64,000 bases of DNA, from positions 1 through 64,000 of the IMG/VR virus record IMGVR_UViG_3300044712_002452; one strand, given 5' to 3'. How positions within the stretch are numbered: the stretch's first letter is position 1; each line of letters begins with the position of its first letter. The notes under the pieces are model-generated. The model did not search any database. It saw only the letters and a program-made list of their open reading frames with translations, and was not told where the DNA came from. This document shows, piece after piece, positions 1-64,000 of the stretch. Made by a program: the position numbers and the translations under genes. The DNA is from a virus.

Positions 1-1
1 T

Positions 2-1126
2 GCAACTAAAACCCATCAACTGACTAAAAATCAGTTTGCGTTCTACGATTTCAATACTTGGGCCTTGGTGCCTACAGCCGAAGCTACTCAAGCCCAACAC
101 CCGTTGGTTCGTTTGGTAGCGGGTAATCCCCACACCGTTGATGTGTTGGGTGACGGTTTTAACGGTGGTCTGAAAGAGTCCATCAAAAGCCAGGGTATCA
201 ATCCGGCTTATATTCACCGTATTTGGAAGGTGAAAGCTCGTGGTGCAAAAAACAACATCATTCGCGTAGGTTACGATGGCGTAACTGATGCTACGGCGCC
301 TCAGTTCGTAAAAGACCGTTCTTATCATCTGCGGGTAGACGCTAAAGGTACGCCCGTTATGAGCAGCCTGTTGCGTAACCTGTATGTGGATGCCATCGCT
401 TACACAGGTTGTGCCGGTGCGGTAGCAGGTGAATTGAAAGACCCTGTAACGGTGATGTTGCAGTGGGCCAAAGAATTGAGTGAGCATCCTTACTTTAAAC
501 ACTTTGTTACCGTTCAGGTAAAATCCAAAGTGGGAGCGGCTGCGGAAACCGTAATCAACCCGGCAACGTACACTGAAGAAAAAGATCAAGCGGATATTCC
601 CGCCATCAAAGCTTCTTTGACCATCACCGGAGCTTATACGGATACCACTTTCAGTCGGTATTCTTTCGATCGCAATGATCGTTATTTGACCGAGCCTGTG
701 TACCTGTACGCTTCTTTGCGTGATGAAACCGGTGGTATCTGTCAGTTCGATTCAATCAAAGTAACGGAAGTGCAAGCAGCCCGTATTGCTCAAGGTAGCG
801 GCGGTAAAGTATTGCGTGACGTGATTTTGCACAATGAATATCTGGCAGAGCGTTGGAGCGAAGACGCCCGGGTGCGTGAAGCCGGCGACATTGATGCTAT
901 CACGCTTGATTATGTGAACCAAGCCGGTACGTATGATACCTTCAACATCCTGCATTCGGTTCCCCGCAAAGGAAACCCTTCCAGTGTGTTAGATAGCGAT
1001 CAGTATCACCTTCAAATTGTAACTCCTGCAGGAACCGATTTGAGTGATCTGGAAGCTTGGTTGACTTCTTACGTGGGTGCGCGCGGAATCGTAATTGAAG
1101 ATTTGAGCGGAGATGTGGCAGCTTAA
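2..1126 (+). CDS. Putative major capsid protein, 5'-truncated by the window edge
   Basis: The frame is open from the first base, so the start lies upstream; 374 codons are visible, ending in TAA. I do not recognise a diagnostic motif. The call rests on context: it precedes the appendage, ring, muzzle, cargo and RNA polymerase genes in the order expected for crAss-like phages, it is followed at once by a strong intrinsic terminator as expected for a very abundant product, and the length is compatible with the roughly 500-residue HK97-fold capsid proteins of this group. The protein is soluble, without signal peptide or membrane segment, and is rich in beta-type segments (for example around DTFNILHSVPRKGN near its end). 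It could instead be another abundant head protein such as an auxiliary capsid protein. Confidence 0.55.
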   Translation, partial: ATKTHQLTKNQFAFYDFNTWALVPTAEATQAQHPLVRLVAGNPHTVDVLGDGFNGGLKESIKSQGINPAYIHRIWKVKARGAKNNIIRVGYDGVTDATAPQFVKDRSYHLRVDAKGTPVMSSLLRNLYVDAIAYTGCAGAVAGELKDPVTVMLQWAKELSEHPYFKHFVTVQVKSKVGAAAETVINPATYTEEKDQADIPAIKASLTITGAYTDTTFSRYSFDRNDRYLTEPVYLYASLRDETGGICQFDSIKVTEVQAARIAQGSGGKVLRDVILHNEYLAERWSEDARVREAGDIDAITLDYVNQAGTYDTFNILHSVPRKGNPSSVLDSDQYHLQIVTPAGTDLSDLEAWLTSYVGARGIVIEDLSGDVAA

Positions 1127-1149
1127 TTAAGCCTTATCCTATGAAATAC

Positions 1150-1183
1150 AAAGAGAGCATTATCAAGATGCTCTCTTTTTTTT
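1150..1183 (+). terminator. Intrinsic terminator after the putative capsid gene
   Basis: An 11-bp perfect stem (AAAGAGAGCAT with ATGCTCTCTTT) closes a 7-nt loop and runs into eight T residues. It lies 23 bases after the stop of the capsid-like gene and would separate that transcript from the genes that follow. Confidence 0.9.
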
Positions 1184-1238
1184 ATTGGTCAAACGTTCAT
1201 TATGGCGTATATTCTTAATAAGAATCAATGCTTTATTT

Positions 1239-1676
1239 ATGGATTTTCAAACAATGTTATCTGGATTTAAAAGCTTTTTCGAGAAGTTTTTTCCAGATAC
1301 AAAATCCATGGATCCGACATATAAATCGTATCAAGATTTAGAAAATCGAAAGTTCAAATATGTCGATGGTTTTTTAACCTGGATTGGAAAAACGCAGACT
1401 GAAGTTGAGAAGATGCAGGCGATTAACGCGCTGATGAAAAACACCGTGCCGCCTTACGAAAAAGTCTTTGTGTATGATGTCAACAAAAATTTGGTCGAGA
1501 TCAATTTGGTTAAAGACGGTGAAATCATTTATGCACAAACCTTTGTTTGGCTCAATGGTAAGATCCAGCAAATTACCATCACGGACATTGTTGAAAATTT
1601 CAGCTATCAAAAAAGCTTTGAATACGATTTAAACGGATCGATTGTAAGCATTCAAGTAGAAAAAACAAATTTGTAA
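1239..1676 (+). CDS. Hypothetical protein, 145 aa
   Basis: Not recognised. A soluble protein with an amphipathic, Phe-rich N-terminus (MDFQTMLSGFKSFFEKFF) followed by a mixed domain with a beta-rich second half. The frame is open further upstream to a TTG at 1185, but that extension overlaps the end of the terminator and its leader, so the ATG at 1239 is preferred; ATG 1254 is also possible. A GCGTATATTC element about 30 bases upstream resembles the promoter-like boxes seen elsewhere in this window. The next gene starts 3 bases after its stop, so the two are probably co-transcribed. Position next to the capsid gene suggests a head or head-completion role, but nothing in the sequence proves it. 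Confidence 0.6.
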   Translation: MDFQTMLSGFKSFFEKFFPDTKSMDPTYKSYQDLENRKFKYVDGFLTWIGKTQTEVEKMQAINALMKNTVPPYEKVFVYDVNKNLVEINLVKDGEIIYAQTFVWLNGKIQQITITDIVENFSYQKSFEYDLNGSIVSIQVEKTNL

Positions 1677-1679
1677 TCA

Positions 1680-4280
1680 TTGGCAACGTTCACCATTACA
1701 GGAAACCAAAATATTGATGCCCTTACCGGTAAAACCGGAGGGGATACCTACAATATAAACGGGGGTGTATTGACCATTGATCAGCATTCCCGTTTTGGAT
1801 TGAATAATGCCAATACGTCGGCTACGGCGGCTACCTCTATGGGAGCTATTACTATTTCGGCGACTTTGGGGGGAACCGTCAATATTGACGCTCGGTTTGT
1901 GCGTTTGATTCCTTTTAATGGGGGAACGGGTACGATTCCTACGTTGAATTCATCCGTCACCCAGGGATTGGCTTCTGGTTCATTGGTATGCGTTTACTCA
2001 TCTCTTACAGCTGCTCCTTTAGTAAATGGTGCGGCCATGCCCGCGACCGGGTGGATTCTAATCAAAGGTTGGAGCGGATTTGCTTTTGCTGCAGGGGCTT
2101 TAACGCTCTCAGGGGTTACGGCTAATGCTACCGGACCCGATACGGTTGGTTTTTTAGAAATCCTGGGCGATGAAAGTGCAACGGCTACATTGAATCGATT
2201 GGGATCCATGAATATGTATGGAGCTTGGTATGAACTCGGTACAACCAATGGTGCGGCCGGTCAAACTTTTCAAGTGCCCAATCATGGAACTTTGCGGCAT
2301 ATTGCCGGGGTTTTTATTGAGAAATCAGTGGGTAGCAATGATTTTGAATTTTATGAAAACGGAGGTACTTCAGTTACTTCTGGTACCACCGTCGCTACGG
2401 GAACGGAAGCCGCTAGAGGTAAAGTGGTTTGGATTAGTAACACGGGTTTGGTTACGATCGGTAATTCAGGCGGTACAGGTTTAAACGGCTATGTGCCGAT
2501 TTCAGGGTTAAAAGTAGTGGTACCCAATATTTTTCTTTGTAACTGTACAACGGCTGCGCGAAATGCGGTAGTAATACCCAATGCTACAATTGCCAACCGA
2601 TATGATTTTACTACCACCGGCGGTGGTGTGTTTACGGCAGACAAAGTAAACTTTGAATGGTATCCTTCTTTTACCCAGGCGTATTCGATTGGTTTAACCA
2701 ATTGCGGGATCATCGATTCTTTGTTGCTCAGTGAGATTGCATCCCCTATGACTTTTTCTAAAGTGGGGGTAGGAAACAAGCCAACCACGGCATTAGTGGT
2801 CGCTCCACTGAATATGTCTTTGTGTTTTGCCGGCGGAACTTTTTCAGATTGTGTTTTTCAACGGGTGGCGACTACGGCCAACAGTACGACGGCATCTATA
2901 CTTTCGGATATTGATGGGTTTACCTTTACAAATTGTCGTTTTAAATACAATGCGTTAAGGGCGCATACCGGACCGGTAACCATCACCGCTACACGGGTAA
3001 ATAATAGCAATTTCAACAACTGTACGCTAATAGATGGTTCGATCAACTTGGTTACATGCGCAAATGTCAATGTAAATAACTTAATTTACATTAATGGCAT
3101 TGTAGGTACCACGGGTACAGCTAACCCCCTTTCAGCGATTAACATATCATCCAGTTGTGTCAATGTTAAAGTAGATGGGATGACTTTGCCGGTCACCAAT
3201 AATCACCCCTATACCTCATTGGTATCCATTAACGCCGCCGGGTGCACTAATATCAAAGTTCGGAACATTGCTACCCGGGTAGCGCCTTTGAATTTAGGTT
3301 CGGCAAACGCCTGCGGTTTGGCTATAGTTTTAGCCACCGGTGCTGCGGCCAACAATGTCAAATTGCAACGGATTTACGTTTCCAATACCCGTACCGGTGT
3401 TTGGACAGCGGATAACTCTTCGACCAATATCACTATTGAAAACGTATATGGGGATTATGCGGATGCTGCGGATGTAACCCCTACATTAAATACGGTAGTA
3501 AAAGGATATGGGGGAACACGGGCGCTAACGGCTCAAACCGGCGTATACGGTACTCATTTTGAAGATTATTTTACTTCTGCAACGGCTGGCCGATTGACTT
3601 GGTTGATGAATGAGCCTACCACATTAACCGCTTCTCAGGTAATACTGGCCGGCGGTGCGGCTTTTACTTCAGCGGGGGGCTTGTACATGCCTACCATTGG
3701 ACAAACTGTCGAATTCACCCATCCTTATTTTATCAAAGGGCATACCGGATTTCAGAATAGTGCTTTGGTGATGGCAGGTGGAACGGTGGGTAACTATCGA
3801 TTCAGGTACCAAATAGACAAAGGTTCCGGATTTGGAGATTGGAGCGCTTCTGATAGAACGGCGGCTCAGCTAGGTACACTACTCAATGCCGAAACCAGTA
3901 TCGATCCGGCCATTGGATTCAGGTTGAAATTAGAAGTGAAAACGGTTACTACCAATACCACGGCCATCACTTCGCTCTATGCGTTAACCACTTCTACGGC
4001 AGCAGCCCAGGATAATCAATATCCCTTAGACACCAATACCCTTCAATTAACCGGATTGATTGCGGGTTCAGATGTAGTCGTTCGCTTATCCGGTACAGAA
4101 GTTGTAATTGCCAGCGTCGATCAAGAACCCAGTTCAAATTGGACTTATACGTATTCGGGAGAACAAACGGTGGACATCGGTATCATTAAAACCGGTTATT
4201 ATCCGTATTATTTAAGAGGGGTTTCTTTGATTGCTCAAAATTCCGTTTTACCCATTCAACAAACAGTAGACTTACCATAA
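1680..4280 (+). CDS. Virion appendage protein with beta-helix-like central region, 866 aa
   Basis: Starts at TTG 1680, directly after the preceding stop; the N-terminus MATFTITGNQNIDALTG followed by TYNINGGVLTI is typical of a recurring class of phage structural proteins, which supports this start. The central part (about residues 230-640) is built of short repeats rich in Asn, Thr, Val and Gly of the type NxxFxNCxxxxxxIxxxxxxNVNVNNL, the pattern of a right-handed parallel beta-helix as in tailspikes and head fibres. The last 200 residues look like a separate beta-sandwich region (EFTHPYFIKGHTGF, TYTYSGEQTVDIGI). No signal peptide, no membrane segment and no catalytic motif that I can assign. 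Probable role: head fibre or tailspike-like adhesin. It is followed 12 bases later by another structural-type gene. Confidence 0.7.
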   Translation: MATFTITGNQNIDALTGKTGGDTYNINGGVLTIDQHSRFGLNNANTSATAATSMGAITISATLGGTVNIDARFVRLIPFNGGTGTIPTLNSSVTQGLASGSLVCVYSSLTAAPLVNGAAMPATGWILIKGWSGFAFAAGALTLSGVTANATGPDTVGFLEILGDESATATLNRLGSMNMYGAWYELGTTNGAAGQTFQVPNHGTLRHIAGVFIEKSVGSNDFEFYENGGTSVTSGTTVATGTEAARGKVVWISNTGLVTIGNSGGTGLNGYVPISGLKVVVPNIFLCNCTTAARNAVVIPNATIANRYDFTTTGGGVFTADKVNFEWYPSFTQAYSIGLTNCGIIDSLLLSEIASPMTFSKVGVGNKPTTALVVAPLNMSLCFAGGTFSDCVFQRVATTANSTTASILSDIDGFTFTNCRFKYNALRAHTGPVTITATRVNNSNFNNCTLIDGSINLVTCANVNVNNLIYINGIVGTTGTANPLSAINISSSCVNVKVDGMTLPVTNNHPYTSLVSINAAGCTNIKVRNIATRVAPLNLGSANACGLAIVLATGAAANNVKLQRIYVSNTRTGVWTADNSSTNITIENVYGDYADAADVTPTLNTVVKGYGGTRALTAQTGVYGTHFEDYFTSATAGRLTWLMNEPTTLTASQVILAGGAAFTSAGGLYMPTIGQTVEFTHPYFIKGHTGFQNSALVMAGGTVGNYRFRYQIDKGSGFGDWSASDRTAAQLGTLLNAETSIDPAIGFRLKLEVKTVTTNTTAITSLYALTTSTAAAQDNQYPLDTNTLQLTGLIAGSDVVVRLSGTEVVIASVDQEPSSNWTYTYSGEQTVDIGIIKTGYYPYYLRGVSLIAQNSVLPIQQTVDLP

Positions 4281-4291
4281 AATAAACAGCC

Positions 4292-5647
4292 ATGCCAAAA
4301 ATTGTAGACCCTAACTTATTAAACGTAGGCGTAGAAATATCCTTAGACCCGGTTGCTAAGACCTTCACTTTAAATGAAGCTGGAAACATGATCGCTAAAG
4401 ATGGCGTGTCAGGAAAAGCCCTTTGGTTAAAATTCAATCAGTTGTGGGCAACGGCTACTTATCAACCTTATGATTTTCCTATGAATAAGATTGATAACCG
4501 TTCAGGTCAGTATGTATTTGGTAAAGATCCCAATGGTAAGTTTACGGGATGGGCGCCGGCCAATGACGCCACTCGAAATATGATTCGGGATGCAGGATGG
4601 GAAGAGTATGACGGAGCTGGGGTGCTTACCCGCGTGTACGTAGGGGTTGTAGTTGGTTCGAATGCGCCGGCCGGTACGCAGTTTTTTTATCAAAAAGCTT
4701 CGGGTGGACCCGCTATTGATTTCGTATTTACGGATTCACCCAACCAGGCGGTACAGGTGTATGGAAATGCCACCAACGGAAACTTTGATACCCGATCCTA
4801 TTTTAAAGTATTCCTTCGTCGGTACAATTACACTTTTGATAGCAAGGTATTGGGGGATATCTTTGAAACCGGTACAGGTCCTTACAAGATTTCTTTTGGT
4901 ATGAGTACGGCTGCTGAAACCAAAGTGTCAGCTAATGACGCGACGGTGGCGGCCAACGTGCCTTATACCAATGTAAGCATCACTTATTTTGGATCTAACC
5001 AAAACAAAACGATTGGATCGGGTTCATATCCTTTTAGAGTAGTAATCGACAATACGACCGCCAACGCCACCCTGGAACAGATTTACACTAAAATCCAGTA
5101 TCAGCTTCGTCAAAATGCGGATATTGACGCCGGTGCGGGTACAGTAACCGGAAAGACAGCGGATTCACTTTGTTATTTTGTAGGGGATACTTTATACACA
5201 ACTTTGGGAGTGTTTATTGAAGGGGTACTTCCTGCAGATTTGAACCGGGTAGTCTTTCTTGATCAAAACGGGGTATCTCGGCAATATCCATTTGCTTCTG
5301 CCGGAAATATCAACGTAAACGCAATTTTGCAACAAGGAGGTACCGGGTATTACCGAATGTACTTCAAAACCTTACCTGGGGGTAGTAATGATTATGGTGA
5401 AGGGGGAGCGATCACCGTAAAAGATAAAGACGGAGTGGATATCACCGGTGTAATCACAGGTGCTTCGATTGGGTTTACTTTTGATTACGATGGTAATGTG
5501 CAAGGCGGTAGAACCGCCGCGCAAGACGCGGAAGTAGTGGTAGTAGCGGGTAACGCCGGCGTATCAAAACCGGCTGTGGCTGAAGGATTGATTACTAAAT
5601 CAAAAGGTATTACCATAACGCTCAACGCCGAGCAAGATTTGGCGTAA
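4292..5647 (+). CDS. Structural-type protein, 451 aa
   Basis: ATG start preceded by an A-rich leader. The protein begins MPKIVDPNLLNVGVEISLDP, is rich in Gly, Ala, Thr and Asn and is predicted by eye to be almost all beta: repeated FTDSPNQAVQVYGNA, YFGSNQNKTIGSG and VVVVAGNAGVSKPAV-type strands. No catalytic motif or signal peptide is visible. It sits between the beta-helix protein and a FDGP-type protein, all on one strand with short gaps, so a shared late operon for capsid decoration or tail appendages is likely. I do not recognise the family; head fibre, collar or baseplate-type component are all possible. Confidence 0.65.
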   Translation: MPKIVDPNLLNVGVEISLDPVAKTFTLNEAGNMIAKDGVSGKALWLKFNQLWATATYQPYDFPMNKIDNRSGQYVFGKDPNGKFTGWAPANDATRNMIRDAGWEEYDGAGVLTRVYVGVVVGSNAPAGTQFFYQKASGGPAIDFVFTDSPNQAVQVYGNATNGNFDTRSYFKVFLRRYNYTFDSKVLGDIFETGTGPYKISFGMSTAAETKVSANDATVAANVPYTNVSITYFGSNQNKTIGSGSYPFRVVIDNTTANATLEQIYTKIQYQLRQNADIDAGAGTVTGKTADSLCYFVGDTLYTTLGVFIEGVLPADLNRVVFLDQNGVSRQYPFASAGNINVNAILQQGGTGYYRMYFKTLPGGSNDYGEGGAITVKDKDGVDITGVITGASIGFTFDYDGNVQGGRTAAQDAEVVVVAGNAGVSKPAVAEGLITKSKGITITLNAEQDLA

Positions 5648-5667
5648 TTTTATATTAATCCGTATCC

Positions 5668-6189
5668 ATGGCATTTATTTTTGACGGCCCATCTCGAATC
5701 ATCAGTTTAACTCCCGGAACAACGGAGTTAGACTTGATTGCTTTATGGGATGCTTGGATGATCTGGTTACTGACGGATGATAATTCCAAATATCCGTTTG
5801 CTTTAAAACAATCAGGCGGAGAAATCATTGATTTGGCCCAAGGTATTAAAATTCCCATTTATCTGTTCTTGCAAAACAACTGGATGATAAGACCCCAAGA
5901 AGCCAATCACACACTCACCGTTTTTGGGGGAATTTTAATTGGTCCTGACGGGCAAGATCCGTTTATCGATACATTGGGCACTTTTCGGGTTAATACCCGT
6001 TATTCACAACCGGTACAAGCCATTGCGGTAGCTACGGGCGGTAGCGGCGGCACGTCGGTAAATGCCGGCATACAAGTATGGAATAAAAACTTGTCGGATC
6101 CTTCAGCCGATAATACTTACGGGGCTTTGGTTAAAAACCTACCTGAACTCATTGCGCAGCTTCAAGGATTGGTTTCTTCAACATTATAA
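5668..6189 (+). CDS. Phage virion protein of the FDGP...PGTTE type, 173 aa
   Basis: The N-terminus (MAFIFDGPSRIISLTPGTTE, then a D-x-x-x-L-W-D-A-W segment) matches a small beta-rich protein I recall from many phages of diverse hosts, usually next to fibre or head-fibre genes. The middle has the expected pattern YPFALKQSGGEIIDLAQGIKI then a Phe-Leu-Gln-Asn-Asn-Trp segment, and the C-terminus ends in a short helix (LPELIAQLQGLV) after a Gly-Ser linker, which looks like a trimerisation or docking tail. Function in the family is not established to my knowledge; a structural role is inferred from context. Confidence 0.65.
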   Translation: MAFIFDGPSRIISLTPGTTELDLIALWDAWMIWLLTDDNSKYPFALKQSGGEIIDLAQGIKIPIYLFLQNNWMIRPQEANHTLTVFGGILIGPDGQDPFIDTLGTFRVNTRYSQPVQAIAVATGGSGGTSVNAGIQVWNKNLSDPSADNTYGALVKNLPELIAQLQGLVSSTL

Positions 6190-6252
6190 TTTTATGGTTT
6201 TCACTCGATTATTCACTATATTATAAGTGAACCTTTTTTGAAAGAAACCTAT

Positions 6253-6786
6253 ATGCGCCATCAGTTATCCTGTGAAATTCTAACCACTTCTAACAGTCGT
6301 CTATTAAGGGTAGAAGACACCAGCATTTATGCGGTGGGTTTACCGCGCGAATGCATGCGGTTGGAGATTTTGGTGCCAGGATATACAGAGTTTGTAAAAA
6401 TTGATGTGACCCCAGGATTTCGATTGAATTTAACCAGTTGCGATTTGGGTATTCAAACGGTGGGTTGTAATGATTCCACGCAGGATCTGCCCGATGGTTT
6501 ATACATCATCCGTTTTTCTTGTGCGCCCAATGACCGCGTTTTTGTAGAATATCATCATTTGCGTACCACCCTGGCTTTACAGGATTGGGATAGCGCTATT
6601 TCGCTTTACAAACTCAATTTGCGGGATGAGCAAAGTTTTAAAGTGGCTATTCGCAACATGATGATAATTCGGGGATATATCTATGCAGCCGTGGCTAAGG
6701 TTCAAGAATCGCATCAAACCGAAGATGGATTGGAATTGCTTTGGTATGCGATGAAAAAAATTCAGAAGATTTTAAAGTCTTGTTGA
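6253..6786 (+). CDS. Hypothetical protein, 177 aa
   Basis: Not recognised. ATG 6253 is chosen over the in-frame TTG at 6238 because an A-rich stretch precedes it. Layout: a beta-rich N-terminal half (residues 1-100: MRHQLSCEILTTSNSRLLRVED, then LPDGLYIIRFSCAP), then a mostly helical second half containing VAIRNMMIIRGYIYAAVAKVQ and a basic tail ending KILKSC. Five Cys residues are spread without a clear metal-binding pattern. The gene is followed after one base by a zinc-ribbon-like gene, so the two are likely translated together. Probably a minor virion or assembly protein of this phage group. Confidence 0.55.
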   Translation: MRHQLSCEILTTSNSRLLRVEDTSIYAVGLPRECMRLEILVPGYTEFVKIDVTPGFRLNLTSCDLGIQTVGCNDSTQDLPDGLYIIRFSCAPNDRVFVEYHHLRTTLALQDWDSAISLYKLNLRDEQSFKVAIRNMMIIRGYIYAAVAKVQESHQTEDGLELLWYAMKKIQKILKSC

Positions 6787-6787
6787 T

Positions 6788-7012
6788 ATGAGTGTTTACA
6801 AGTGTCCAAATTGTAAAACAGAGATCACTTGTCAGTGTGAAATTAAGACAGCCAGCGATGGTAAAACCTGTTGTACGGCTTGTTTTTTACGCTATGAGCT
6901 GGGTTTAGCTGGTCACCCTGTAACCGCTACCCCTATTGATGTACGCACGTTGCCGGCTCCGGACGACCAGCAATTAACACTTGAACAGCGAATTCGAATG
7001 AAACTAATATGA
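6788..7012 (+). CDS. Small zinc-ribbon-like protein, 74 aa
   Basis: Four Cys pairs stand out: CPNC at residues 6-9, then CQC at about 15-17, then CC and CTAC at about 28-33. Spacing of CPxC and C-C-x2-C pairs is that of a treble-clef or zinc-ribbon fold binding one or two zinc ions. The C-terminal 35 residues are plain and charged. The stop overlaps the next start (ATGA at 7009), indicating translational coupling with another small Cys-containing protein. Role unknown; candidates are a regulator or an assembly factor. Confidence 0.6.
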   Translation: MSVYKCPNCKTEITCQCEIKTASDGKTCCTACFLRYELGLAGHPVTATPIDVRTLPAPDDQQLTLEQRIRMKLI

Positions 7013-7299
7013 GTATTTGCACGCTTTGTGTCAATCAGGCACTTCAATACGATTCTTCAGGTGTTCAGGCTCCGGCTTCTGGACACGCAGACGCGTGTAT
7101 GCTGCACGATCATATGATCTGGAAACGGTATGGTGTCAAGGAAGGAGATTTGGAAGATTTGGACGCGGCGCTCTATACGCTGGAAAAACGGATGAATGTT
7201 GAAATCTCTTGGGAGCATTTGGATGCTACCGAATGTGATGAAGGAATTGGTTGTATGGTAATCGATGATAATTTTTTAGTGGATGATGACGGTTTGTAG
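7009..7299 (+). CDS. Small acidic Cys/His protein, 96 aa
   Basis: Not recognised. Starts with CTLC (residues 4-7) and has further Cys and His residues (HADACMLHDH, about 26-35), which with the N-terminal pair could form one zinc site. The remainder is strongly acidic, with LEDLDAALYTLEKRM as a predicted helix and a D/E-rich end. Overlaps the previous gene by four bases. The stop codon and the last codons form half of a dyad (7293-7317) that precedes the next gene. Confidence 0.5.
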   Translation: MSICTLCVNQALQYDSSGVQAPASGHADACMLHDHMIWKRYGVKEGDLEDLDAALYTLEKRMNVEISWEHLDATECDEGIGCMVIDDNFLVDDDGL

Positions 7300-7340
7300 A
7301 AAAATTTAATCTACAAATTGAAAATAATTGTTTTAATTTT
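7293..7340 (+). promoter_or_regulatory. Dyad TTTGTAGA-N9-TCTACAAA with an AT-rich promoter-like box
   Basis: Perfect 8-bp inverted repeat at 7293-7300 and 7310-7317, followed by GAAAATAATTGTTTTAATTTTATG running into the next start. The sequence TTAATCTACAA recurs at 38494 and 59916, each time followed by an AAATAA(T) stretch and a TAnnTT-type box. This suggests a promoter with a regulator site. It is a pattern observation only. Confidence 0.35.
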
Positions 7341-7667
7341 ATGTCTAAATCAACTGTTATGACACGTAAACCAGGATGGACCGACAAAGAAAACGCCGGG
7401 TATGTACTCATCACCCCGCTTGTACCGATTTTGTTTGCCTTACTTTTTTGGGCTGAATTTGTAAAACTGGCAAGCACGCGCGTAGAATTCATATTGCTCG
7501 CAGCGTTGCTTTTTGCTCTCAATTTATTTCTATGTGTTTTCACCATAATAATGCGTGAAACATTGCAGAAAAATGTGCTTTTTTACAGTGCTGCCGTAGC
7601 TGCCGTAGCTTGTTCAATTTGGATCGGTACTTGGTGTGCGCAACTTAGATGGGCTATTGTCGTATGA
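7341..7667 (+). CDS. Small integral membrane protein, three TM segments, 108 aa
   Basis: Hydrophobic stretches at about residues 20-42, 48-70 and 78-100, with a basic N-terminus (MSKSTVMTRKPGW) predicted to stay inside. ATG 7341 is used; ATG 7359 is an alternative. It overlaps the next membrane-protein gene by four bases (ATGA), so the pair is coupled. Small multi-TM proteins beside structural genes in phages are often holins or antiholins, but there is no endolysin next to this pair and a holin-like gene occurs at 17.5 kb, so I keep the call neutral. Confidence 0.6.
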   Translation: MSKSTVMTRKPGWTDKENAGYVLITPLVPILFALLFWAEFVKLASTRVEFILLAALLFALNLFLCVFTIIMRETLQKNVLFYSAAVAAVACSIWIGTWCAQLRWAIVV

Positions 7668-8086
7668 GCAGCATACCCATTTTTTTCCGTTGGGAGCTTT
7701 TAATCGCAGTGGCGTATGTATTAGAAGCGCGTTTGGAAGTGTATGTGATTAAATTAAAAAATCCCAACCTTCCAAACTATCCGCTTTTGAATAAGCAAGA
7801 GCATGCTTGGTCACTGGTGCATGCCGTATTCATTGCCTGTATGGTGGCTTACGGAAGCGGTTTATGGGTTTTGCTTCCGTCGTTGCTATTATCGCGCAGG
7901 CTGTTTTTTGATTATATGCTCAAAGTGTTTCGAGAGCGACCCTTGCAGCGCATTGAAGGGAATGGGTGGTTTGATAATCAGGCGCGCCGCATTTTCGGAA
8001 TTCAAAATGGCGGTTTATGGGAATTGCTGACGGTATTGATTTTGAAGTTTGGATACCTGATAGCCGTCCATAAGTATTTGATGTAG
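7664..8086 (+). CDS. Membrane protein, 140 aa
   Basis: Start taken at the ATG that overlaps the preceding TGA (ATGA, 7664); an in-frame ATG 15 bases upstream is less likely. Hydrophobic segments at about residues 8-20, 49-78 and 117-137 flank a basic, Arg-rich cytoplasmic-looking loop (LSRRLFFDYMLKVFRERPLQR). No known domain recognised. Likely works with the upstream three-TM protein. It ends shortly before a strong hairpin that closes this gene group. Confidence 0.55.
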   Translation: MSSIPIFFRWELLIAVAYVLEARLEVYVIKLKNPNLPNYPLLNKQEHAWSLVHAVFIACMVAYGSGLWVLLPSLLLSRRLFFDYMLKVFRERPLQRIEGNGWFDNQARRIFGIQNGGLWELLTVLILKFGYLIAVHKYLM

Positions 8087-8106
8087 AGCGAGTTCCACGT
8101 GAAATT

Positions 8107-8138
8107 AAACCCGGTATTATGAAAGTGGTACCGGGTTT
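8107..8138 (+). terminator. Hairpin, probable terminator before the exported-protein genes
   Basis: Perfect 10-bp stem (AAACCCGGTA with TACCGGGTTT) with a 12-nt loop. The T tract is only four bases, so termination may be partial. It separates the membrane-protein pair from the run of genes with signal peptides. Confidence 0.6.
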
Positions 8139-8167
8139 TGACTAATATCCTTTTTTATCCTTATCCT

Positions 8168-9103
8168 ATGAAAAAAACCTTTTGGGTTCTATTGCTGTGT
8201 TGGTTATCACAGGGCTTGTTTGCTCAAAATATTGTAACCAACGGAATTAAATTTTACAGTGCGCCTACGCAAATCAGTAAATGGAGCTTGGACTTAAATT
8301 CGCTGGATAGCTTGTCCAATACGGCGGTTCCTACGGCTAAAGCGGTTTACGATTTAATCAAAAGTAAACACGCTCCCAATTTTTCCATTCCGGGTCCTAT
8401 TACTTCAGTACCAACGATTGGCATGAACGTGCAAGGCGCCAATGCTGAAGAATGGATTCGTTCAGCGTTTTATCAATCGCAAGCGCCTACACTCAGTTTA
8501 AGCGGAGGCGATGATCAGGAATTGATGGCGGCCGGCGCCGATCAAATTCGAACGGTCACTTATGCGGCCGGTCGATTATCAGGAACTTTACCTTTAGAAA
8601 ACATTACGGTTGACGGCGTAATTCAAAGTTTTAGCCAGCCGGCGCAGCCCGGTACAGTAACCGGTAATCAGTCCGTTAGTGTACAACGAAACGTCAATAA
8701 AACCATTACGGCTTCAGTTATTACAACCGATGGAAAAACGGCATCCGCTTCCACCGTATATCGTTGGTTCCCCAAAAATTATTGGTTTACCCTGACTGGC
8801 GAAACGCCGATTAACTCCGATTTACTAAACGGTTATGGTGGGGGTGATGGGTTGACCAGCACGCGCAGCAAGTCTAATTTTTCTATCACGGTGGGTTCTA
8901 CACCTTCCCGAATAGCTTATGCTTACCCGGCTTCTTTAGGACCGCTTACTTCTATGGTAGTGGGTGGATTTGAGTCGATCAATACATTCACTTTAACGGT
9001 ACTACCTTTTACCAATGCGCGCGGGTTTACCCAAAACTACAATGTCTACGTTTCGAAAAACGTGTTTGACAACATTACCATCACCTTTAATTCCGTCAAC
9101 TAA
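8168..9103 (+). CDS. Exported tail-fibre-type protein, 311 aa
   Basis: True start is the ATG at 8168: it gives a clean Sec signal peptide (Lys-Lys, a Leu-rich core, LFA then Gln, cleavage after about residue 19). The frame upstream lies in the terminator. After the signal comes a segment NTAVPTAKAVYDLI (about residues 52-65), a motif seen in many phage tail fibres, then Ig-like beta domains (about 95-200), and a C-terminal domain with YRWFPKNYWFTL and YAYPASLGPLTS, a pattern I know from phage tail-associated proteins. So the body looks like a fibre or distal-tail protein while the N-terminus directs export. One base separates its stop from the next gene. What the export is for is unknown. Confidence 0.7.
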   Translation: MKKTFWVLLLCWLSQGLFAQNIVTNGIKFYSAPTQISKWSLDLNSLDSLSNTAVPTAKAVYDLIKSKHAPNFSIPGPITSVPTIGMNVQGANAEEWIRSAFYQSQAPTLSLSGGDDQELMAAGADQIRTVTYAAGRLSGTLPLENITVDGVIQSFSQPAQPGTVTGNQSVSVQRNVNKTITASVITTDGKTASASTVYRWFPKNYWFTLTGETPINSDLLNGYGGGDGLTSTRSKSNFSITVGSTPSRIAYAYPASLGPLTSMVVGGFESINTFTLTVLPFTNARGFTQNYNVYVSKNVFDNITITFNSVN

Positions 9104-9104
9104 T

Positions 9105-12100
9105 ATGAAAAAAATCCTTGCGATTACGCTTTTTCTGTTTTCGATTCAACTTGTAGTAGCTCAGGTAAATGTTACCGGTTATATCTCACCATACGGTACG
9201 GCCGGTTATCCGACACATATCGATTCTTTGGGTATGGGTGGATATATGTCTGTATCCGATGAAGCAGCTTTAAATGCAATACCCTTGCTGCGCAGAAAAT
9301 CCGGTATGGCGGTTTATGTACGAAGCTCTAATCGCATTTTTACCTTGGTAAGTGATTTATCCAATAATGGATGGATGCCGTTTGCGCCGTGGAATTTTGT
9401 TTCACAAATTACTACATTGGGAAGTACGGGTCCGGCTACATTGGTAAATGGGGTATTAAATATTCCGCAGTATGCCGGCGGTGGTGCAGGAACGGCTGAC
9501 GGAAACAATTTTACGACGGCTGCCACTTTTAATAATACGACTCAGCAAATCACTTTGCAACGATTTGGGTTAACTGATCTGAATGTAAATCTCAGTAACA
9601 CTTGGCCGCGCATCAGTACATTCAATGATTCTATTTTGTCTTTGCGCACAGCGTTAAACGGATTTGTTTTATCCGGACATACCCACAGTATTGCACAAGT
9701 AATAGGGTTAGAAACTGCGTTAAATGGAAAAGCTGCGCTGGACCACAATCACGAATTTTTAGAATATGTCAATCCAAATGCTGGCGATACCCTGGTTACA
9801 AGGTTTGGAAAAATCTATGGTGGAAACACAACTGGTATTGGGCATACTCGAAAAGCGGATATCAACAGTTTTTCAAACCTGTATTTTAAAAGTTTTGAAT
9901 ATCACTTAGATCAAAATAATCAAAATTACCGGCATACCCTTAATCATACGGGATGGAATTTTCAAAATTTTGTGTCCGGCGGTCTAGCTTGGTGGAGAAT
10001 AGAAAACGATTTAAGTGGTCCAAACTATAAAGCTACTACGCTTGCTTTTACGGATACTGAATTTGGAATTGATGCAGAGCGAATTAACTTGGTAAGAAAA
10101 CGCGGTGTTAATAATTTGCTTTATGTGAATTCAGATGGATATGTTCGAGATACGAGTTTTTCGTATGCCGGTAGTGCTGCAGATAGTAATTTTTATACTA
10201 CCGGTGTAACGTTTAATCCTACTACTGAATTACTGACGACCAATCGTTTTGGACAATCTGATTTAACAACCAGCTTTAGCAATACCTGGCCGCGGATTTC
10301 AAGGTTCAATGACTCTTTAACCGCTATTCGTAGTACATTTAATTTATATGCTCCTTCGTCTCATACGCATACGATTGCCAATGTTACTGGTCTTCAAACA
10401 GCTTTAAATGGCAAAGAAAATCTTTTACCTGTTGGAGACACCAATCAATACATACGTGGTAATAAAACTTTAGGTACTTTCCAAAGTGGGAACGGTATTC
10501 AATGGGATGGTACAAAATTTAATTTGGGTGGAGTTCTTACGAATACATACGACCTTGGAGTATTTGGTAGCGGTATCTCTATGCGACAAAGTACTTCTTT
10601 TTGGGATGCTTGGGGTTTTTCGGGAGGATCAAATGGAAGGTTTATTCGAGTGTTTTCGGATTCTGTTATTATGGGTAGTACGCCCAACTTTGCAAGTTAC
10701 CCTAGTTTAAGTGGTGCGACTTATCTAAGTACAAATTCTTCTCGTTTATATTTCCAAGGTACAAGTAGATTTAGCGTTCTTCAAGGTACTGGCACTCGGA
10801 TGGTTGTGGCTGCTGCTGATGGTAGCATAAGCACTCAAGCAATTCCTTCTGGAGGTTCGGGATCTACAGTCACAGGGCTGATTTATGATCGTACTAATAA
10901 AACCATTACACTCAATCAGACTTCTGGCGGCAGTCAAACCGTAGTACTCAATGACACGGCATACAGTATTGAAAATGCTCCGTTTGTAACGGGCTCAAAC
11001 AATTTGTTAGCGGGTGTAAATGACTCAACTTCTCGAATTCGGCGTATTCGATTCAATGGAGCTGATACTTCCGGATCAACTCCTGATTTGTTGAATGTCA
11101 CTTTTACAGGTGGTGTTGGGCCGGCTGATTGGAATACGCTACTGAATAAACCAGCAACCTTTACTCCATCAGCCCATACGCATGCTATTGCCGAAATTAT
11201 AGGATTACAGGCGGCTTTGGATGGATTGCAAAGTGGCGGATCCGGTGGAGCCAGCGATACCTTAAAAGTTGAATACCCCTTGTACATGGTTGGCGATACA
11301 CTCAAATTGAACGCAAGTGGATTGGGTGGTGGTACAGGTAGCAGCGCCTTTAATGATGTTACTTCTGGAACCAATACGACGGCTACCATGACGGTAGGAA
11401 GTGGTGCAACGCTTAATCGAAGCGGTACCGGTATTATTGACGCTAATCGAATTCAAGGTATTGTAGTAAACCCTGGCTATACACAAGGTCAAATTATGCA
11501 GTACGATGCCAACGGACAGTTTTCCCCTGCAAACTTCAATTTGTTGACGGTGATGGCAAACGGAAACAGTAGCAACATTCAGTTTAACTCTCAGGGGAAT
11601 TTTGGTTACAAGTCGGGAGATTATGATTGGGGTCAAGATGGTAGCGATAATTTCAAAATCAGAAAAGGGGGTGGTGATTTGTTTACCATTAAGACAGGAT
11701 TCTTTGGTTTCAATGAAAGCAATCCTACGCATATGTTGACGGTAAGAGCCGACAACAACACTTCCGGAACATTGGCTGTGTTGTTTAAAGACTTTTTTGG
11801 AGTAAACCTTTTTGATCTACGCGGTGACGGTACCGGAACCATCAATAAGAAAGCTTGGCAATATGCCGCTGATTATAGTTCAGGATATACCGCTCGTTCT
11901 TTAGTTGATAAAGGGTATGTAGATGCACAAATTCAGCTTGTAAAAGACAGTTTGGTAAAAGACTCCGTAAGTATGGTTACAACGACATCCACTGATGCAT
12001 TGAACATGGACACGCTTACTACTGCGCCCGGTACAGTAACGGTTTATGATGTTACAATAGTGGGCTCTAAAGCCAATGCAACCAATGTTTGGGCGCTTAA

Positions 12101-12293
12101 AGTAGCCGTTAAAAATGTAGGCGGCACCTACAGTTTTACCCGAACCATTGAAAATGTAATGGAAGAAGATGCTTCTAATGACGCGGACGCGGCTTTATTA
12201 GGTAATCGTATTGTTTTGTTAGTAGTGGCCAATAGCGGGGGTACGGTAAAATGGACAAGTTCAAAAATTATTAAATCGACACATACACTATAA
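9105..12293 (+). CDS. Exported long tail-fibre-like protein with HTH repeats, 1062 aa
   Basis: Start at ATG 9105, giving a signal peptide of about 19 residues ending VVA then Gln. Next comes an N-terminal segment (RRKSGMAVYVRSSNRIFTL, about 65-83) typical of phage tail-fibre entry domains. Three modules follow with the motif HTHxIAxxxGLxxALxG: near residues 189, 424 and 690. The first two belong to longer duplicated units (DNA 9495-9740 and 10179-10427) containing the shared phrase SNTWPRIS. His-x-His repeats of this kind occur in trimeric phage fibres where they bind metal ions in the shaft. The last 300 residues end in a beta-rich head (VTVYDVTIVGSKANATNVWALK), a plausible receptor-binding tip. 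Role inferred: trimeric adhesion fibre. Confidence 0.75.
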   Translation: MKKILAITLFLFSIQLVVAQVNVTGYISPYGTAGYPTHIDSLGMGGYMSVSDEAALNAIPLLRRKSGMAVYVRSSNRIFTLVSDLSNNGWMPFAPWNFVSQITTLGSTGPATLVNGVLNIPQYAGGGAGTADGNNFTTAATFNNTTQQITLQRFGLTDLNVNLSNTWPRISTFNDSILSLRTALNGFVLSGHTHSIAQVIGLETALNGKAALDHNHEFLEYVNPNAGDTLVTRFGKIYGGNTTGIGHTRKADINSFSNLYFKSFEYHLDQNNQNYRHTLNHTGWNFQNFVSGGLAWWRIENDLSGPNYKATTLAFTDTEFGIDAERINLVRKRGVNNLLYVNSDGYVRDTSFSYAGSAADSNFYTTGVTFNPTTELLTTNRFGQSDLTTSFSNTWPRISRFNDSLTAIRSTFNLYAPSSHTHTIANVTGLQTALNGKENLLPVGDTNQYIRGNKTLGTFQSGNGIQWDGTKFNLGGVLTNTYDLGVFGSGISMRQSTSFWDAWGFSGGSNGRFIRVFSDSVIMGSTPNFASYPSLSGATYLSTNSSRLYFQGTSRFSVLQGTGTRMVVAAADGSISTQAIPSGGSGSTVTGLIYDRTNKTITLNQTSGGSQTVVLNDTAYSIENAPFVTGSNNLLAGVNDSTSRIRRIRFNGADTSGSTPDLLNVTFTGGVGPADWNTLLNKPATFTPSAHTHAIAEIIGLQAALDGLQSGGSGGASDTLKVEYPLYMVGDTLKLNASGLGGGTGSSAFNDVTSGTNTTATMTVGSGATLNRSGTGIIDANRIQGIVVNPGYTQGQIMQYDANGQFSPANFNLLTVMANGNSSNIQFNSQGNFGYKSGDYDWGQDGSDNFKIRKGGGDLFTIKTGFFGFNESNPTHMLTVRADNNTSGTLAVLFKDFFGVNLFDLRGDGTGTINKKAWQYAADYSSGYTARSLVDKGYVDAQIQLVKDSLVKDSVSMVTTTSTDALNMDTLTTAPGTVTVYDVTIVGSKANATNVWALKVAVKNVGGTYSFTRTIENVMEEDASNDADAALLGNRIVLLVVANSGGTVKWTSSKIIKSTHTL

Positions 12294-12295
12294 CT

Positions 12296-13726
12296 ATGAA
12301 AAAACTCTTACTCGGATTATTGTTGTTTAGCGCAACGGCTCAAGCTCAAATTACGCAATGGGTTATCGGTTCGGCTGCCGGCGGCGGTGGGGATACAGCC
12401 CACAAGTACCCCAAAATGATGTACACTAAGACTTTTGATGTCAATGCTTCTACAACAGGTTCTTGGCAAAGTGCAGGTATTACATTTGATGGTGCCAATC
12501 AACGGGTTCAAGTAGTTACCAACAATCTTGGGTTTGACGGATTGATATTCTACCCATCCACTCAAATTATTGCACCTGGACAAAAAGGGTTAATTACGGT
12601 TGATGTGGACATTGATACTTTAAAGTCGGTGTATGTATTTAGTACTTGGCCTGATTTTGTAGATAGTATTACAGTTTCAGGAACCTATACTTTTGAGTTT
12701 ACTGCTGGATCTACTGTATTTCCTATTATCAGTGCAGGAAGTATAAATAAAGGACGCTTTTATGTAAAACATTTGAGTGTTTTTTATCCGGATAAGTATG
12801 AACCGGTCGCTACAAAGCCGTCTATTTTAAACTTTCAATCTACTCGTACAGGTAATAAAAAGTGGCTATCTGCAGGTAATAGAAACAAAGTAAAATCTTC
12901 AACGTCCGGTACAGATATCACCAGTTCTATTACCGTTGGATTTAATTCTGATGCGGGTTCTGATATCGGAGGACAAATTTATGGATCCAATTCATCCATT
13001 GAACAAGTCGTTCCCGGTCATAGGTACTATTCAATGACTCAATACACAGGATCAAATTTTACAGCTAGTATTGGTAACAGCTTGATAGGTGATTATGCTT
13101 TTGCATCAGGTTGGAGACTGAATACGTTTGGTAACTATGCTTTCAATTTGGGTGTGTCTAATAATATCATGGGAGATCGAACTTGGGCAATCGGCACGCA
13201 CTTGGTAGCGGTGGGTAAAGCGGCTCATGCGTTTCAAGATAAGACCACTGACAATATTTTAATCGACGCAGCTATTGGCGACAATCCTTCGGAACACGTA
13301 TTCTTTGGAAGTGCCCACTCGCATAGAAAAAGAAATCATCCCATTACAGGTATTCCTGAATCTGGAGACTACGTTCCAGCCAATGAAATTGTACGGATCT
13401 ATGGTGCCAGTGCCTATGACGACCGAGCGGTTCCTTCAGAATTTAATGTCGGCGGTGGGCATATTCGTATTGTTGCCGGTTTACCTACCGGAAGCGGTAC
13501 ACCGGGTACTGTCGGTTTTGCCGGTGCCTTAAGTACACAAGCTTCACCAGGAAATAACAAAAGGCGACAAGATGTTTTAATGCTTTCTGCAGATGGTCAG
13601 TTGGTTAATACAACGACCGATACCCCCGTATTGATTTACTATGGTGGATCATTAAGACGAATCAAAGTTGGAGCGGAAGGAAGCGGTGCCATTGGTGGAA
13701 CAAGCCGAGCTTTATACATTGAATAA
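12296..13726 (+). CDS. Exported fibre protein with YadA-like beta-roll, 476 aa
   Basis: Starts two bases after the previous stop with a signal peptide (cleavage after about residue 17, AQA then Gln). Residues about 30-175 form a beta-sandwich-like region (VNASTTGSWQSAGITFDG, VSGTYTFEFTAG), resembling a carbohydrate-binding module. Residues about 255-310 contain short repeats such as GNSLIGDYAFASGW, FGNYAFNLG, GDRTWAIGTHLVAVG, which look like the left-handed beta-roll repeats of YadA-type trimeric adhesins and of many phage fibres. The C-terminus (LIYYGGSLRRIKVG) resembles a fibre tip or foldon. Probably a second trimeric fibre or spike in the same exported set. Confidence 0.65.
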   Translation: MKKLLLGLLLFSATAQAQITQWVIGSAAGGGGDTAHKYPKMMYTKTFDVNASTTGSWQSAGITFDGANQRVQVVTNNLGFDGLIFYPSTQIIAPGQKGLITVDVDIDTLKSVYVFSTWPDFVDSITVSGTYTFEFTAGSTVFPIISAGSINKGRFYVKHLSVFYPDKYEPVATKPSILNFQSTRTGNKKWLSAGNRNKVKSSTSGTDITSSITVGFNSDAGSDIGGQIYGSNSSIEQVVPGHRYYSMTQYTGSNFTASIGNSLIGDYAFASGWRLNTFGNYAFNLGVSNNIMGDRTWAIGTHLVAVGKAAHAFQDKTTDNILIDAAIGDNPSEHVFFGSAHSHRKRNHPITGIPESGDYVPANEIVRIYGASAYDDRAVPSEFNVGGGHIRIVAGLPTGSGTPGTVGFAGALSTQASPGNNKRRQDVLMLSADGQLVNTTTDTPVLIYYGGSLRRIKVGAEGSGAIGGTSRALYIE

Positions 13727-13733
13727 TACAGTT

Positions 13734-14864
13734 ATGAAAAACCTTTTTATTTTACTATTACTGGCTTCTTTTTCAGTTAAAGCTCAGGTAACGTCTGGAT
13801 TTTTATCTTTAGGTGCTGGTAATTGTGGTGATGTAGTAAATGCTACTATTCCTGTCTATTGGAATGGTACATTAGCAAATGGGGTGGTTTTGTATTCAGA
13901 TGCCGCTAAAACAACACCTTATGATGGAAATTGGAACAACTATACTATTCGTAGATTGTCGGGTTCCGGTACTATTAACGCTCATTTTTATGTGACTGAT
14001 AATTCTGGGGCTGTGGGTAACTATGTTGATTGTGGAGGTTGGGTAGAGTATTTAGGACGAGATTATCCTGCTAGTTGTGATAGTGTTCGTATTGGCGGTA
14101 ATGATGTCCTTGTACGCAGACCTTTAGATTACGACTCTTCTTGGAATGCTAACCGCAAGTACCCGGTGATGATTTTCCTGCACGGGAACGGAGAAGCCGG
14201 CAGCAATTTGAATACAATGTACAACGCCGGACTTCCGCGTGTGCTGACTCTTTCTCAAAACGTCGGTAATCCTTTGATGGATAGCATTATTTATGTAATG
14301 CCGCAGCATACGACAAATGCTTCTGTATGGCGAATACCTAACGATCTAATAGGTATTGTAAACTATATCGACGCTACCTATCGAGTTGATACTACACGAT
14401 GGGCGCTTGGGGGGCTTTCTCAGGGAGGTTCCAATACAATCGATGTGCTTACTTGGGGTCCAACTTCTTTTGTAGCGCCCAATAACTATTTTTCAAAATT
14501 CAATCGTTTCAAACTACTGTATATCTTATCCAGTCCGACTATGAATTATCTGGATACCATTATGACCAATATTCAAGGTCGGAGATACCGAAGTTGGATC
14601 GGGTTAAGTGATGGTACATTTCTTGGACAACATCGATCAAACATTGACAAACTGCAGGAAAAAGGACTCGCTGGATATGAATATGAAATCCCAGGGTCTC
14701 ATTCAAATCAAGTTTGGGATAGTGCCATGAGTTTCCGAGGAACAGATACGCTTACTAATATTCACCGATGGCTTATTCAATCAAGCGGTACATTACCCTC
14801 AGCACCCACACCCATTATTCAAAAACAGATCCGATACTTAAATCGTAGAAAAATCTACTCATGA
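13734..14864 (+). CDS. Exported alpha/beta-hydrolase, probable carbohydrate esterase, 376 aa
   Basis: ATG 13734 gives a signal peptide ending VKA then Gln at about 17/18. Residues about 20-105 are an accessory module (IPVYWNGTLANGVVLYSDA) that resembles the N-terminal module of the next gene. The rest is an alpha/beta-hydrolase: FLHGNGEAG at 148-156 (oxyanion region), nucleophile Ser229 in GLSQGG, candidate acid Asp293 in GLSDGT and candidate His323 in GSHSNQ. This order and spacing fit the feruloyl/acetyl-xylan esterase and PHB-depolymerase-like families. Inferred role: removal of ester groups from surface or extracellular polysaccharide, preparing it for the glycoside hydrolase encoded next, whose ATG overlaps this gene's TGA. 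Confidence 0.75.
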   Translation: MKNLFILLLLASFSVKAQVTSGFLSLGAGNCGDVVNATIPVYWNGTLANGVVLYSDAAKTTPYDGNWNNYTIRRLSGSGTINAHFYVTDNSGAVGNYVDCGGWVEYLGRDYPASCDSVRIGGNDVLVRRPLDYDSSWNANRKYPVMIFLHGNGEAGSNLNTMYNAGLPRVLTLSQNVGNPLMDSIIYVMPQHTTNASVWRIPNDLIGIVNYIDATYRVDTTRWALGGLSQGGSNTIDVLTWGPTSFVAPNNYFSKFNRFKLLYILSSPTMNYLDTIMTNIQGRRYRSWIGLSDGTFLGQHRSNIDKLQEKGLAGYEYEIPGSHSNQVWDSAMSFRGTDTLTNIHRWLIQSSGTLPSAPTPIIQKQIRYLNRRKIYS

Positions 14865-17443
14865 AAAAACTGATCTTTCTTTTTTTACTCACCGCTTTTA
14901 CAAGTTTTACACTTAGGGCTCAATACACTTTGGCGGGTTACATAACTTCCACAGGGCAGGGGTCGCTTGAAAATTCGTGCGCAGCCGTTAGTGTTAGTAC
15001 CCCGATTTACTCTGTGGGTGGTACCATTGCAAACAACCAGGCTATTTACACCAGCTCATCGGGAGGTCAGATCACAGACTACGATTGGAGAGGATTTGCA
15101 CTTATTGAGGGTGGAACACCAACCCACAGCTTACAGATTTGGGGAGATGGCACGGTCCGAAATTATTCGGCTTGTGGAAGCGGCGGCGGTGGCAGCAGCA
15201 CATCTGCCGGTCTTGCTCCTGCACCTTCTGGATGGGGAAAGAAAATCAAGCCTATTATTATGATGGACTTGGCGAGATTCGACCAATACGGGGGCGGTGG
15301 TGGTGGAATGTTTGCACTCTTTGACGATTCAACCAACACCGTTTGGTTTCCTTGGAGACAACCTGAAAAGTATGTAAAAAAAGGTTGGGATGACTTTCAC
15401 AAAATACAATGGCACGGCAATAGAGGGTTAAGAATGGTTTGGGATTTAATCGGTGATTCAAACATTAACGATTTATCCAAAAAGTACGTTTTCAGGGATT
15501 CCGTGTACGCATACGATAAAACATTCACAAGCGGCAAAGGGGCGGTTTATTTAGCATCACTTGATAGCGTACTTGCAAACGTGCCGTGGTATGACCGTTG
15601 GAAGTACTTTGCCCGACCTGATTCGCTTTTAAAGCCCTTTGCAGTTGTAGTACCTAACAATGGAGCAAGCAGCGGGGGAGTTTGGAGAAGTTACAAGACC
15701 CGCAAAGTAGATAGCGCACGCTATGTGTATGCGTGGGCGGTTGCAGACACCACAGGGGGAAGCACAGCCGATTATCCAACTATCGGGGAATTATCATTTT
15801 ATGGTACGCCAAACTTTGATAGTGCTACCATCAAGCATTGGAGTTACTATGCTCCACCCGTACAAAACAATACGCTCGACAAATTTACAGGCGTAAATGT
15901 GGGAGGACTTTATAACACCAAAAATTTAAAAGACCGGCACGGCGTTCGGTTGTACGCTTGGACACTCCACGTATTTGATGCTGATAGTACGACTTCTTGG
16001 CCTTCCAATATTTATGATGCAAGTCCCGATGGTTACAATCCTGACGGAGATTGGCCTATTATAGACTCATTGAGAGAACTGGGCACAAAGCCGTATTTTG
16101 TAATTGCCGGAGGTAACAAAAGACAGCGGTGGCTTACAAATTCAAGTGCAACGGCTGATTTGAACAAAATAGCTCCACTTAATTCACCCCTTGACGAAGT
16201 GGAAGACCCTGCAAGTTACCGGCGTACAGCAGATTTCTTTCGACACTTTGGGGCTAAATTCGGAAAGAATACCGCAGGACTTACAGCGGGTCAGTTACGT
16301 TGGAATAATGAGGCTCCAACAGGCTTAGGGCTTTATTGGTTTGATGACGTGGAGAATGGAAATGAAGAAGAACACCGCACAGGTATAAGCGAACTGGGGT
16401 ACTTTTTCAAGTCTCAAATGGACTATGACGGTTACGCAGGAAGATTCCCGAATTTAGGCTTACGCTCTTCCGATACTTCAATGAAATTGTTGATGAGTGC
16501 AACACACACACCCGACACCAATAGGGTGAAGATGTATGTTTACTTCTCGCATTTCTTCCGACCCGATTCATTGTTTGTGTGGGGTTCTGTTAATCAGCAC
16601 CATTACAGCACAAGCTACGCAAAGACCTACGGTTATTATCCAGCGCAGGAAGGTTTAGTAGGAGCAAGGGGAGTAACAGCTGAGTATGATAGCCTTAAAT
16701 TCAGGCTTAAAGGCATTGTCGAAAATACATACAGGTTTTTACGAAAACCTAGTATTGACATTGAATTAACCGAGTGGGGCTACGACCATTACCAACAGCC
16801 CACGCCTGACCCTGCACCCTTCATCCACACCTTTATTCAAGCACCAAATTATCCCGGCTATGATAGCACACAGGACAAGGCTATTGCAATCGAGGCGGGT
16901 ATCATGGAAGCCTTTGCAGCGGGGATAAACAATCTTGTAATCTTCATATCCGAGAACCCTTGCTTTTGCGACAACAACAACCAAATACTATTTGCAACAG
17001 CGGGTGAGATTCGCTCATGGACTGGCTATACCGCAACTGCTTTTTGGCCTACCCACCACACGCAAAATTGGCACTCCCGAATGTTAACCGATTGGGCATG
17101 GGATAGTGAAATACGCGGAGATGCCATGGACACTGTTCGAGTGTACAAGCTCAGACACAAGCTGTATGTCGACTCAGTTTGTTATTATGTCCGGTACTGG
17201 CCGCTGGATGATGTCGGTACACCGATCACCGTGAATGTGGGTTCGGTGGATGGCGCGGGCACTCGCCGGCAGATACAATTTACGGATACCGCTCCCACCG
17301 AAAGTTATGTGGCAGTCAATAATGGGGAGTTTCAAACAACCGCCCGGGCGCGATCACAGTATTTCTTTTTTAAAGAAGTGCCAGGTGAAGGGGGTGGACC
17401 TAGGCGTAATTTTTATCGAATACGAGCCCGATTCAAAAATTGA
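14861..17443 (+). CDS. Exported TIM-barrel glycoside hydrolase-like protein, 860 aa
   Basis: Translationally coupled to the esterase (ATGA). Signal peptide of about 20 residues ending LRA then Gln; an N-terminal module (about 21-105, TPIYSVGGTIANNQAIYTS) related to that of the esterase; a Gly/Ser linker (about 105-115). The large central region has the feel of a clan GH-A barrel: YWFDDVENGNEEE (E498 a candidate acid/base), QHHYSTS, and IDIELTEWGYD (E638 a candidate nucleophile on the TEWG strand). A C-terminal beta domain follows (about 755-845). Inferred role: cleavage of a host capsule or extracellular polysaccharide. Codons in most of the gene (many GCA and ACA) differ from the flanking phage genes, hinting at transfer from a bacterium. 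Family assignment is by motif only. Confidence 0.65.
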   Translation: MKKLIFLFLLTAFTSFTLRAQYTLAGYITSTGQGSLENSCAAVSVSTPIYSVGGTIANNQAIYTSSSGGQITDYDWRGFALIEGGTPTHSLQIWGDGTVRNYSACGSGGGGSSTSAGLAPAPSGWGKKIKPIIMMDLARFDQYGGGGGGMFALFDDSTNTVWFPWRQPEKYVKKGWDDFHKIQWHGNRGLRMVWDLIGDSNINDLSKKYVFRDSVYAYDKTFTSGKGAVYLASLDSVLANVPWYDRWKYFARPDSLLKPFAVVVPNNGASSGGVWRSYKTRKVDSARYVYAWAVADTTGGSTADYPTIGELSFYGTPNFDSATIKHWSYYAPPVQNNTLDKFTGVNVGGLYNTKNLKDRHGVRLYAWTLHVFDADSTTSWPSNIYDASPDGYNPDGDWPIIDSLRELGTKPYFVIAGGNKRQRWLTNSSATADLNKIAPLNSPLDEVEDPASYRRTADFFRHFGAKFGKNTAGLTAGQLRWNNEAPTGLGLYWFDDVENGNEEEHRTGISELGYFFKSQMDYDGYAGRFPNLGLRSSDTSMKLLMSATHTPDTNRVKMYVYFSHFFRPDSLFVWGSVNQHHYSTSYAKTYGYYPAQEGLVGARGVTAEYDSLKFRLKGIVENTYRFLRKPSIDIELTEWGYDHYQQPTPDPAPFIHTFIQAPNYPGYDSTQDKAIAIEAGIMEAFAAGINNLVIFISENPCFCDNNNQILFATAGEIRSWTGYTATAFWPTHHTQNWHSRMLTDWAWDSEIRGDAMDTVRVYKLRHKLYVDSVCYYVRYWPLDDVGTPITVNVGSVDGAGTRRQIQFTDTAPTESYVAVNNGEFQTTARARSQYFFFKEVPGEGGGPRRNFYRIRARFKN

Positions 17444-17450
17444 TAATTAT

Positions 17451-17460
17451 TCGTATATTA
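17451..17460 (+). promoter_or_regulatory. Promoter-like TCGTATATTA box
   Basis: ATTATTCGTATATTA lies 11 bases before the next start codon and is shared almost exactly with 18079-18091. If TAnnTT acts as the -7 element, the transcript would have a very short leader. Confidence 0.4.
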
Positions 17461-17470
17461 TAGTAAAGCA

Positions 17471-17710
17471 ATGTTTATGGAAAACACAACTCAAAAAAGC
17501 TGGATCCAAAATATTTTTGGTGACGACCCCAAAACGTCTATTATGGGTGTAACGTTAGCCGTTTTGACGGTGGTTCAAGAGTATCGTGAAAACGGGTCCG
17601 TGGACGTAGCCAGTGTGCTAATTGCAGCTATTATCGCTGGACTCGGATACTTGGCCGCTGATTCCAGAAAAAAAACGCGATCAAAAAAAATTAACCAACC
17701 AAATCCATAG
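17471..17710 (+). CDS. Holin-like small membrane protein, 79 aa
   Basis: Hydrophobic segments at about residues 22-37 and 44-62 separated by a short polar turn (EYRENGSVD), then a GYLAADS motif and a strongly basic tail (RKKTRSKK). This layout and the LGYLAxD ending of the second helix are common in small phage membrane proteins annotated as holins. ATG 17471 is used; ATG 17477 is in frame. The gene lies just after the glycoside hydrolase and just before another membrane protein; no classical endolysin is adjacent, so lysis function is an inference. Confidence 0.5.
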   Translation: MFMENTTQKSWIQNIFGDDPKTSIMGVTLAVLTVVQEYRENGSVDVASVLIAAIIAGLGYLAADSRKKTRSKKINQPNP

Positions 17711-17713
17711 TCT

Positions 17714-18001
17714 ATGTTGTACGCAGTAATTGGTTTTTTGATAGCCCTTACCCTGGTGTATGGCTATAAGTGGCTCAATGATGGAGCCAGTGTAAAAAAA
17801 GATGTTCCGGCCATTGTGGTACTGAGCGTCATCGGATTGCTCTTTGCTTACTTTTTACCCATTGTGCTCAATGGTGTATTCAATCTGTTTAAACCCGGCG
17901 ATCAGGTAAGCCCTTGGGTTTTGGTGATTCTAAGTGTAATTGCCGGCTTCGCAAGTCAGGTTTTTATTTTACCCTTGTTTATTAAGAAAACACAGGTTTA
18001 A
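17714..18001 (+). CDS. Small membrane protein, three TM segments, 95 aa
   Basis: Begins three bases after the holin-like gene. Hydrophobic segments at about residues 3-20, 33-52 and 66-88, with short charged loops (KWLNDGASVKKD and KPGDQVS) and a basic C-terminus. Not recognised. A holin/antiholin or spanin-like partner is possible. The transcript is closed 19 bases later by a strong terminator. Confidence 0.55.
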   Translation: MLYAVIGFLIALTLVYGYKWLNDGASVKKDVPAIVVLSVIGLLFAYFLPIVLNGVFNLFKPGDQVSPWVLVILSVIAGFASQVFILPLFIKKTQV

Positions 18002-18019
18002 TAAAGAGCTATTCATTGA

Positions 18020-18053
18020 AAAAGCATCTTCCCAAAAAGAAGATGCTTTTTTT
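18020..18053 (+). terminator. Intrinsic terminator after the membrane-protein pair
   Basis: A 12-bp perfect stem (AAAAGCATCTTC with GAAGATGCTTTT), 7-nt loop and a run of T residues. It cleanly ends the transcript coming from the exported-protein and membrane genes. Confidence 0.92.
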
Positions 18054-18080
18054 ATTCACTTGTAGATTTAGAGCATTTTA

Positions 18081-18090
18081 TTCGTATATT
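18081..18090 (+). promoter_or_regulatory. Promoter-like TTCGTATATT box
   Basis: Lies directly after the terminator and 9 bases before the ATG at 18100, where a new promoter is needed. TTGTAGATTTA at 18059-18069 is close to the reverse complement of the TTAATCTACAA box found at three other sites. Confidence 0.45.
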
Positions 18091-18099
18091 ATTAGTACA

Positions 18100-18798
18100 A
18101 TGAAAGTAAGTATAGAAACTTTAAAAGAGTATTTTTTTACCGGTAAAAAACCGGTACAAGAAAACTTTTTTGACCTAATTGATTCATTTGTTCATAAAGA
18201 CGAGCTGGAAGATTTTCCCATTTTCAGTGATCGGATTCAAATGGATAATGTTGAAGGGCTTACTGATTTATTGACGAATTTATCAGAAACCTTAGACCGA
18301 CAAGAAATTCAAGTTTACAATAATGTCGTTCAATTAGCGGGAATAGAGGGTTCAATGGGCGAAAAACTCATTGTGAAAAACCAGGGTATTTATCAATGGG
18401 GTATTGTAAGTACGGGCACTACTTCTGTACCCGCATTAAACGGCGGTTTTTGGAATCCAATTTTAGTATTGGGATCAGGCGGTTCTGGAACTATCCCCAG
18501 CGCAGGATTACCGTTTGATAGCTTTACTTTAACGCTCAATGGTACGCGTGTGATCCCCGCCGGCCAAAGCCTGCTTCGGATTTACTTAACGCCCAATGAG
18601 AATTTTGGATCCAGTGTTTTACTAATTGGTACAACCCCTGATGGCAATGAAATAGCTACTTACCAGGGTAATGCTAACCAGAAAGCTTTGATTCAAACCA
18701 ATTTGGTCGCTAATGGGGATACGACTATTTATTTCAGTTCACCCGATTGGTTTGGCGGCCAACGGTCGTTAAACGTGAAACTTATTAAAGAACTATAA
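18100..18798 (+). CDS. Virion protein with N-terminal fibre-attachment-type motif, 232 aa
   Basis: The ATG at 18100 is chosen because the longer frame would run through the terminator hairpin. The N-terminus (LKEYFFTGKKPVQENFFDLI, then DSFVHKDE) is a motif I recall at the start of many tail-fibre and structural proteins of Bacteroidota phages. Residues about 45-75 form a short coiled-coil-like helix; the rest is beta-rich with a Gly-Ser stretch (LGSGGSGTIPSAG) and ends in a jelly-roll-like region. Starts the structural group that runs to 22.6 kb. Confidence 0.65.
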   Translation: MKVSIETLKEYFFTGKKPVQENFFDLIDSFVHKDELEDFPIFSDRIQMDNVEGLTDLLTNLSETLDRQEIQVYNNVVQLAGIEGSMGEKLIVKNQGIYQWGIVSTGTTSVPALNGGFWNPILVLGSGGSGTIPSAGLPFDSFTLTLNGTRVIPAGQSLLRIYLTPNENFGSSVLLIGTTPDGNEIATYQGNANQKALIQTNLVANGDTTIYFSSPDWFGGQRSLNVKLIKEL

Positions 18799-18810
18799 TC
18801 TCAGCTTGAT

Positions 18811-20649
18811 ATGAGCGGAAACAATAACCCGATTAGAAGCGGCAGCCAAGTAAGTACCGGGCAACCTATTTCTTCCCAGCAAGTGGTTTGGAATGGTCCG
18901 AATATTCCTTTGCTGCAAATCAAGAAAGGAGAAAAAATCGATTCTACCATTTACAAGGCCGCCATGGTGATGACTGAAATCATCAGCGAGGTGGATCTTT
19001 CTACGGTAGACGTAAAGGATTTGTTGAAGGTTTGCGCTACTTGCCCTAATCCGACTAAAAATGTAAAGACTATTTTATCGGCGTTGATTGGGAAGGTATA
19101 TCTCATTGAAGAATTGATTGAATCGCTCGATCGACAAGTAGATGGCGAAGAAGTTTTGATTCGGGTAGCTGCTTGTTTTCGGACTGAAGACGATGGGGTA
19201 CCCATTACACAACTCAAGCATTCGGATTATACCAAAGCCATTGGCTTACAGGTATGTGAGATTTTGGCAGCCGTAAAAGGGTATGAAAATGTCATTGATC
19301 AAATCGAAAACGATGTTTCCGAATTAAAACTGCGGGTATCAGCTTTGGAAGAAACCGATGACGCCATCATTGAATTGGAAAGTCGTATCGAAGTATTGGA
19401 AAAATACCGAACTGCGCTTACCCAAACTTTGGGCAGCATCAATGAAATTGCTTCCATTTTACAATCGGAACTTAAAGAATCCGAAGTCGGGGGTGCAATC
19501 CGTTCGCTGGTAACTGGTGAGGCTCTTTGGGCTGGAGATTCAACTACGGCTTCCTTGAGTATTAAACGCCTATGGCAACTGGCTATTGACGTGCGTTCGG
19601 CGGTAAAACTGATTCAAGAGAACTGCTGCAAGGTAACCTGTGATGATATTGTCATTGATTTTGATGTTCGGCTCAACGACGATCGGACCCAAATGACCAT
19701 ATTTTTTGCTACCAAAACCATTTTACCCGGCGGATTTAAGGACAACGACGCTTTGGGTAATAAGCTCACTATCATGGATGCGTTGGGTAACAAGTATGTA
19801 GAGCGGATTAAAGTGGCTGAAGAAGTCAATAATCCCAATGGATACGTAATTGATTTATCCAATACACCTATTGATCCTAACCAGGATTATTATTTGTCTA
19901 TGGATGCGGCTGTTACTTCCGATCGAATGACTTGTGTTAAGTGTATCACTAAATCAATAACCTACAAATCCACTTGCGGTTACTGCGAAATTTTTGTCAA
20001 AGCTATGACGGGCGCAGCACCCGGTAATTTGATATTGAGCTATCGTCGGGTTAGTGATCCTACGATTAAAACGGCGGTCGTAAAAACCGGCGATTCATTG
20101 ATTATTCCCAAAGACATCATTATTATTCAAGCCATTCGGGATGGAGATATTTCCATTGAAAGCCCTTGTGAGGGTATTGAGTTGCAATTAAACAACGCTG
20201 TGGGCGGGGTTCGGGAAGAATATGTGCTGAGTTTGGAATTTGCTGATTCTCAAGCCAAAGGTGATTTTGTTACCGGTATTGGATACAATGGTACTTTCTA
20301 TCCGCTTACTACGCCGTTGGATATCTTGGCTGAATTTAAAACAAACGCCAGTCTACCACATGGTATGAGCAAATTGTTCGAGTTCATTCAATCGGCTATC
20401 AGCGGCGGTCGGGATTTGCTTTTGCTCAAAGAATACACCTTGGATACCTGGGCCGGCGGGGGAGGTACGGGTCAAGACGATCAATACATGAATGCGGTGG
20501 TTTTCAAAACTTTTGCAGCCATTATAAATAACGGATTGTACGTACAGGTAGAAGGAAAGCCGGGTGGCGATAGCTACAATACCGCTTACCACGAACGCGG
20601 TATTCGTACCGTACAGATCCGTCCGTTTAAATTGTTGCCGCCCGAGTAA
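18811..20649 (+). CDS. Structural protein with coiled-coil region, 612 aa
   Basis: Not assigned to a named family. Helical N-terminal third with a coiled coil at about residues 165-200 (IENDVSELKLRVSALEETDDAI, in part) and a second helix to about 235; the central part has Cys-rich beta segments (ENCCKVTCDD and CVKCITKSITYKSTCGYCEIF, in part), then a beta-rich C-terminus with AGGGGTGQDDQYMN. The layout (oligomerising helix plus beta domains) is that of a baseplate- or fibre-linking protein. Short gaps on both sides place it in one operon with the preceding 232-residue protein and the following Cys-rich one. Confidence 0.6.
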   Translation: MSGNNNPIRSGSQVSTGQPISSQQVVWNGPNIPLLQIKKGEKIDSTIYKAAMVMTEIISEVDLSTVDVKDLLKVCATCPNPTKNVKTILSALIGKVYLIEELIESLDRQVDGEEVLIRVAACFRTEDDGVPITQLKHSDYTKAIGLQVCEILAAVKGYENVIDQIENDVSELKLRVSALEETDDAIIELESRIEVLEKYRTALTQTLGSINEIASILQSELKESEVGGAIRSLVTGEALWAGDSTTASLSIKRLWQLAIDVRSAVKLIQENCCKVTCDDIVIDFDVRLNDDRTQMTIFFATKTILPGGFKDNDALGNKLTIMDALGNKYVERIKVAEEVNNPNGYVIDLSNTPIDPNQDYYLSMDAAVTSDRMTCVKCITKSITYKSTCGYCEIFVKAMTGAAPGNLILSYRRVSDPTIKTAVVKTGDSLIIPKDIIIIQAIRDGDISIESPCEGIELQLNNAVGGVREEYVLSLEFADSQAKGDFVTGIGYNGTFYPLTTPLDILAEFKTNASLPHGMSKLFEFIQSAISGGRDLLLLKEYTLDTWAGGGGTGQDDQYMNAVVFKTFAAIINNGLYVQVEGKPGGDSYNTAYHERGIRTVQIRPFKLLPPE

Positions 20650-20683
20650 TTCAATTTGATTTCAAAATTTTAATCCGAACCCT

Positions 20684-21178
20684 ATGAGTTTATCCAAATA
20701 TACCGAACGCTGTGTTCCAGAATTTGTTGTTCCGGAGCCTACGCCTTTACCACCTTGTCCGGAATCGGAAAACTGTTCTGAGATCATTCAATCCGATTGC
20801 GTGCGCATGAGTGCGGATATTCCGACACTCAACATTACCAAAGGACAAAAGCTGACTTCCGTTTTTGTCAATTTTGCGGCCAATCAGTCTACTCAGGCTA
20901 TTGCGGTGCAAGATAGCTTTTCGGTTGATTTATCGGGAACGGGTTTGAATACGGATCCCGTAAAAGCCGACGTAAAGCTATCGGCTGATACGGGTAATAT
21001 GCTTACCGTCGAAACCGATGGACTTAAAGCTGTCATGACACGGGAAGCGGTGTTGCAGATGTTTACGCTTATCGCTAATGATCCTGAATTGCAGATTTTG
21101 TTCTGTGAGCTGGTCGGAAACTGTGGAGATCAAGTTTGCGGTATTATTTCAGGGATTTCTGGTGAACCTCAACCTTAA
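20684..21178 (+). CDS. Hypothetical structural-type protein, 164 aa
   Basis: Not recognised. The first 45 residues are rich in Pro and Cys (CVPEF, PLPPCPESENC, SDCVRMS), followed by a beta-type middle (LNITKGQKLTSVFVNFAANQ) similar in style to the opening of the 612-residue protein (IPLLQIKKGEKIDSTIY), and a helical end (EAVLQMFTLIANDPELQILF). The similarity suggests both use the same short docking element. Same operon, probable minor tail component. Confidence 0.55.
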   Translation: MSLSKYTERCVPEFVVPEPTPLPPCPESENCSEIIQSDCVRMSADIPTLNITKGQKLTSVFVNFAANQSTQAIAVQDSFSVDLSGTGLNTDPVKADVKLSADTGNMLTVETDGLKAVMTREAVLQMFTLIANDPELQILFCELVGNCGDQVCGIISGISGEPQP

Positions 21179-21189
21179 ACTGATTCATT

Positions 21190-21768
21190 ATGAGTACTTA
21201 TACATATCGATTAAATTGGGTAGCGCCTCCGCAGGCGAACACTGTTTCGCAACAACCTCAATACAAAGAGCGGAACGAAGTGTCTTGGACCAATGCCACG
21301 CCTGCTCCGTTGAGCAATACGCAAACCATGGCGTTGATCCCCAATTTGTTTACCAATGTGATCTATGATTTTCGGGTTGGCGCTGAATGTTTTTCAACGG
21401 GATCTACTACGTATTCACCTATTCACAGTTATATTCTTTTTGATTGTCCTACGTCGGTTACGTTGAATAAGACTCATGAGCAGATTTCGGTTTCGTTTGT
21501 CTGGCCGGTCGGTTCGGTAAATCCCGAAAGATTTGTGGTGATGTTATACAATAACTTGACCGGGGCAGAAGTAGGATCCGTGAATTTGCTGGCCACCGAA
21601 CGTTCGGCTTTGTTTACGGGGTTGATTGGTAATACCCAATATAAAGTACGGATTGTGCCCATTACCGGCACGTATTCAAAAACGGATTGTCCGTTTTCGT
21701 TTGTAACCACCAATGAAACACCGGCTTGTGCCAATGCAACGGGATTGACCGGTGAAGTATTGACTTAA
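21190..21768 (+). CDS. Fibronectin-III-like protein, 192 aa
   Basis: Two Ig/FnIII-like units: residues about 1-80 (YTYRLNWVAPPQANTVSQQ, then IYDFRVGAECFSTGS) and about 90-180 (ISVSFVWPVGSVNPERFVV, then QYKVRIVPITGTYSK). The Y-x-F/V-R-V pattern and the Trp near the start are hallmarks of the fold. Such domains decorate phage virions and may bind surface sugars. The next gene is a longer paralogue. Confidence 0.65.
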   Translation: MSTYTYRLNWVAPPQANTVSQQPQYKERNEVSWTNATPAPLSNTQTMALIPNLFTNVIYDFRVGAECFSTGSTTYSPIHSYILFDCPTSVTLNKTHEQISVSFVWPVGSVNPERFVVMLYNNLTGAEVGSVNLLATERSALFTGLIGNTQYKVRIVPITGTYSKTDCPFSFVTTNETPACANATGLTGEVLT

Positions 21769-21783
21769 TAAAATTTTAATCCT

Positions 21784-22599
21784 TTGGATATCAGACTCAG
21801 ATGGGCGCCAGCGCCCGCTATTGATACGGTGGCTCAACGGGTTCAATACCGTAGAGATGACCAACAGACTTGGGTGACGGCAGCAACCGTGGGTCCAACT
21901 ATTAGCCAATATGACGTATCCTCTTTGGATTCTGAGTGGATTTATCATTTTCGGGTAATCAATGTGTGTGGTTCGGGCGGTACCGGTACAACGCATGTTA
22001 TTCAACAGGCCCTGGTGACTTGTAATAATAATATTTCCTATTTTTTGACGCCTGCGGGCGATATAGAGTATGTTTTTTCTCCGGTTCAAACCAATGGAAT
22101 TTCATATTTCAAAATTTCATTGTTTCGTCAAAATGGTACCGAAGCGGCTTCCAATATACACCCCCGTAAACCGGGCGAGTTGGAAGTTCGGGGATCCTTT
22201 ACCGGACTGGCGCCGGATCCTCAGTACACGCTGGTTAAAATCGACGTGTTGAATGAAGACTATAAAGCTTCCTGTGGACCGGTCAATGTGTTGGTGTGTC
22301 AAGAAGTCAATACGGTAGATGCGATTTTAAATTTATACGGCGGTGCACGTAAACTTTTTCTCAACTGGACACCTTCAGTATTGACAGGTATTCCAAACAA
22401 CGGGTATCGGATCCGTTATAAAGCGTTGACCGATACGGTGTACAAAACCATTTTAATTCCGCGCACGCCGGCGGTATCTAGTTATACGGTGGAAAATTTG
22501 ACGTTGGCTGAACAAGATGGCGTGGAAGGTTTTATTGACGCCATGTGTTCTGATACCGTTTTCACTTCAAAAGCATTTGTGTCCATCATGGGCTCATGA
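21784..22599 (+). CDS. Fibronectin-III-like protein, 271 aa, TTG start
   Basis: The start appears to be TTG 21784: the residues that follow (DIRLRWAPAPAIDTVAQRVQYRRDDQQTW) align with the start of the upstream protein, and no ATG is available near there. Three beta units can be seen: about 1-80, 85-170 and 175-268 (RKLFLNWTPSVLTGIPNNGY, then IRYKALTDTVYKT). It is thus a tandem paralogue of the 192-residue protein with one extra unit. It is the last gene before the Rep/Par cassette and is followed by a terminator. Confidence 0.65.
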   Translation: MDIRLRWAPAPAIDTVAQRVQYRRDDQQTWVTAATVGPTISQYDVSSLDSEWIYHFRVINVCGSGGTGTTHVIQQALVTCNNNISYFLTPAGDIEYVFSPVQTNGISYFKISLFRQNGTEAASNIHPRKPGELEVRGSFTGLAPDPQYTLVKIDVLNEDYKASCGPVNVLVCQEVNTVDAILNLYGGARKLFLNWTPSVLTGIPNNGYRIRYKALTDTVYKTILIPRTPAVSSYTVENLTLAEQDGVEGFIDAMCSDTVFTSKAFVSIMGS

Positions 22600-22624
22600 T
22601 TCTCTGGTTTTGTAGTTGGTTTAT

Positions 22625-22656
22625 GCCTGGGTGTGTCTACGCCCGGGCTTTTATTT
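22625..22656 (+). terminator. Intrinsic terminator at the left edge of the Rep/Par cassette
   Basis: GCCTGGGTG pairs with CGCCCGGGC (nine pairs, two of them G-U) around a 6-nt loop, followed by TTTTATTTT. It would stop late structural transcription from entering the replication module. Confidence 0.85.
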
Positions 22657-23004
22657 TCGCTTATAATTTTTCTTATGTTAAGTAGGGTATGCAATTTGTT
22701 GCCCATAGATGGACTCTTCCAACCCTGAAATCCGCTGATTTTCCGTGTAAACCCACTCACCTACCCACCTAAATACCCACTATCCAGATTGAAGAATGGT
22801 AATATCTGGTATGGATAGATATAGGGCCGGTGCTAACTTTTTCGTTATCAAAGCGTTGCTGACGGTTCAGGCAACAAATTGCATACGTTCAGGCGACAGA
22901 TTGCAGATGTTCAAGCCACTGATTGCAGATTTTGGGGCAACAAAATGCAGATGTTCGCGCAACGGATTGCAGAACGTTTTACATTTACGGGCAACAAATT
23001 GCAG
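22657..23004 (+). other. Probable iteron-type replication origin region
   Basis: This non-coding stretch between the terminator and rep holds an inverted iteron copy (about 22687-22708), an unassigned segment with a C-rich stretch (22742-22792, CCCACTC/CACCTACCCACC-like), and the direct iterons (from 22866). The arrangement of a lone inverted iteron upstream, tandem iterons and an adjacent initiator gene is what iteron plasmids use for origin and autoregulation. I found no convincing DnaA box. The origin assignment is inference. Confidence 0.6.
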
Positions 23005-23007
23005 ATG
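22866..23007 (+). repeat. Six direct 22-bp iterons
   Basis: Five units abut exactly, beginning at 22866, 22888, 22910, 22932 and 22954; a sixth occupies 22986-23007 after a 10-bp gap. The shared core is GGCAACAAATTGCAGATG, preceded by TTCA or TTNN; units 3 and 5 are the most divergent. A further copy in reverse orientation (GCAATTTGTTGCC core at 22691-22703) lies upstream. The ATG at 23005 forms the last three bases of unit 6, so initiator binding could block its own expression. Confidence 0.88.
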
Positions 23008-23931
23008 GTTATGGAAATTCAGAAGATTAACCGGCAGCCCAATCGCATTACCATGGCTCAGCAAAACTACTCTTTGCTGCAGAAGCGAATATTATACCTG
23101 GTTATCAATCAGATGCGCTTAGGGGGTGAACAACGCAATTTATTTGAAGAAACTGAGTACACCTTTCCCATTAAATTATTGGGGGATCGGAACTATCTGC
23201 GGGTCCGAGAAGCCGCAATTAGTTTACTGAAAATTCCAATCGTGTTGGTAGACAATGTTACCGCACGAGAACTGGATGCATTCGCTCCGATCGCGCGCGT
23301 CAACGTATCTAAGGCGGGCATGCTGACCATTAAATTCTCGCAAGATGGTATGCGGCATTTTCAAGAAATATCCGAAGGATACACGTCTTATGGCTTGGAT
23401 TACGCTATGAGTTTAGAAAGCACCTTTTCGCAACGGATGTATGAAATGCTATCGAGCTGGCGCAATAAAGGCGCTTGGCGTAATGTATCGCTGGATGCTT
23501 TGAAGAAACGGTTGTCATTGGAAGGCAAATACCCCAAATTCAGTTCGTTTGAACAAAGGGTACTCTTACGTGCGCAGGAAGAACTCTATGAAAAAACCGA
23601 TATCTCTTTTGATTATACGGTGCAAACGGAAGGCCGCAAAGTAGTCGCGCTGCAATTTATGATCAAAAGCAAACCAACCGGTCTTCATTTGGATGCGCAA
23701 CAAGAAGCCCAGGCTGTGGCTGAAGTGCCGATGGGTACCATGATGGCCTATCTAATCGAAGCGTTCAAGCGGTATCGGTTTTCCATAGATGAAGAAAAGA
23801 AGATCCTTAACGATCCGGCGCTCCGGGCGCGCTTTGTGGATGTGCACACTCGTATCAGCCATGGCGCGGTACAGATACAACGGGAAGATGGAGATCCCAC
23901 TCCCCTAGCCCGGGTGCACGTTTTTGGTTAA
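23005..23931 (+). CDS. Plasmid-type replication initiator, Rep_3-like, 308 aa
   Basis: Resembles the RepB/Rep_3 initiators of theta-replicating Bacteroidota plasmids: an N-terminal segment ITMAQQNYSLLQKRILYLVI, a central region with STFSQRMYEMLSSWRNKG (first winged helix), and a second winged-helix part (KYPKFSSFEQRVLLRAQEEL, then GRKVVALQFMIK). Length is normal for the family. The frame is open upstream through the iterons, but that translation is repeat-derived and the conserved part starts after it, so ATG 23005 (or 23011) is chosen. It would bind the adjacent iterons, open the origin and recruit host replication proteins. It converges with, and overlaps by 27 bases, the xre gene on the other strand. 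Confidence 0.85.
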   Translation: MVMEIQKINRQPNRITMAQQNYSLLQKRILYLVINQMRLGGEQRNLFEETEYTFPIKLLGDRNYLRVREAAISLLKIPIVLVDNVTARELDAFAPIARVNVSKAGMLTIKFSQDGMRHFQEISEGYTSYGLDYAMSLESTFSQRMYEMLSSWRNKGAWRNVSLDALKKRLSLEGKYPKFSSFEQRVLLRAQEELYEKTDISFDYTVQTEGRKVVALQFMIKSKPTGLHLDAQQEAQAVAEVPMGTMMAYLIEAFKRYRFSIDEEKKILNDPALRARFVDVHTRISHGAVQIQREDGDPTPLARVHVFG

Positions 23932-24288
23932 TTGCTGTAGCTTTTGTTTGAGTAAATCAATGTGCTCTTGTTGTTGAGCGATGATCCGCCGCAGCATGCT
24001 GGTTTCTTCCAGGCTTTGATTGGGATGCGCAATTTGTACGCGCATATCCTGACCACTCTTTCGGGCCAAATACAAGGCTTCTACTTCGGCTTCCAAACAA
24101 GACTCCATTTCCATCGGCGAGATTTTGAAATAATCGGCGATTTTGATAATAGTGGCCGGCGAAGGCGTAACGGCATTTCGTTCGTAGGTATCAACCATGC
24201 CCCGGCTTAAACCGAAGAGTTCACCAAATTCTTTTTGGGTAAATTTTTGGGTGTTGCGCAATCGACGCAAATTGTTTCCGAGTGCCAT
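23905..24288 (-). CDS. Xre-family helix-turn-helix regulator, 127 aa
   Basis: Residues about 4-60 form a classic HTH_3 domain: LGNNLRRLRNTQKFTQKEFG, then ELFGLSRGMVDTYERNAVTP and a final helix pair IKIADYFKISPMEM. The rest is a helical tail (about 75-120, RRIIAQQQEHIDLLKQKLQQ) likely used for dimerisation. Last gene of the minus-strand group behind parA and the RHH gene; a 70-base gap with overlapping inverted repeats precedes it. Probable role: repressor controlling the cassette or the choice between replicon maintenance and lytic growth, which is inference. Confidence 0.8.
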   Translation of the reverse strand: MALGNNLRRLRNTQKFTQKEFGELFGLSRGMVDTYERNAVTPSPATIIKIADYFKISPMEMESCLEAEVEALYLARKSGQDMRVQIAHPNQSLEETSMLRRIIAQQQEHIDLLKQKLQQLTKNVHPG

Positions 24289-24358
24289 ACTTGTAATTTT
24301 AGGTGTTTGCTATTTTTTAATAGCACGGCCGGTGCGTGCTACAAATTCATTGTATTTG
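24289..24358 (-). promoter_or_regulatory. Inverted repeats upstream of the xre gene
   Basis: Two hairpins share bases 24321-24325: TGCTATT/AATAGCA (24308-24325) and TAGCACG/CGTGCTA (24321-24341). A second AATAGCAAA copy lies at the other end of the gap. The arrangement suits an operator for the Xre protein or a simple mutually exclusive RNA structure. Confidence 0.4.
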
Positions 24359-24766
24359 CTATTTTTTTGACGACCGAGCTTTTTCCATGAGTTTAACATG
24401 CTCCGGCCTTTCTTCAATGGTGCCTCCCCCTCTATTTTCTTTTTTGAATAACATTTCCAGGGCTTCTTCAACCAAAGAGCGCTGCGATACCGACTCCCCT
24501 TTTAAGGATCGCTGGTACACTAAATTCCGAAGCGTATTGATATAATCGGTTCGGATATACACCGTGTACTTCTCCCCTTTTTCCGATACTTGAACGATTT
24601 CAGGTTCGACGGGTTTTACTGCTTTCGGTATATCGGGTATTACTGTATTCGGTATTTCGGGTTCATCTGTTTTAAAGGGAACGGTATTGCGGAGTAGCAA
24701 TCCACGGATACCTCCCTCCGATTCTTTATCAGTGGGTGTTTGGGGGATGTTTATTTTTTTGGTCAT
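24359..24766 (-). CDS. Ribbon-helix-helix partition partner (ParB/ParG-type), 135 aa
   Basis: Located 11 bases downstream of parA on the same strand. The N-terminal half is extended and Pro-rich, with a repeated phrase (VIPDIPKAVKPVEPEI); the C-terminal half is a ribbon-helix-helix: a beta strand KYTVYIRTDYINTL, helix NLVYQRSLKG, turn and helix SLVEEALEMLFKK. Small RHH proteins of this layout pair with ParA in type Ib-like partition systems and act both as centromere-binding protein and as autorepressor; the flexible N-terminus usually stimulates the ParA ATPase. ATG 24766 is preferred over a TTG three codons earlier. The Pro-rich region is encoded by part of a 24-bp repeat also found upstream of parA. 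Confidence 0.75.
   Translation of the reverse strand: MTKKINIPQTPTDKESEGGIRGLLLRNTVPFKTDEPEIPNTVIPDIPKAVKPVEPEIVQVSEKGEKYTVYIRTDYINTLRNLVYQRSLKGESVSQRSLVEEALEMLFKKENRGGGTIEERPEHVKLMEKARSSKK
24618..24665. repeat. Two tandem 24-bp repeats inside the RHH gene
   Basis: Units at 24618-24641 and 24642-24665 share the pattern ACTGNNTTCGGTATWTCGGG. A third unit with the same pattern lies at 25601-25624 upstream of parA. They encode the IPNTVIPDIPKAV-type phrase in the RHH protein but may also act as DNA sites. Confidence 0.7.
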
Positions 24767-24777
24767 GGGATGCAAGT

Positions 24778-25587
24778 TTAGGGTAAAGAAATATTGATTC
24801 GTACTGCTACTTCAGCCAGCAAATTTTGGTAGTCTTCGGCTGCGTTGCTGTTGGGGGCATGTTTGAATATACTTTCGCCGGCCGTGGCCGCTTCGGTTAA
24901 AGCGACTCCTTCGCGGATCATCGTGTTTAATACTTGGACCTCGGTGCCGGCAAATTTATCCCGTACACTTTGTTCAATGCTGCGGTTGATAGTCTTGTGT
25001 TTACTGTACTGATTGAAGATGATCCCCCCTACCCTTAAATGCGGATTCAAGCCGCCGGTTTTAATGGCGGTGTACATTTCTAAAATCCGGTCTACCCCGA
25101 TCATAGCGTAATACTGTGATTGCAACGGTATAAAAAACCAATCCGCCGCTACCAGCGCGTTGATGGTTACCAATCCCAAAGACGGTGGACAGTCCAGCAA
25201 AATCAAATCGTATTGATTTACAAAAGGTGCCAGGATTTTTTTCAGTAAGCTTTCCCGCATGAGCGCGGCGGAGATCTCAATTTCAATGGCCGCCATATCC
25301 AAGCTTGAAGGAATCAAGGATAGATCCCGGTACTTGTCGGGTTTTACGGCATACCTGATAGCTTGTTCACCGGTATTACGGAATGCCGTATATATGGTAT
25401 TCGGAATAACGGATTCATTTTGAAGCAGGGTTTGGGTCAGGTTGCATTGGGAGTCTAAATCTACGCATAGTACCCGCAGACCTTTTTGGGCAAACCCAAA
25501 AGCTAAATTGGCAACCGTAGTGGTTTTTCCGACGCCCCCTTTGTGGTTGGCCATAGCCACAATGATCGCTTTGTTCGTTTGTTTCAT
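24778..25587 (-). CDS. parA: ParA partition ATPase, 269 aa
   Basis: Deviant Walker A KGGVGKTT at residues 16-23 with the signature Lys16, the A' motif VDLDSQCNLTQT, and Walker B LILLDCPPSLGLVT. Length and motifs fit the short ParA/Soj/MinD-type ATPases without an N-terminal DNA-binding domain (type Ib), which use a separate small RHH or ParB partner, here the next gene. The protein would bind nucleoid DNA in its ATP form and move replicon copies to daughter cells. It is the first gene of the minus-strand group; the 300-base gap upstream holds repeated GGTAT-type sites that could be centromere and operator. Confidence 0.92.
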   Translation of the reverse strand: MKQTNKAIIVAMANHKGGVGKTTTVANLAFGFAQKGLRVLCVDLDSQCNLTQTLLQNESVIPNTIYTAFRNTGEQAIRYAVKPDKYRDLSLIPSSLDMAAIEIEISAALMRESLLKKILAPFVNQYDLILLDCPPSLGLVTINALVAADWFFIPLQSQYYAMIGVDRILEMYTAIKTGGLNPHLRVGGIIFNQYSKHKTINRSIEQSVRDKFAGTEVQVLNTMIREGVALTEAATAGESIFKHAPNSNAAEDYQNLLAEVAVRINISLP

Positions 25588-25837
25588 GTTTTAGGTATTT
25601 ACTGTTTTCGGTATATCCGGTATACAGGTGTGCCTGCATACAGATAATATTTAATGCAATATAAAAGGAATTATGGTACACCCAAAATATTTAAAACGGG
25701 TGAGCAGATAGTCGGTAAAACAGATGAGTAAGCATACCTTATAGCTTGAAAATCAGTATTAAGGTATTCGGTATAACAGTATAACGGTAACACCATTTAT
25801 ACGTTAAACGTGTATTATGTAATGCGGTATATTTTCG
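25588..25837. promoter_or_regulatory. Candidate centromere/operator region between parA and the phosphoesterase gene
   Basis: Non-coding. It contains the third 24-bp unit (25601-25624, ACTGTTTTCGGTATATCC core), a near-perfect inverted repeat GTATACAGG-TGTG-CCTGCATAC (25620-25641), and a cluster GTATTCGGTATAAC followed by AGTATAACGGTAAC (25764-25791). Repeated GGTAT/GTATA words near parA are the expected setting for a partition site bound by the RHH partner, also controlling the par promoter. Nothing is assigned between 25645 and 25760. Confidence 0.5.
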
Positions 25838-25869
25838 TTTGTTCGAAAAGGTTGATTATCTTATATTTG
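25838..25869 (+). promoter_or_regulatory. Bacteroidota-type host promoter
   Basis: TTTG at 25838-25841, a 20-base spacer, and TATATTTG (TAnnTTTG) at 25862-25869. This matches the -33/-7 consensus of Bacteroidota housekeeping promoters and lies 18 bases before the ATG at 25888. It would restart rightward transcription beyond the minus-strand par genes. Confidence 0.7.
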
Positions 25870-25887
25870 AACCATCCGATCCACTCT

Positions 25888-27243
25888 ATGAAAGATTTTA
25901 AGAAGGTCTATGAAGCTATGATTAAGCGTTCTCCAAAGCGAGACGAAATTATAGCGGCTGAATGCGGCATGACGCTTGATCGGTTTCGAGGCACCCGAGA
26001 AATCATACGGCATGTTGAAAAAGAATTTAACATTCAAAGCCGAAACATCCTCAGATCTTTTGTTGAAAAAAAACTTTCAGAAGGTTCTGAGGATTTTTCA
26101 TTATCCAAAACTGAAGTTCAAGCTGTCGAAAATATTGCCAAGTCTGCGGTTTATCACAAGCTTACCGGCCGGGTGGTATCGGATGATACCAATTTAGATA
26201 AAGGGGAGCGGAATTTAACACTGGTAACCAATCGGGAGCCTTTGAATCCTGAAGAGATAATCAAACTCCTTAAAATAGATACAACCAAGTGGTATCTGGC
26301 CGGTTACTGGAATAAACAACAAAGCATCGGTTGGCGGGTGTCGGCCAATGTGGTTCGGATCAAAGAGAAGCCTGTCGATAAATTGGCTCAAGTTATTCAA
26401 AGCTGGAAGCCCCGGCCGATTTCCAAAATTACCGCCCTAGGAAACGCGGTTGATTCTGAACCTTGCATGGTCGTTATTTCCATGCAGGATCTGCATTTTG
26501 GAAAGCGCAACAATGACTCCATTCGAAAAGATTATCTCTCAGCATTAGAATACCTAATCACCCAAAGCGTTCGGGTGGCCGCCGTTGAAGAAGTGTTGTT
26601 GGTGTTGGGCGGTGACCTTTTGAATATGGACACTTTTGATGGTACGACCACTAAAGGTACCCCTGTCGAAAACGGCTTGCTGGCCACTGAAACTTATCGG
26701 GTAGCCCTGGATACCAAGATTGAAGCAATCACTTTATGCGCTCAACTGGTTCCTAAAGTTCGGGTGGTGTACATTCCCGGTAACCACGACCGCTTATCCA
26801 GTTTTCACCTGATGGATGCCGTCACCCGAATTTTTCAAAAGAATCCCCAAATCCAATTTGACAACGCTTACCAAGAGCGCAAAGCTATTTTATACGGAAA
26901 GAATTTTATTGGGCTTGAGCACGGAGATGTGTCTATCAAACAATCACCCATGGTGTTTGCTACCGAGTTTTCTAAAGCCTGGGGAACATCTGTATACCGG
27001 ACTTTGTACACCGGCCACTTACACAAAAATAAAAAAGTTGAATATGTTGTTGAAGATGAAACAAACGGGCTCGACGTTAAAATCATGCCGTCGCTTTGTT
27101 GCGAAGACTACTATCATAAACACAACAAGTGGACGGGTAACAAGCGACGCGGGATTGCCGAAGTCCACAAGAAATCAGGGGGAATCCTTGCCCAGTTCCA
27201 CTTCTTTGCCGACAGTCAAAAAAAAGGAAAAACGCGAAAATAA
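25888..27243 (+). CDS. Calcineurin-like metallophosphoesterase, 451 aa
   Basis: All metal-binding blocks are present in order: DLHFG (D201, H203), GGDLLNMD (D243), GNHDR (N299, H300), EHGD (H345) and TGHLH (H377, H379). The first 190 residues are a separate helical region with a possible helix-turn-helix-like start (KRDEIIAAECGMTLDRF), so the enzyme may be targeted to nucleic acid. The frame is open upstream to 25810, but ATG 25888 lies just after a host-type promoter and is preferred. Family members hydrolyse phosphoesters of nucleic acids, nucleotides or proteins; the substrate here is unknown. It precedes and overlaps a small zincin. Confidence 0.82.
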   Translation: MKDFKKVYEAMIKRSPKRDEIIAAECGMTLDRFRGTREIIRHVEKEFNIQSRNILRSFVEKKLSEGSEDFSLSKTEVQAVENIAKSAVYHKLTGRVVSDDTNLDKGERNLTLVTNREPLNPEEIIKLLKIDTTKWYLAGYWNKQQSIGWRVSANVVRIKEKPVDKLAQVIQSWKPRPISKITALGNAVDSEPCMVVISMQDLHFGKRNNDSIRKDYLSALEYLITQSVRVAAVEEVLLVLGGDLLNMDTFDGTTTKGTPVENGLLATETYRVALDTKIEAITLCAQLVPKVRVVYIPGNHDRLSSFHLMDAVTRIFQKNPQIQFDNAYQERKAILYGKNFIGLEHGDVSIKQSPMVFATEFSKAWGTSVYRTLYTGHLHKNKKVEYVVEDETNGLDVKIMPSLCCEDYYHKHNKWTGNKRRGIAEVHKKSGGILAQFHFFADSQKKGKTRK

Positions 27244-27616
27244 ATTCAAACTCGAAATCCCTATCTACAATACAATCTTGTATGTACAAATAGGAGGGAA
27301 CGAAAAAGATATTCGGGAGTATATCGCTTCCGAAGGTGGGATAGGATTTAACCCTTCCGAAATTAATGTAGAAACCCTGGCCATTACCTATGAATTAAGC
27401 GATTGCCGGTATTTGATTTGGTTTCGGGATTATCGTAATACACCCAAATTTATAGGGGTTCTGGCGCATGAAGTGTATCACTTTGTACATTTTATGATGC
27501 GCAACATAGGTCAAGAACCCAGTGAAGATTCAGAAGAAAGTTATGCTTATCTGGTCGGCTACACGGTCGAGAATATATCTATGCGCTTGCAGGGGAAAGC
27601 GGAAAAAAAATCGTAA
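27206..27616 (+). CDS. Small zincin metallopeptidase-like protein, 136 aa
   Basis: Contains AHEVYHFVHFMM with H88-E89-x-x-H92 and, about 20 residues on, EESYAYLVGYTVENI, whose Glu may be the third zinc ligand: a compact one-motif zincin as seen in small phage proteins. There is no ATG before the conserved part; the start is probably TTG 27206 (or 27188), which overlaps the end of the phosphoesterase gene in another frame. The N-terminus is very basic (VKKKEKRENKFK). Substrate unknown; virion maturation or host-protein cleavage are possible. Confidence 0.65.
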   Translation: MPTVKKKEKRENKFKLEIPIYNTILYVQIGGNEKDIREYIASEGGIGFNPSEINVETLAITYELSDCRYLIWFRDYRNTPKFIGVLAHEVYHFVHFMMRNIGQEPSEDSEESYAYLVGYTVENISMRLQGKAEKKS

Positions 27617-27620
27617 ATTC
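27611..27620 (+). promoter_or_regulatory. Promoter-like TCGTAAATTC box
   Basis: Overlaps the stop codon of the zincin gene and lies 15 bases before the next ATG (27636). It resembles the boxes at 17451, 18081 and 36239. Confidence 0.3.
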
Positions 27621-27635
27621 TTAATAGCTCTTTGT

Positions 27636-28244
27636 ATGAAAACCACACAAAACCTGGAAAGCTTTAAAAAGCCGGACTTAAAAGCACCCCGGTATCGCAA
27701 GAAAGTTCACAACCCCATCAACAAATTGTTGTTTGCTTCCCTGCGATATCAGCATGAATGTCTGCGGGAAATGAGTGACGATGAAATGCGAGCTCATCTG
27801 AGATACTATTTACAGATGATTCGCACTGAAATCTTGCAGCATCCTGATGGATCCGAATTGAACAATCTGTTGGGCATCATTTTTATCGGTAGTACCGCCA
27901 GTCCGCGGAAGCGTTATTTTGGCGTAGACTGTGTAAAGTCGATTGCTTTGGGTAAAAAAGTGCATCATAAAAATTGGGAAACCGATGGCTTGACGTGCAA
28001 TATATTTTACACCAATTTTTACCAGCGATTCACGTTTCGCTTTCGGGAACTCTGGCGCTTTGAAGCAGACAAAAAGTTAAAAAAAGGGGGATCGGATGCG
28101 TTTAAAGAAGACCATCAACGGTTTGTACAAGTCGAGCCCTGGATGACAATATCCAAAATGTTCAATTTATATACCAAGCGACAGCGATTCAAAGCTGAGG
28201 TTGCCAGTCAGTTGCGTAACCTTCCTGATGAATTCGCGCTCTAA
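27636..28244 (+). CDS. Hypothetical protein upstream of ring genes, 202 aa
   Basis: Not recognised as a named family. ATG 27636 follows a promoter-like box; the upstream open frame overlaps the zincin and is ignored. The protein is basic and mainly helical: KAPRYRKKVHNPINKLLFAS near the start, a conserved-looking middle (GIIFIGSTASPRKRYFGVDC), and a basic C-terminal part with RFRELWRFEADKKLKKGG. In crAss-like phages small ring/tail-assembly genes occupy this position, directly ahead of the ring and muzzle genes, so an assembly or ring role is likely by context only. Confidence 0.55.
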   Translation: MKTTQNLESFKKPDLKAPRYRKKVHNPINKLLFASLRYQHECLREMSDDEMRAHLRYYLQMIRTEILQHPDGSELNNLLGIIFIGSTASPRKRYFGVDCVKSIALGKKVHHKNWETDGLTCNIFYTNFYQRFTFRFRELWRFEADKKLKKGGSDAFKEDHQRFVQVEPWMTISKMFNLYTKRQRFKAEVASQLRNLPDEFAL

Positions 28245-28255
28245 AAATTCGTGAT

Positions 28256-28903
28256 ATGCAGACTATCGGTTATAATGTATCGATGTTAAGGCGGGAAATC
28301 AAAGCGATGAGCGTAGACGTACAGCTCACCGATCGGTATTTGTATAACCTATTGATGAAACACGCCGATTGGTTGATTAAGCGGGAAGATGATAAATGGC
28401 GGGTGCTCAATCAAGAAGATGTGCTGCAGCCTTGGGAAGTAGGAATGGAAGAAGTATTGCTGGTAGCGGGATTTAAAAAAACCGTTTATCGGTCTACGGC
28501 CACTATTCCCCCTTTATTTGAAGGTACCAACGGATTGTTGATTCGGGGTGTTACTACGCTGGACGGTTCTGAAGAAATTGTTCTTGTTAGCCGTAGTCGC
28601 TACGAAAACATTCAAAAGCAAAGTTCCCGTAAGTACAATAAAACCCGATATGCTTGGATAGAAAAAGGGTATCTGTATACCTTGGATTCAGAACTGGAAG
28701 GATTGCGGGTAGAAGGCTTATTTAAGCAAACCGTTTCTTCAAACGGTTGTGAAGATGTACAATGCATTCCTGCACAAAAGCAAGGGTTTTATGTGCCGGA
28801 ATTTTTGATGGCTGAAATGTTTTCTCACGCAGTTCAAGATTTGCGCAATATGTTCGGTATTCCAACGGATACCCAAATGGATCTTAAAAATGTGGCTCAA
28901 TAA
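28256..28903 (+). CDS. Putative tail ring protein, 215 aa
   Basis: The N-terminus (LRREIKAMSVDVQLTDRYLY, then NLLMKHADWLIKREDD) recalls the ring-type tail proteins of crAss-like phages, which build the short tail barrel below the portal. A helical start is followed by a beta-rich part (VYRSTATIPPLFEGTNG) and a helical end (PEFLMAEMFSHAVQDLRNMF). It begins 11 bases after the preceding gene and ends 5 bases before the next ring/adaptor gene. Assignment to a particular ring position is not possible from sequence alone. Confidence 0.65.
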   Translation: MQTIGYNVSMLRREIKAMSVDVQLTDRYLYNLLMKHADWLIKREDDKWRVLNQEDVLQPWEVGMEEVLLVAGFKKTVYRSTATIPPLFEGTNGLLIRGVTTLDGSEEIVLVSRSRYENIQKQSSRKYNKTRYAWIEKGYLYTLDSELEGLRVEGLFKQTVSSNGCEDVQCIPAQKQGFYVPEFLMAEMFSHAVQDLRNMFGIPTDTQMDLKNVAQ

Positions 28904-28908
28904 AACCT

Positions 28909-29754
28909 ATGAAAGCACCTTTATCCTATAAAACGGTAGACGCTTTGCTGGCCGATGTCAAAGATGATATGCATCGGATTTACCAGGAAGGATTTATTCA
29001 ACCTTCCCAGTTGATTCGGGAAGTCATGTATATCAACAAAGAATTGGGGTTAAAGCTACATCGACGTCGCCGGGCGGTTGTCGATATCTGCAACGGTAAA
29101 ATTACCTTACCTGAAGATTTTCATTACTTGATATGTGCGCTGGCCATCAGCGATAGCTTGGTTATTGAAAGCAGCTTGGATTTACCCATTCAAGCCTATA
29201 GTGAAGATGTGCTTTTACCGGTCGGTGCTGCTCCGCCGGAAGACGCAGAACTGCGGGTCAGTGAGTGTGGTAGGCAAATACAAGTGATTGAACATAGATC
29301 TTATCAAAAAATTTGTTATCGACAGGTTCAACCCATCAAAGTGAAAATGAGCAATGCTTGTGATCCCGGATGCTTTAATCTGCGCGTTCAATCGGATGTC
29401 GTACTGGTCGTAGGTAAAAACCATGGATCGATCACCGGTATTCAAAACGGAACCCTTTATATCGAATACTTGGGTTCATTGGTAGATGCCGATGGAAACG
29501 TATTGGTGCCCGATGATGAAATCTTGTTGCGCTATTACGAAAATGCGTTGAAAGTCAAAATTTTGGAAAACATGGTTTACGCCAAAGAGCCGGTAGGGGA
29601 GATGTTGAACTTGGCTATACCTAACCTGAGAATGGCGCGCAACAATGCCATCAACCGGGTGAATATGCCGGAGTATTCAGAAATCAAAGCGGTCATTCAA
29701 GCGCATCGTAAAGCTATGCACAATCGTTATTACAAAATCTTCATTCCAGCTTAA
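28909..29754 (+). CDS. Putative tail adaptor/ring protein (gp4/gp11-like), 281 aa
   Basis: Helical N-terminus (YKTVDALLADVKDDMHRIYQ, then LIREVMYINKELGLKLHRRRR) followed by VVDICNGKITLPEDFHYLIC: a pattern shared by the tail-stabilisation/adaptor proteins placed immediately before the muzzle in crAss-like phages and before the tail tubular protein in P22- and T7-like phages. A beta-rich middle has an insertion of Cys residues (CDPGCFNL); the C-terminal helices (EILLRYYENALKVKILENMV) would pack against the ring. Directly followed by the muzzle gene. Confidence 0.7.
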   Translation: MKAPLSYKTVDALLADVKDDMHRIYQEGFIQPSQLIREVMYINKELGLKLHRRRRAVVDICNGKITLPEDFHYLICALAISDSLVIESSLDLPIQAYSEDVLLPVGAAPPEDAELRVSECGRQIQVIEHRSYQKICYRQVQPIKVKMSNACDPGCFNLRVQSDVVLVVGKNHGSITGIQNGTLYIEYLGSLVDADGNVLVPDDEILLRYYENALKVKILENMVYAKEPVGEMLNLAIPNLRMARNNAINRVNMPEYSEIKAVIQAHRKAMHNRYYKIFIPA

Positions 29755-29762
29755 ATTATTCT

Positions 29763-32700
29763 ATGAGCGGTCCGCAAAATACCCTGAGTGTCAATACACG
29801 CATTTTTGTTGCCGGTATGAACCGCGACACCAATGATCATTTTAATCCGGAAAATTCATGGGTTAGCGCGATCAATGCGACACTTATTACCCATCAGGGT
29901 GATCGGGGAGCTATTGGAAACGAGCCTTCAACCAAATTGCAATTATATTTTCCTTTACCGCCGGTTTCTTTTATTTATCGATCCGAAGGCGTATGGGTTT
30001 ATTTTGGGGCCGTTGAATTTGGGGATTGTGAAATCGGTCTTTTTGATGAGCATCAAGGGGTTTATACATCTTTGGTTGTGGACCGTCGATTGGGATTTGA
30101 CCCACGTTATCCCATCACGGGCGTATGTAAAGGTAACGCCGATGGTACTACCAGCGTTTATTTTTGTGACGGGTTGAATCCGGATCGGGTGTTGAATCTG
30201 GACAACATTCCTTTTACCCGCGCTAAAAAGAAGACTCTGCGCAATCAGCAAGATTGTGATGCACCTCAGTATACGGATAAATTAGATTTGGATGCGCTGT
30301 TGTTACACCGCAAAATCAGTTTACCTAAACTTAAATTGCAGCAATCACCGGCGGGTGGTAATCTACCCAATGGCTCTTATCAAGTCGTAGGGGCTTATGC
30401 TATCAATGGGGTTCGGGTAACCGATTATACTTTACCTTCTGTGATTCAACCCCTTTTTGATCATGCCAATATGGTCGGTGGTTTAGAACTATCGATTGAA
30501 CAGGTGGATCTGAATTTTGATGAAATGGAGTTGGTTTTAATCACCTTTGTCAATCAGCAAGCCAGGGCGTATAAATTGGGGATTTATTCAACCCGTCAGG
30601 AAAAAATATACATTGATCAAATCAATGAGCGTTTACCGGCTGTTGATATCAGTCGTATACCTATTCGTACGGTGGTTTATCCGCGTTCAAACCGAATGTT
30701 TTCCGTATCGGATTATCTCATTCGCAGCGGGGTGCACATGCGGCCAGAGATCAATTATCAGCCGCAAGCCAACGAAATTCAATCTCGGTGGGTACTGGTC
30801 AAAGTGCCCAAAGATTATTATTCTAAAGGGGGTTCACTCACCGGCTATATGCGGGATGAGAACTATTTACCCTTCATTCGCTTTGTGTATGAAACCGGAG
30901 AGCGATCCGCCGACTTTCCAATCTTCGGTCGCTCGCCCATAGCGCAGGATTTGGTGGTTAGTGGATCGGCGGATGCTTTTGAAAACCGGCTCAATGAAAG
31001 CGGAGAAGTGTTGCGTCGCTGGCAAGTAGAAAATACGGCTACCGTTACTTCAACCCAAACCTACGAAATTGAAGAAGGGATTGTGGTGTTGGAAGGGGAG
31101 ATGGGGTATCACGAAACCAAGACCCTGTTACCCGATGATAAACCTGAAATTTACGGTAAGCTATGCGGGGCACCGGTTCGTTTACATAAAATGCCCGATG
31201 TGGATTTGGCGCCATTGATTAGTTCGGATGGAAACCATATTCAACTTTTAGCCTGGAAGTTTGAAAATATTCATTACCCCTTGGATCGGAATAGAAATCC
31301 TGTGCCCGGGGTAGTGGGTTATGAAATTGTAAGAGCCAGCCGCAACGGGCAGGCGACGATCCTGGCAAAAGGTATGCTCAACCATACGGGTGTGTACAAA
31401 CCGGATAATGGTATTGATGGATCCAAAGGGTTATATCCTAATTTTCCATTGAACGATTTGAGGCCCAATGCCTATTTGAGTGCTCAAGAAGTAAAAGGCG
31501 GGTGTCAGGCTAAAGGGTTTGCGCCGTTGGATGAATTTTCGTCTTCGCTGCTTACGTTTCATTCACCTGATACGCAGTTCACTCATCCTTTTCTCAATGT
31601 AAGCGAACTGAAAATTAGCGCTGAGCTGCAGGGTACATCCCGAGGTTATTTTGAACCGGTGCAAGGGCATCCCAAACAAAAACTGCTTCGAGATTTTGCG
31701 CTCTTGATTGGCGGTATGGTCGGAGCGGGTACCGGGCTGGTAGCCATTAGGGGTAAAAAGATTACCCGTCGGGTTGGTCCGAAAGGGATCAATTTGGGTC
31801 AGGTAGGAACGACTACTACGGCAGCGGCTTCGGCCGGGGCTGCATCGGTGTCCAGTTATTATGTAGGATCCGCACTCAAAGGTATTTTTGGAACGGTGGA
31901 TAGTATCACCGGAGGCGCGATAAATTCAGCGATGGATGCGGTTCAAAATATTTTTAACCCCAGTTATCTCACTTCTACGGCTCCCGGTGTAATTGGCGGC
32001 GGCACAGACGTAGATCAGGAAGAAAGTGCGGTAGGGGCTTTGCCAGCGCCTTTGAGAATTTTAGGGGGTACGTTTTTGTTCTCTTACTTTTTTGCAAAAG
32101 GAACAGAAGAAGCCATTCGTATTATTCGCAACCTGATTCCGGCACAAGACTTTGCTTGGCAGTATAATTGCCATGGGCATTATCATACCTTTGCGCCAGC
32201 GCGCGCCGGCTTTAAGCGACGTAAAATTCAAGATAGCGTTTATTTGGAACCCCAGGTTCAGGACTTTGCCGGCTACCGGGTAAACAATTTGTATCGCTCA
32301 CGCAGCGTAATTCTATCGCTGGAACAAGAAGTGGGAAATCCTTTATTGCAGGATCAATCCCGAACCACTATTGGCGAACAAGGTCAGTGGAGCAATCCCA
32401 AAAAACCTGTGACCGCCAACACCAGCGCTTTTTACGGATCGCTTAAAAGAACCTTACTCAATCAATACGGTACACCTGAAAGCTGTGTATTGCAGCCTGT
32501 CAGCATTGGCCCCACGCCGATCGGTGTCGGTAAGCCGGTGGTAAGCCCGGTATTATTTGGCGGAGACGTTTATATCAATCGTTATACCGAAAAAAATAGT
32601 TTCTGTCTATTCAATCGTTGGTTGGACAAGAATTTTCCAGCTTCCACGGAGTTTAATTATCGGGATTACTACAATGTAGCTTTTCCGCGTTTTTGGATGG

Positions 32701-34499
32701 ATTCAACGGAATACGATTTTAACCGGTTAAGCAGTAGCTTAATTCGATTGAACTTTAAAACCGATGTTTTACCCAATGACTTTGCCCAGCTCGATCGCCG
32801 CAAATCGGATTGTAATAGCAAAATCAGTTTTGGCATCCAGGATGCTTATATGTATTTGTTCGTAAATGGGGTGCGGGATTTTTGGGTAGAAAGCACTATC
32901 AATGTGGCTCATCGGGATTGGGAAGACACGCCGGCAAAAAGGCATTATGATCCAGCGCGGTATTCAAACCTGTCTGAACTGTTTGCTGAACCTGTGATTA
33001 AGTCAGGAAATCATTTTAAATATGATTTTTCACTTAGCCTGAACCGGCATTATAATGCTTTTGTTTCTTGGGGCGGTATGTTGCCACGGAGCTTTAATCG
33101 GACATTGGTGGATAAGCAAGCTTCTTTTCCGAAACGGTTGATTTATTCTTTACCGCAGCCGGAAGAATTTATCAAAGATCAATGGCGTGTATTCCTGGCC
33201 AACAACTATAAAGATTTTGATAGTGAAGTAGTCAAAGTGCAGCCGACAGGTCAGCGCGGAGCCATGATTTTTATGAAAGCGCATGCTCCATTGGTATTTG
33301 CGGGTATCGAACAACTTAGTACCGATAATGGTACCAAAATCACCATCGGCGACGGAGAACTGTTTGCTCAAACCGACAGTCCAATATCCAATGCTGATGA
33401 TGTGTATGCTTATGGAGCTTGTCAAGACGGTCGTTCGGTAATCAATACCCCGTTGGGATTGTTTTGGGTTAGTGCTCGTTCTGGAAAAATATTCAGGTTT
33501 ACCGGCAACGCTGAGCCGATTGTGAAAAAAGGAATGCAGCAATGGTTTAATCAACATTTACCTTTTAAGCTTTTGCAGGATTTCCCGCAGTTTTCTTATA
33601 CTGATAATCCGGTAGCGGGTATCGGCATTCAATCGGTTTACGATCCGCAATACGAAATCGTATATTTTAGTAAGCGAGATTACCGGGTACGTCCGGAATA
33701 CAAAAAAAGGATTAGCTTTAAAGACGGTCAGTTTGTATTAGATGATCGGGCCAAAATTTTATTGACCAACGATCTTTATTTTGAAGATGCTTCGTTTACG
33801 GTTTCGTTTGCTGCAGATGCAGATATGTGGGTAAGTTATCACGATTGGCATCCTTCTTTGGTACTGGCCGGCGATCAGCATTTTACCACAATAGCCAAAA
33901 ACGCAGCTTGGAAACACAATGTTCGTTATGATTCATTCTGTAATTTCTACAATGACGATTTCCCATTTGAGGTGGAATACGTCATCAACAACGCCCAAAC
34001 CGTATCGGTGCTTAAAAGTCTGGAATACCACATGGAGTGTTTCAGGTATTATGGTGATGGAAGCGAGCAGCACCATGTATTAGATCATAATTTTGACCGG
34101 GCACAAATCTATAATTCTGAACAGCATTCAGGTTTGCTGAAGTTATACAATCGGGTTAAGCGAGATCCGTTTTCACTTTTGGACCGGCCGGCCATTAATA
34201 TCCATGCCGTTGACACCACGTATAGCAAAGAAGAAAATAAGTATCGGATCAATCAATTTTTTGATTTGGTGCGTACACGCTCTGAGTTTAACAGTAAGTA
34301 TATTCCGCTTTGGGAAACTGAAGCCAATGGGTATCGTAAAATAGTCAATCCGGAAGCTATTGAATACAGTAAATCCGCTTTGGAAAGAAAACGTTTTCGA
34401 CACAAAAACACCCGGGTCGTGCTTACACGCTTAAATAGCGGATCGGTTAAAATGTTGCTGGCCATTGTAAATGCTAAACAAAGCGTATCTTTTAGATAA
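29763..34499 (+). CDS. Muzzle / large distal tail protein, 1578 aa
   Basis: N-terminal block FVAGMNRDTNDHFNPENSWV, then INATLITHQGDRGAIGNEPS, is the characteristic opening of the crAss-like muzzle family, the large protein at the distal end of the tail. A beta-propeller-like first half follows (VSFIYRSEGVWVYFGAVEFG). Between about residues 640 and 780 there are three hydrophobic, Gly/Ala-rich stretches (FALLIGGMVGAGTGLVAI near 645-662; TTTAAASAGAASVSSYYVGS near 683-702; LRILGGTFLFSYFFAKG near 763-779), unusual in a tail-tube protein and suggestive of membrane insertion on injection. The C-terminal half is again beta-rich with AGIQSVYDPQYEIVYFSK-like phrases. Gene position after the adaptor and before the cargo genes agrees. 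Confidence 0.75.
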   Translation: MSGPQNTLSVNTRIFVAGMNRDTNDHFNPENSWVSAINATLITHQGDRGAIGNEPSTKLQLYFPLPPVSFIYRSEGVWVYFGAVEFGDCEIGLFDEHQGVYTSLVVDRRLGFDPRYPITGVCKGNADGTTSVYFCDGLNPDRVLNLDNIPFTRAKKKTLRNQQDCDAPQYTDKLDLDALLLHRKISLPKLKLQQSPAGGNLPNGSYQVVGAYAINGVRVTDYTLPSVIQPLFDHANMVGGLELSIEQVDLNFDEMELVLITFVNQQARAYKLGIYSTRQEKIYIDQINERLPAVDISRIPIRTVVYPRSNRMFSVSDYLIRSGVHMRPEINYQPQANEIQSRWVLVKVPKDYYSKGGSLTGYMRDENYLPFIRFVYETGERSADFPIFGRSPIAQDLVVSGSADAFENRLNESGEVLRRWQVENTATVTSTQTYEIEEGIVVLEGEMGYHETKTLLPDDKPEIYGKLCGAPVRLHKMPDVDLAPLISSDGNHIQLLAWKFENIHYPLDRNRNPVPGVVGYEIVRASRNGQATILAKGMLNHTGVYKPDNGIDGSKGLYPNFPLNDLRPNAYLSAQEVKGGCQAKGFAPLDEFSSSLLTFHSPDTQFTHPFLNVSELKISAELQGTSRGYFEPVQGHPKQKLLRDFALLIGGMVGAGTGLVAIRGKKITRRVGPKGINLGQVGTTTTAAASAGAASVSSYYVGSALKGIFGTVDSITGGAINSAMDAVQNIFNPSYLTSTAPGVIGGGTDVDQEESAVGALPAPLRILGGTFLFSYFFAKGTEEAIRIIRNLIPAQDFAWQYNCHGHYHTFAPARAGFKRRKIQDSVYLEPQVQDFAGYRVNNLYRSRSVILSLEQEVGNPLLQDQSRTTIGEQGQWSNPKKPVTANTSAFYGSLKRTLLNQYGTPESCVLQPVSIGPTPIGVGKPVVSPVLFGGDVYINRYTEKNSFCLFNRWLDKNFPASTEFNYRDYYNVAFPRFWMDSTEYDFNRLSSSLIRLNFKTDVLPNDFAQLDRRKSDCNSKISFGIQDAYMYLFVNGVRDFWVESTINVAHRDWEDTPAKRHYDPARYSNLSELFAEPVIKSGNHFKYDFSLSLNRHYNAFVSWGGMLPRSFNRTLVDKQASFPKRLIYSLPQPEEFIKDQWRVFLANNYKDFDSEVVKVQPTGQRGAMIFMKAHAPLVFAGIEQLSTDNGTKITIGDGELFAQTDSPISNADDVYAYGACQDGRSVINTPLGLFWVSARSGKIFRFTGNAEPIVKKGMQQWFNQHLPFKLLQDFPQFSYTDNPVAGIGIQSVYDPQYEIVYFSKRDYRVRPEYKKRISFKDGQFVLDDRAKILLTNDLYFEDASFTVSFAADADMWVSYHDWHPSLVLAGDQHFTTIAKNAAWKHNVRYDSFCNFYNDDFPFEVEYVINNAQTVSVLKSLEYHMECFRYYGDGSEQHHVLDHNFDRAQIYNSEQHSGLLKLYNRVKRDPFSLLDRPAINIHAVDTTYSKEENKYRINQFFDLVRTRSEFNSKYIPLWETEANGYRKIVNPEAIEYSKSALERKRFRHKNTRVVLTRLNSGSVKMLLAIVNAKQSVSFR

Positions 34500-34516
34500 G
34501 CACACTTCTTAATTAT

Positions 34517-36202
34517 ATGAATAAAAATATTACCGGTACGGCGCCTGATTTTGCGGCTTTTTTCACCAAGAAGTTTCGGAGTTCAGAACCTTTTTTGGGA
34601 GTAATGCCGCCTTTCTTGTCACCGGATATGGATGGCACTTCAGATGGATTAAAGCCTGCGGTATGGAATCCAGGTCTGCAATCTGTTCCCCGTAATCCGA
34701 TTGTTGTAGGGCCGGGTAAAATTCAGTTGGGTTCAAACGAAATGCAAACTTTTCGTAGACCCAATCCTGGAGGGGCCGCTGTTATAAACACCGGTTTAGG
34801 ATTTATAGAAAACCTCAGTCGGGATGAAGACGCTGATGATTTGGCGGTTTTCCGCACAGATCGATACGCTACACTTGTAACCGGAAATCGGGGCGATTAT
34901 ACTCAAAACGAAGGGTTTTTCAAACCGGATCAATATACACCTACCCAATTTCGAGGTCAAGCTGAAATGGGCATGGACTTTACGCAGGGTATGAGTTTAA
35001 TTCCAGAAAACCTATCGGTAAATTACGATACGGTGGACTTGGAAGCCGATAAAGCTTTGATGGGCATGCGCTCTATTCCAACGACCTTAGAAGATATGGT
35101 AGCTACTATGCCCGAAGAGATTCGGGCCGATGCGCCGGCTGCCAAAGAACGGGCGGCGGTATCGATCAAATTAAAAGGTCGCATGATGGATCGAGCCAAA
35201 GCAGCCTACGAATATTATGTACAACAAAAGGGGTTACCGCCACACGTAGCTGCCGGCATTGTGGGGAATCTGGCTCACGAGTCAGGTATGAATCCAATGA
35301 TTCACGAATCGGGTAATACCGGAGAAGGTCGGGCTTTGGCTCAATGGGGGGTTAATGCGCGGTATAAAGATTTGCAAGCCTGGGCAAAAGCCAAAGGTCG
35401 GGATGTAAACGATATGTACACTCAGCTTGATTTTATTTTGGAAGAGCCAGGGTGGTCCAAAAAAGCGTTGGATGCCATGAGTAAAACCAAAACGCCGGAA
35501 GAAGCGGCCATGGCTTTTGCACAGAAATATGAACGCCCCAATGAAAAATTTGCTCATTACGATAAGCGACAAGCCTACGCTCGTCAGTTGCTACCGGAGA
35601 TGAATGATGGGGGTGAAGTGCCGGATTTATATTCCGTAGTCAATGCTGTTGATGTAGAAGGAGATCCCGAGAAACCAAAAAAGCCGGCACCCGCACCCGC
35701 TCGTCCGCCGGTATGGAGTGATGATATTTACAAAGCCAATGCGGCGATGTTGTATTATAAAGAAACCCTGAATAAAAAACTGCGTGAAAAAGACCCGGCG
35801 GCTTATGATAATTACATGAAACGGTTAGGGGAGTTAAGAAAAATGGCTAGTGCGGAAGAAGTACAAAAATTCGTTCAAGAAAATGATTTCAATACTTATC
35901 TCTCACCAGAGGACGTGCGCAGTACGCTGGGTGATAAGTATGAAAACTATCTTTCCAGTATTGATGTGATCAACAAAAATAATTTGAAGTACAATCGACC
36001 CCGTTTGTATGGAGAAATTGAAGGTGAGCAACAGTTGGATCAATTAAACTACGGTCGACGTTTTGCTTCATTGCCGGTAAACCCCAGTTTCGTAGTCAAT
36101 GACAATGGTCGGATGTATGAGCGTAACTACATTTTCAATCCCGATACAGGTAAAGTGGGATACGTAGAAAAAGGGGATGTCCAGTTAAGACCTCGATATT
36201 AA
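34517..36202 (+). CDS. Cargo protein with tail-lysozyme domain, 561 aa
   Basis: Residues about 1-200 are a low-complexity, probably disordered region. Residues about 232-365 match the phage tail lysozyme fold: AYEYYVQQKGLPPHVAAGIV, then GNLAHESGMNPMIHESG with candidate catalytic Glu255, GRALAQWG, and YTQLDFILEE, ending KRQAYARQLLPEM. After a DGGEV linker comes a Pro-rich stretch (KKPAPAPARPP) and a helical C-terminus. Such domains cut peptidoglycan during DNA entry. The location right after the muzzle gene is that of the first cargo protein in crAss-like phages, so it is probably carried in the particle and ejected. Confidence 0.78.
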   Translation: MNKNITGTAPDFAAFFTKKFRSSEPFLGVMPPFLSPDMDGTSDGLKPAVWNPGLQSVPRNPIVVGPGKIQLGSNEMQTFRRPNPGGAAVINTGLGFIENLSRDEDADDLAVFRTDRYATLVTGNRGDYTQNEGFFKPDQYTPTQFRGQAEMGMDFTQGMSLIPENLSVNYDTVDLEADKALMGMRSIPTTLEDMVATMPEEIRADAPAAKERAAVSIKLKGRMMDRAKAAYEYYVQQKGLPPHVAAGIVGNLAHESGMNPMIHESGNTGEGRALAQWGVNARYKDLQAWAKAKGRDVNDMYTQLDFILEEPGWSKKALDAMSKTKTPEEAAMAFAQKYERPNEKFAHYDKRQAYARQLLPEMNDGGEVPDLYSVVNAVDVEGDPEKPKKPAPAPARPPVWSDDIYKANAAMLYYKETLNKKLREKDPAAYDNYMKRLGELRKMASAEEVQKFVQENDFNTYLSPEDVRSTLGDKYENYLSSIDVINKNNLKYNRPRLYGEIEGEQQLDQLNYGRRFASLPVNPSFVVNDNGRMYERNYIFNPDTGKVGYVEKGDVQLRPRY

Positions 36203-36238
36203 GCGGAATTTAAAGTTTATCGCAGGCAAGCGTAATTT

Positions 36239-36250
36239 TTCGTAAATTAA
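36239..36250 (+). promoter_or_regulatory. Promoter-like TTCGTAAATTAA box
   Basis: Ends six bases before the ATG at 36257. It has the same TTCGTAnnTT form as 18081-18090 and would give a nearly leaderless transcript. Confidence 0.4.
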
Positions 36251-36256
36251 AGATGT

Positions 36257-38416
36257 ATGGCAACCAAGAAAATTATCCGCACAGGCACTCAAGTCGATTA
36301 TGCAATGCATCCAGGCGACGCTTTTCCGCATTCGGGAAAGTCTTGTTCTGATAAAGTGGATATTTATGCGGTCACCCATACCATTGGTCCAGTGGATCGG
36401 GATCAAGCCAACGTAGAAGCTGAGCGGGGAGAAGTATTGGTTGCCGATATGGATCAAGATGGTCAATTGGAAAGCTTTACGATAACCGGTAAATCCCACG
36501 GAAAAGGGGGAACCCCGTTGGCTGTTCCAAAAGGGGGCTTTATTTTTTCCAATGCTGATGAGTTAAAATTGAAAGGAAAGATCCTGGCGCAGTTGGGTAA
36601 AAAAGAAGATAGCAAAAAGGGATACACGCCGTCGGAAATCGCTAAAGATTTATCGCTCAATGACCATAAAGCCATTCTGGTCAATCCTAATTCAGATGCT
36701 TTATCCAAGCAAACCGCTGAGCTTATGATTAGCCGCAAACAGGAATTGTTGGCTAAACTGGCCCATCTGCAGGAAGGTATGAAAGGTTTTCCCAATGGTG
36801 TTCCCGAATTGGTAAACGAAGAAGATGCCATTCCGATTATGGCTTTGGGTGGATTGATTACGGCTTATGGCGGTTATTATAATATGGGTGGAGATCCTGA
36901 AAAACCGGTTAAGCGTAAAGTGGGTACTTTTGTTGGGTTTGGTGGCGGTAGTGGAGGCGGTGGTGGAGCCAGCGCCAGAAATGTGATGATGGCGGCCAGT
37001 GAGAAGCGACTCAAACAAATCGGTGCGGGAAAACCGTATGTCTTTTCGGGAAATCCTCAAGCCGGGGATATAGCCAATTATCCAGGTGTAAAGAAAATGA
37101 TTATCGATAAACCGATTGAAAAAAACGAATCGTCTGATTGGAATTTTCCGGCATTACCCTCTATAGAAGAGTTGAAGTCTATTTTCCGCAATTATTTTCA
37201 GCGAGAAGAACCCGTTGCGGTAAATAGTGAATTCAAAGGTTTTGAAGGGGGTACGGGTGGGGGAGCCGGTGCCAGCGGGGTCATTCCCAAAGATCCGACT
37301 TTGCTTACTTTACCGCCCGATACGGTTCGGGATGATGAAGGCTTGTCTATTATGGATTGGGTTTTGCGTCCTACGGAAACGGATCAAGTACGTCCGCCGG
37401 TGGAAAAAAAGCCACTGGTTCCAGCGACCGTAAAAGGGCCTAGACCGTCATTAATTGTTCGCCAAGGTAGACCTTCGGCAGCGATTGATCCCGGTGTAAA
37501 AGCGGCGGCTGCACAGAAGTCGGCACCTGAAACTCAAAATGAATCTTCTACGGCATCCAGTCAAACGGTATCTTCTCAGGTATCTCCGGACGATACGGCT
37601 AAATGGTGGTTGCAAGACGTATTGAACAATGCCGGTACTTTGAGCAATCGACTCAATATTACACGGGTCAATCCACAATTAATGGATATCGAAGATCCGT
37701 ATATTCCGGCACCAACCTTTTTTGATAACACCCGTCAGGTAGCGGCTGTTCAGGAAGCGGCTGCTCAACAAATGGATGGGGCTGAAGGTTATGTTGGAGC
37801 TCAACGTCAGCGGGCGGTCGGCGCGTCCATTCAAGGTCAAGCTGCTGCACAGGTAGCCAATGTGATTGGGCAAACGGCCAATCAAAACGTGGGTATCGAT
37901 AATCAATTCTCGGGTATGGAAGCGCAAGCCGTTCAGCAAACCAAAGCGGCCAAAGCTGAAATGCGGAAGCGTTTCTTGGATGAGTCTGCCATCGGTGAAC
38001 AGCAATATCGCAACGCCATCGCGCAAGCCAACGCCCAGGTATTGGGTCAATTCAACAACGGTGTAACCAATGCGCAAAAGACTTTCTGGCTTAATAAAAT
38101 GAACGATAGTTTTTCTATCGATCCGATGACTGGTAAGATTGTTTTCAAAAAAGGAAAACAGGTAGATACTACCAAAAAGTCCGAAAGTGAAATAGATCAA
38201 CAGGTAGCGCAAATGGCTAACGCTTATTCCAAACTGATTGCTTCTATGAGTCCGGAAACAGCCGCTTCACTTGTCAAAAGTATGTTTAAAGGTGAAGATG
38301 GGGGTGAAACCCGCAGCCGCGTAAACACCAACACCAAAGGTGAATTGAGTGGTTCGGTAGTCCATCCCGGTATCAATGATTACTTAGGTAGCATGATTCC
38401 GTTTTTACCTCGATAA
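36257..38416 (+). CDS. Cargo protein, 719 aa
   Basis: The N-terminal 110 residues contain a block I associate with crAss-like cargo proteins: ANVEAERGEVLVADMDQDG, then GKSHGKGGTPLAVPKGGFIF. Next are a helical section (about 150-195, LSKQTAELMISRKQELLAKL), a Gly-rich linker (about 225-240), a second Gly-rich linker (about 328-345), a disordered middle, and a long Ala/Gln-rich helical C-terminus (about 490-610, QEAAAQQMDGAEGYVGAQRQ). The phrase GGDPEKP also occurs in the preceding lysozyme cargo protein (GDPEKPKK). Likely stored in the virion and ejected. Confidence 0.68.
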   Translation: MATKKIIRTGTQVDYAMHPGDAFPHSGKSCSDKVDIYAVTHTIGPVDRDQANVEAERGEVLVADMDQDGQLESFTITGKSHGKGGTPLAVPKGGFIFSNADELKLKGKILAQLGKKEDSKKGYTPSEIAKDLSLNDHKAILVNPNSDALSKQTAELMISRKQELLAKLAHLQEGMKGFPNGVPELVNEEDAIPIMALGGLITAYGGYYNMGGDPEKPVKRKVGTFVGFGGGSGGGGGASARNVMMAASEKRLKQIGAGKPYVFSGNPQAGDIANYPGVKKMIIDKPIEKNESSDWNFPALPSIEELKSIFRNYFQREEPVAVNSEFKGFEGGTGGGAGASGVIPKDPTLLTLPPDTVRDDEGLSIMDWVLRPTETDQVRPPVEKKPLVPATVKGPRPSLIVRQGRPSAAIDPGVKAAAAQKSAPETQNESSTASSQTVSSQVSPDDTAKWWLQDVLNNAGTLSNRLNITRVNPQLMDIEDPYIPAPTFFDNTRQVAAVQEAAAQQMDGAEGYVGAQRQRAVGASIQGQAAAQVANVIGQTANQNVGIDNQFSGMEAQAVQQTKAAKAEMRKRFLDESAIGEQQYRNAIAQANAQVLGQFNNGVTNAQKTFWLNKMNDSFSIDPMTGKIVFKKGKQVDTTKKSESEIDQQVAQMANAYSKLIASMSPETAASLVKSMFKGEDGGETRSRVNTNTKGELSGSVVHPGINDYLGSMIPFLPR

Positions 38417-38447
38417 AATTCCCTGTTTTTATAGGTATATAATATTT

Positions 38448-38484
38448 GTTTAGGATGTATATTTTATAGATATATATCCTAAAC
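38448..38484. terminator. 15-bp AT-rich hairpin between cargo genes
   Basis: GTTTAGGATGTATAT pairs along its full length with ATATATATCCTAAAC (one G-U), with a 7-nt loop. Only a short T stretch follows, so it may be a weak terminator, an RNA-stability element or a protein-binding palindrome. It lies in a 151-base gap ahead of a new promoter-like element. Confidence 0.5.
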
Positions 38485-38493
38485 TTTATCTAT

Positions 38494-38533
38494 TTAATCT
38501 ACAAATGGCGTAGAAATAATTCGTATTTTTATA
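38494..38533 (+). promoter_or_regulatory. Promoter-like element with TTAATCTACAA box
   Basis: TTAATCTACAA (38494-38504), an inverted GTAGA copy (TCTAC-N7-GTAGA), then AATAATTCGTATTTTTATAATG. The same order of elements occurs at 7307-7335 and 59916-59950. It would drive the genes for the 1065-residue cargo protein and the giant proteins. Confidence 0.45.
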
Positions 38534-38567
38534 ATGCGCCGATAGCCTATAAAAACTTTCATTTCCT

Positions 38568-41500
38568 ATGAGTACATACATACAAGGGGTAACCGATAAC
38601 CCGGTAGCCATTCCTTTGTTTCAACCGGACCTCAATATGGTTCAGCGAACGCTGGCCACCAAGCAAGCCAAATTTGATGCCGGCTTCAACTCATTTCAAA
38701 ATGCTTATAGCAAGGTGATGAATGCACCCGTTACCAATTTGGGCGTCATGCAATGGCGGGATGACTTTTCCAAGAAGATTTCCAGTCAAATCAAAGAAAC
38801 GGGAAAGATTGATTTTTCAGTTGCCGAAAATGTAACTAAGGCTTCAGAGATACTGGCTCCCGCTTGGGAGAATAAAAAGCTGCTCACTGATATGATGCTT
38901 ACCAAGCAAAATGAAAATGAGATCAATCGGATGAATAGTTATCGTTTGAGTACGGATCCTAAAATGCGTGAACAGTATAGTGATGTAGCTTATGAGCACA
39001 TTCAGAACTACATTGGTGATTTAAGAGATGCTGATTATGAATCCGATGATATCTTTCGGGTAAAAGCCGCCAAGTTTGTGCCGGTAGCGGATGTCGCCAA
39101 AGAATTATCCGAAGCCCGCAAACAGTTTGATTATCATACTACTTTTTCGACTACTGAAAACGGCCGAATTATCACTACCAAAAACGGTGAGAAGTCCTTT
39201 CAGAATTTTTATGCTTTTGCAAAGAACCTGATGGGCGATAAGTACAGAGGCCAATTTGAAATGTTTGCGGAAGTAGATTTTCGCAGAGCCCATCGAAGTG
39301 CTAATAACCGCCGGCAAATGGAAGGTATGGCGCCTATCGGCAAACAAGAATTTGCTATTGATTTTGTGCAGGATAGAATTGAAACCATTCGTGAATCAGC
39401 TCGTAATCATTTGAATGTCTACCAAGAAAAATTTGATCTCAACCAAAAGGAAATTGAATCGGTATTGGAATCCGTTAAAGACAAAGCTTACTCCCAGGAA
39501 GAATTACTTAATTCACCGGAAGGTAAAAAACTTGCTCGTCTGGCGGCGGAACAGCAGAACTTAGAAAAGGGCTTAATACCCCAAGCGCAAAAAGAACTGG
39601 AAGCCATTCCTTTTGTGGATTCAAAAGAATACGAAAAGCAAATTGCGCAACTCGCATCCAATCCGGTTGGGTATGTGGCTTCTACTATTGCCAATCAAAC
39701 GGCTCGAAATTGGGCTAAAGTGGAAAGTGCTCGGGCAGAAACCAAAATCGAAATCGATCCGGTTTGGGTAGAAAGCGTTAAAAATAACCAATGGTTACAA
39801 GAAATGCGTTTGAAGCGGGAAGAGCAAGACCGTAAAAACAAAGTAACCGAAATGCAAATCAAAGGCGGCATGTTTGTCAATGACGATTTGCTTAATGAAG
39901 AAGGTACGGGCGGTAATGGTGGGGGATCAGGAAGAAGTAGTGGCTCAGCGGCCGGTGGAGCGGGTAAAGAAACTGAAGCCCAGCGCAAACTGCGGGTATT
40001 GAATACGCCTGAATTTAATGGTGCAAGTGCTGAATTTGTAGATCGCTCTTCACCATTCGATGAATTTGTAGCTAAAAGTGAAGCAAACGCCAAACGTGCC
40101 GATGAGATGATATTTGATTATCGGTACGCTGGCCGGATTTTTAAGCAGCTACCCAATATGACTGAAGGAAAAGCTGTTGAAATGTCGGCTTTGTTTCAAC
40201 GTTATTTGGCTAATCCCACTGCGCTGAGTCCGGAAGAGCGTAAAAAAGTCGGCACTTTTGTAGCAGACGTGGACCGCTATGGAAATGGAGTAGATCGCAG
40301 CATTGCTTATACCAAAGCCTATACGCCGACTGAAGCCCGCCAAACCATATACAACTGGATTCAAAAACGTTATATCGATCGGGTTGATGATCCGGCGGCT
40401 TTTGCTACCAAAGACGATATGGAAATTGCGCAGTACTACAGCCAGGCTAAAAGTCTGCAGGAAACCAATAATCGGGATAGCGAGCAGTTTCGAAAAGCGG
40501 AAAGAAATGTAGTGGGTCGAAAAGCGCCTTTACTTCAAGGTAAAGATGGGGGTATTATTACAGCCGCAGAACTGGCTACCAATTTTGGTACCTTGGTTTA
40601 TCAAAACAATCGGGGTCAAATCGTGACCAAAACTTCCGAAGAGCTGGCTCAAATGTATCTCAATGGTGAAATAGACTTGTCTGCAGATCCGTTGAAACCA
40701 ATGGGATTGGCTGCCGATTCAAAAACCAATTGGTATATGCCCAATTTGCGTTTACAAAAAGGCTCACCGATTGAAGCGGATCTAAAAAAGATTGGCTCTT
40801 TTGAACAGTTAATCAAGTTTGCCGGTGCCAACAAAGTTGGAGATGATATTGTCAATCCCAAAGTGCGGGATTTTGGTTCTCATGTAAGCGCATTAAACGA
40901 CCGTTTTGGCGTAAATTCTTCCAAAAATATCAGCGATAAAATCACCCAGCTTAAAAACGAAATCGTTACTACGGCCGTAGGATTAAAAGATGGTATTCAA
41001 GGAATCAAAACTTCCTATTACTTAGACAATACCGAACATGGTGAGCAAGGCGAAAAATTACTCAATGATATTGCCAATCCGGCTAATCGTACGGCCGTTT
41101 ATGTAGATGGAAAAAGGGTGGATGATGAAGATGTGCACCAGTTTGTAAACAACCAAACCAACCGGGCTGATGGGTCGGTGAGCGTGATCACTCGCGGAAA
41201 TACTCAATTTGTTCAGTTTCGGGTAACGGATATCAAAAAAGACGACTTGCCCGATGTGCTAAAATACGGTAACAAAACCATCACCGTCGAATTGAAAAAA
41301 GATGCGGTGGGCGATGGCGTAAAAAATCTGCAAACCAATGACGGTATTTACCTATATGGTAAACTCTTGCGGGGAGAGTCTATTAAAAGCGATCCTATTT
41401 TAGAAGGTTCTGGATTTAGGTATTCCGTTACGCCGGGTGGATCAGCCAATGCGCCTTATGCACATTTGAGTGTAGAGCGGAAAGTAAAAAATCAAGATGG

Positions 41501-41765
41501 AGAATGGGTATGGAAATCGATTGAATTACCCAATAACGGAATTGTAGATTTCACCGGACCCAATCGAAAAAATCCCGATGAAATCATGGGGTTAATCAAC
41601 AATCAGTTTATACCCATGCATCGCCAACAGCACTTGCAAACGTTAACGGCTGAAGCCGAGCAAAGCAAAAAAGAAGTAGCGGATGCCCAGGGAAACCCCG
41701 TAAAAAAGCTTGGCGCAAAAGAATGGTACGATGAAATGGTCAAGCAAATGAATGCCGCCAATTAA
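38568..41765 (+). CDS. Cargo protein, 1065 aa
   Basis: Starts MSTYIQGVTDNPVAIPLFQP, an opening that recurs in crAss-like cargo proteins placed before the giant polymerase genes. Mostly helical with long charged helices (for example YQEKFDLNQKEIESVLESVK near residues 285-304), one Gly/Ser-rich linker at about 445-465 (GGNGGGSGRSSGSAAGGAGK), and a mixed C-terminal half (GIQGIKTSYYLDNTEHGEQG). No enzyme motif seen. Probably part of the protein mass ejected ahead of the DNA. Confidence 0.65.
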   Translation: MSTYIQGVTDNPVAIPLFQPDLNMVQRTLATKQAKFDAGFNSFQNAYSKVMNAPVTNLGVMQWRDDFSKKISSQIKETGKIDFSVAENVTKASEILAPAWENKKLLTDMMLTKQNENEINRMNSYRLSTDPKMREQYSDVAYEHIQNYIGDLRDADYESDDIFRVKAAKFVPVADVAKELSEARKQFDYHTTFSTTENGRIITTKNGEKSFQNFYAFAKNLMGDKYRGQFEMFAEVDFRRAHRSANNRRQMEGMAPIGKQEFAIDFVQDRIETIRESARNHLNVYQEKFDLNQKEIESVLESVKDKAYSQEELLNSPEGKKLARLAAEQQNLEKGLIPQAQKELEAIPFVDSKEYEKQIAQLASNPVGYVASTIANQTARNWAKVESARAETKIEIDPVWVESVKNNQWLQEMRLKREEQDRKNKVTEMQIKGGMFVNDDLLNEEGTGGNGGGSGRSSGSAAGGAGKETEAQRKLRVLNTPEFNGASAEFVDRSSPFDEFVAKSEANAKRADEMIFDYRYAGRIFKQLPNMTEGKAVEMSALFQRYLANPTALSPEERKKVGTFVADVDRYGNGVDRSIAYTKAYTPTEARQTIYNWIQKRYIDRVDDPAAFATKDDMEIAQYYSQAKSLQETNNRDSEQFRKAERNVVGRKAPLLQGKDGGIITAAELATNFGTLVYQNNRGQIVTKTSEELAQMYLNGEIDLSADPLKPMGLAADSKTNWYMPNLRLQKGSPIEADLKKIGSFEQLIKFAGANKVGDDIVNPKVRDFGSHVSALNDRFGVNSSKNISDKITQLKNEIVTTAVGLKDGIQGIKTSYYLDNTEHGEQGEKLLNDIANPANRTAVYVDGKRVDDEDVHQFVNNQTNRADGSVSVITRGNTQFVQFRVTDIKKDDLPDVLKYGNKTITVELKKDAVGDGVKNLQTNDGIYLYGKLLRGESIKSDPILEGSGFRYSVTPGGSANAPYAHLSVERKVKNQDGEWVWKSIELPNNGIVDFTGPNRKNPDEIMGLINNQFIPMHRQQHLQTLTAEAEQSKKEVADAQGNPVKKLGAKEWYDEMVKQMNAAN

Positions 41766-41785
41766 AAAATCTTTGATATCTCAAT

Positions 41786-44700
41786 ATGGAAAACTACAAT
41801 TCACTGGTTCCGCAGGATTTGAATGTTACGTATGATCAACCTCAATTAGATGCGCCCAATGTCAGTTTTGATGTTGGGGATTCCCGTACTTATGCCGATA
41901 TGATGAATGCGGAAAATCCGGTTTCGCCCGGCAGTGGAATAGCCGCCGGCGGAAATGACTCTTTTGCTCAAGCTATGGGTCAGTTTATTGACGCGCCGGC
42001 CAGTATCCAAACTCGATTAGAACCCATTCGTTTTGATTGGGAAAAGTCCGGGATAGAGCGATATCAAAACAGCGATTACTATGATACTTTAGGTTTTGAT
42101 TTGACCCGTGATAACGAAACCCTGTACGGGCGCATGCAAACGGTAGGGGATACCCTGCAGCAAGGATTTGGTCAAATGGGTGAACTGGCCTGGAATGGAT
42201 TTGTCGATGGATGGAAAGGTTGGGGGAGACTGGCCGCAGCCGTGACCAATGCGGATATGAGCCGTTTGATGGGCACACCTGCTGAACTCGAAGCGTTGGA
42301 AAAAGAAACCCAGCGCATCATGAACAAGTATGCCATTTTTGAAACCCCGGAGTCCAAAGATTCGCTGTTTACCAAACAGTTTATGGGGAATATGTTGGGT
42401 CAGTCAGGTTTTGCCCTGGGCGCTATTGCTCAATGGGCTTCAGAAGAACTGTTGACTTTTGGTGCCAGTACGGCTTTTAGTTCCGCTAAATTGGGATTGA
42501 AGTTGGGTCAGTTTGCCAATATGACTCGTAAGTTGGGTAGAGCCTACGAAATGCCGGAAGTACTCAATGATTTTCGGAAGCTTTTTGAAATTGGACATAT
42601 GCCCGGGGCGATGAAAACCGCCATGCAAGGATTGGGTAAAGTAGCCGAATACGCGCCTGTAGTGGGGGGATTGGTAAAGGCAGGGAAAGATTTTAAGCGA
42701 ATGAAAGAAGCGGGTGCAACCGGTATAGAGCTAGCTAATTTAAGCCTGGGTGCGCTACGTCGTACGTTTACTGAAACCAATATGGCCATGGCTGAAGCGC
42801 GCATGGAAGCCGCCAGTACATATGTTCAGATGAAAGAAGATATGACGGCCCGAGCCGAAGCTATTTGGGGGGATAATATTCCATTGGATGAGTTCACCAA
42901 AATTGAACGCTATGCCGAGCGGGCCGCTTTGGAAAACTTTAAAGTCAATGCGGTAGTCATTGCGACTATGAACCGTATAGAGTTTGGGAATGTGATGAAC
43001 AAGTTTGGTTCACGTTTGCGGATTAAACAAGAGTTTTTAAATGATGCCCTGCAGACGCGTCGGGTAAAGGGTTCGTTAAAATCGGATATGTTGGATAGTG
43101 CCGGCAAAGTGGTAAAAAAAGCGGGTAGCCAGACCGATATGCTTTTTAAAGCGGATGGAGTAATGGGTCAGTTTGGTTCGATTGGTCAAATTGCCAAAAC
43201 TTTTGGTAAACAAAAAGCGGCTTGGGAAGCTACCAAGATGGTCGGCGGTTCGCTGATGAAATGGGAAGGTACTGAAGGGTTGCAAGAATTGATACAGTCT
43301 GGATCTAATGAAGCCATTACGGACTATTATAGAAGTTTGTATGATCCGTATTTATTTGCGGACCGAGGTGAATCCATTGAACGGGCGGTTGCTTCTCAAA
43401 ATCCGCTCACTCACTCAGAAGCTCTCAAGACTTTTATCATGGGTGCGGGTACCGGTCGATTGCTTTCACCAATTAATATGGGGATGAGCGCTGCGGCCAA
43501 GTACGCTAAAACCACTAAAGAACAACGCGCCGATGCAGCCAAACAATTAGATACGGCTATCAATGAAATGAACGTAACGCTCAATGATCCGGCGTCCTTT
43601 TTCAACGATTGGGTAAAAGGTGTACGTATTCAAGATCAGGCGGCAAAGAACATGGAAGAAGCCCTGGCCAATAACGATAAGTACACTTTCCACAACAACC
43701 GAGACAGCGCGTTTGCTCAAATGGTGATGAACGCAAAAGCGTTGGGTCGTTTGGATATGCTCAAAGATGTGATCGGCACTTATGGGGAAACCATGGATGC
43801 CGCGACCTTTAAAGATGCCTTTGGAGTCGAGCTGAACGATCAAAACCGGGATGCTTTGAAATCTTTTACCGGAAATATCATCAAAGACATGGACGCTTAT
43901 GTAAAGCGCTATGACGAACTGATGGAGAAATACCGGTTTTATTTTGATCCGGAAGCCTATGGGGATGAAGATAAAGAAGATGTCAAGCTGGCACGCATGG
44001 CTTTGAATGAAGCCATTGGCTGGATGGCTACTACGGATGCTTTGAAAGACAAGAAGCTTGAGCGGGCCCGTGAAATCATGGAGTCTTCCGCTCAAATGAA
44101 GAGTTTTTCCAAAGTGAGCGTGCATGCTTTTAAAGTCTTGGGTGATGATATAGCTTATGAAGCTGAAATGGATCATCTCAAAAAAGAAATCAAATCTCTG
44201 CGGGAAGTACAATCTCCGGATCCGGAAACCAAAAAGCAATTAGCTGAAAAAGAAAAAGAACTGGAGCTGTTGTCGAATATGTTTTCCTATCAGGAAAGCA
44301 TGGATTCCGACGGCTCTACTGTCAATAAAGGGGGTATCACCGCAGAATCGGTAGCGTTGATGAACGCTCGCAAAGAATTAAACGATGCCGAACTGGCTTT
44401 GTATGAATACGACAAACAAACCAAAAACGCCAATACTTTTGACGGATTGTTATTTAGTGCGGTTCGTACTAATATGGTGGCGCGCATTGATAAAGCCCGT
44501 GAAAAAGTAAAAGCGGCCGGAGAGAAAAGAAACGGGTCCAAGAAAAACATAGACAACGCAAAAAAGAAGCGTTCTATCTATGAAGACAATATTTCTAAAG
44601 AAGCCCTTCGGCAATACCTGGCACTGAAAAACAAAGAATACGGAGAAACCCAAGAAGCCCTTGAAGAAGAGTTGGACGGCATTCTGTATAATTTACGGGA

Positions 44701-47700
44701 TTATGCTCGTCTGAATCGAGATGCCAAGGATGCAACTAATAATTTGAACATGATGGCCAACCCGTTAAAGTTTGGTCATGTGGCGGCTCGCATTAAGAGT
44801 GGATTAACCGGGGTTTATCAAAGCCAAATAAAACGGATGGCTATCATCAATAGCATTGACGGTATTATAAATCTGGTTCAAACCGATTTAGAAATCGCTA
44901 ACAATCCGGAAATTGATCGATTGTACACGGCTTTTGAGCAAGCGCAGTTAGCTACTTTAGGAAAAAGTAAAGATGTGTTTGCGGAAGATGCTATGTTTGA
45001 AGCGGCTGACAAGCTGATCCAAGCCGTAAATGCGTTTGTAGCGGTTCGAGAGCAAAAGAAAAAAGAAGCAGAAGAAGCAGCAAAAGCGGCGGCTGCAGCC
45101 GGTGATGCCGGTACAGGTGCAGGAGCAGGGGCTTCGCCGACCGGTACCGGTTCAGGTAGTGGTTCGGGTAGTGGTTCAGCCAGTATTTATACGCCGGCCG
45201 AACAAATTCTGGTAGACAATTATTTTAAGTTTGAAACTTCGGCTAAAACGGATCCTATACTGAGCGTCAGTGATATCGTAAAGGCTTTTATGGAGCAAGC
45301 GGTATTAAAAAAAGCCGTTCATGAGGCCAATCCGAAAGACGATGCGCTCAAAGAAGATTATCTCAAGCACATTGCTCAAGTATCCGAAATCACCACACAA
45401 GCCATCAAGGCTTATCACGATGCGAAAAAAGCGGCGCTGTTAAAAGCAATGAAAATTGAGTCTATCTATGCACCCAAATTTGTTGATTTCTGGAATGAGA
45501 CCGTTGGGGAATTGGAAACTCAGATAGAATTGGCGGTAACGGAAATGCGTCAAGCGGCTTTAAGCGGTACGGCACTGCCCAGCGTAGCTAAAACCCTGGC
45601 TTTATTGAAAGCTCTGGAAAAAAGAGTATTGGATCAACTGGTTGATATAAAAAATCCGCAAGAAGTCACAGATGTCAAAGATGAATTAAAAGCTTATTTA
45701 GACCAAGTTGAAACCATTCTTCAGCATTACGCCGATGATTATTTAAACACCGACCGACACGTTCAGCAATTATTGCTGATTATCAATCAGCCTGGATTTA
45801 CTACCGATCAAATCACAGCATATGTCAATGCGCACGTAGATGAAGCTTTGGTAGATACGGTTTTGGATAAAGTATTGGCCGAACTGTTGCGCCTGCAAAA
45901 CGAAAATGGAAACCTGAGTGTATTTGGTTCCAGCGTTGAATTGGTAGAGCAATTTATGTTGGAATTAAAAGGGGTGTTGGCTAAGCAGCTCAGTACCTAT
46001 CAAGCGAAGATTTCTAAGTTTGATGAAGCGGCCAAAGAACTACGCGAAAAAATTGCTCCGTCAATCACCAAAATTGTATTGTTTGATGAGTTTGCTACGG
46101 ATGTACACCGAAGTGTAGAAGCAGCTAATCGTTCAACGCCTTTTTCTGCCGATCAAGTAGCAGCTATTCAGAATTTATGGCGTGCGGGTTTGCTCACCAA
46201 CGATGAAGCCAACTTGGATGAAGATGGTAATATGATTGATAACCTCAGTTATGTGACCGCTTCCGGGATTATCAATATGGGGGTAGGTCGATTGCTGGCC
46301 GTAAAGATGAGTTATTTTATCAATCAGCATAAAGCCGGTGTCAAACTATCCAGTGTTGAGCAAGATGATTTTGAAAAAACACTCGTCGATGTAATTGCGT
46401 ATAATTCTGGAATGCACGTTGGGGTAAAGGGTGCCGATAAAAAGCTGGTAAGCAAAAAGGATTTTTACGAAACTGAATTTAATGAAGCCCTGCAGAGTTT
46501 AGAGGCCGGTGATTATGATTTTTTCTATACGATGTACGCCGTTCCAGAAGAAACGGATATTTCGATAGGTAAACTCATGTACCAGGGGCTTAATGAGATT
46601 TACGATAACTATTTCAAACTGGCTGATGCCAAAACGGTTTTGGAATTAAATGCGCTTTTGGAGTCTCCTGAAACCAGAAGGGTCTTTGCTGAAAACGATA
46701 ACGCCACCGGAACATTGAACGTATTGCAAAACCGGATTTTAGCGTTGGTATATCGATTTACTGAAGCCTACAAAACCCATAAAATACCCAAACCCGAAGC
46801 TTTAGAAGCTTTGAAGGATCAAATTGATGAAGTTATTATCGCCATAGAAACCGATATACGGGAAGGTAAGCTGGCCGGAGCCAGTAAAACGCAACTTAAC
46901 AAATTGGTTCGGGATCGGATTTCAGCATTGATCAATACAATCGGTCAGACCGGGGGCACTAAATACAATACGGTAATTGATTCAGCCAATACGGTTATCA
47001 TGAGTGCCGTATTGTTTTTTAATTCGCTTAATTTGGAAGCCCTGCGGTTGGACCCGGAGTACCAGGTGTTGGGTCAAGATACTTCTGAAGCTCAATCGTT
47101 TCTAAGAGATCATCGGGATCAAATGGGGGGTGTGGCAGCAGAACCTTTGCCGGTAATGATGCGGAAAGCGCCGGTGTACACCGATAGTTTTTTGATTGGT
47201 AATGTGCGAGATGAGCGCGATACCCGTACGGCGGCTGAACTGCAAGCCGAAATATTTGGAAGCCTGCAAAGCGGTCAGGTGGTAGATTTTTCAGAAATCA
47301 TTCGGGCTTTGCGCAGAAGTCCGTTTACCACAGGACTTGAGCGCAAGCTCATGAGTACCCTGGCAAATATTCCAAATTTTCCTATTCGGGTAATATTTTC
47401 AGGTACCGATCGTAATTCATTTGAAGCCGAATATCCCTCTATCAAAAACGATGTACCTAAGATCACTTTGAATTTAGAAGAGTTGACCGGGCCGGTATCT
47501 ACTGGAGTAGGGGCTTCACCTAACACGGTTATTTTTCATGAACTTTTACACGGCGTATTGTGGGCGGTATTGGAAAACAAAAATGCGCCTTACACCCAGC
47601 GGATGGAGTCACTGATGAAGTTGGTTCAAAAGTCTATTCCTAATCCGCAACGGTTTTACAGTTTGTCAGACGTTTCCAATTTTGGTGAAGAAGCCAATCG

Positions 47701-50695
47701 GGTACACGAATTTGTAATTGAAGCACTCACCAATCCGTTGTTTCAGGAAGAGTTGGCTAAAATTGAAAGCGATGAAAACTACCATCAAAAAGCCAGTTTG
47801 TGGGAGCGATTTATCGATGCACTCGCCGAAATCTTCCGTTATTTAACCAAAGATGGAGTAGAAAACAGCGTGCTGGATGAAGTCTTTGGCCGGACCTATG
47901 CTCACTTTTTAGACATGGTTGATCAGGGCTATATGCCTTTTGATGAGTATCAAGCCATCATGAATCCGAGCGCATCGGCTACCGAAAACCCCAATAGCGG
48001 TCCAACTTTGGGATTGCCGGCGCCACAACCAATACTTTTGTTACCCCCTTCTTCAACGGTTGTCGTAGATCCGGATGCGGAACAAAGAGCTAAATTGGCC
48101 GCTCGGGTAAATCGTCAAATCAAAGCCAATCTGAAAGCTTATCAACAAGCGTATACGTTGATTCACAGCGGTGCTTCGATTGATGAAATGCGGGCATTGA
48201 TTCAAAAGATATCCAAGAATACATCCATTTCTAAAACAGCGCGTCAGCATTTGATCGCGTATTTGGACAATGCAATTGCTCAGGAAGAATTTCGTCAGGA
48301 ACAACAGCGTTTTTTTGAAGCTCAAAAAGAAGCAGAACGGTTAAAAAAAGAAGCCGATCGAAAAGAAAAAGCGAAAGCTCGTGCCGAACAGACTAAACGG
48401 GCCAATGATGCCCGTAACATCCAAGCCTTTTTTGAAAGTAAAAAAGGTACAGCTCCTTTCATTAAAACCTATAACAGCAAAAGTGGGCAAGCGATTTATT
48501 TGTTTACCAACACCAGCAGCGGGATTCCAATGGTAATGCGTTGGGATCGTAAACGCAAGACTATGGTGCCGGCAACTGAGATCACTCAAATTGAGTGGTT
48601 AGCGGTTCGCTATCATTTAGGTAATAATGCGGGGGGTCTCATGAAAGCCCTGATAGATGATAAGTTTTTTGGGAATGACCAGGCTCGCTATGATGAATTT
48701 ATGAAATACCTGACGGAAGCCTTTTCCAAAGGAGATAAAGCGGTATTGGACGATGTGCTGAAAAATATCCAAGCTGCCGGTTTGTTCGACGTTTTTAGAA
48801 ATAAATTGGGTCAATTAGAACCCCAGCTTCAAAACTTACCTGAAATTCAAAAAGCCATTCGGGATTCTTTTGAAGACTTTTTTAAAAATGAAGTGGCTGA
48901 GCAAATGCGGGCCAGTAAAAAGAAAACGGTATCCGCACCGGTCATTCCGCAGCAAATTACCACCGGCGGGGCGTTAGGTACCCTGTATGTAGATATTCCC
49001 CGTGATGAATCCCGGACATTCCGAAACGACCACTCTATGCGCAGTTTTGCCGTAGATACAATTACCGCGCACGATGATGAAGAAATAGTGGATGCTAATG
49101 GTGAAGTAAAGACCGTGCATACGCGTCAGATTGGAGAAACGGAGCACTTTAAACAATACTATCACAAAATCCGGGCTATTATCAATGCGCTTTCAGGGTA
49201 TGATCCGCAGGCGGTATCTTATGAAGATCGTCTATTTGTAAAGTATGTGCCGGATGAAAATCGTTATCGTACCGACGGAAGTAGTGTAGAAAATGTGCTT
49301 TTTGGGGATAGTCGGGGTGAAAGCGGCCTGATTGGTATTGTGGTTGATTTCATGGGAAATCCGATTTTATTTGATGAAAAAGGAAATCGTTTAAAATCGC
49401 TTTCTGATGGGTTTACCCAAGCTGATACTGCCGGCGGCCAAATCATTTATTTCAATGTGCACCGGATATTCAAACCGATGAAAGATAATCCGGGTAAACT
49501 CTTTATTCCTTCCTATGACGGTTATATTCAATCGGAAGCCGATGAGCTATTGATTGAACTGAACAACGTAAAAATGGGGATTACGCCACGGTTATTCAGC
49601 GTTAATAAAGTCAGTCGTGGGTACAATGCTGAATTTAATATCGGAGCCGATAAGAAGGTGAATATGCAAACCAGCAATTCCCCTGAAATGATGCCTGAAG
49701 TAATTGACGCGGTGCAAAATAAAGGATTGCGTTTTAGAGTAGAAACCGATGGTAAAAAGAATACAAAATATTATTTGGAAACCGTAAACGATCAAGGTGA
49801 AGTGGTGTTTCGGACCCAGGTATTTATTAGCAACAGTTATCAAAGTGTGGGATTAAATACTTTGGTGGGTAAGAGTTTACCTGAACATTACCTGGATGTA
49901 TTGCGGGTGTTTCATGAAACTTTGAACCGCAGTAAACAACATCCTTTTACCAAAGCCGAACTCGAAGATTTGCGTGACTTTTTCAATAATTTGTTTGCTC
50001 ATACCAATCCGGGAGAAGCTTTTTTCAGTATTGGTAAGCCTATACACGAAAGTGATTCTAAGTATACCAAGCGGTTTTTTACCGATGGGTTTGCTATTGA
50101 TCGCAGTACCTTAAAAGCCATTGAAAATAAACTTGGAAAAAATGCTTCCCGAGATGAATGGGTTCAGGCTTTGGCGCTTCATTTTGAGAACAACAAAGAA
50201 GTTTCGCAGATTTTTGTGTGGGATAATACGGTTAAAGGATTTGTACCCAATCAAGCTACCCTTGAAGGGGTATCAAAAATTAAAGTCTTGGATCCGGCCA
50301 CCGGTAATTTGATTACTCGTCAACCGACAGTATGGGAGAACTTTGAACGGAATTTTAAAAGAGTGGCCCGGGCACCTATCGTTAGCAAAAAAGTAATCAG
50401 TCAGGGAAAGATTAATTTTCCTACGATTATAAAAACAACGCTTCCCGATGGTAGTACGGTAGAAAGTATTAAATTTGTTAGTAGGAGTCTGACTGAATTT
50501 TTAGTAATAGACAACGGTGTTCAAACAGCTATCAAAAAATTCCCGGATCCCAAAGCTCCCTTTTATCACTCTATTATTGAGTTTGAATCCCAAAAGAAAC
50601 CCGGTGTTACCCAAACCGTTGCTGGACGTGCGCATCACAAAGGAAATCGTAACCGCGTAGTCGTTCAAAACAAACCGATCGACAAAGATTGCTAA
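41786..50695 (+). CDS. Giant virion protein with zincin metallopeptidase domain, 2969 aa
   Basis: First of three giant genes. N-terminal 80 residues look like the cargo-type extended opening; a hydrophobic stretch lies at about 192-225 (GNMLGQSGFALGAIAQWA); long charged helices and coiled coils fill about 300-1080; a Gly/Ser/Ala linker sits at about 1106-1132; helices follow to about 1850. A zincin domain is at about 1860-2000: HELLHGVLW with H1918-E1919-x-x-H1922, then HEFVIEALTNPLFQ with E1979 as the candidate third ligand, a layout known from large multidomain phage proteins. After a charged helix (about 2160-2220, EAERLKKEADRKEKAKARAE) comes a beta-rich C-terminal region. Probably injected with the polymerase; it might process the giant proteins or a host target. 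Confidence 0.8.
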   Translation: MENYNSLVPQDLNVTYDQPQLDAPNVSFDVGDSRTYADMMNAENPVSPGSGIAAGGNDSFAQAMGQFIDAPASIQTRLEPIRFDWEKSGIERYQNSDYYDTLGFDLTRDNETLYGRMQTVGDTLQQGFGQMGELAWNGFVDGWKGWGRLAAAVTNADMSRLMGTPAELEALEKETQRIMNKYAIFETPESKDSLFTKQFMGNMLGQSGFALGAIAQWASEELLTFGASTAFSSAKLGLKLGQFANMTRKLGRAYEMPEVLNDFRKLFEIGHMPGAMKTAMQGLGKVAEYAPVVGGLVKAGKDFKRMKEAGATGIELANLSLGALRRTFTETNMAMAEARMEAASTYVQMKEDMTARAEAIWGDNIPLDEFTKIERYAERAALENFKVNAVVIATMNRIEFGNVMNKFGSRLRIKQEFLNDALQTRRVKGSLKSDMLDSAGKVVKKAGSQTDMLFKADGVMGQFGSIGQIAKTFGKQKAAWEATKMVGGSLMKWEGTEGLQELIQSGSNEAITDYYRSLYDPYLFADRGESIERAVASQNPLTHSEALKTFIMGAGTGRLLSPINMGMSAAAKYAKTTKEQRADAAKQLDTAINEMNVTLNDPASFFNDWVKGVRIQDQAAKNMEEALANNDKYTFHNNRDSAFAQMVMNAKALGRLDMLKDVIGTYGETMDAATFKDAFGVELNDQNRDALKSFTGNIIKDMDAYVKRYDELMEKYRFYFDPEAYGDEDKEDVKLARMALNEAIGWMATTDALKDKKLERAREIMESSAQMKSFSKVSVHAFKVLGDDIAYEAEMDHLKKEIKSLREVQSPDPETKKQLAEKEKELELLSNMFSYQESMDSDGSTVNKGGITAESVALMNARKELNDAELALYEYDKQTKNANTFDGLLFSAVRTNMVARIDKAREKVKAAGEKRNGSKKNIDNAKKKRSIYEDNISKEALRQYLALKNKEYGETQEALEEELDGILYNLRDYARLNRDAKDATNNLNMMANPLKFGHVAARIKSGLTGVYQSQIKRMAIINSIDGIINLVQTDLEIANNPEIDRLYTAFEQAQLATLGKSKDVFAEDAMFEAADKLIQAVNAFVAVREQKKKEAEEAAKAAAAAGDAGTGAGAGASPTGTGSGSGSGSGSASIYTPAEQILVDNYFKFETSAKTDPILSVSDIVKAFMEQAVLKKAVHEANPKDDALKEDYLKHIAQVSEITTQAIKAYHDAKKAALLKAMKIESIYAPKFVDFWNETVGELETQIELAVTEMRQAALSGTALPSVAKTLALLKALEKRVLDQLVDIKNPQEVTDVKDELKAYLDQVETILQHYADDYLNTDRHVQQLLLIINQPGFTTDQITAYVNAHVDEALVDTVLDKVLAELLRLQNENGNLSVFGSSVELVEQFMLELKGVLAKQLSTYQAKISKFDEAAKELREKIAPSITKIVLFDEFATDVHRSVEAANRSTPFSADQVAAIQNLWRAGLLTNDEANLDEDGNMIDNLSYVTASGIINMGVGRLLAVKMSYFINQHKAGVKLSSVEQDDFEKTLVDVIAYNSGMHVGVKGADKKLVSKKDFYETEFNEALQSLEAGDYDFFYTMYAVPEETDISIGKLMYQGLNEIYDNYFKLADAKTVLELNALLESPETRRVFAENDNATGTLNVLQNRILALVYRFTEAYKTHKIPKPEALEALKDQIDEVIIAIETDIREGKLAGASKTQLNKLVRDRISALINTIGQTGGTKYNTVIDSANTVIMSAVLFFNSLNLEALRLDPEYQVLGQDTSEAQSFLRDHRDQMGGVAAEPLPVMMRKAPVYTDSFLIGNVRDERDTRTAAELQAEIFGSLQSGQVVDFSEIIRALRRSPFTTGLERKLMSTLANIPNFPIRVIFSGTDRNSFEAEYPSIKNDVPKITLNLEELTGPVSTGVGASPNTVIFHELLHGVLWAVLENKNAPYTQRMESLMKLVQKSIPNPQRFYSLSDVSNFGEEANRVHEFVIEALTNPLFQEELAKIESDENYHQKASLWERFIDALAEIFRYLTKDGVENSVLDEVFGRTYAHFLDMVDQGYMPFDEYQAIMNPSASATENPNSGPTLGLPAPQPILLLPPSSTVVVDPDAEQRAKLAARVNRQIKANLKAYQQAYTLIHSGASIDEMRALIQKISKNTSISKTARQHLIAYLDNAIAQEEFRQEQQRFFEAQKEAERLKKEADRKEKAKARAEQTKRANDARNIQAFFESKKGTAPFIKTYNSKSGQAIYLFTNTSSGIPMVMRWDRKRKTMVPATEITQIEWLAVRYHLGNNAGGLMKALIDDKFFGNDQARYDEFMKYLTEAFSKGDKAVLDDVLKNIQAAGLFDVFRNKLGQLEPQLQNLPEIQKAIRDSFEDFFKNEVAEQMRASKKKTVSAPVIPQQITTGGALGTLYVDIPRDESRTFRNDHSMRSFAVDTITAHDDEEIVDANGEVKTVHTRQIGETEHFKQYYHKIRAIINALSGYDPQAVSYEDRLFVKYVPDENRYRTDGSSVENVLFGDSRGESGLIGIVVDFMGNPILFDEKGNRLKSLSDGFTQADTAGGQIIYFNVHRIFKPMKDNPGKLFIPSYDGYIQSEADELLIELNNVKMGITPRLFSVNKVSRGYNAEFNIGADKKVNMQTSNSPEMMPEVIDAVQNKGLRFRVETDGKKNTKYYLETVNDQGEVVFRTQVFISNSYQSVGLNTLVGKSLPEHYLDVLRVFHETLNRSKQHPFTKAELEDLRDFFNNLFAHTNPGEAFFSIGKPIHESDSKYTKRFFTDGFAIDRSTLKAIENKLGKNASRDEWVQALALHFENNKEVSQIFVWDNTVKGFVPNQATLEGVSKIKVLDPATGNLITRQPTVWENFERNFKRVARAPIVSKKVISQGKINFPTIIKTTLPDGSTVESIKFVSRSLTEFLVIDNGVQTAIKKFPDPKAPFYHSIIEFESQKKPGVTQTVAGRAHHKGNRNRVVVQNKPIDKDC

Positions 50696-50721
50696 TAATT
50701 TTTATTTAATCCAATACCGCT

Positions 50722-53700
50722 ATGTCTGTTTGTAAGCTTGTTATTGATGATATGCACTTGCCCTTGCTTATGGGTAAAATGGAGTTTTTTGTAATCAAAG
50801 CCATTGAAAACAATACGGAGTTGATGACTATGTTTCAAAACAAAGATAGTCAGCTCTTCAGCCGGTTGTATGGTGCCGCTTATGAAGAACTCTTGAAAAA
50901 AGCGGAAATGTATCGTCAGGGAATAGAAGCTAACCGAGCGGCCATTGAACCTGAACCTGGAGAAGATGTCGACTTGTCGGAGCGAGCGCGAATTATTGAA
51001 GACAATGCCGCTTACCAATCGTATATCGATCACGATCAGGCTATTCTTTCCAATTTGGAAGATTTAATTGAAAGTTACTTTCCTTTATTTGAAACCTATA
51101 TCAAGCAAACCGATTTGTTCGGTAAAGTAAAAGTAGATGACCGGGAAGTAGAAGATGATTCTATTCGGATGTCATTTGAACAAACCGCTTCCGATTTGAA
51201 TAACTTGGATGATGTAAGTACACTGATCCAGTTTTTGGTTCGGGGGCTACAAAAAGCGGTGTTCCAAAAAGAGTTTGCTGGTACCGATGAAGCTTTTATG
51301 TATGCCGAAGATGAGTATGGTACGACCGTAAACGTGGATTACGCCATGTTTATGCGTAAAATGTTGAACGATTTGGAAGGGCTTAAAACGTCCGAAGATA
51401 TGATGGATAAGCTCAAGCAACTGGCCATTAGCGATTTTGGCTATAAAATGTTGCTTGAACGTATAGACGCTGTAGCTGTTACCGATTCATTGAAGTTTGA
51501 TTTGTTGGTAGCTTTGATGCAGACCGCTTCTAAAGCTATTTTACCGGTGTACACCGTTTCAACGGATGGTCCGACTTGGACGGTATATGAAAATTCAACA
51601 GGTAAAGAAATCCAGTTGACGATGCTGGCACGGGAAAACTTTGCTCGTCATGGTATAATTTTTAAAGGTGAACAATTAGCCAGTCAAGATGAAAATGGTC
51701 GGTTTTACTTAGATGCTAATAGTCCATTTGCTCAAAAGAAAAAAATAGCATTATCAACAATTCAAGACCAAATTGATTTTTTGGCGGCTTTAGGTTTTCC
51801 TTTGGCTGAGTCTACCCGTAAAGCCATATTAAAAAGTCCGGAACTTATTGGGATATTACCTAATAGTACAAATAGAAATTACTCCGCTTTATCGCATATT
51901 TTATACAGTATAGATCAGCGTATTCAAAGCGGATACACCCTTTTTGATCCATTTGTAGAATTACAAAAATCGGTGCGTGGGGGTATTACCCAAAATCAAA
52001 TCATCAACCACGTTGTCAAAGACATCAACCTGGTATTAACCGCTGAAACTCGGTATAGTGATAAGTATAGTGCCATCCGGGTTGTAAAAAACGCCAATCA
52101 AGATGCCATCAACACTCAGCAGTTATACAACAACTACACTCTGATTGCCACGGCCATCAACCAAGTGGATAAATATCCCACTTTACAAGACTTGTTAGAA
52201 GGCGAGCCGGCTTTGTTTTATTTAGATCCGCGGACTACCCCCAGCGCTCGAAACAGTGTATTTCTGAATACAATGTTTGAAATGGATCCCGATAGTTCCA
52301 CATTCGGGCGCCGCAAGCGGGATCGGTCTACCAATCTTCCGGTCAAGTTGGAAGTGGTAAACTTTAACAGCTTGAAAGTGCGCAGCGATGAAAACGATAA
52401 AGCCACCGATTTGAATCCCATCGACAAAATAGCCATGGATTTCAACGGCTTTTTCCGTAAAGGATTAAAAGAAACCCCGCGTCCGGGCGATAAAAGCACC
52501 GTAGTAGCGATGAAAGTATCCAGCTACGGGCACACGGATTTGGATTTACAAAAGCAAGATTACCCGCTCAGTTTAGAAAATAGAAACGACCGAAAGCCGT
52601 TTTTAAACATCATGTATGGGTATTTTGAAGACGTGATGATGCATAAATACTTACATCAGCGGGGATTCTATGCAAAGTGGAAGAATTCGGATAAACACCT
52701 GGAAAACGGATTTGGTATGTACGATAGTATTCTATCGTTCAATCCCGCCATCGGTGACCAGCTCAAAGCTGAAATCATGGCTCAACTGGCGGCGGCTCAA
52801 AACCAAGAGCAAGCCCGTGATATCATCCAGGCTTTTTGGAATAAATATGAAACCGCACTGGGTACACTTATAGAGAATTTCTTTACTCAAAGAGCCCAAA
52901 AGATGCTTCGGATCGTTGAACTCAACCGTAATCCGCGCATTCAGTACAAAGACTTGTTCAATACGGCTCATATCCGAAATGAACTGGATTCTCATTTTTT
53001 TGACATGGAAGACCCGCTGGAACGCGAAGCCGCCATGACTTTCTACTTGAAAAATGCATTCATATTAAATACGGAAGTTTTTAAACTTGTTCACGGGGAT
53101 ACGTTTTATTTTGTCGATACCCACAAACGTCTTAGTAAAGATACAGCCACGGGGCACTTTACCTTTATGGATGAAGGGTTGATGGGAATGCTCAATAATT
53201 ATGATGCTTCCGGCAGTAAAAACAGCTATGGCGCCTATACTAACTACGGGCAAATTTTGTATTGGGCTGAATTGTTTGAGCGGGGAGATATTGATGAAGA
53301 AACCTATGAGCGCAAAATAGAAGAAAGTAAAATCAAGCCTACGTTTCGGAGTGCGGTTATTCAGGAAGTCAAGTTCAAGAGCGTCTATCACCAAAAAATG
53401 AAAGATGAAATTGAAGCCTTGCGTGAAAACGGGCAATTATCGGATGAAGAATACCGGGTGTATAAAGCTTCTCTGGAAGCCCAAATAGACAACAGCTATG
53501 GAGATAAAGGTAACAAAGAAGCGGATGGGCAGGGCGTAGCCACGCTTGATTTTTATCGTACCATGTCTTTACTCACCAATACTTGGTCACCCAAACAAGA
53601 AGAAACCTACAAAAAAATTACGGAGTGGAATAGCTTAGAACGTAAACTCAAATCCAGGGCATCTTATACGGATGATAGTATGACCACTTTAAACGCTGAT

Positions 53701-56700
53701 GGTCAAGCCGCTTTGCGTTTACGGGATCAGATTCAATTTAGCCGGGAAGAAATGGGGTATTTCCCGTTGCGGAAGTTCCAGTACGCCGGTCCGACTCGAC
53801 ACGAACAAAGCGTCAATGGAGAAACCGTTGCCGTCGCTGTACCCATATTTGACAAGTTTTCACTGAGACCTTTGTTGCCTTCTGTATTTGGGGTAGGTGA
53901 TCCGACCGACCAGTACTTGTGGGAGCGAATGATGCATCATAATATTTCGTATGTCAAGTTTGAAAGTGCAACTAAGGTGGAGTCTCCCAAAGTAACGGAT
54001 ACGCTTTACCTTAATTTTGATGCTGAAAACCCCAGCGTTCGTAATCCGGTATCGGTTAATTACGCCGGCGGCTTTGAAGTCGAAAACGGTGGATTTGTAA
54101 CCACGCATGAACTGTTCTTTGATCGCTTCAAAGAACAGGTAAGCATTGAAGAAGATCCCCACGGCAGTGTGATTTTTGGTTCACAGGCCCGGAAGCTTTT
54201 TATGATGAATTTGCTGGGTGTAGATGAAAGCAATCCGCTTTATGAAAACTTGATTACCCAGTATCGGGGCTTGCTGGATGATTTGATTACCCTACGCCGC
54301 AATGAGATTATTCAAAATATGGGGGGCCGCTACGATCAAGCTACCCAAACTTATAGTATCGTCAATCCGGATACTTTTGCCGCTTTTGTACGCACGGAAT
54401 TTGAAAAGAAAGGGGCGGATTCAACGATCATGGCAGCTTTAAAGCTCAACGATCGGGGAGAGTTGGTGTATGGTTTGGATGCCGTCAACCAAAGCAAAGC
54501 TATTGAAAAGTTGATCCTCAGCATTATGAACCGTCAAATGGTTCGCTACAAGATGAACGGTTCTATGCTTACCCAAATGGCATCGACCGGCACCGAGCGG
54601 GTGGGTGGATTTAACCGCAAGGCCACCGAAGCGGCTTATGAAAAATATGGTACCAACGGGTTGCGCTTTTACGGATTGGAAAAAAAGGCTAATGGAAGGT
54701 TTACGGTCCGCAGTGCGGAAGTAAAAATATCCATGAACAAGAATTTTTCACCTTTACTGAACTTGGAAGACCCGGAAAGACCCGGTGTTGCCGTAGGTAC
54801 GGTAGAAAGACTTAACGAATTATTGCGAGCTGAATCGGCTGAAGCCTTGGCGTTTCAGCAAGCCACGGAATCTGCTCGCCGGATGATCGCTTACCGGATT
54901 CCTACGGCCGGTCGGAACTTCTTGGACCATTTTGTGATCAAAGAATTTTTGCCGGAAGAAGCGGGTGACGTGATTATTCTACCCAGCGAAATCGTTATCA
55001 AGTCGGGATCTGACTACGATATCGATAAAATGTTTGCGTTTTATCCCAATTTGGATTATAGCGGTGAGCGTATCGATACAGACTACACATCTTCTGATAT
55101 TTATTCTGTACTGGCCGAGCTGCAGACGCTTAAAGATACCCGTGCCGAAATCAACGAAAGCATTGAAGCGCTCAAGACGGATTCAGTTTATCAAACCGCT
55201 TTGAGTGAAGGATCCCGATTGGAAACTTTGCTGGCTGAGTATCGCAACAGCCGAAAACTGTTATATGCACAGGCTGAAAAGCTGAAATCAGAAGGGCGGG
55301 TGCGCTCCGCAGCATATGAAGACCTGGTGGAACAAATTAAATTGTTGGACGGAAGAATATCAGCTACCGATGAATCCCGCCGGAACTATCTGGAAACCAA
55401 ATACCTTAAAGAGCGAGGTCTTTCTCGACGCCGCAGCATTCGTGATATTCGGGAACAGCGTTTTACCAACGATAAATATGATATTTATTTTGAAGATGAA
55501 ACCGTAACTGGTTCAAATTCAGTCGCTCCGACGGTAAAATGGAACCGGGTGATTTTTGATGTGCGCAAGAATCAACGATTGGAACCTTTCACAGCTGATG
55601 GGAAAAAAAACGGTGTATACACCCGTGCGCTGAATGCTTATATCGCTCAGTATGATTTTACCTATCATAACTTGATCGATGATTTTTATATTCCTTATGC
55701 GTTAGAACGCAGTAATAATCCGGCGCAGCTTGCTTATTTAATCCGCAAGCACGAAAAAAATCAAGATTACGCTGAAGTCATTGAAAAGGCAAAAGCCCGT
55801 TTTGAATCGGTAACCGGCTTTGAGCCGACGGCTAATACACTCAAAATTGCGGCCGCTCAGTATCCGATCGCCGTAGAAAATGATAAACTGGTCTTTACTC
55901 AAAACGATTCATACTACGAACGTAAAAGTAAAATTCGGGCCAAAGAGCGGTATCTCAAACAACTGGAACAGAAAGCGCAAAACCGGCTGCTGGATGTCGT
56001 GCATGAAACCCTGGCATTAGGGGAGAACTTTTTACAAACCGTTACGCCGTCTTCGGATTTTCATATTGATCCGATTGTGGATGATTTGTTTCAGCGCTTG
56101 GGCATTTTAAAACCGGGCGAAAAGCGGGGTAAGAAACACTACAACAATACCGAAGCGTTGATGGAGCAAGAGAACTTGGAGAAGATGATCTCGCTGATGC
56201 GCGCTAAAGAAAACTTGGGTATTGCCGCGGTGTATAATGCCTTTAATATATTGCTGCAGGACAGCCAAGCGATGAGCAATCCTGAATTTTTGCGCAAAAA
56301 TAAAATCGGGTCATTTTTCACTTTGGATAACCCAAGCAAGGGGTTACGCTATGAAAAAGAAGCCGGTTACTATGTCACCGAAATCGCTTATGGTGGGCTT
56401 TACGATGAAAAAGGGGTATTCAAAAGTGAGTTTTATACCGAGTTTATCAACGCTTTTGTGGATGCGGCCAATAACGACTACGCCTTTGCTATCAACTTGG
56501 TAAAAGAGTTTGCTCCGATTGCTTTTTATATGAAAGCCCAAGGGTTGAGCAGTGAAAAAATCCTGTATTTTATCAACCAGCCTGTGATGCGCACCTATGT
56601 AAAACACTTGCGCAAGCACACAGCTTTGGTGAATAAGACCTTGGCGCCGGTGTATCTACCGCGTAATCACCGGCCAGGATTGGGTGACGAAGAATCTACA

Positions 56701-59700
56701 CCCATTGTACATTTGGTTTTATCGGAAAGTGAGCGACAGCAAAATGACTATTATCGGGAAGGGGATGAAAACCGAAAGTACAAAATGACGGATAGCGCCC
56801 GTGATTTAGCCATTCGGGATACGCTGGCTGAGATGAATCAGTACGGTGAGTATCTGGAATTTGACTGGACCAAATCAATTTCAAGGGGTGAATTTTTCAA
56901 TCGACTCAAAGGATTCGGTTTGTTGCCTTTGGATTTAAAAAATCCGCGGTATAATGAAAAAACCAAGCAATGGGAGTATCCGGAATTAAGTCCTAAGAGT
57001 GCCGCTTCTATTAAACAGTTGCAACAAGTATTTAAAGAAGAAACCCTGCGGGAAGGGGTTTTAGCGGAAACCAACGGGGAACCGGTATTGCTGAGTACGC
57101 TTACTGCCAAAATGCAGAATAGACAGTTACTCTATCTTTTGGAATTTATGAACCAAAAGAAAGGTAGCGATAATATGACCGAGATTCAGCAAACCATGAA
57201 TTTCGATACGAAAACCATGGCCAGCGGATACGATGTCAATGCCCGTATTCAGCGATATAAGGATTTACGCAATAATGCCGTTTTAAGTGCTGATACGATA
57301 GAATATCTCTGGTCAAAGTCGATTACTTCACCACTCAATAACAATGAGTTTGTGAATGCATTGCTGGAAAAGATATTCCCGTTGATGAACCATCCTACGC
57401 TCAATGATGAACTGCGGTTTCATTTGGACTCGGTTGTTTCGGAAAAACTCGTATTCGGAGATGATCAAAAGGAACGGTTCGCCCGGATATTCAAAGCTGA
57501 TTTTGCAGGCTATGTCTTGCAAAACTATGTTGAAAAGAGTCCGGCGGCCATGGCTATGTTTAAAAGCTACTACCAAACGGAACTGGGTTTTAACGAATAC
57601 CTCAAGTCGCTCATTGAAAACGGTACGCTCATGAAGCAACACCGGGAAATTCAAAACGATCCTCAGTTTTATGAGTTAGCAGAGACTTTTCCGATTCTCA
57701 ATCAAATCTTCATGGATGGTGGTTTGACCAACACCGCCCTGTTTAATTTTGCCATTCCCAATTTCAGTAACAACGAACTGGAAAAGAAATCACTGGCCCT
57801 GCAGTTTTATCGCCTGACCGAGCTGGCTGATAACGATCTTAATCCTTATCACGCTAAGGTTCGACAGTATATGCGCAACCTGGGGTTGTACGATATATTC
57901 CAGAGCGGGAAAAATTATTCGACGTACACCTATATCGATATGGTGCCATCGGATTTAATTAACGTGCTCTACGATGAAGCGTTTCGCGCGCTTCAATCGG
58001 AGATGGCGGCCAGTCCTGACCAGAATGTTTTAGAAAACGCGGTTTCCGATTTTGCGCGGATGTTCTTTAAGAACAATCAAAACTATTTGCTCAAAGAAGA
58101 GCAGTATATCGCCGGCTCTCCGGTTAAAGACGAAAACAAAAGGGGCAAGTGGTATCATGACAGCGCTTTGTTTGCAGGGGTTCAAATTCAATTGCCTGCA
58201 TATCAGATGCGCCGAAAGCGACTGGCACGAGAAGAGCTGGCCATGGGTTCCAAAAATCGTAGAGCTATCGTCGAAGGGGTAAAAACGCTCACCATGCGTA
58301 ATTATCGCTTGAACGCAGGCATGCTCTATGAACTTCAAGCGGATCCGTCGGATACCAATCGGGCAGTAGTAGACTTGGAGTATATGGGTCCGATTAGGTA
58401 TTCAGATTTACAGGCCATGACGCCGGAGCAGCAAGATATGTATGCTACCCAGGAAGGATTCGGATATGAAGTCTTGAAACCTCAGCTTGTAGGTGACTTG
58501 GTGATTCCGGTGGGAATATCGGGTTCGGGTCAGGAAGTCTGGATTGAACAGATACGTCGTGCTACACCCAATGTGAAAATACAGGTAGTATCGTTAGAAG
58601 CTATAGCTAAAAAAATTGATATTTCCGATCCGGTCCAAAAAGCCACTGAAATGATTCAGTTGGTTAATAATGCTGTATCTAATGCTTTAACCGTCGGTGA
58701 AAAAGTAATCGTCGATGCTACCAATTTAAACGAAGCTTATCGGGATGCCATTGTTAAAGCCGTTCAAGCTGAGTTTCCACAAAAGAAGATTTCCTATAAA
58801 CTGTTTGAAGCTAATCCCAGTAAGTCGCGTCACCGGATGCAACAAGCCCAAAAACGTACAGGTGTCAAGCCAGTAAGTGATGCGGTACTGGCACAACAAC
58901 TGAATCTGTATCAAAAGTTTGAAGCGCGGTTCAAGGCTGAAAAGTGGCAGGATGAAGATCAGTTGAACCAAGAACTCCGAACTCAGCAACAGGTGGGAAA
59001 ACCCCGCCCGTATGAAGTGATGATAGAAGCGATTATGAAAGGGGAAACCAAGTCTATCAAAAAAATTGACTTTATTGATAACAATGAGCCGATGCATTTA
59101 TATGCTGTCAAGCTCTTGCGTACCGGAGAATATGCTTACGGTAAACGCTTTGTGTTACCGTCTAGACTTGAATACAATGGTCAGACCCGTGAAAACCAAT
59201 TTGTTTCCAAAGACCAGAAAAAAGCCAATGTCGCTACACACTTGATTTCTTTTGCTCCCGCGCCGGGGGAAGGTGAGCGTATATCTGCTTCGTTTGGCTA
59301 TGCCCAAGCGGCCAAAGGCCAGGGTGTTCCGGTAAATACGATGGCTTATGGAGAAAGCCAGATACCTTATGATCAGGATACTGTGGCCATGGTTACCATA
59401 CGAGGTAAGGGTGCGGCTACCGAAGTGGAGAAAAAAGCCACTGAAATCGAAATGTTGAATGTATTACTGGCCGGTGGAACGATTGTGCAAGACGATAAAG
59501 AAGGTCGACAAACCGATTGGAATAAGACCGGTGAATTTGAAGTAATGCGCGCAGTGGTAGACCGCTTGGCCCGGGCATACAGCATGCCTACGGGTGAGTT
59601 TTTTAGCAAAGGATTGGAATACAGCGAGCATCAGCAAAACAAAGACGGTAAGGGTGGATACGCACAGTATCGGCTAAAACTGGAAGTGTTGTTTGTATTA

Positions 59701-59919
59701 AGTATGAAATCAAGCAGCATTTTGAACAGTGACACTTTAATTGCTCGCCGTCAAATTAGCAATTTTATGAAAGACAAGAAAAACAAGTCCTGGTTAGAGG
59801 CAAAAGCCAAATCGCTGAATTTAACCGCTGAGCAATATTTAGGAAAAGTAGAAAGCGAATTGGGTGATTTGCGTACTTTTTTGGACGTCAAAGCTTACGA
59901 ACAAAAGTTGTTATGTTAA
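50722..59919 (+). CDS. Giant virion RNA polymerase, 3065 aa
   Basis: Carries the signature of the crAss-like phage RNA polymerase (as in phi14:2 gp66): a first barrel segment with YKMNGSMLTQ (K1277 a candidate catalytic Lys), then YRIPTAGRN (from 1391) and the second barrel with GDVIILPSEIVIKSGSDYDI, where D1431, D1433 and D1435 form the metal-binding DxDxD. Such enzymes travel in the virion and transcribe early genes after injection. At about 2590-2740 there is a polynucleotide-kinase-like P-loop domain in which the Walker A reads GISGSGQE (2598-2605), lacking Lys and Ser/Thr, while VDATNLNE (D2665) and the later KLFEANPSKSRHR are kept, so it looks inactive. The last 250 residues form another unrecognised domain. 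It is longer than the roughly 2200 residues I recall for gp66. Confidence 0.9.
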   Translation: MSVCKLVIDDMHLPLLMGKMEFFVIKAIENNTELMTMFQNKDSQLFSRLYGAAYEELLKKAEMYRQGIEANRAAIEPEPGEDVDLSERARIIEDNAAYQSYIDHDQAILSNLEDLIESYFPLFETYIKQTDLFGKVKVDDREVEDDSIRMSFEQTASDLNNLDDVSTLIQFLVRGLQKAVFQKEFAGTDEAFMYAEDEYGTTVNVDYAMFMRKMLNDLEGLKTSEDMMDKLKQLAISDFGYKMLLERIDAVAVTDSLKFDLLVALMQTASKAILPVYTVSTDGPTWTVYENSTGKEIQLTMLARENFARHGIIFKGEQLASQDENGRFYLDANSPFAQKKKIALSTIQDQIDFLAALGFPLAESTRKAILKSPELIGILPNSTNRNYSALSHILYSIDQRIQSGYTLFDPFVELQKSVRGGITQNQIINHVVKDINLVLTAETRYSDKYSAIRVVKNANQDAINTQQLYNNYTLIATAINQVDKYPTLQDLLEGEPALFYLDPRTTPSARNSVFLNTMFEMDPDSSTFGRRKRDRSTNLPVKLEVVNFNSLKVRSDENDKATDLNPIDKIAMDFNGFFRKGLKETPRPGDKSTVVAMKVSSYGHTDLDLQKQDYPLSLENRNDRKPFLNIMYGYFEDVMMHKYLHQRGFYAKWKNSDKHLENGFGMYDSILSFNPAIGDQLKAEIMAQLAAAQNQEQARDIIQAFWNKYETALGTLIENFFTQRAQKMLRIVELNRNPRIQYKDLFNTAHIRNELDSHFFDMEDPLEREAAMTFYLKNAFILNTEVFKLVHGDTFYFVDTHKRLSKDTATGHFTFMDEGLMGMLNNYDASGSKNSYGAYTNYGQILYWAELFERGDIDEETYERKIEESKIKPTFRSAVIQEVKFKSVYHQKMKDEIEALRENGQLSDEEYRVYKASLEAQIDNSYGDKGNKEADGQGVATLDFYRTMSLLTNTWSPKQEETYKKITEWNSLERKLKSRASYTDDSMTTLNADGQAALRLRDQIQFSREEMGYFPLRKFQYAGPTRHEQSVNGETVAVAVPIFDKFSLRPLLPSVFGVGDPTDQYLWERMMHHNISYVKFESATKVESPKVTDTLYLNFDAENPSVRNPVSVNYAGGFEVENGGFVTTHELFFDRFKEQVSIEEDPHGSVIFGSQARKLFMMNLLGVDESNPLYENLITQYRGLLDDLITLRRNEIIQNMGGRYDQATQTYSIVNPDTFAAFVRTEFEKKGADSTIMAALKLNDRGELVYGLDAVNQSKAIEKLILSIMNRQMVRYKMNGSMLTQMASTGTERVGGFNRKATEAAYEKYGTNGLRFYGLEKKANGRFTVRSAEVKISMNKNFSPLLNLEDPERPGVAVGTVERLNELLRAESAEALAFQQATESARRMIAYRIPTAGRNFLDHFVIKEFLPEEAGDVIILPSEIVIKSGSDYDIDKMFAFYPNLDYSGERIDTDYTSSDIYSVLAELQTLKDTRAEINESIEALKTDSVYQTALSEGSRLETLLAEYRNSRKLLYAQAEKLKSEGRVRSAAYEDLVEQIKLLDGRISATDESRRNYLETKYLKERGLSRRRSIRDIREQRFTNDKYDIYFEDETVTGSNSVAPTVKWNRVIFDVRKNQRLEPFTADGKKNGVYTRALNAYIAQYDFTYHNLIDDFYIPYALERSNNPAQLAYLIRKHEKNQDYAEVIEKAKARFESVTGFEPTANTLKIAAAQYPIAVENDKLVFTQNDSYYERKSKIRAKERYLKQLEQKAQNRLLDVVHETLALGENFLQTVTPSSDFHIDPIVDDLFQRLGILKPGEKRGKKHYNNTEALMEQENLEKMISLMRAKENLGIAAVYNAFNILLQDSQAMSNPEFLRKNKIGSFFTLDNPSKGLRYEKEAGYYVTEIAYGGLYDEKGVFKSEFYTEFINAFVDAANNDYAFAINLVKEFAPIAFYMKAQGLSSEKILYFINQPVMRTYVKHLRKHTALVNKTLAPVYLPRNHRPGLGDEESTPIVHLVLSESERQQNDYYREGDENRKYKMTDSARDLAIRDTLAEMNQYGEYLEFDWTKSISRGEFFNRLKGFGLLPLDLKNPRYNEKTKQWEYPELSPKSAASIKQLQQVFKEETLREGVLAETNGEPVLLSTLTAKMQNRQLLYLLEFMNQKKGSDNMTEIQQTMNFDTKTMASGYDVNARIQRYKDLRNNAVLSADTIEYLWSKSITSPLNNNEFVNALLEKIFPLMNHPTLNDELRFHLDSVVSEKLVFGDDQKERFARIFKADFAGYVLQNYVEKSPAAMAMFKSYYQTELGFNEYLKSLIENGTLMKQHREIQNDPQFYELAETFPILNQIFMDGGLTNTALFNFAIPNFSNNELEKKSLALQFYRLTELADNDLNPYHAKVRQYMRNLGLYDIFQSGKNYSTYTYIDMVPSDLINVLYDEAFRALQSEMAASPDQNVLENAVSDFARMFFKNNQNYLLKEEQYIAGSPVKDENKRGKWYHDSALFAGVQIQLPAYQMRRKRLAREELAMGSKNRRAIVEGVKTLTMRNYRLNAGMLYELQADPSDTNRAVVDLEYMGPIRYSDLQAMTPEQQDMYATQEGFGYEVLKPQLVGDLVIPVGISGSGQEVWIEQIRRATPNVKIQVVSLEAIAKKIDISDPVQKATEMIQLVNNAVSNALTVGEKVIVDATNLNEAYRDAIVKAVQAEFPQKKISYKLFEANPSKSRHRMQQAQKRTGVKPVSDAVLAQQLNLYQKFEARFKAEKWQDEDQLNQELRTQQQVGKPRPYEVMIEAIMKGETKSIKKIDFIDNNEPMHLYAVKLLRTGEYAYGKRFVLPSRLEYNGQTRENQFVSKDQKKANVATHLISFAPAPGEGERISASFGYAQAAKGQGVPVNTMAYGESQIPYDQDTVAMVTIRGKGAATEVEKKATEIEMLNVLLAGGTIVQDDKEGRQTDWNKTGEFEVMRAVVDRLARAYSMPTGEFFSKGLEYSEHQQNKDGKGGYAQYRLKLEVLFVLSMKSSSILNSDTLIARRQISNFMKDKKNKSWLEAKAKSLNLTAEQYLGKVESELGDLRTFLDVKAYEQKLLC

Positions 59920-59950
59920 TCTACAACTGGAAATAAATCGGTAATTTTAA
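59916..59950 (+). promoter_or_regulatory. Promoter-like element before the third giant gene
   Basis: TTAATCTACAACTGG (overlapping the polymerase stop codon), AAATAAATCGG and TAATTTTAA, parallel in order to the element at 38494. The next ATG is at 59978. Confidence 0.4.
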
Positions 59951-59977
59951 CACATAATCTTTAATAATCAGACCCTT

Positions 59978-62900
59978 ATGTTTTCTTGTCCTAATATATC
60001 CCATCCTTTATATATTCAAATGGTTGAAGAATTTGGCGAAACCGAAGCTTCACTGATCTACGCCAAAAACAACTATGCGATGCCTGAAACCATTCAGGAA
60101 GCGCAAGTCTTGATGCGAAAGGTTAGCACGGATTTTTTTCGGGAGCGTTTTGAGCAAGTGCCGATGAGTGAAATATTGAAAAGCAAAGAAGCGCTGCGTG
60201 ATTTTTTGGTAGAATATGAGCTTATTGAAGCAGAGCCGCACATCAGTCACCCTAATCGTTATATGATAACACCTGCGGGTAAAGCTGAAATTTTGGATAT
60301 TTTAAAGGGTCTTCAAGAGCGATATGGGTATCCGTTTTCAGTAATCGACGATACGTTTGTAGAATTGGATGCCGAGCGGATAACGGAAGTAAACGGAAAG
60401 CATGAAATGGTCAAAGCTATTCCTGATTTAACCGATGATGAAATCATTCATGCCGTAGTAGAAGGGTGGGGGTTGAGCCCTTTGCAAAAAGAGAAACTGT
60501 TAACCAAGTTTTCAACGGAAGATTTGCGAAATTTGATGATCGAGCGAATGAATCAAAATGCGTTGTTGCCGGCTGGCGCACCGTATGACTTTCGTTCTTA
60601 TCGAGTAATGGTTGATTTGTTTTTGTCTATGGATCCGACTTTAAAAAAGTTGTTTCCTAAAGTACACGGCACTCCTACTTATCAGTATGAATTAAGTTTA
60701 AAAAAATACATTGTTGAAAAAAGAGCGCTAAATTCTGAAATCGACTACGATTTACTCACCCGTGATTCACTCGCTCAGATTTTAAGTATGGTGGGGCATC
60801 GATCCGAACAAGCCACTGCAGCAGAAATGGATGTTTTCACCGATTTTTTTATGGATGCTCATAAGCGACTGGCTCTGATTGACAATATGCATCTCTACGA
60901 TGCCACCAATCGGGCGGTGATGAAAGAAAGTCGTCAACAAGAAAACGCTTTACCTCAAAAACCGCAATCCCGCAAACTCTATTACGCTACGGCACCCGGT
61001 CGGAAAAAAGGAAAAACTCTGGCCGAAGAATTTGAAGCTCAAAAGCCAAATGATACCCAGCGTGAAATCATCGCCAAGTTGGTTGAAATGGGTACCCGTA
61101 ATCCTTTTGATGAAGATGCTCACCAGCACTTTTTTGTTCCGCCGGGTGGCGGCACCCCGATTCCCGTACCAAGTACTACCGGTAAATTGGGAAGCGATTT
61201 CGATAGTTCTCTGATGCGCACCGATATCATCGAAAGCTTTGCCAAAGCGCAAGCTGAAGGCGTGTTCACCACAGATGTGAACAATATGGATGCTGAACAA
61301 GGGTTGCTGTATTTGGTCGAACAATGTGCCAAAGACCAAGGGGCATTTTCACTCGAAGATTTACGGATCTTTCTTGACCCCTACGGAGATGATTACAAAG
61401 TACTCTTTAATGTCATTGCCGATAACGTCGGCATGCAAATAAAAACGCTTTTTGGTACGGCTGTACACGCCCTGATTGAAGACTTCATCAACGGTAAACC
61501 GGTGGATTTAGAGCAGTTTCGGGATAATCCAATGGTCAATATCGAAATGCTGCATGCCGCACTTTACGGTACTGATGTAAACAACCCCGGTGTATTTGAC
61601 GTGCTCAAAAAGCTACGATCTGAAGGGTATGTGTTTATGCCTGAAGTAAAACTCTCCAATGTGAACATGGGGGGTATCATTGACGTAGTAGCCATATCGC
61701 CGGCCGGTGTGGTCCGCATATTGGACTTTAAAACCAAGAACATACGGGAGAAGTACAAAAGCAAGAATAAATCGCTCACCGAAGAATTTTTGGAAGTAAT
61801 CGAACTGAACTCTTCCAAAGAAGTAACGGGTGACCCGGCTATTGTACTCCAAAACGTGCTGGGCTTCAAACGGAACCTGGTAAAAAAATGGAGTCAGCAG
61901 CTCAGTTTGTACAAAAAGATTCTAATGGAAGCCGGTGTAACGGTAGAAGATCTGGTGATCATCGGTTTACCTTATATGGTCGAAGATGAAACCGGCGCCA
62001 TGGTGGATATGAAAATGGTGCAAGTAGAAGTACCTTTTGAAAAAAACATCGGAAACAACTTGTTTCAGTCTATCGATCCCAGTTTTGACGCCAATCATGT
62101 CGTAAAAAACAAACCCGCTGAAGACGCGCTGGAAAAATCCTTGCGGGCTCTCGGAGAGTCCAAAGTCTACGAAATGTTGATCCGAAGCTTTGCCGTGATC
62201 GATCATATGTACAGCTACTACGGTTTTAGCAAAGACACCAAAGAGATATACGATGCCCTGAAACGGGGTGTAACCGATCAGAACGATTTTAAAAATCTGC
62301 GGAACTATGTCAAGCGGGCCATTGAAGACGAACAGGGTATTCAATCCTATACCCATACGGTTCGTGACTTTATGCACATGATTGTAGAAAGTGCTGAAAT
62401 CGTAAACATAGTGGTCGATCAGTTCAATAAAGCCAAAGCTGAAATCGCCGATACGCCGCTGGCTATGAAAGCCAAACTCAACAAGCTCCATAAACTCAAC
62501 GAATTTCTGAAGGGTTATAACCGGATGTTTGAAGAGATATCATCTATTGAGAGCATCACCGATTCGGATAACCCGGTACACAAACAAATCGCCACTATTC
62601 AGGGGGTAATCAAAAACGTACAGGACTCTTATATCCAGGATGTAACGCCGATTGTGGCGGGGATTCTGGCCGGTCAGAACGGCGGTGAGCTTTTGCTCAA
62701 TATGAAACGGCAGTACGATGAGCGCATTAAAAGTGCACAGGACCGCGGGCTTTATGAAGAAGCAGCCAAACTCAAAAAGGAACGTGATGAACTGGGTGAA
62801 CTGGCCACTATTCAGCAAACCCTGCAGGGAAAACGCGGGGATTCGTCATATTTTTATTCTCAATGGGTGAGTACGCTTTCCAATCCGGACGTAGTGATCG

Positions 62901-64000
62901 CTTCGTTTGCCAAGAACATGCAAAGCGCTATGAACAAAGTCCGTATCCAAAACCTGGGTTTACGGGATGATTTGGGTAAACGATTCATGCAAAGGCGAAC
63001 GCTGATGGGAAGCAGTTGGAATAAGCAAAAATTCAACGAAGGCTTAACCAAACGAGTAAAAAAATACAATAGTCGGATCGATAAAGAAACTGAAGAACTC
63101 TGGCTCTTAACCGAGTATTCAGAAGAACTGTATTACGACTATGAAAAACTGAAGCGTAAAGTAATTGATGCGCGCAAAGATATCCGGGAAAACGGTAAAG
63201 ATGCCGCTCGGGAACTGGCGCTGGAGCAAGCGACCGCCGCCGTCTTGAATTTTGAAAAAGAGTATTTCCAGTCCGAATTCACCGATCACTATTACGAGTT
63301 GACCGGCATGCTCGATACCATGGTTACCTATGAAGGTACCACCCAATCGATTCGTAAAATTCAGGATGATCTGCGTACACAGGCCCGCGTACTGCGTAAA
63401 GCCATCGGGAATGAAGACTTCCGAGAAGGAAACATGAACCATACCGAATTCAAAGCTTATCGGGATATTCAGGAAAAGCTAAAGAATTTGGGCAGTCGTT
63501 TTGATGTCAACGGTCGGGAAAAGACCGGCGATGCTCTTAAAATCTATGAAGTACTCAAAGAATATCGGGAAAAGACCAAAGATATCTATAACCGGGAAGT
63601 GTATGAAGGACTCTTCCAGCGCCGGGAAAACGACGTAATTGCTAAATACGGAGAAGGCTCTGCAGAGCATGATCGTTTCTTGGAAGAAGAAACCGTGGTA
63701 ACGCTGAGTGACGAATACTACCAGCGTATCAGCGAAATCTATGCGCGCATGGATGAAATTGCCGGCAATACCGCCGGATATACCGTCAGTCCGATTCGGG
63801 AGCAAATCAATGAACTCAAACGGGCGTACCGGGATGATGAAAACGTGGTAAATGGTTCGTGGATGCAGGACCGTGAAGATATTTTGCAGAAGATTAAAGA
63901 CTTGGAAGAACAGGAAAAAGTCTTTTTTGAAAGTACCGACCGGGTGTTTTTCAATACCCGCAACTTAACTACGGAAGAAGCCACGGATCTAAATGCGCTC
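59978..64000 (+). CDS. Giant virion protein with RecB-like PD-(D/E)XK nuclease, 3'-truncated by the window edge
   Basis: Open for 1341 codons to the last base; the end is outside the window. The opening is MFSCPNISHPLYIQMVEEFG. A RecB/Cas4-type nuclease core is readable: H497 in GTAVHALIED, D569 in GGIIDVVA, D583-F-K585 in ILDFKTK, and Q641-x-x-x-Y645 in QQLSLYKK, all in canonical order and spacing. Downstream, from about residue 700, the protein is a long series of charged helices (for example KSAQDRGLYEEAAKLKKERD-like and EEAATAA-like stretches) without recognised domains. As the third of three giant genes it probably belongs to the injected polymerase complex. Nuclease target (host DNA, phage ends or competing phage) is unknown. 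Confidence 0.8.
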   Translation, partial: MFSCPNISHPLYIQMVEEFGETEASLIYAKNNYAMPETIQEAQVLMRKVSTDFFRERFEQVPMSEILKSKEALRDFLVEYELIEAEPHISHPNRYMITPAGKAEILDILKGLQERYGYPFSVIDDTFVELDAERITEVNGKHEMVKAIPDLTDDEIIHAVVEGWGLSPLQKEKLLTKFSTEDLRNLMIERMNQNALLPAGAPYDFRSYRVMVDLFLSMDPTLKKLFPKVHGTPTYQYELSLKKYIVEKRALNSEIDYDLLTRDSLAQILSMVGHRSEQATAAEMDVFTDFFMDAHKRLALIDNMHLYDATNRAVMKESRQQENALPQKPQSRKLYYATAPGRKKGKTLAEEFEAQKPNDTQREIIAKLVEMGTRNPFDEDAHQHFFVPPGGGTPIPVPSTTGKLGSDFDSSLMRTDIIESFAKAQAEGVFTTDVNNMDAEQGLLYLVEQCAKDQGAFSLEDLRIFLDPYGDDYKVLFNVIADNVGMQIKTLFGTAVHALIEDFINGKPVDLEQFRDNPMVNIEMLHAALYGTDVNNPGVFDVLKKLRSEGYVFMPEVKLSNVNMGGIIDVVAISPAGVVRILDFKTKNIREKYKSKNKSLTEEFLEVIELNSSKEVTGDPAIVLQNVLGFKRNLVKKWSQQLSLYKKILMEAGVTVEDLVIIGLPYMVEDETGAMVDMKMVQVEVPFEKNIGNNLFQSIDPSFDANHVVKNKPAEDALEKSLRALGESKVYEMLIRSFAVIDHMYSYYGFSKDTKEIYDALKRGVTDQNDFKNLRNYVKRAIEDEQGIQSYTHTVRDFMHMIVESAEIVNIVVDQFNKAKAEIADTPLAMKAKLNKLHKLNEFLKGYNRMFEEISSIESITDSDNPVHKQIATIQGVIKNVQDSYIQDVTPIVAGILAGQNGGELLLNMKRQYDERIKSAQDRGLYEEAAKLKKERDELGELATIQQTLQGKRGDSSYFYSQWVSTLSNPDVVIASFAKNMQSAMNKVRIQNLGLRDDLGKRFMQRRTLMGSSWNKQKFNEGLTKRVKKYNSRIDKETEELWLLTEYSEELYYDYEKLKRKVIDARKDIRENGKDAARELALEQATAAVLNFEKEYFQSEFTDHYYELTGMLDTMVTYEGTTQSIRKIQDDLRTQARVLRKAIGNEDFREGNMNHTEFKAYRDIQEKLKNLGSRFDVNGREKTGDALKIYEVLKEYREKTKDIYNREVYEGLFQRRENDVIAKYGEGSAEHDRFLEEETVVTLSDEYYQRISEIYARMDEIAGNTAGYTVSPIREQINELKRAYRDDENVVNGSWMQDREDILQKIKDLEEQEKVFFESTDRVFFNTRNLTTEEATDLNAL

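Follow-up and report, generated by a model that had tools for sequence, protein, structure and literature searches.

We found five consecutive genes, in a variable slot of a phage classified here as crAss-like, whose products are each predicted to begin with a type I Sec signal peptide followed by Gln at position +1. The window analysed is a stretch of 64,000 nucleotides, i.e. bases 1-64000 of a 139,335-base IMG/VR virus record. We tentatively favour, with slightly less than even confidence, the view that these genes form an accessory cassette of adhesins and enzymes within the variable slot for tail fibres, whose products would be exported by the host Sec system, processed, and later join phage particles or act as free proteins. 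The fibre and enzyme modules and the export pathway are known; what is new is their unexpected combination. The five genes are:

8168..9103, + strand: P0001, 311 aa; Q-rule signal (8168-8224) and fibre-type protein, C-terminal half homologous to Tunturi_5 gp28
9105..12293, + strand: P0002, 1062 aa; Q-rule signal (9105-9161), virion-type N-module and phage tail repeats (PTR)
12296..13726, + strand: P0003, 476 aa; Q-rule signal (12296-12346), body matching no family
13734..14864, + strand: P0004, 376 aa; Q-rule signal (13734-13784), P0005-type N-domain and putative alpha/beta-hydrolase
14861..17443, + strand: P0005, 860 aa; Q-rule signal (14861-14920), P0004-type N-domain and large orphan body

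Signal peptides were called with our own scan (charged n-region, hydrophobic core, AxA-type site) and by inspection, not with a trained predictor. The scan flagged the five consecutive genes as Q-type, with n-region, core, AxA-type site and Gln present in every case. The five signal-bearing starts named in a previous sequence-only reading (8168, 9105, 12296, 13734 and 14861) are correct. The predicted signals are MKKTFWVLLLCWLSQGLFA|Q (P0001), MKKILAITLFLFSIQLVVA|Q (P0002), MKKLLLGLLLFSATAQA|Q (P0003, with an alternative cut after ATA), MKNLFILLLLASFSVKA|Q (P0004) and MKKLIFLFLLTAFTSFTLRA|Q (P0005). Substrates of signal peptidase I in Bacteroidota typically follow this Q-rule; their mean predicted Q-value across species is 71% (PMC5837995). 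When the N-termini of the five genes were shuffled, 0.5-1.4% passed the scan for each gene. Among the 146 ORFs of the record there is only one other convincing Q-type Sec gene, at 67991-68578 (-), and the chance of five out of six Q-type genes being consecutive is approximately 1.6e-6. This sixth gene (L002 7991-8578; 195 aa, weak DUF4430 match) is distant from the run; a gene with a lipoprotein-type signal (267 aa) is located in the early region, at 113660-114463 (-) of the record (L004 13660-14463).

Genes 2 to 5 of the run start 1, 2, 7 and -4 nt from the preceding stop codon, and the next in-frame ATG after the signal Met is at codon 86, 44, 41, 146 and 134 of the five genes, respectively. 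Because of these tight gaps, and since the next ATG never occurs before codon 41, mis-called starts are unlikely and translation very likely begins at the signal Met in all five genes, which speaks against start codons downstream of the signals, an outcome that the sequence-only reading had itself allowed for. A lipobox with Cys at +1 is absent from all five genes (0/5), and no match to the T9SS C-terminal sorting domain TIGR04183 was found in the whole record. T9SS surface display of the five proteins was rejected on the latter result, and the suggestion that they are displayed on the host surface is left unsupported.

Comparison of the protein bodies identified two fibre proteins among the five. 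P0002 contains PTR repeats (PF12789, E 2.4e-15) and matches tail phrogs, while its N-module also occurs in Tunturi_5 gp29, in SJC03_82, in HRDY3 and in 15 IMG/VR loci. In the three named phages (Tunturi_5, SJC03_82 and HRDY3) and in most of the IMG/VR loci, the module begins right after a start codon and no signal is present; for L023-L025 and L032, whose reading frame continues upstream, we took the closest start codon to the module. From this comparison, P0002 reads as a protein in which a signal was placed ahead of a virion-type fibre module which, in other phages, stands at the N-terminus. P0001 matches Tunturi_5 gp28, whose gene lies just 5' of that encoding gp29, so the order P0001-P0002 is kept as gp28-gp29. 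This homologous adjacent pair of the Tunturiibacter phage is annotated as tail fiber proteins; it differs in lacking signal peptides, the module of gp29 being N-terminal. Thus, of three tail-fibre bodies proposed from the sequence, P0002 (by its PTR repeats) and P0001 (by homology to gp28) are supported, while P0003 is at most a candidate, domain, phrog and collection searches having yielded no family or homologue.

The proposed polysaccharide enzymes fared less evenly. P0004 gave an esterase-like match below the cut-off and its GLSQGG elbow could be aligned to 3doh, which weakly suggests an esterase-like hydrolase; its matches on plasmids are general esterases. P0004 and P0005 have the N-terminal region, including the signal, in common (31% over 75 aa). 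P0005 may be a glycosidase, a suspicion drawn from motif reading alone, and family and collection searches revealed neither a recognisable catalytic domain nor a detectable relative, so that the enzyme label is tentative for P0004 and conjectural for P0005. AlphaFold models computed without alignments were unusable (pLDDT 32 for P0004 and 30 for P0005). Searches for relatives of P0002, P0003 and P0005 in viral contigs, of P0002 and P0005 in genome contigs, and of P0001-P0005 in phages returned just the PTR repeats and the P0002 N-module.

The run occupies a slot whose flanks are conserved. The relevant features are:

1680..6189, + strand: signal-less fibre-type genes 5' of the slot (866, 451 and 173 aa), termed fibre-type from position and composition
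6238..7012, + strand: conserved left flank of the slot, genes of 182 and 74 aa found in 34 and 27 relative loci
7009..18798, + strand: lineage-specific insert with the five genes, none of its genes having a homologue in 100 relative loci
7341..8086, + strand: two small hydrophobic (membrane-type) proteins directly 5' of the run, hydrophobicity read from sequence
17471..18001, + strand: two small membrane-type proteins directly 3' of the run
18811..20649, + strand: conserved right flank of the slot (612 aa, no signal), found in 22 relative loci
29763..34499, + strand: crAss muzzle protein (PF25731, E 1.7e-23)

In 20 relatives (66-68% MCP identity) the slot is either empty or filled with fibre-type genes that lack signals: the flanks abut in two of them (L057 and L058), and the others hold at least one unrelated large gene in between. 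Only one of the 74 ORFs in the relatives' slot is SP-like (a 64-aa membrane-type protein) and none is Q-type. Because the relatives' slot carries such cargo or nothing, and because the region 7009-18798 is unmatched in 100 loci, the signal-bearing block is best described as a lineage-specific insert that, among the relatives examined, replaces ordinary adhesin-type cargo. In the 100 relative loci as a whole, 27 of 1531 ORFs are SP-like, and those of Q-type are two short genes only. These (L041 1510-1854, 114 aa; L063 3010-3351, 113 aa) perhaps encode spanins and fit Bacteroidota hosts.

The block (GC 0.41-0.46) agrees in GC content and strand with the phage flanks, and signal-less fibre-type genes are retained on both sides of the run. 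Those in window 1185-6189 (163, 866, 451 and 173 aa) are unmatched in the relatives and lie between genes that adjoin there. The first membrane-type protein 3' of the run (79 aa) has a relative in another phage, G001, namely a 67-aa protein with a weak holin-family match. A membrane protein family common to the run borders of the two phages (7649 versus L010 14792) was dismissed (E 9.4).

The 127 bases at the first and last ends of the record are identical, therefore the 139-kb record is probably complete. Its terminase, portal and major head protein correspond to phrog_6681, phrog_6547 and phrog_11589, respectively. Since the TerL, portal and MCP are of crAss type and a muzzle gene is present, the phage, which is large and of freshwater type, can be classified as crAss-like. 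Its terminase shares no more than about 22-25% identity with those of named crAss-like phages. A search with an MCP profile (the phage MCP aligned with that of Lbo-JY46) retrieved at least 528 IMG/VR relatives, the best 80 having 66-68% MCP identity, and this number assigns the phage to a large group; the gene at 65-1126 or the portal, used as lone queries, retrieved no relatives. The nearest named MCP relative (31%) is Leptolyngbya phage Lbo-JY46 (L011, PP438436.1), whose stated host is a cyanobacterium. The Rep3 initiator (22879-23931) is closest to those of plasmids of Runella, Fibrella and Spirosoma, and thus points to a Bacteroidota host. This plasmid-type initiator is accompanied by a divergent helix-turn-helix regulator (22879-24288), and neither of the two was matched in the relative loci examined. 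The Rep3 gene makes a plasmid-like state, as had been suggested for this phage, plausible, but nothing links the five genes to such a state.

Judging from predicted signals, similar runs recur in unrelated Bacteroidota phages. The closest parallels are two cultured Cellulophaga phages (Pachyviridae), with consecutive Q-rule genes for fibre, pectate-lyase-type and carbohydrate-binding proteins. The sequence record of phi18:3 lists the three consecutive Q-rule genes gp85-87 (L156 32891-38583) as a virion structural, a structural and a tail protein, and itself cites experimental MS/MS proteomics as the basis. In phi46:3, there are five such genes in a row (gp79-83; L160 5344-13946); one is annotated as a pectate lyase, and another, a tail fibre, has a carbohydrate-binding domain match close to the threshold. 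These phages differ from ours in belonging to another family, in lacking homology to the five proteins (gp85-87 gave no sequence match to them), and in having records that do not mention signals. The phi46:3 genes gp81 and gp82 share identical signal codons although their bodies differ, as would be seen if signals could be swapped as a unit.

Further runs were seen in other phages. G001, a 47.9-kb phage found through a PTR match (portal phrog_11226; its own 127-bp end repeat), carries four consecutive signal-bearing genes, including LamG and PTR-type proteins. In this complete-looking phage (L143-L145) the four adhesin-type genes occupy 27249-33527, many genes are glycosyltransferase-like, and a 249-aa gene by the lysis region reads like a caspase-family protease. 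G028 has two signal-bearing genes, and the body of one matches tail-fibre and virion phrogs, while G027 and G029 have large signal-bearing genes, mostly without a strict Q, and a baseplate gp6-type-like gene. Some signal-bearing genes of other phages resemble lipoproteins. No signal-gene run was observed in phi14:2, phi17:1, phi18:1 or phi38:1 on examination, and no signals are present on the genes of the fibre region in the 735-kb phage LR756501. Two "phage" records matched in the spike search (L147 and L148) were discarded, as they resemble bacterial polysaccharide-utilisation fragments.

In a Cellulophaga phage pair, the signal appears to be under selection. When phi18:3 gp86 is compared with phi46:3 gp80 (overall identity 52%), the 20 codons of the signal show 6 synonymous and 0 nonsynonymous differences, against 300 synonymous and 475 nonsynonymous ones outside the signal; from the 6 versus 0 changes, this signal is conserved at the protein level. 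The G027/G029 signal (1.5 synonymous and 4.5 nonsynonymous differences, a low-quality test) does not demonstrate constraint on its own.

Functional export is the simplest reading of these data because of the fit to the Q-rule, the selection and the recurrence of the runs. According to the mechanism we propose, the five proteins would be exported to the periplasm via host Sec, and cleavage by signal peptidase I would expose Gln, then converted to pyroglutamate. The mature fibres and enzymes might attach to particles at or after lysis, with surplus copies acting free on surface glycans. Real support for their joining particles outside the cytoplasm comes from the virion annotation of phi18:3 gp85-87 and from the signal lying ahead of an intact module in P0002, although for the phage studied here attachment is suggested by analogy. 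Counting against it, gp85-87 show no homology to the five proteins, and the MS-annotated virion proteins of the related crAss-like phage phi14:2 carry no signals. Moreover, virion preparations can contain periplasm or vesicles, which weakens the MS/MS annotation as support, and the five proteins may be dispensable in virions, since the phage also keeps signal-less fibre-type genes. We know of no precedent for post-export fibre attachment in tailed phages. The broader proposition, that some Bacteroidota phages with tailed dsDNA virions finish their particles outside the cytoplasm, with a Sec-exported cassette that the host's signal peptidase and glutaminyl cyclase would mature and that would be added either in the periplasm or once the cell has lysed, is possible, but we hold it with less confidence.

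Somewhat unlikely, in our judgement, is that the exported accessory proteins never join virions and act free after lysis or via vesicles. In such a case they could remove capsule or matrix around the cell, block receptors (superinfection exclusion, with fewer virions lost on debris) or serve in a carrier state. The Q-rule signals themselves, the absence of this accessory cargo from relatives, the presence of other fibre-type genes without signals, the esterase-like enzyme in the run, the plasmid-like state that Rep3 would allow and the lipoprotein-like signal genes of some other phages all agree with a free role. Nevertheless, free proteins would have no need to keep virion-type N-modules, the five have neither a T9SS domain nor a lipobox by which to reach the surface before lysis, and comparable proteins of phi18:3 are annotated as virion proteins. 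Together with the fibre module left intact after the signal, that annotation tips the balance towards later attachment rather than a purely free role.

The main structural rival holds that the hydrophobic N-terminus stays uncleaved as a membrane or virion anchor, the fibres being made and assembled without export. It would account for the phi46:3/phi18:3 pattern, in which the signal and the next residues stay together as a conserved N-terminal unit while the bodies vary, in the manner of attachment domains, for the identical signal codons on the diverged gp81 and gp82 bodies, and for the virion annotation, which it explains without export. We nonetheless regard it as improbable: a consensus cleavage site with Gln at +1 in five out of five proteins is a feature of peptidase processing and not of anchors, and in P0002 the virion-type module stands behind the signal. 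The proposal that the signals are retained for another purpose is disfavoured by the Q-rule fit of all five and by the selection on the signal of the Cellulophaga pair. Least probable is that recently captured host secretome genes, or an assembly join, left signals useless to the phage: the absence of the block from 100 relative loci and the lack of relatives of P0003 and P0005 in the collections searched would fit this, but the matching record ends, the GC content and strand of the block, the phage fibre nature of P0001-P0002 and the recurrence of the pattern in cultured phages, with selection on the signal, argue against it. The recurrence of such runs argues against treating a signal peptide on a phage-contig gene as evidence of host origin.

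Assembly of tailed phages is regarded as cytoplasmic. With recurrent runs of functional-looking export signals on fibre and spike genes, and with virion annotation of such products in a cultured phage, existing isolates and archived spectra offer a direct test of this view. Our search of open-licence papers turned up no account of tail genes carrying signals in runs. In P. gingivalis phages, five genes without an assigned function are predicted to follow the Q-rule, but they are not described as a fibre-gene run and have no virion link (PMC10367356), and phage DGR target proteins are stated to lack signal peptides (PMC6199706). A tailspike-type fold acting on extracellular glycan is also reported for Pantoea WceF (PMC7949094), which is a single bacterial enzyme and not phage-borne. 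Members of the Crassvirales (e.g. phi14:2, Fpv3) resemble the phage described here in terminase, portal, MCP, muzzle and a similar gene order; they differ in that those examined lack a signal-gene run. Three giant genes (2969, 3065 and 2285 aa), extending from 41786 to 64000 of the window and on to position 66835 of the record, occupy the place of the virion RNA polymerase in crAss-like phages.
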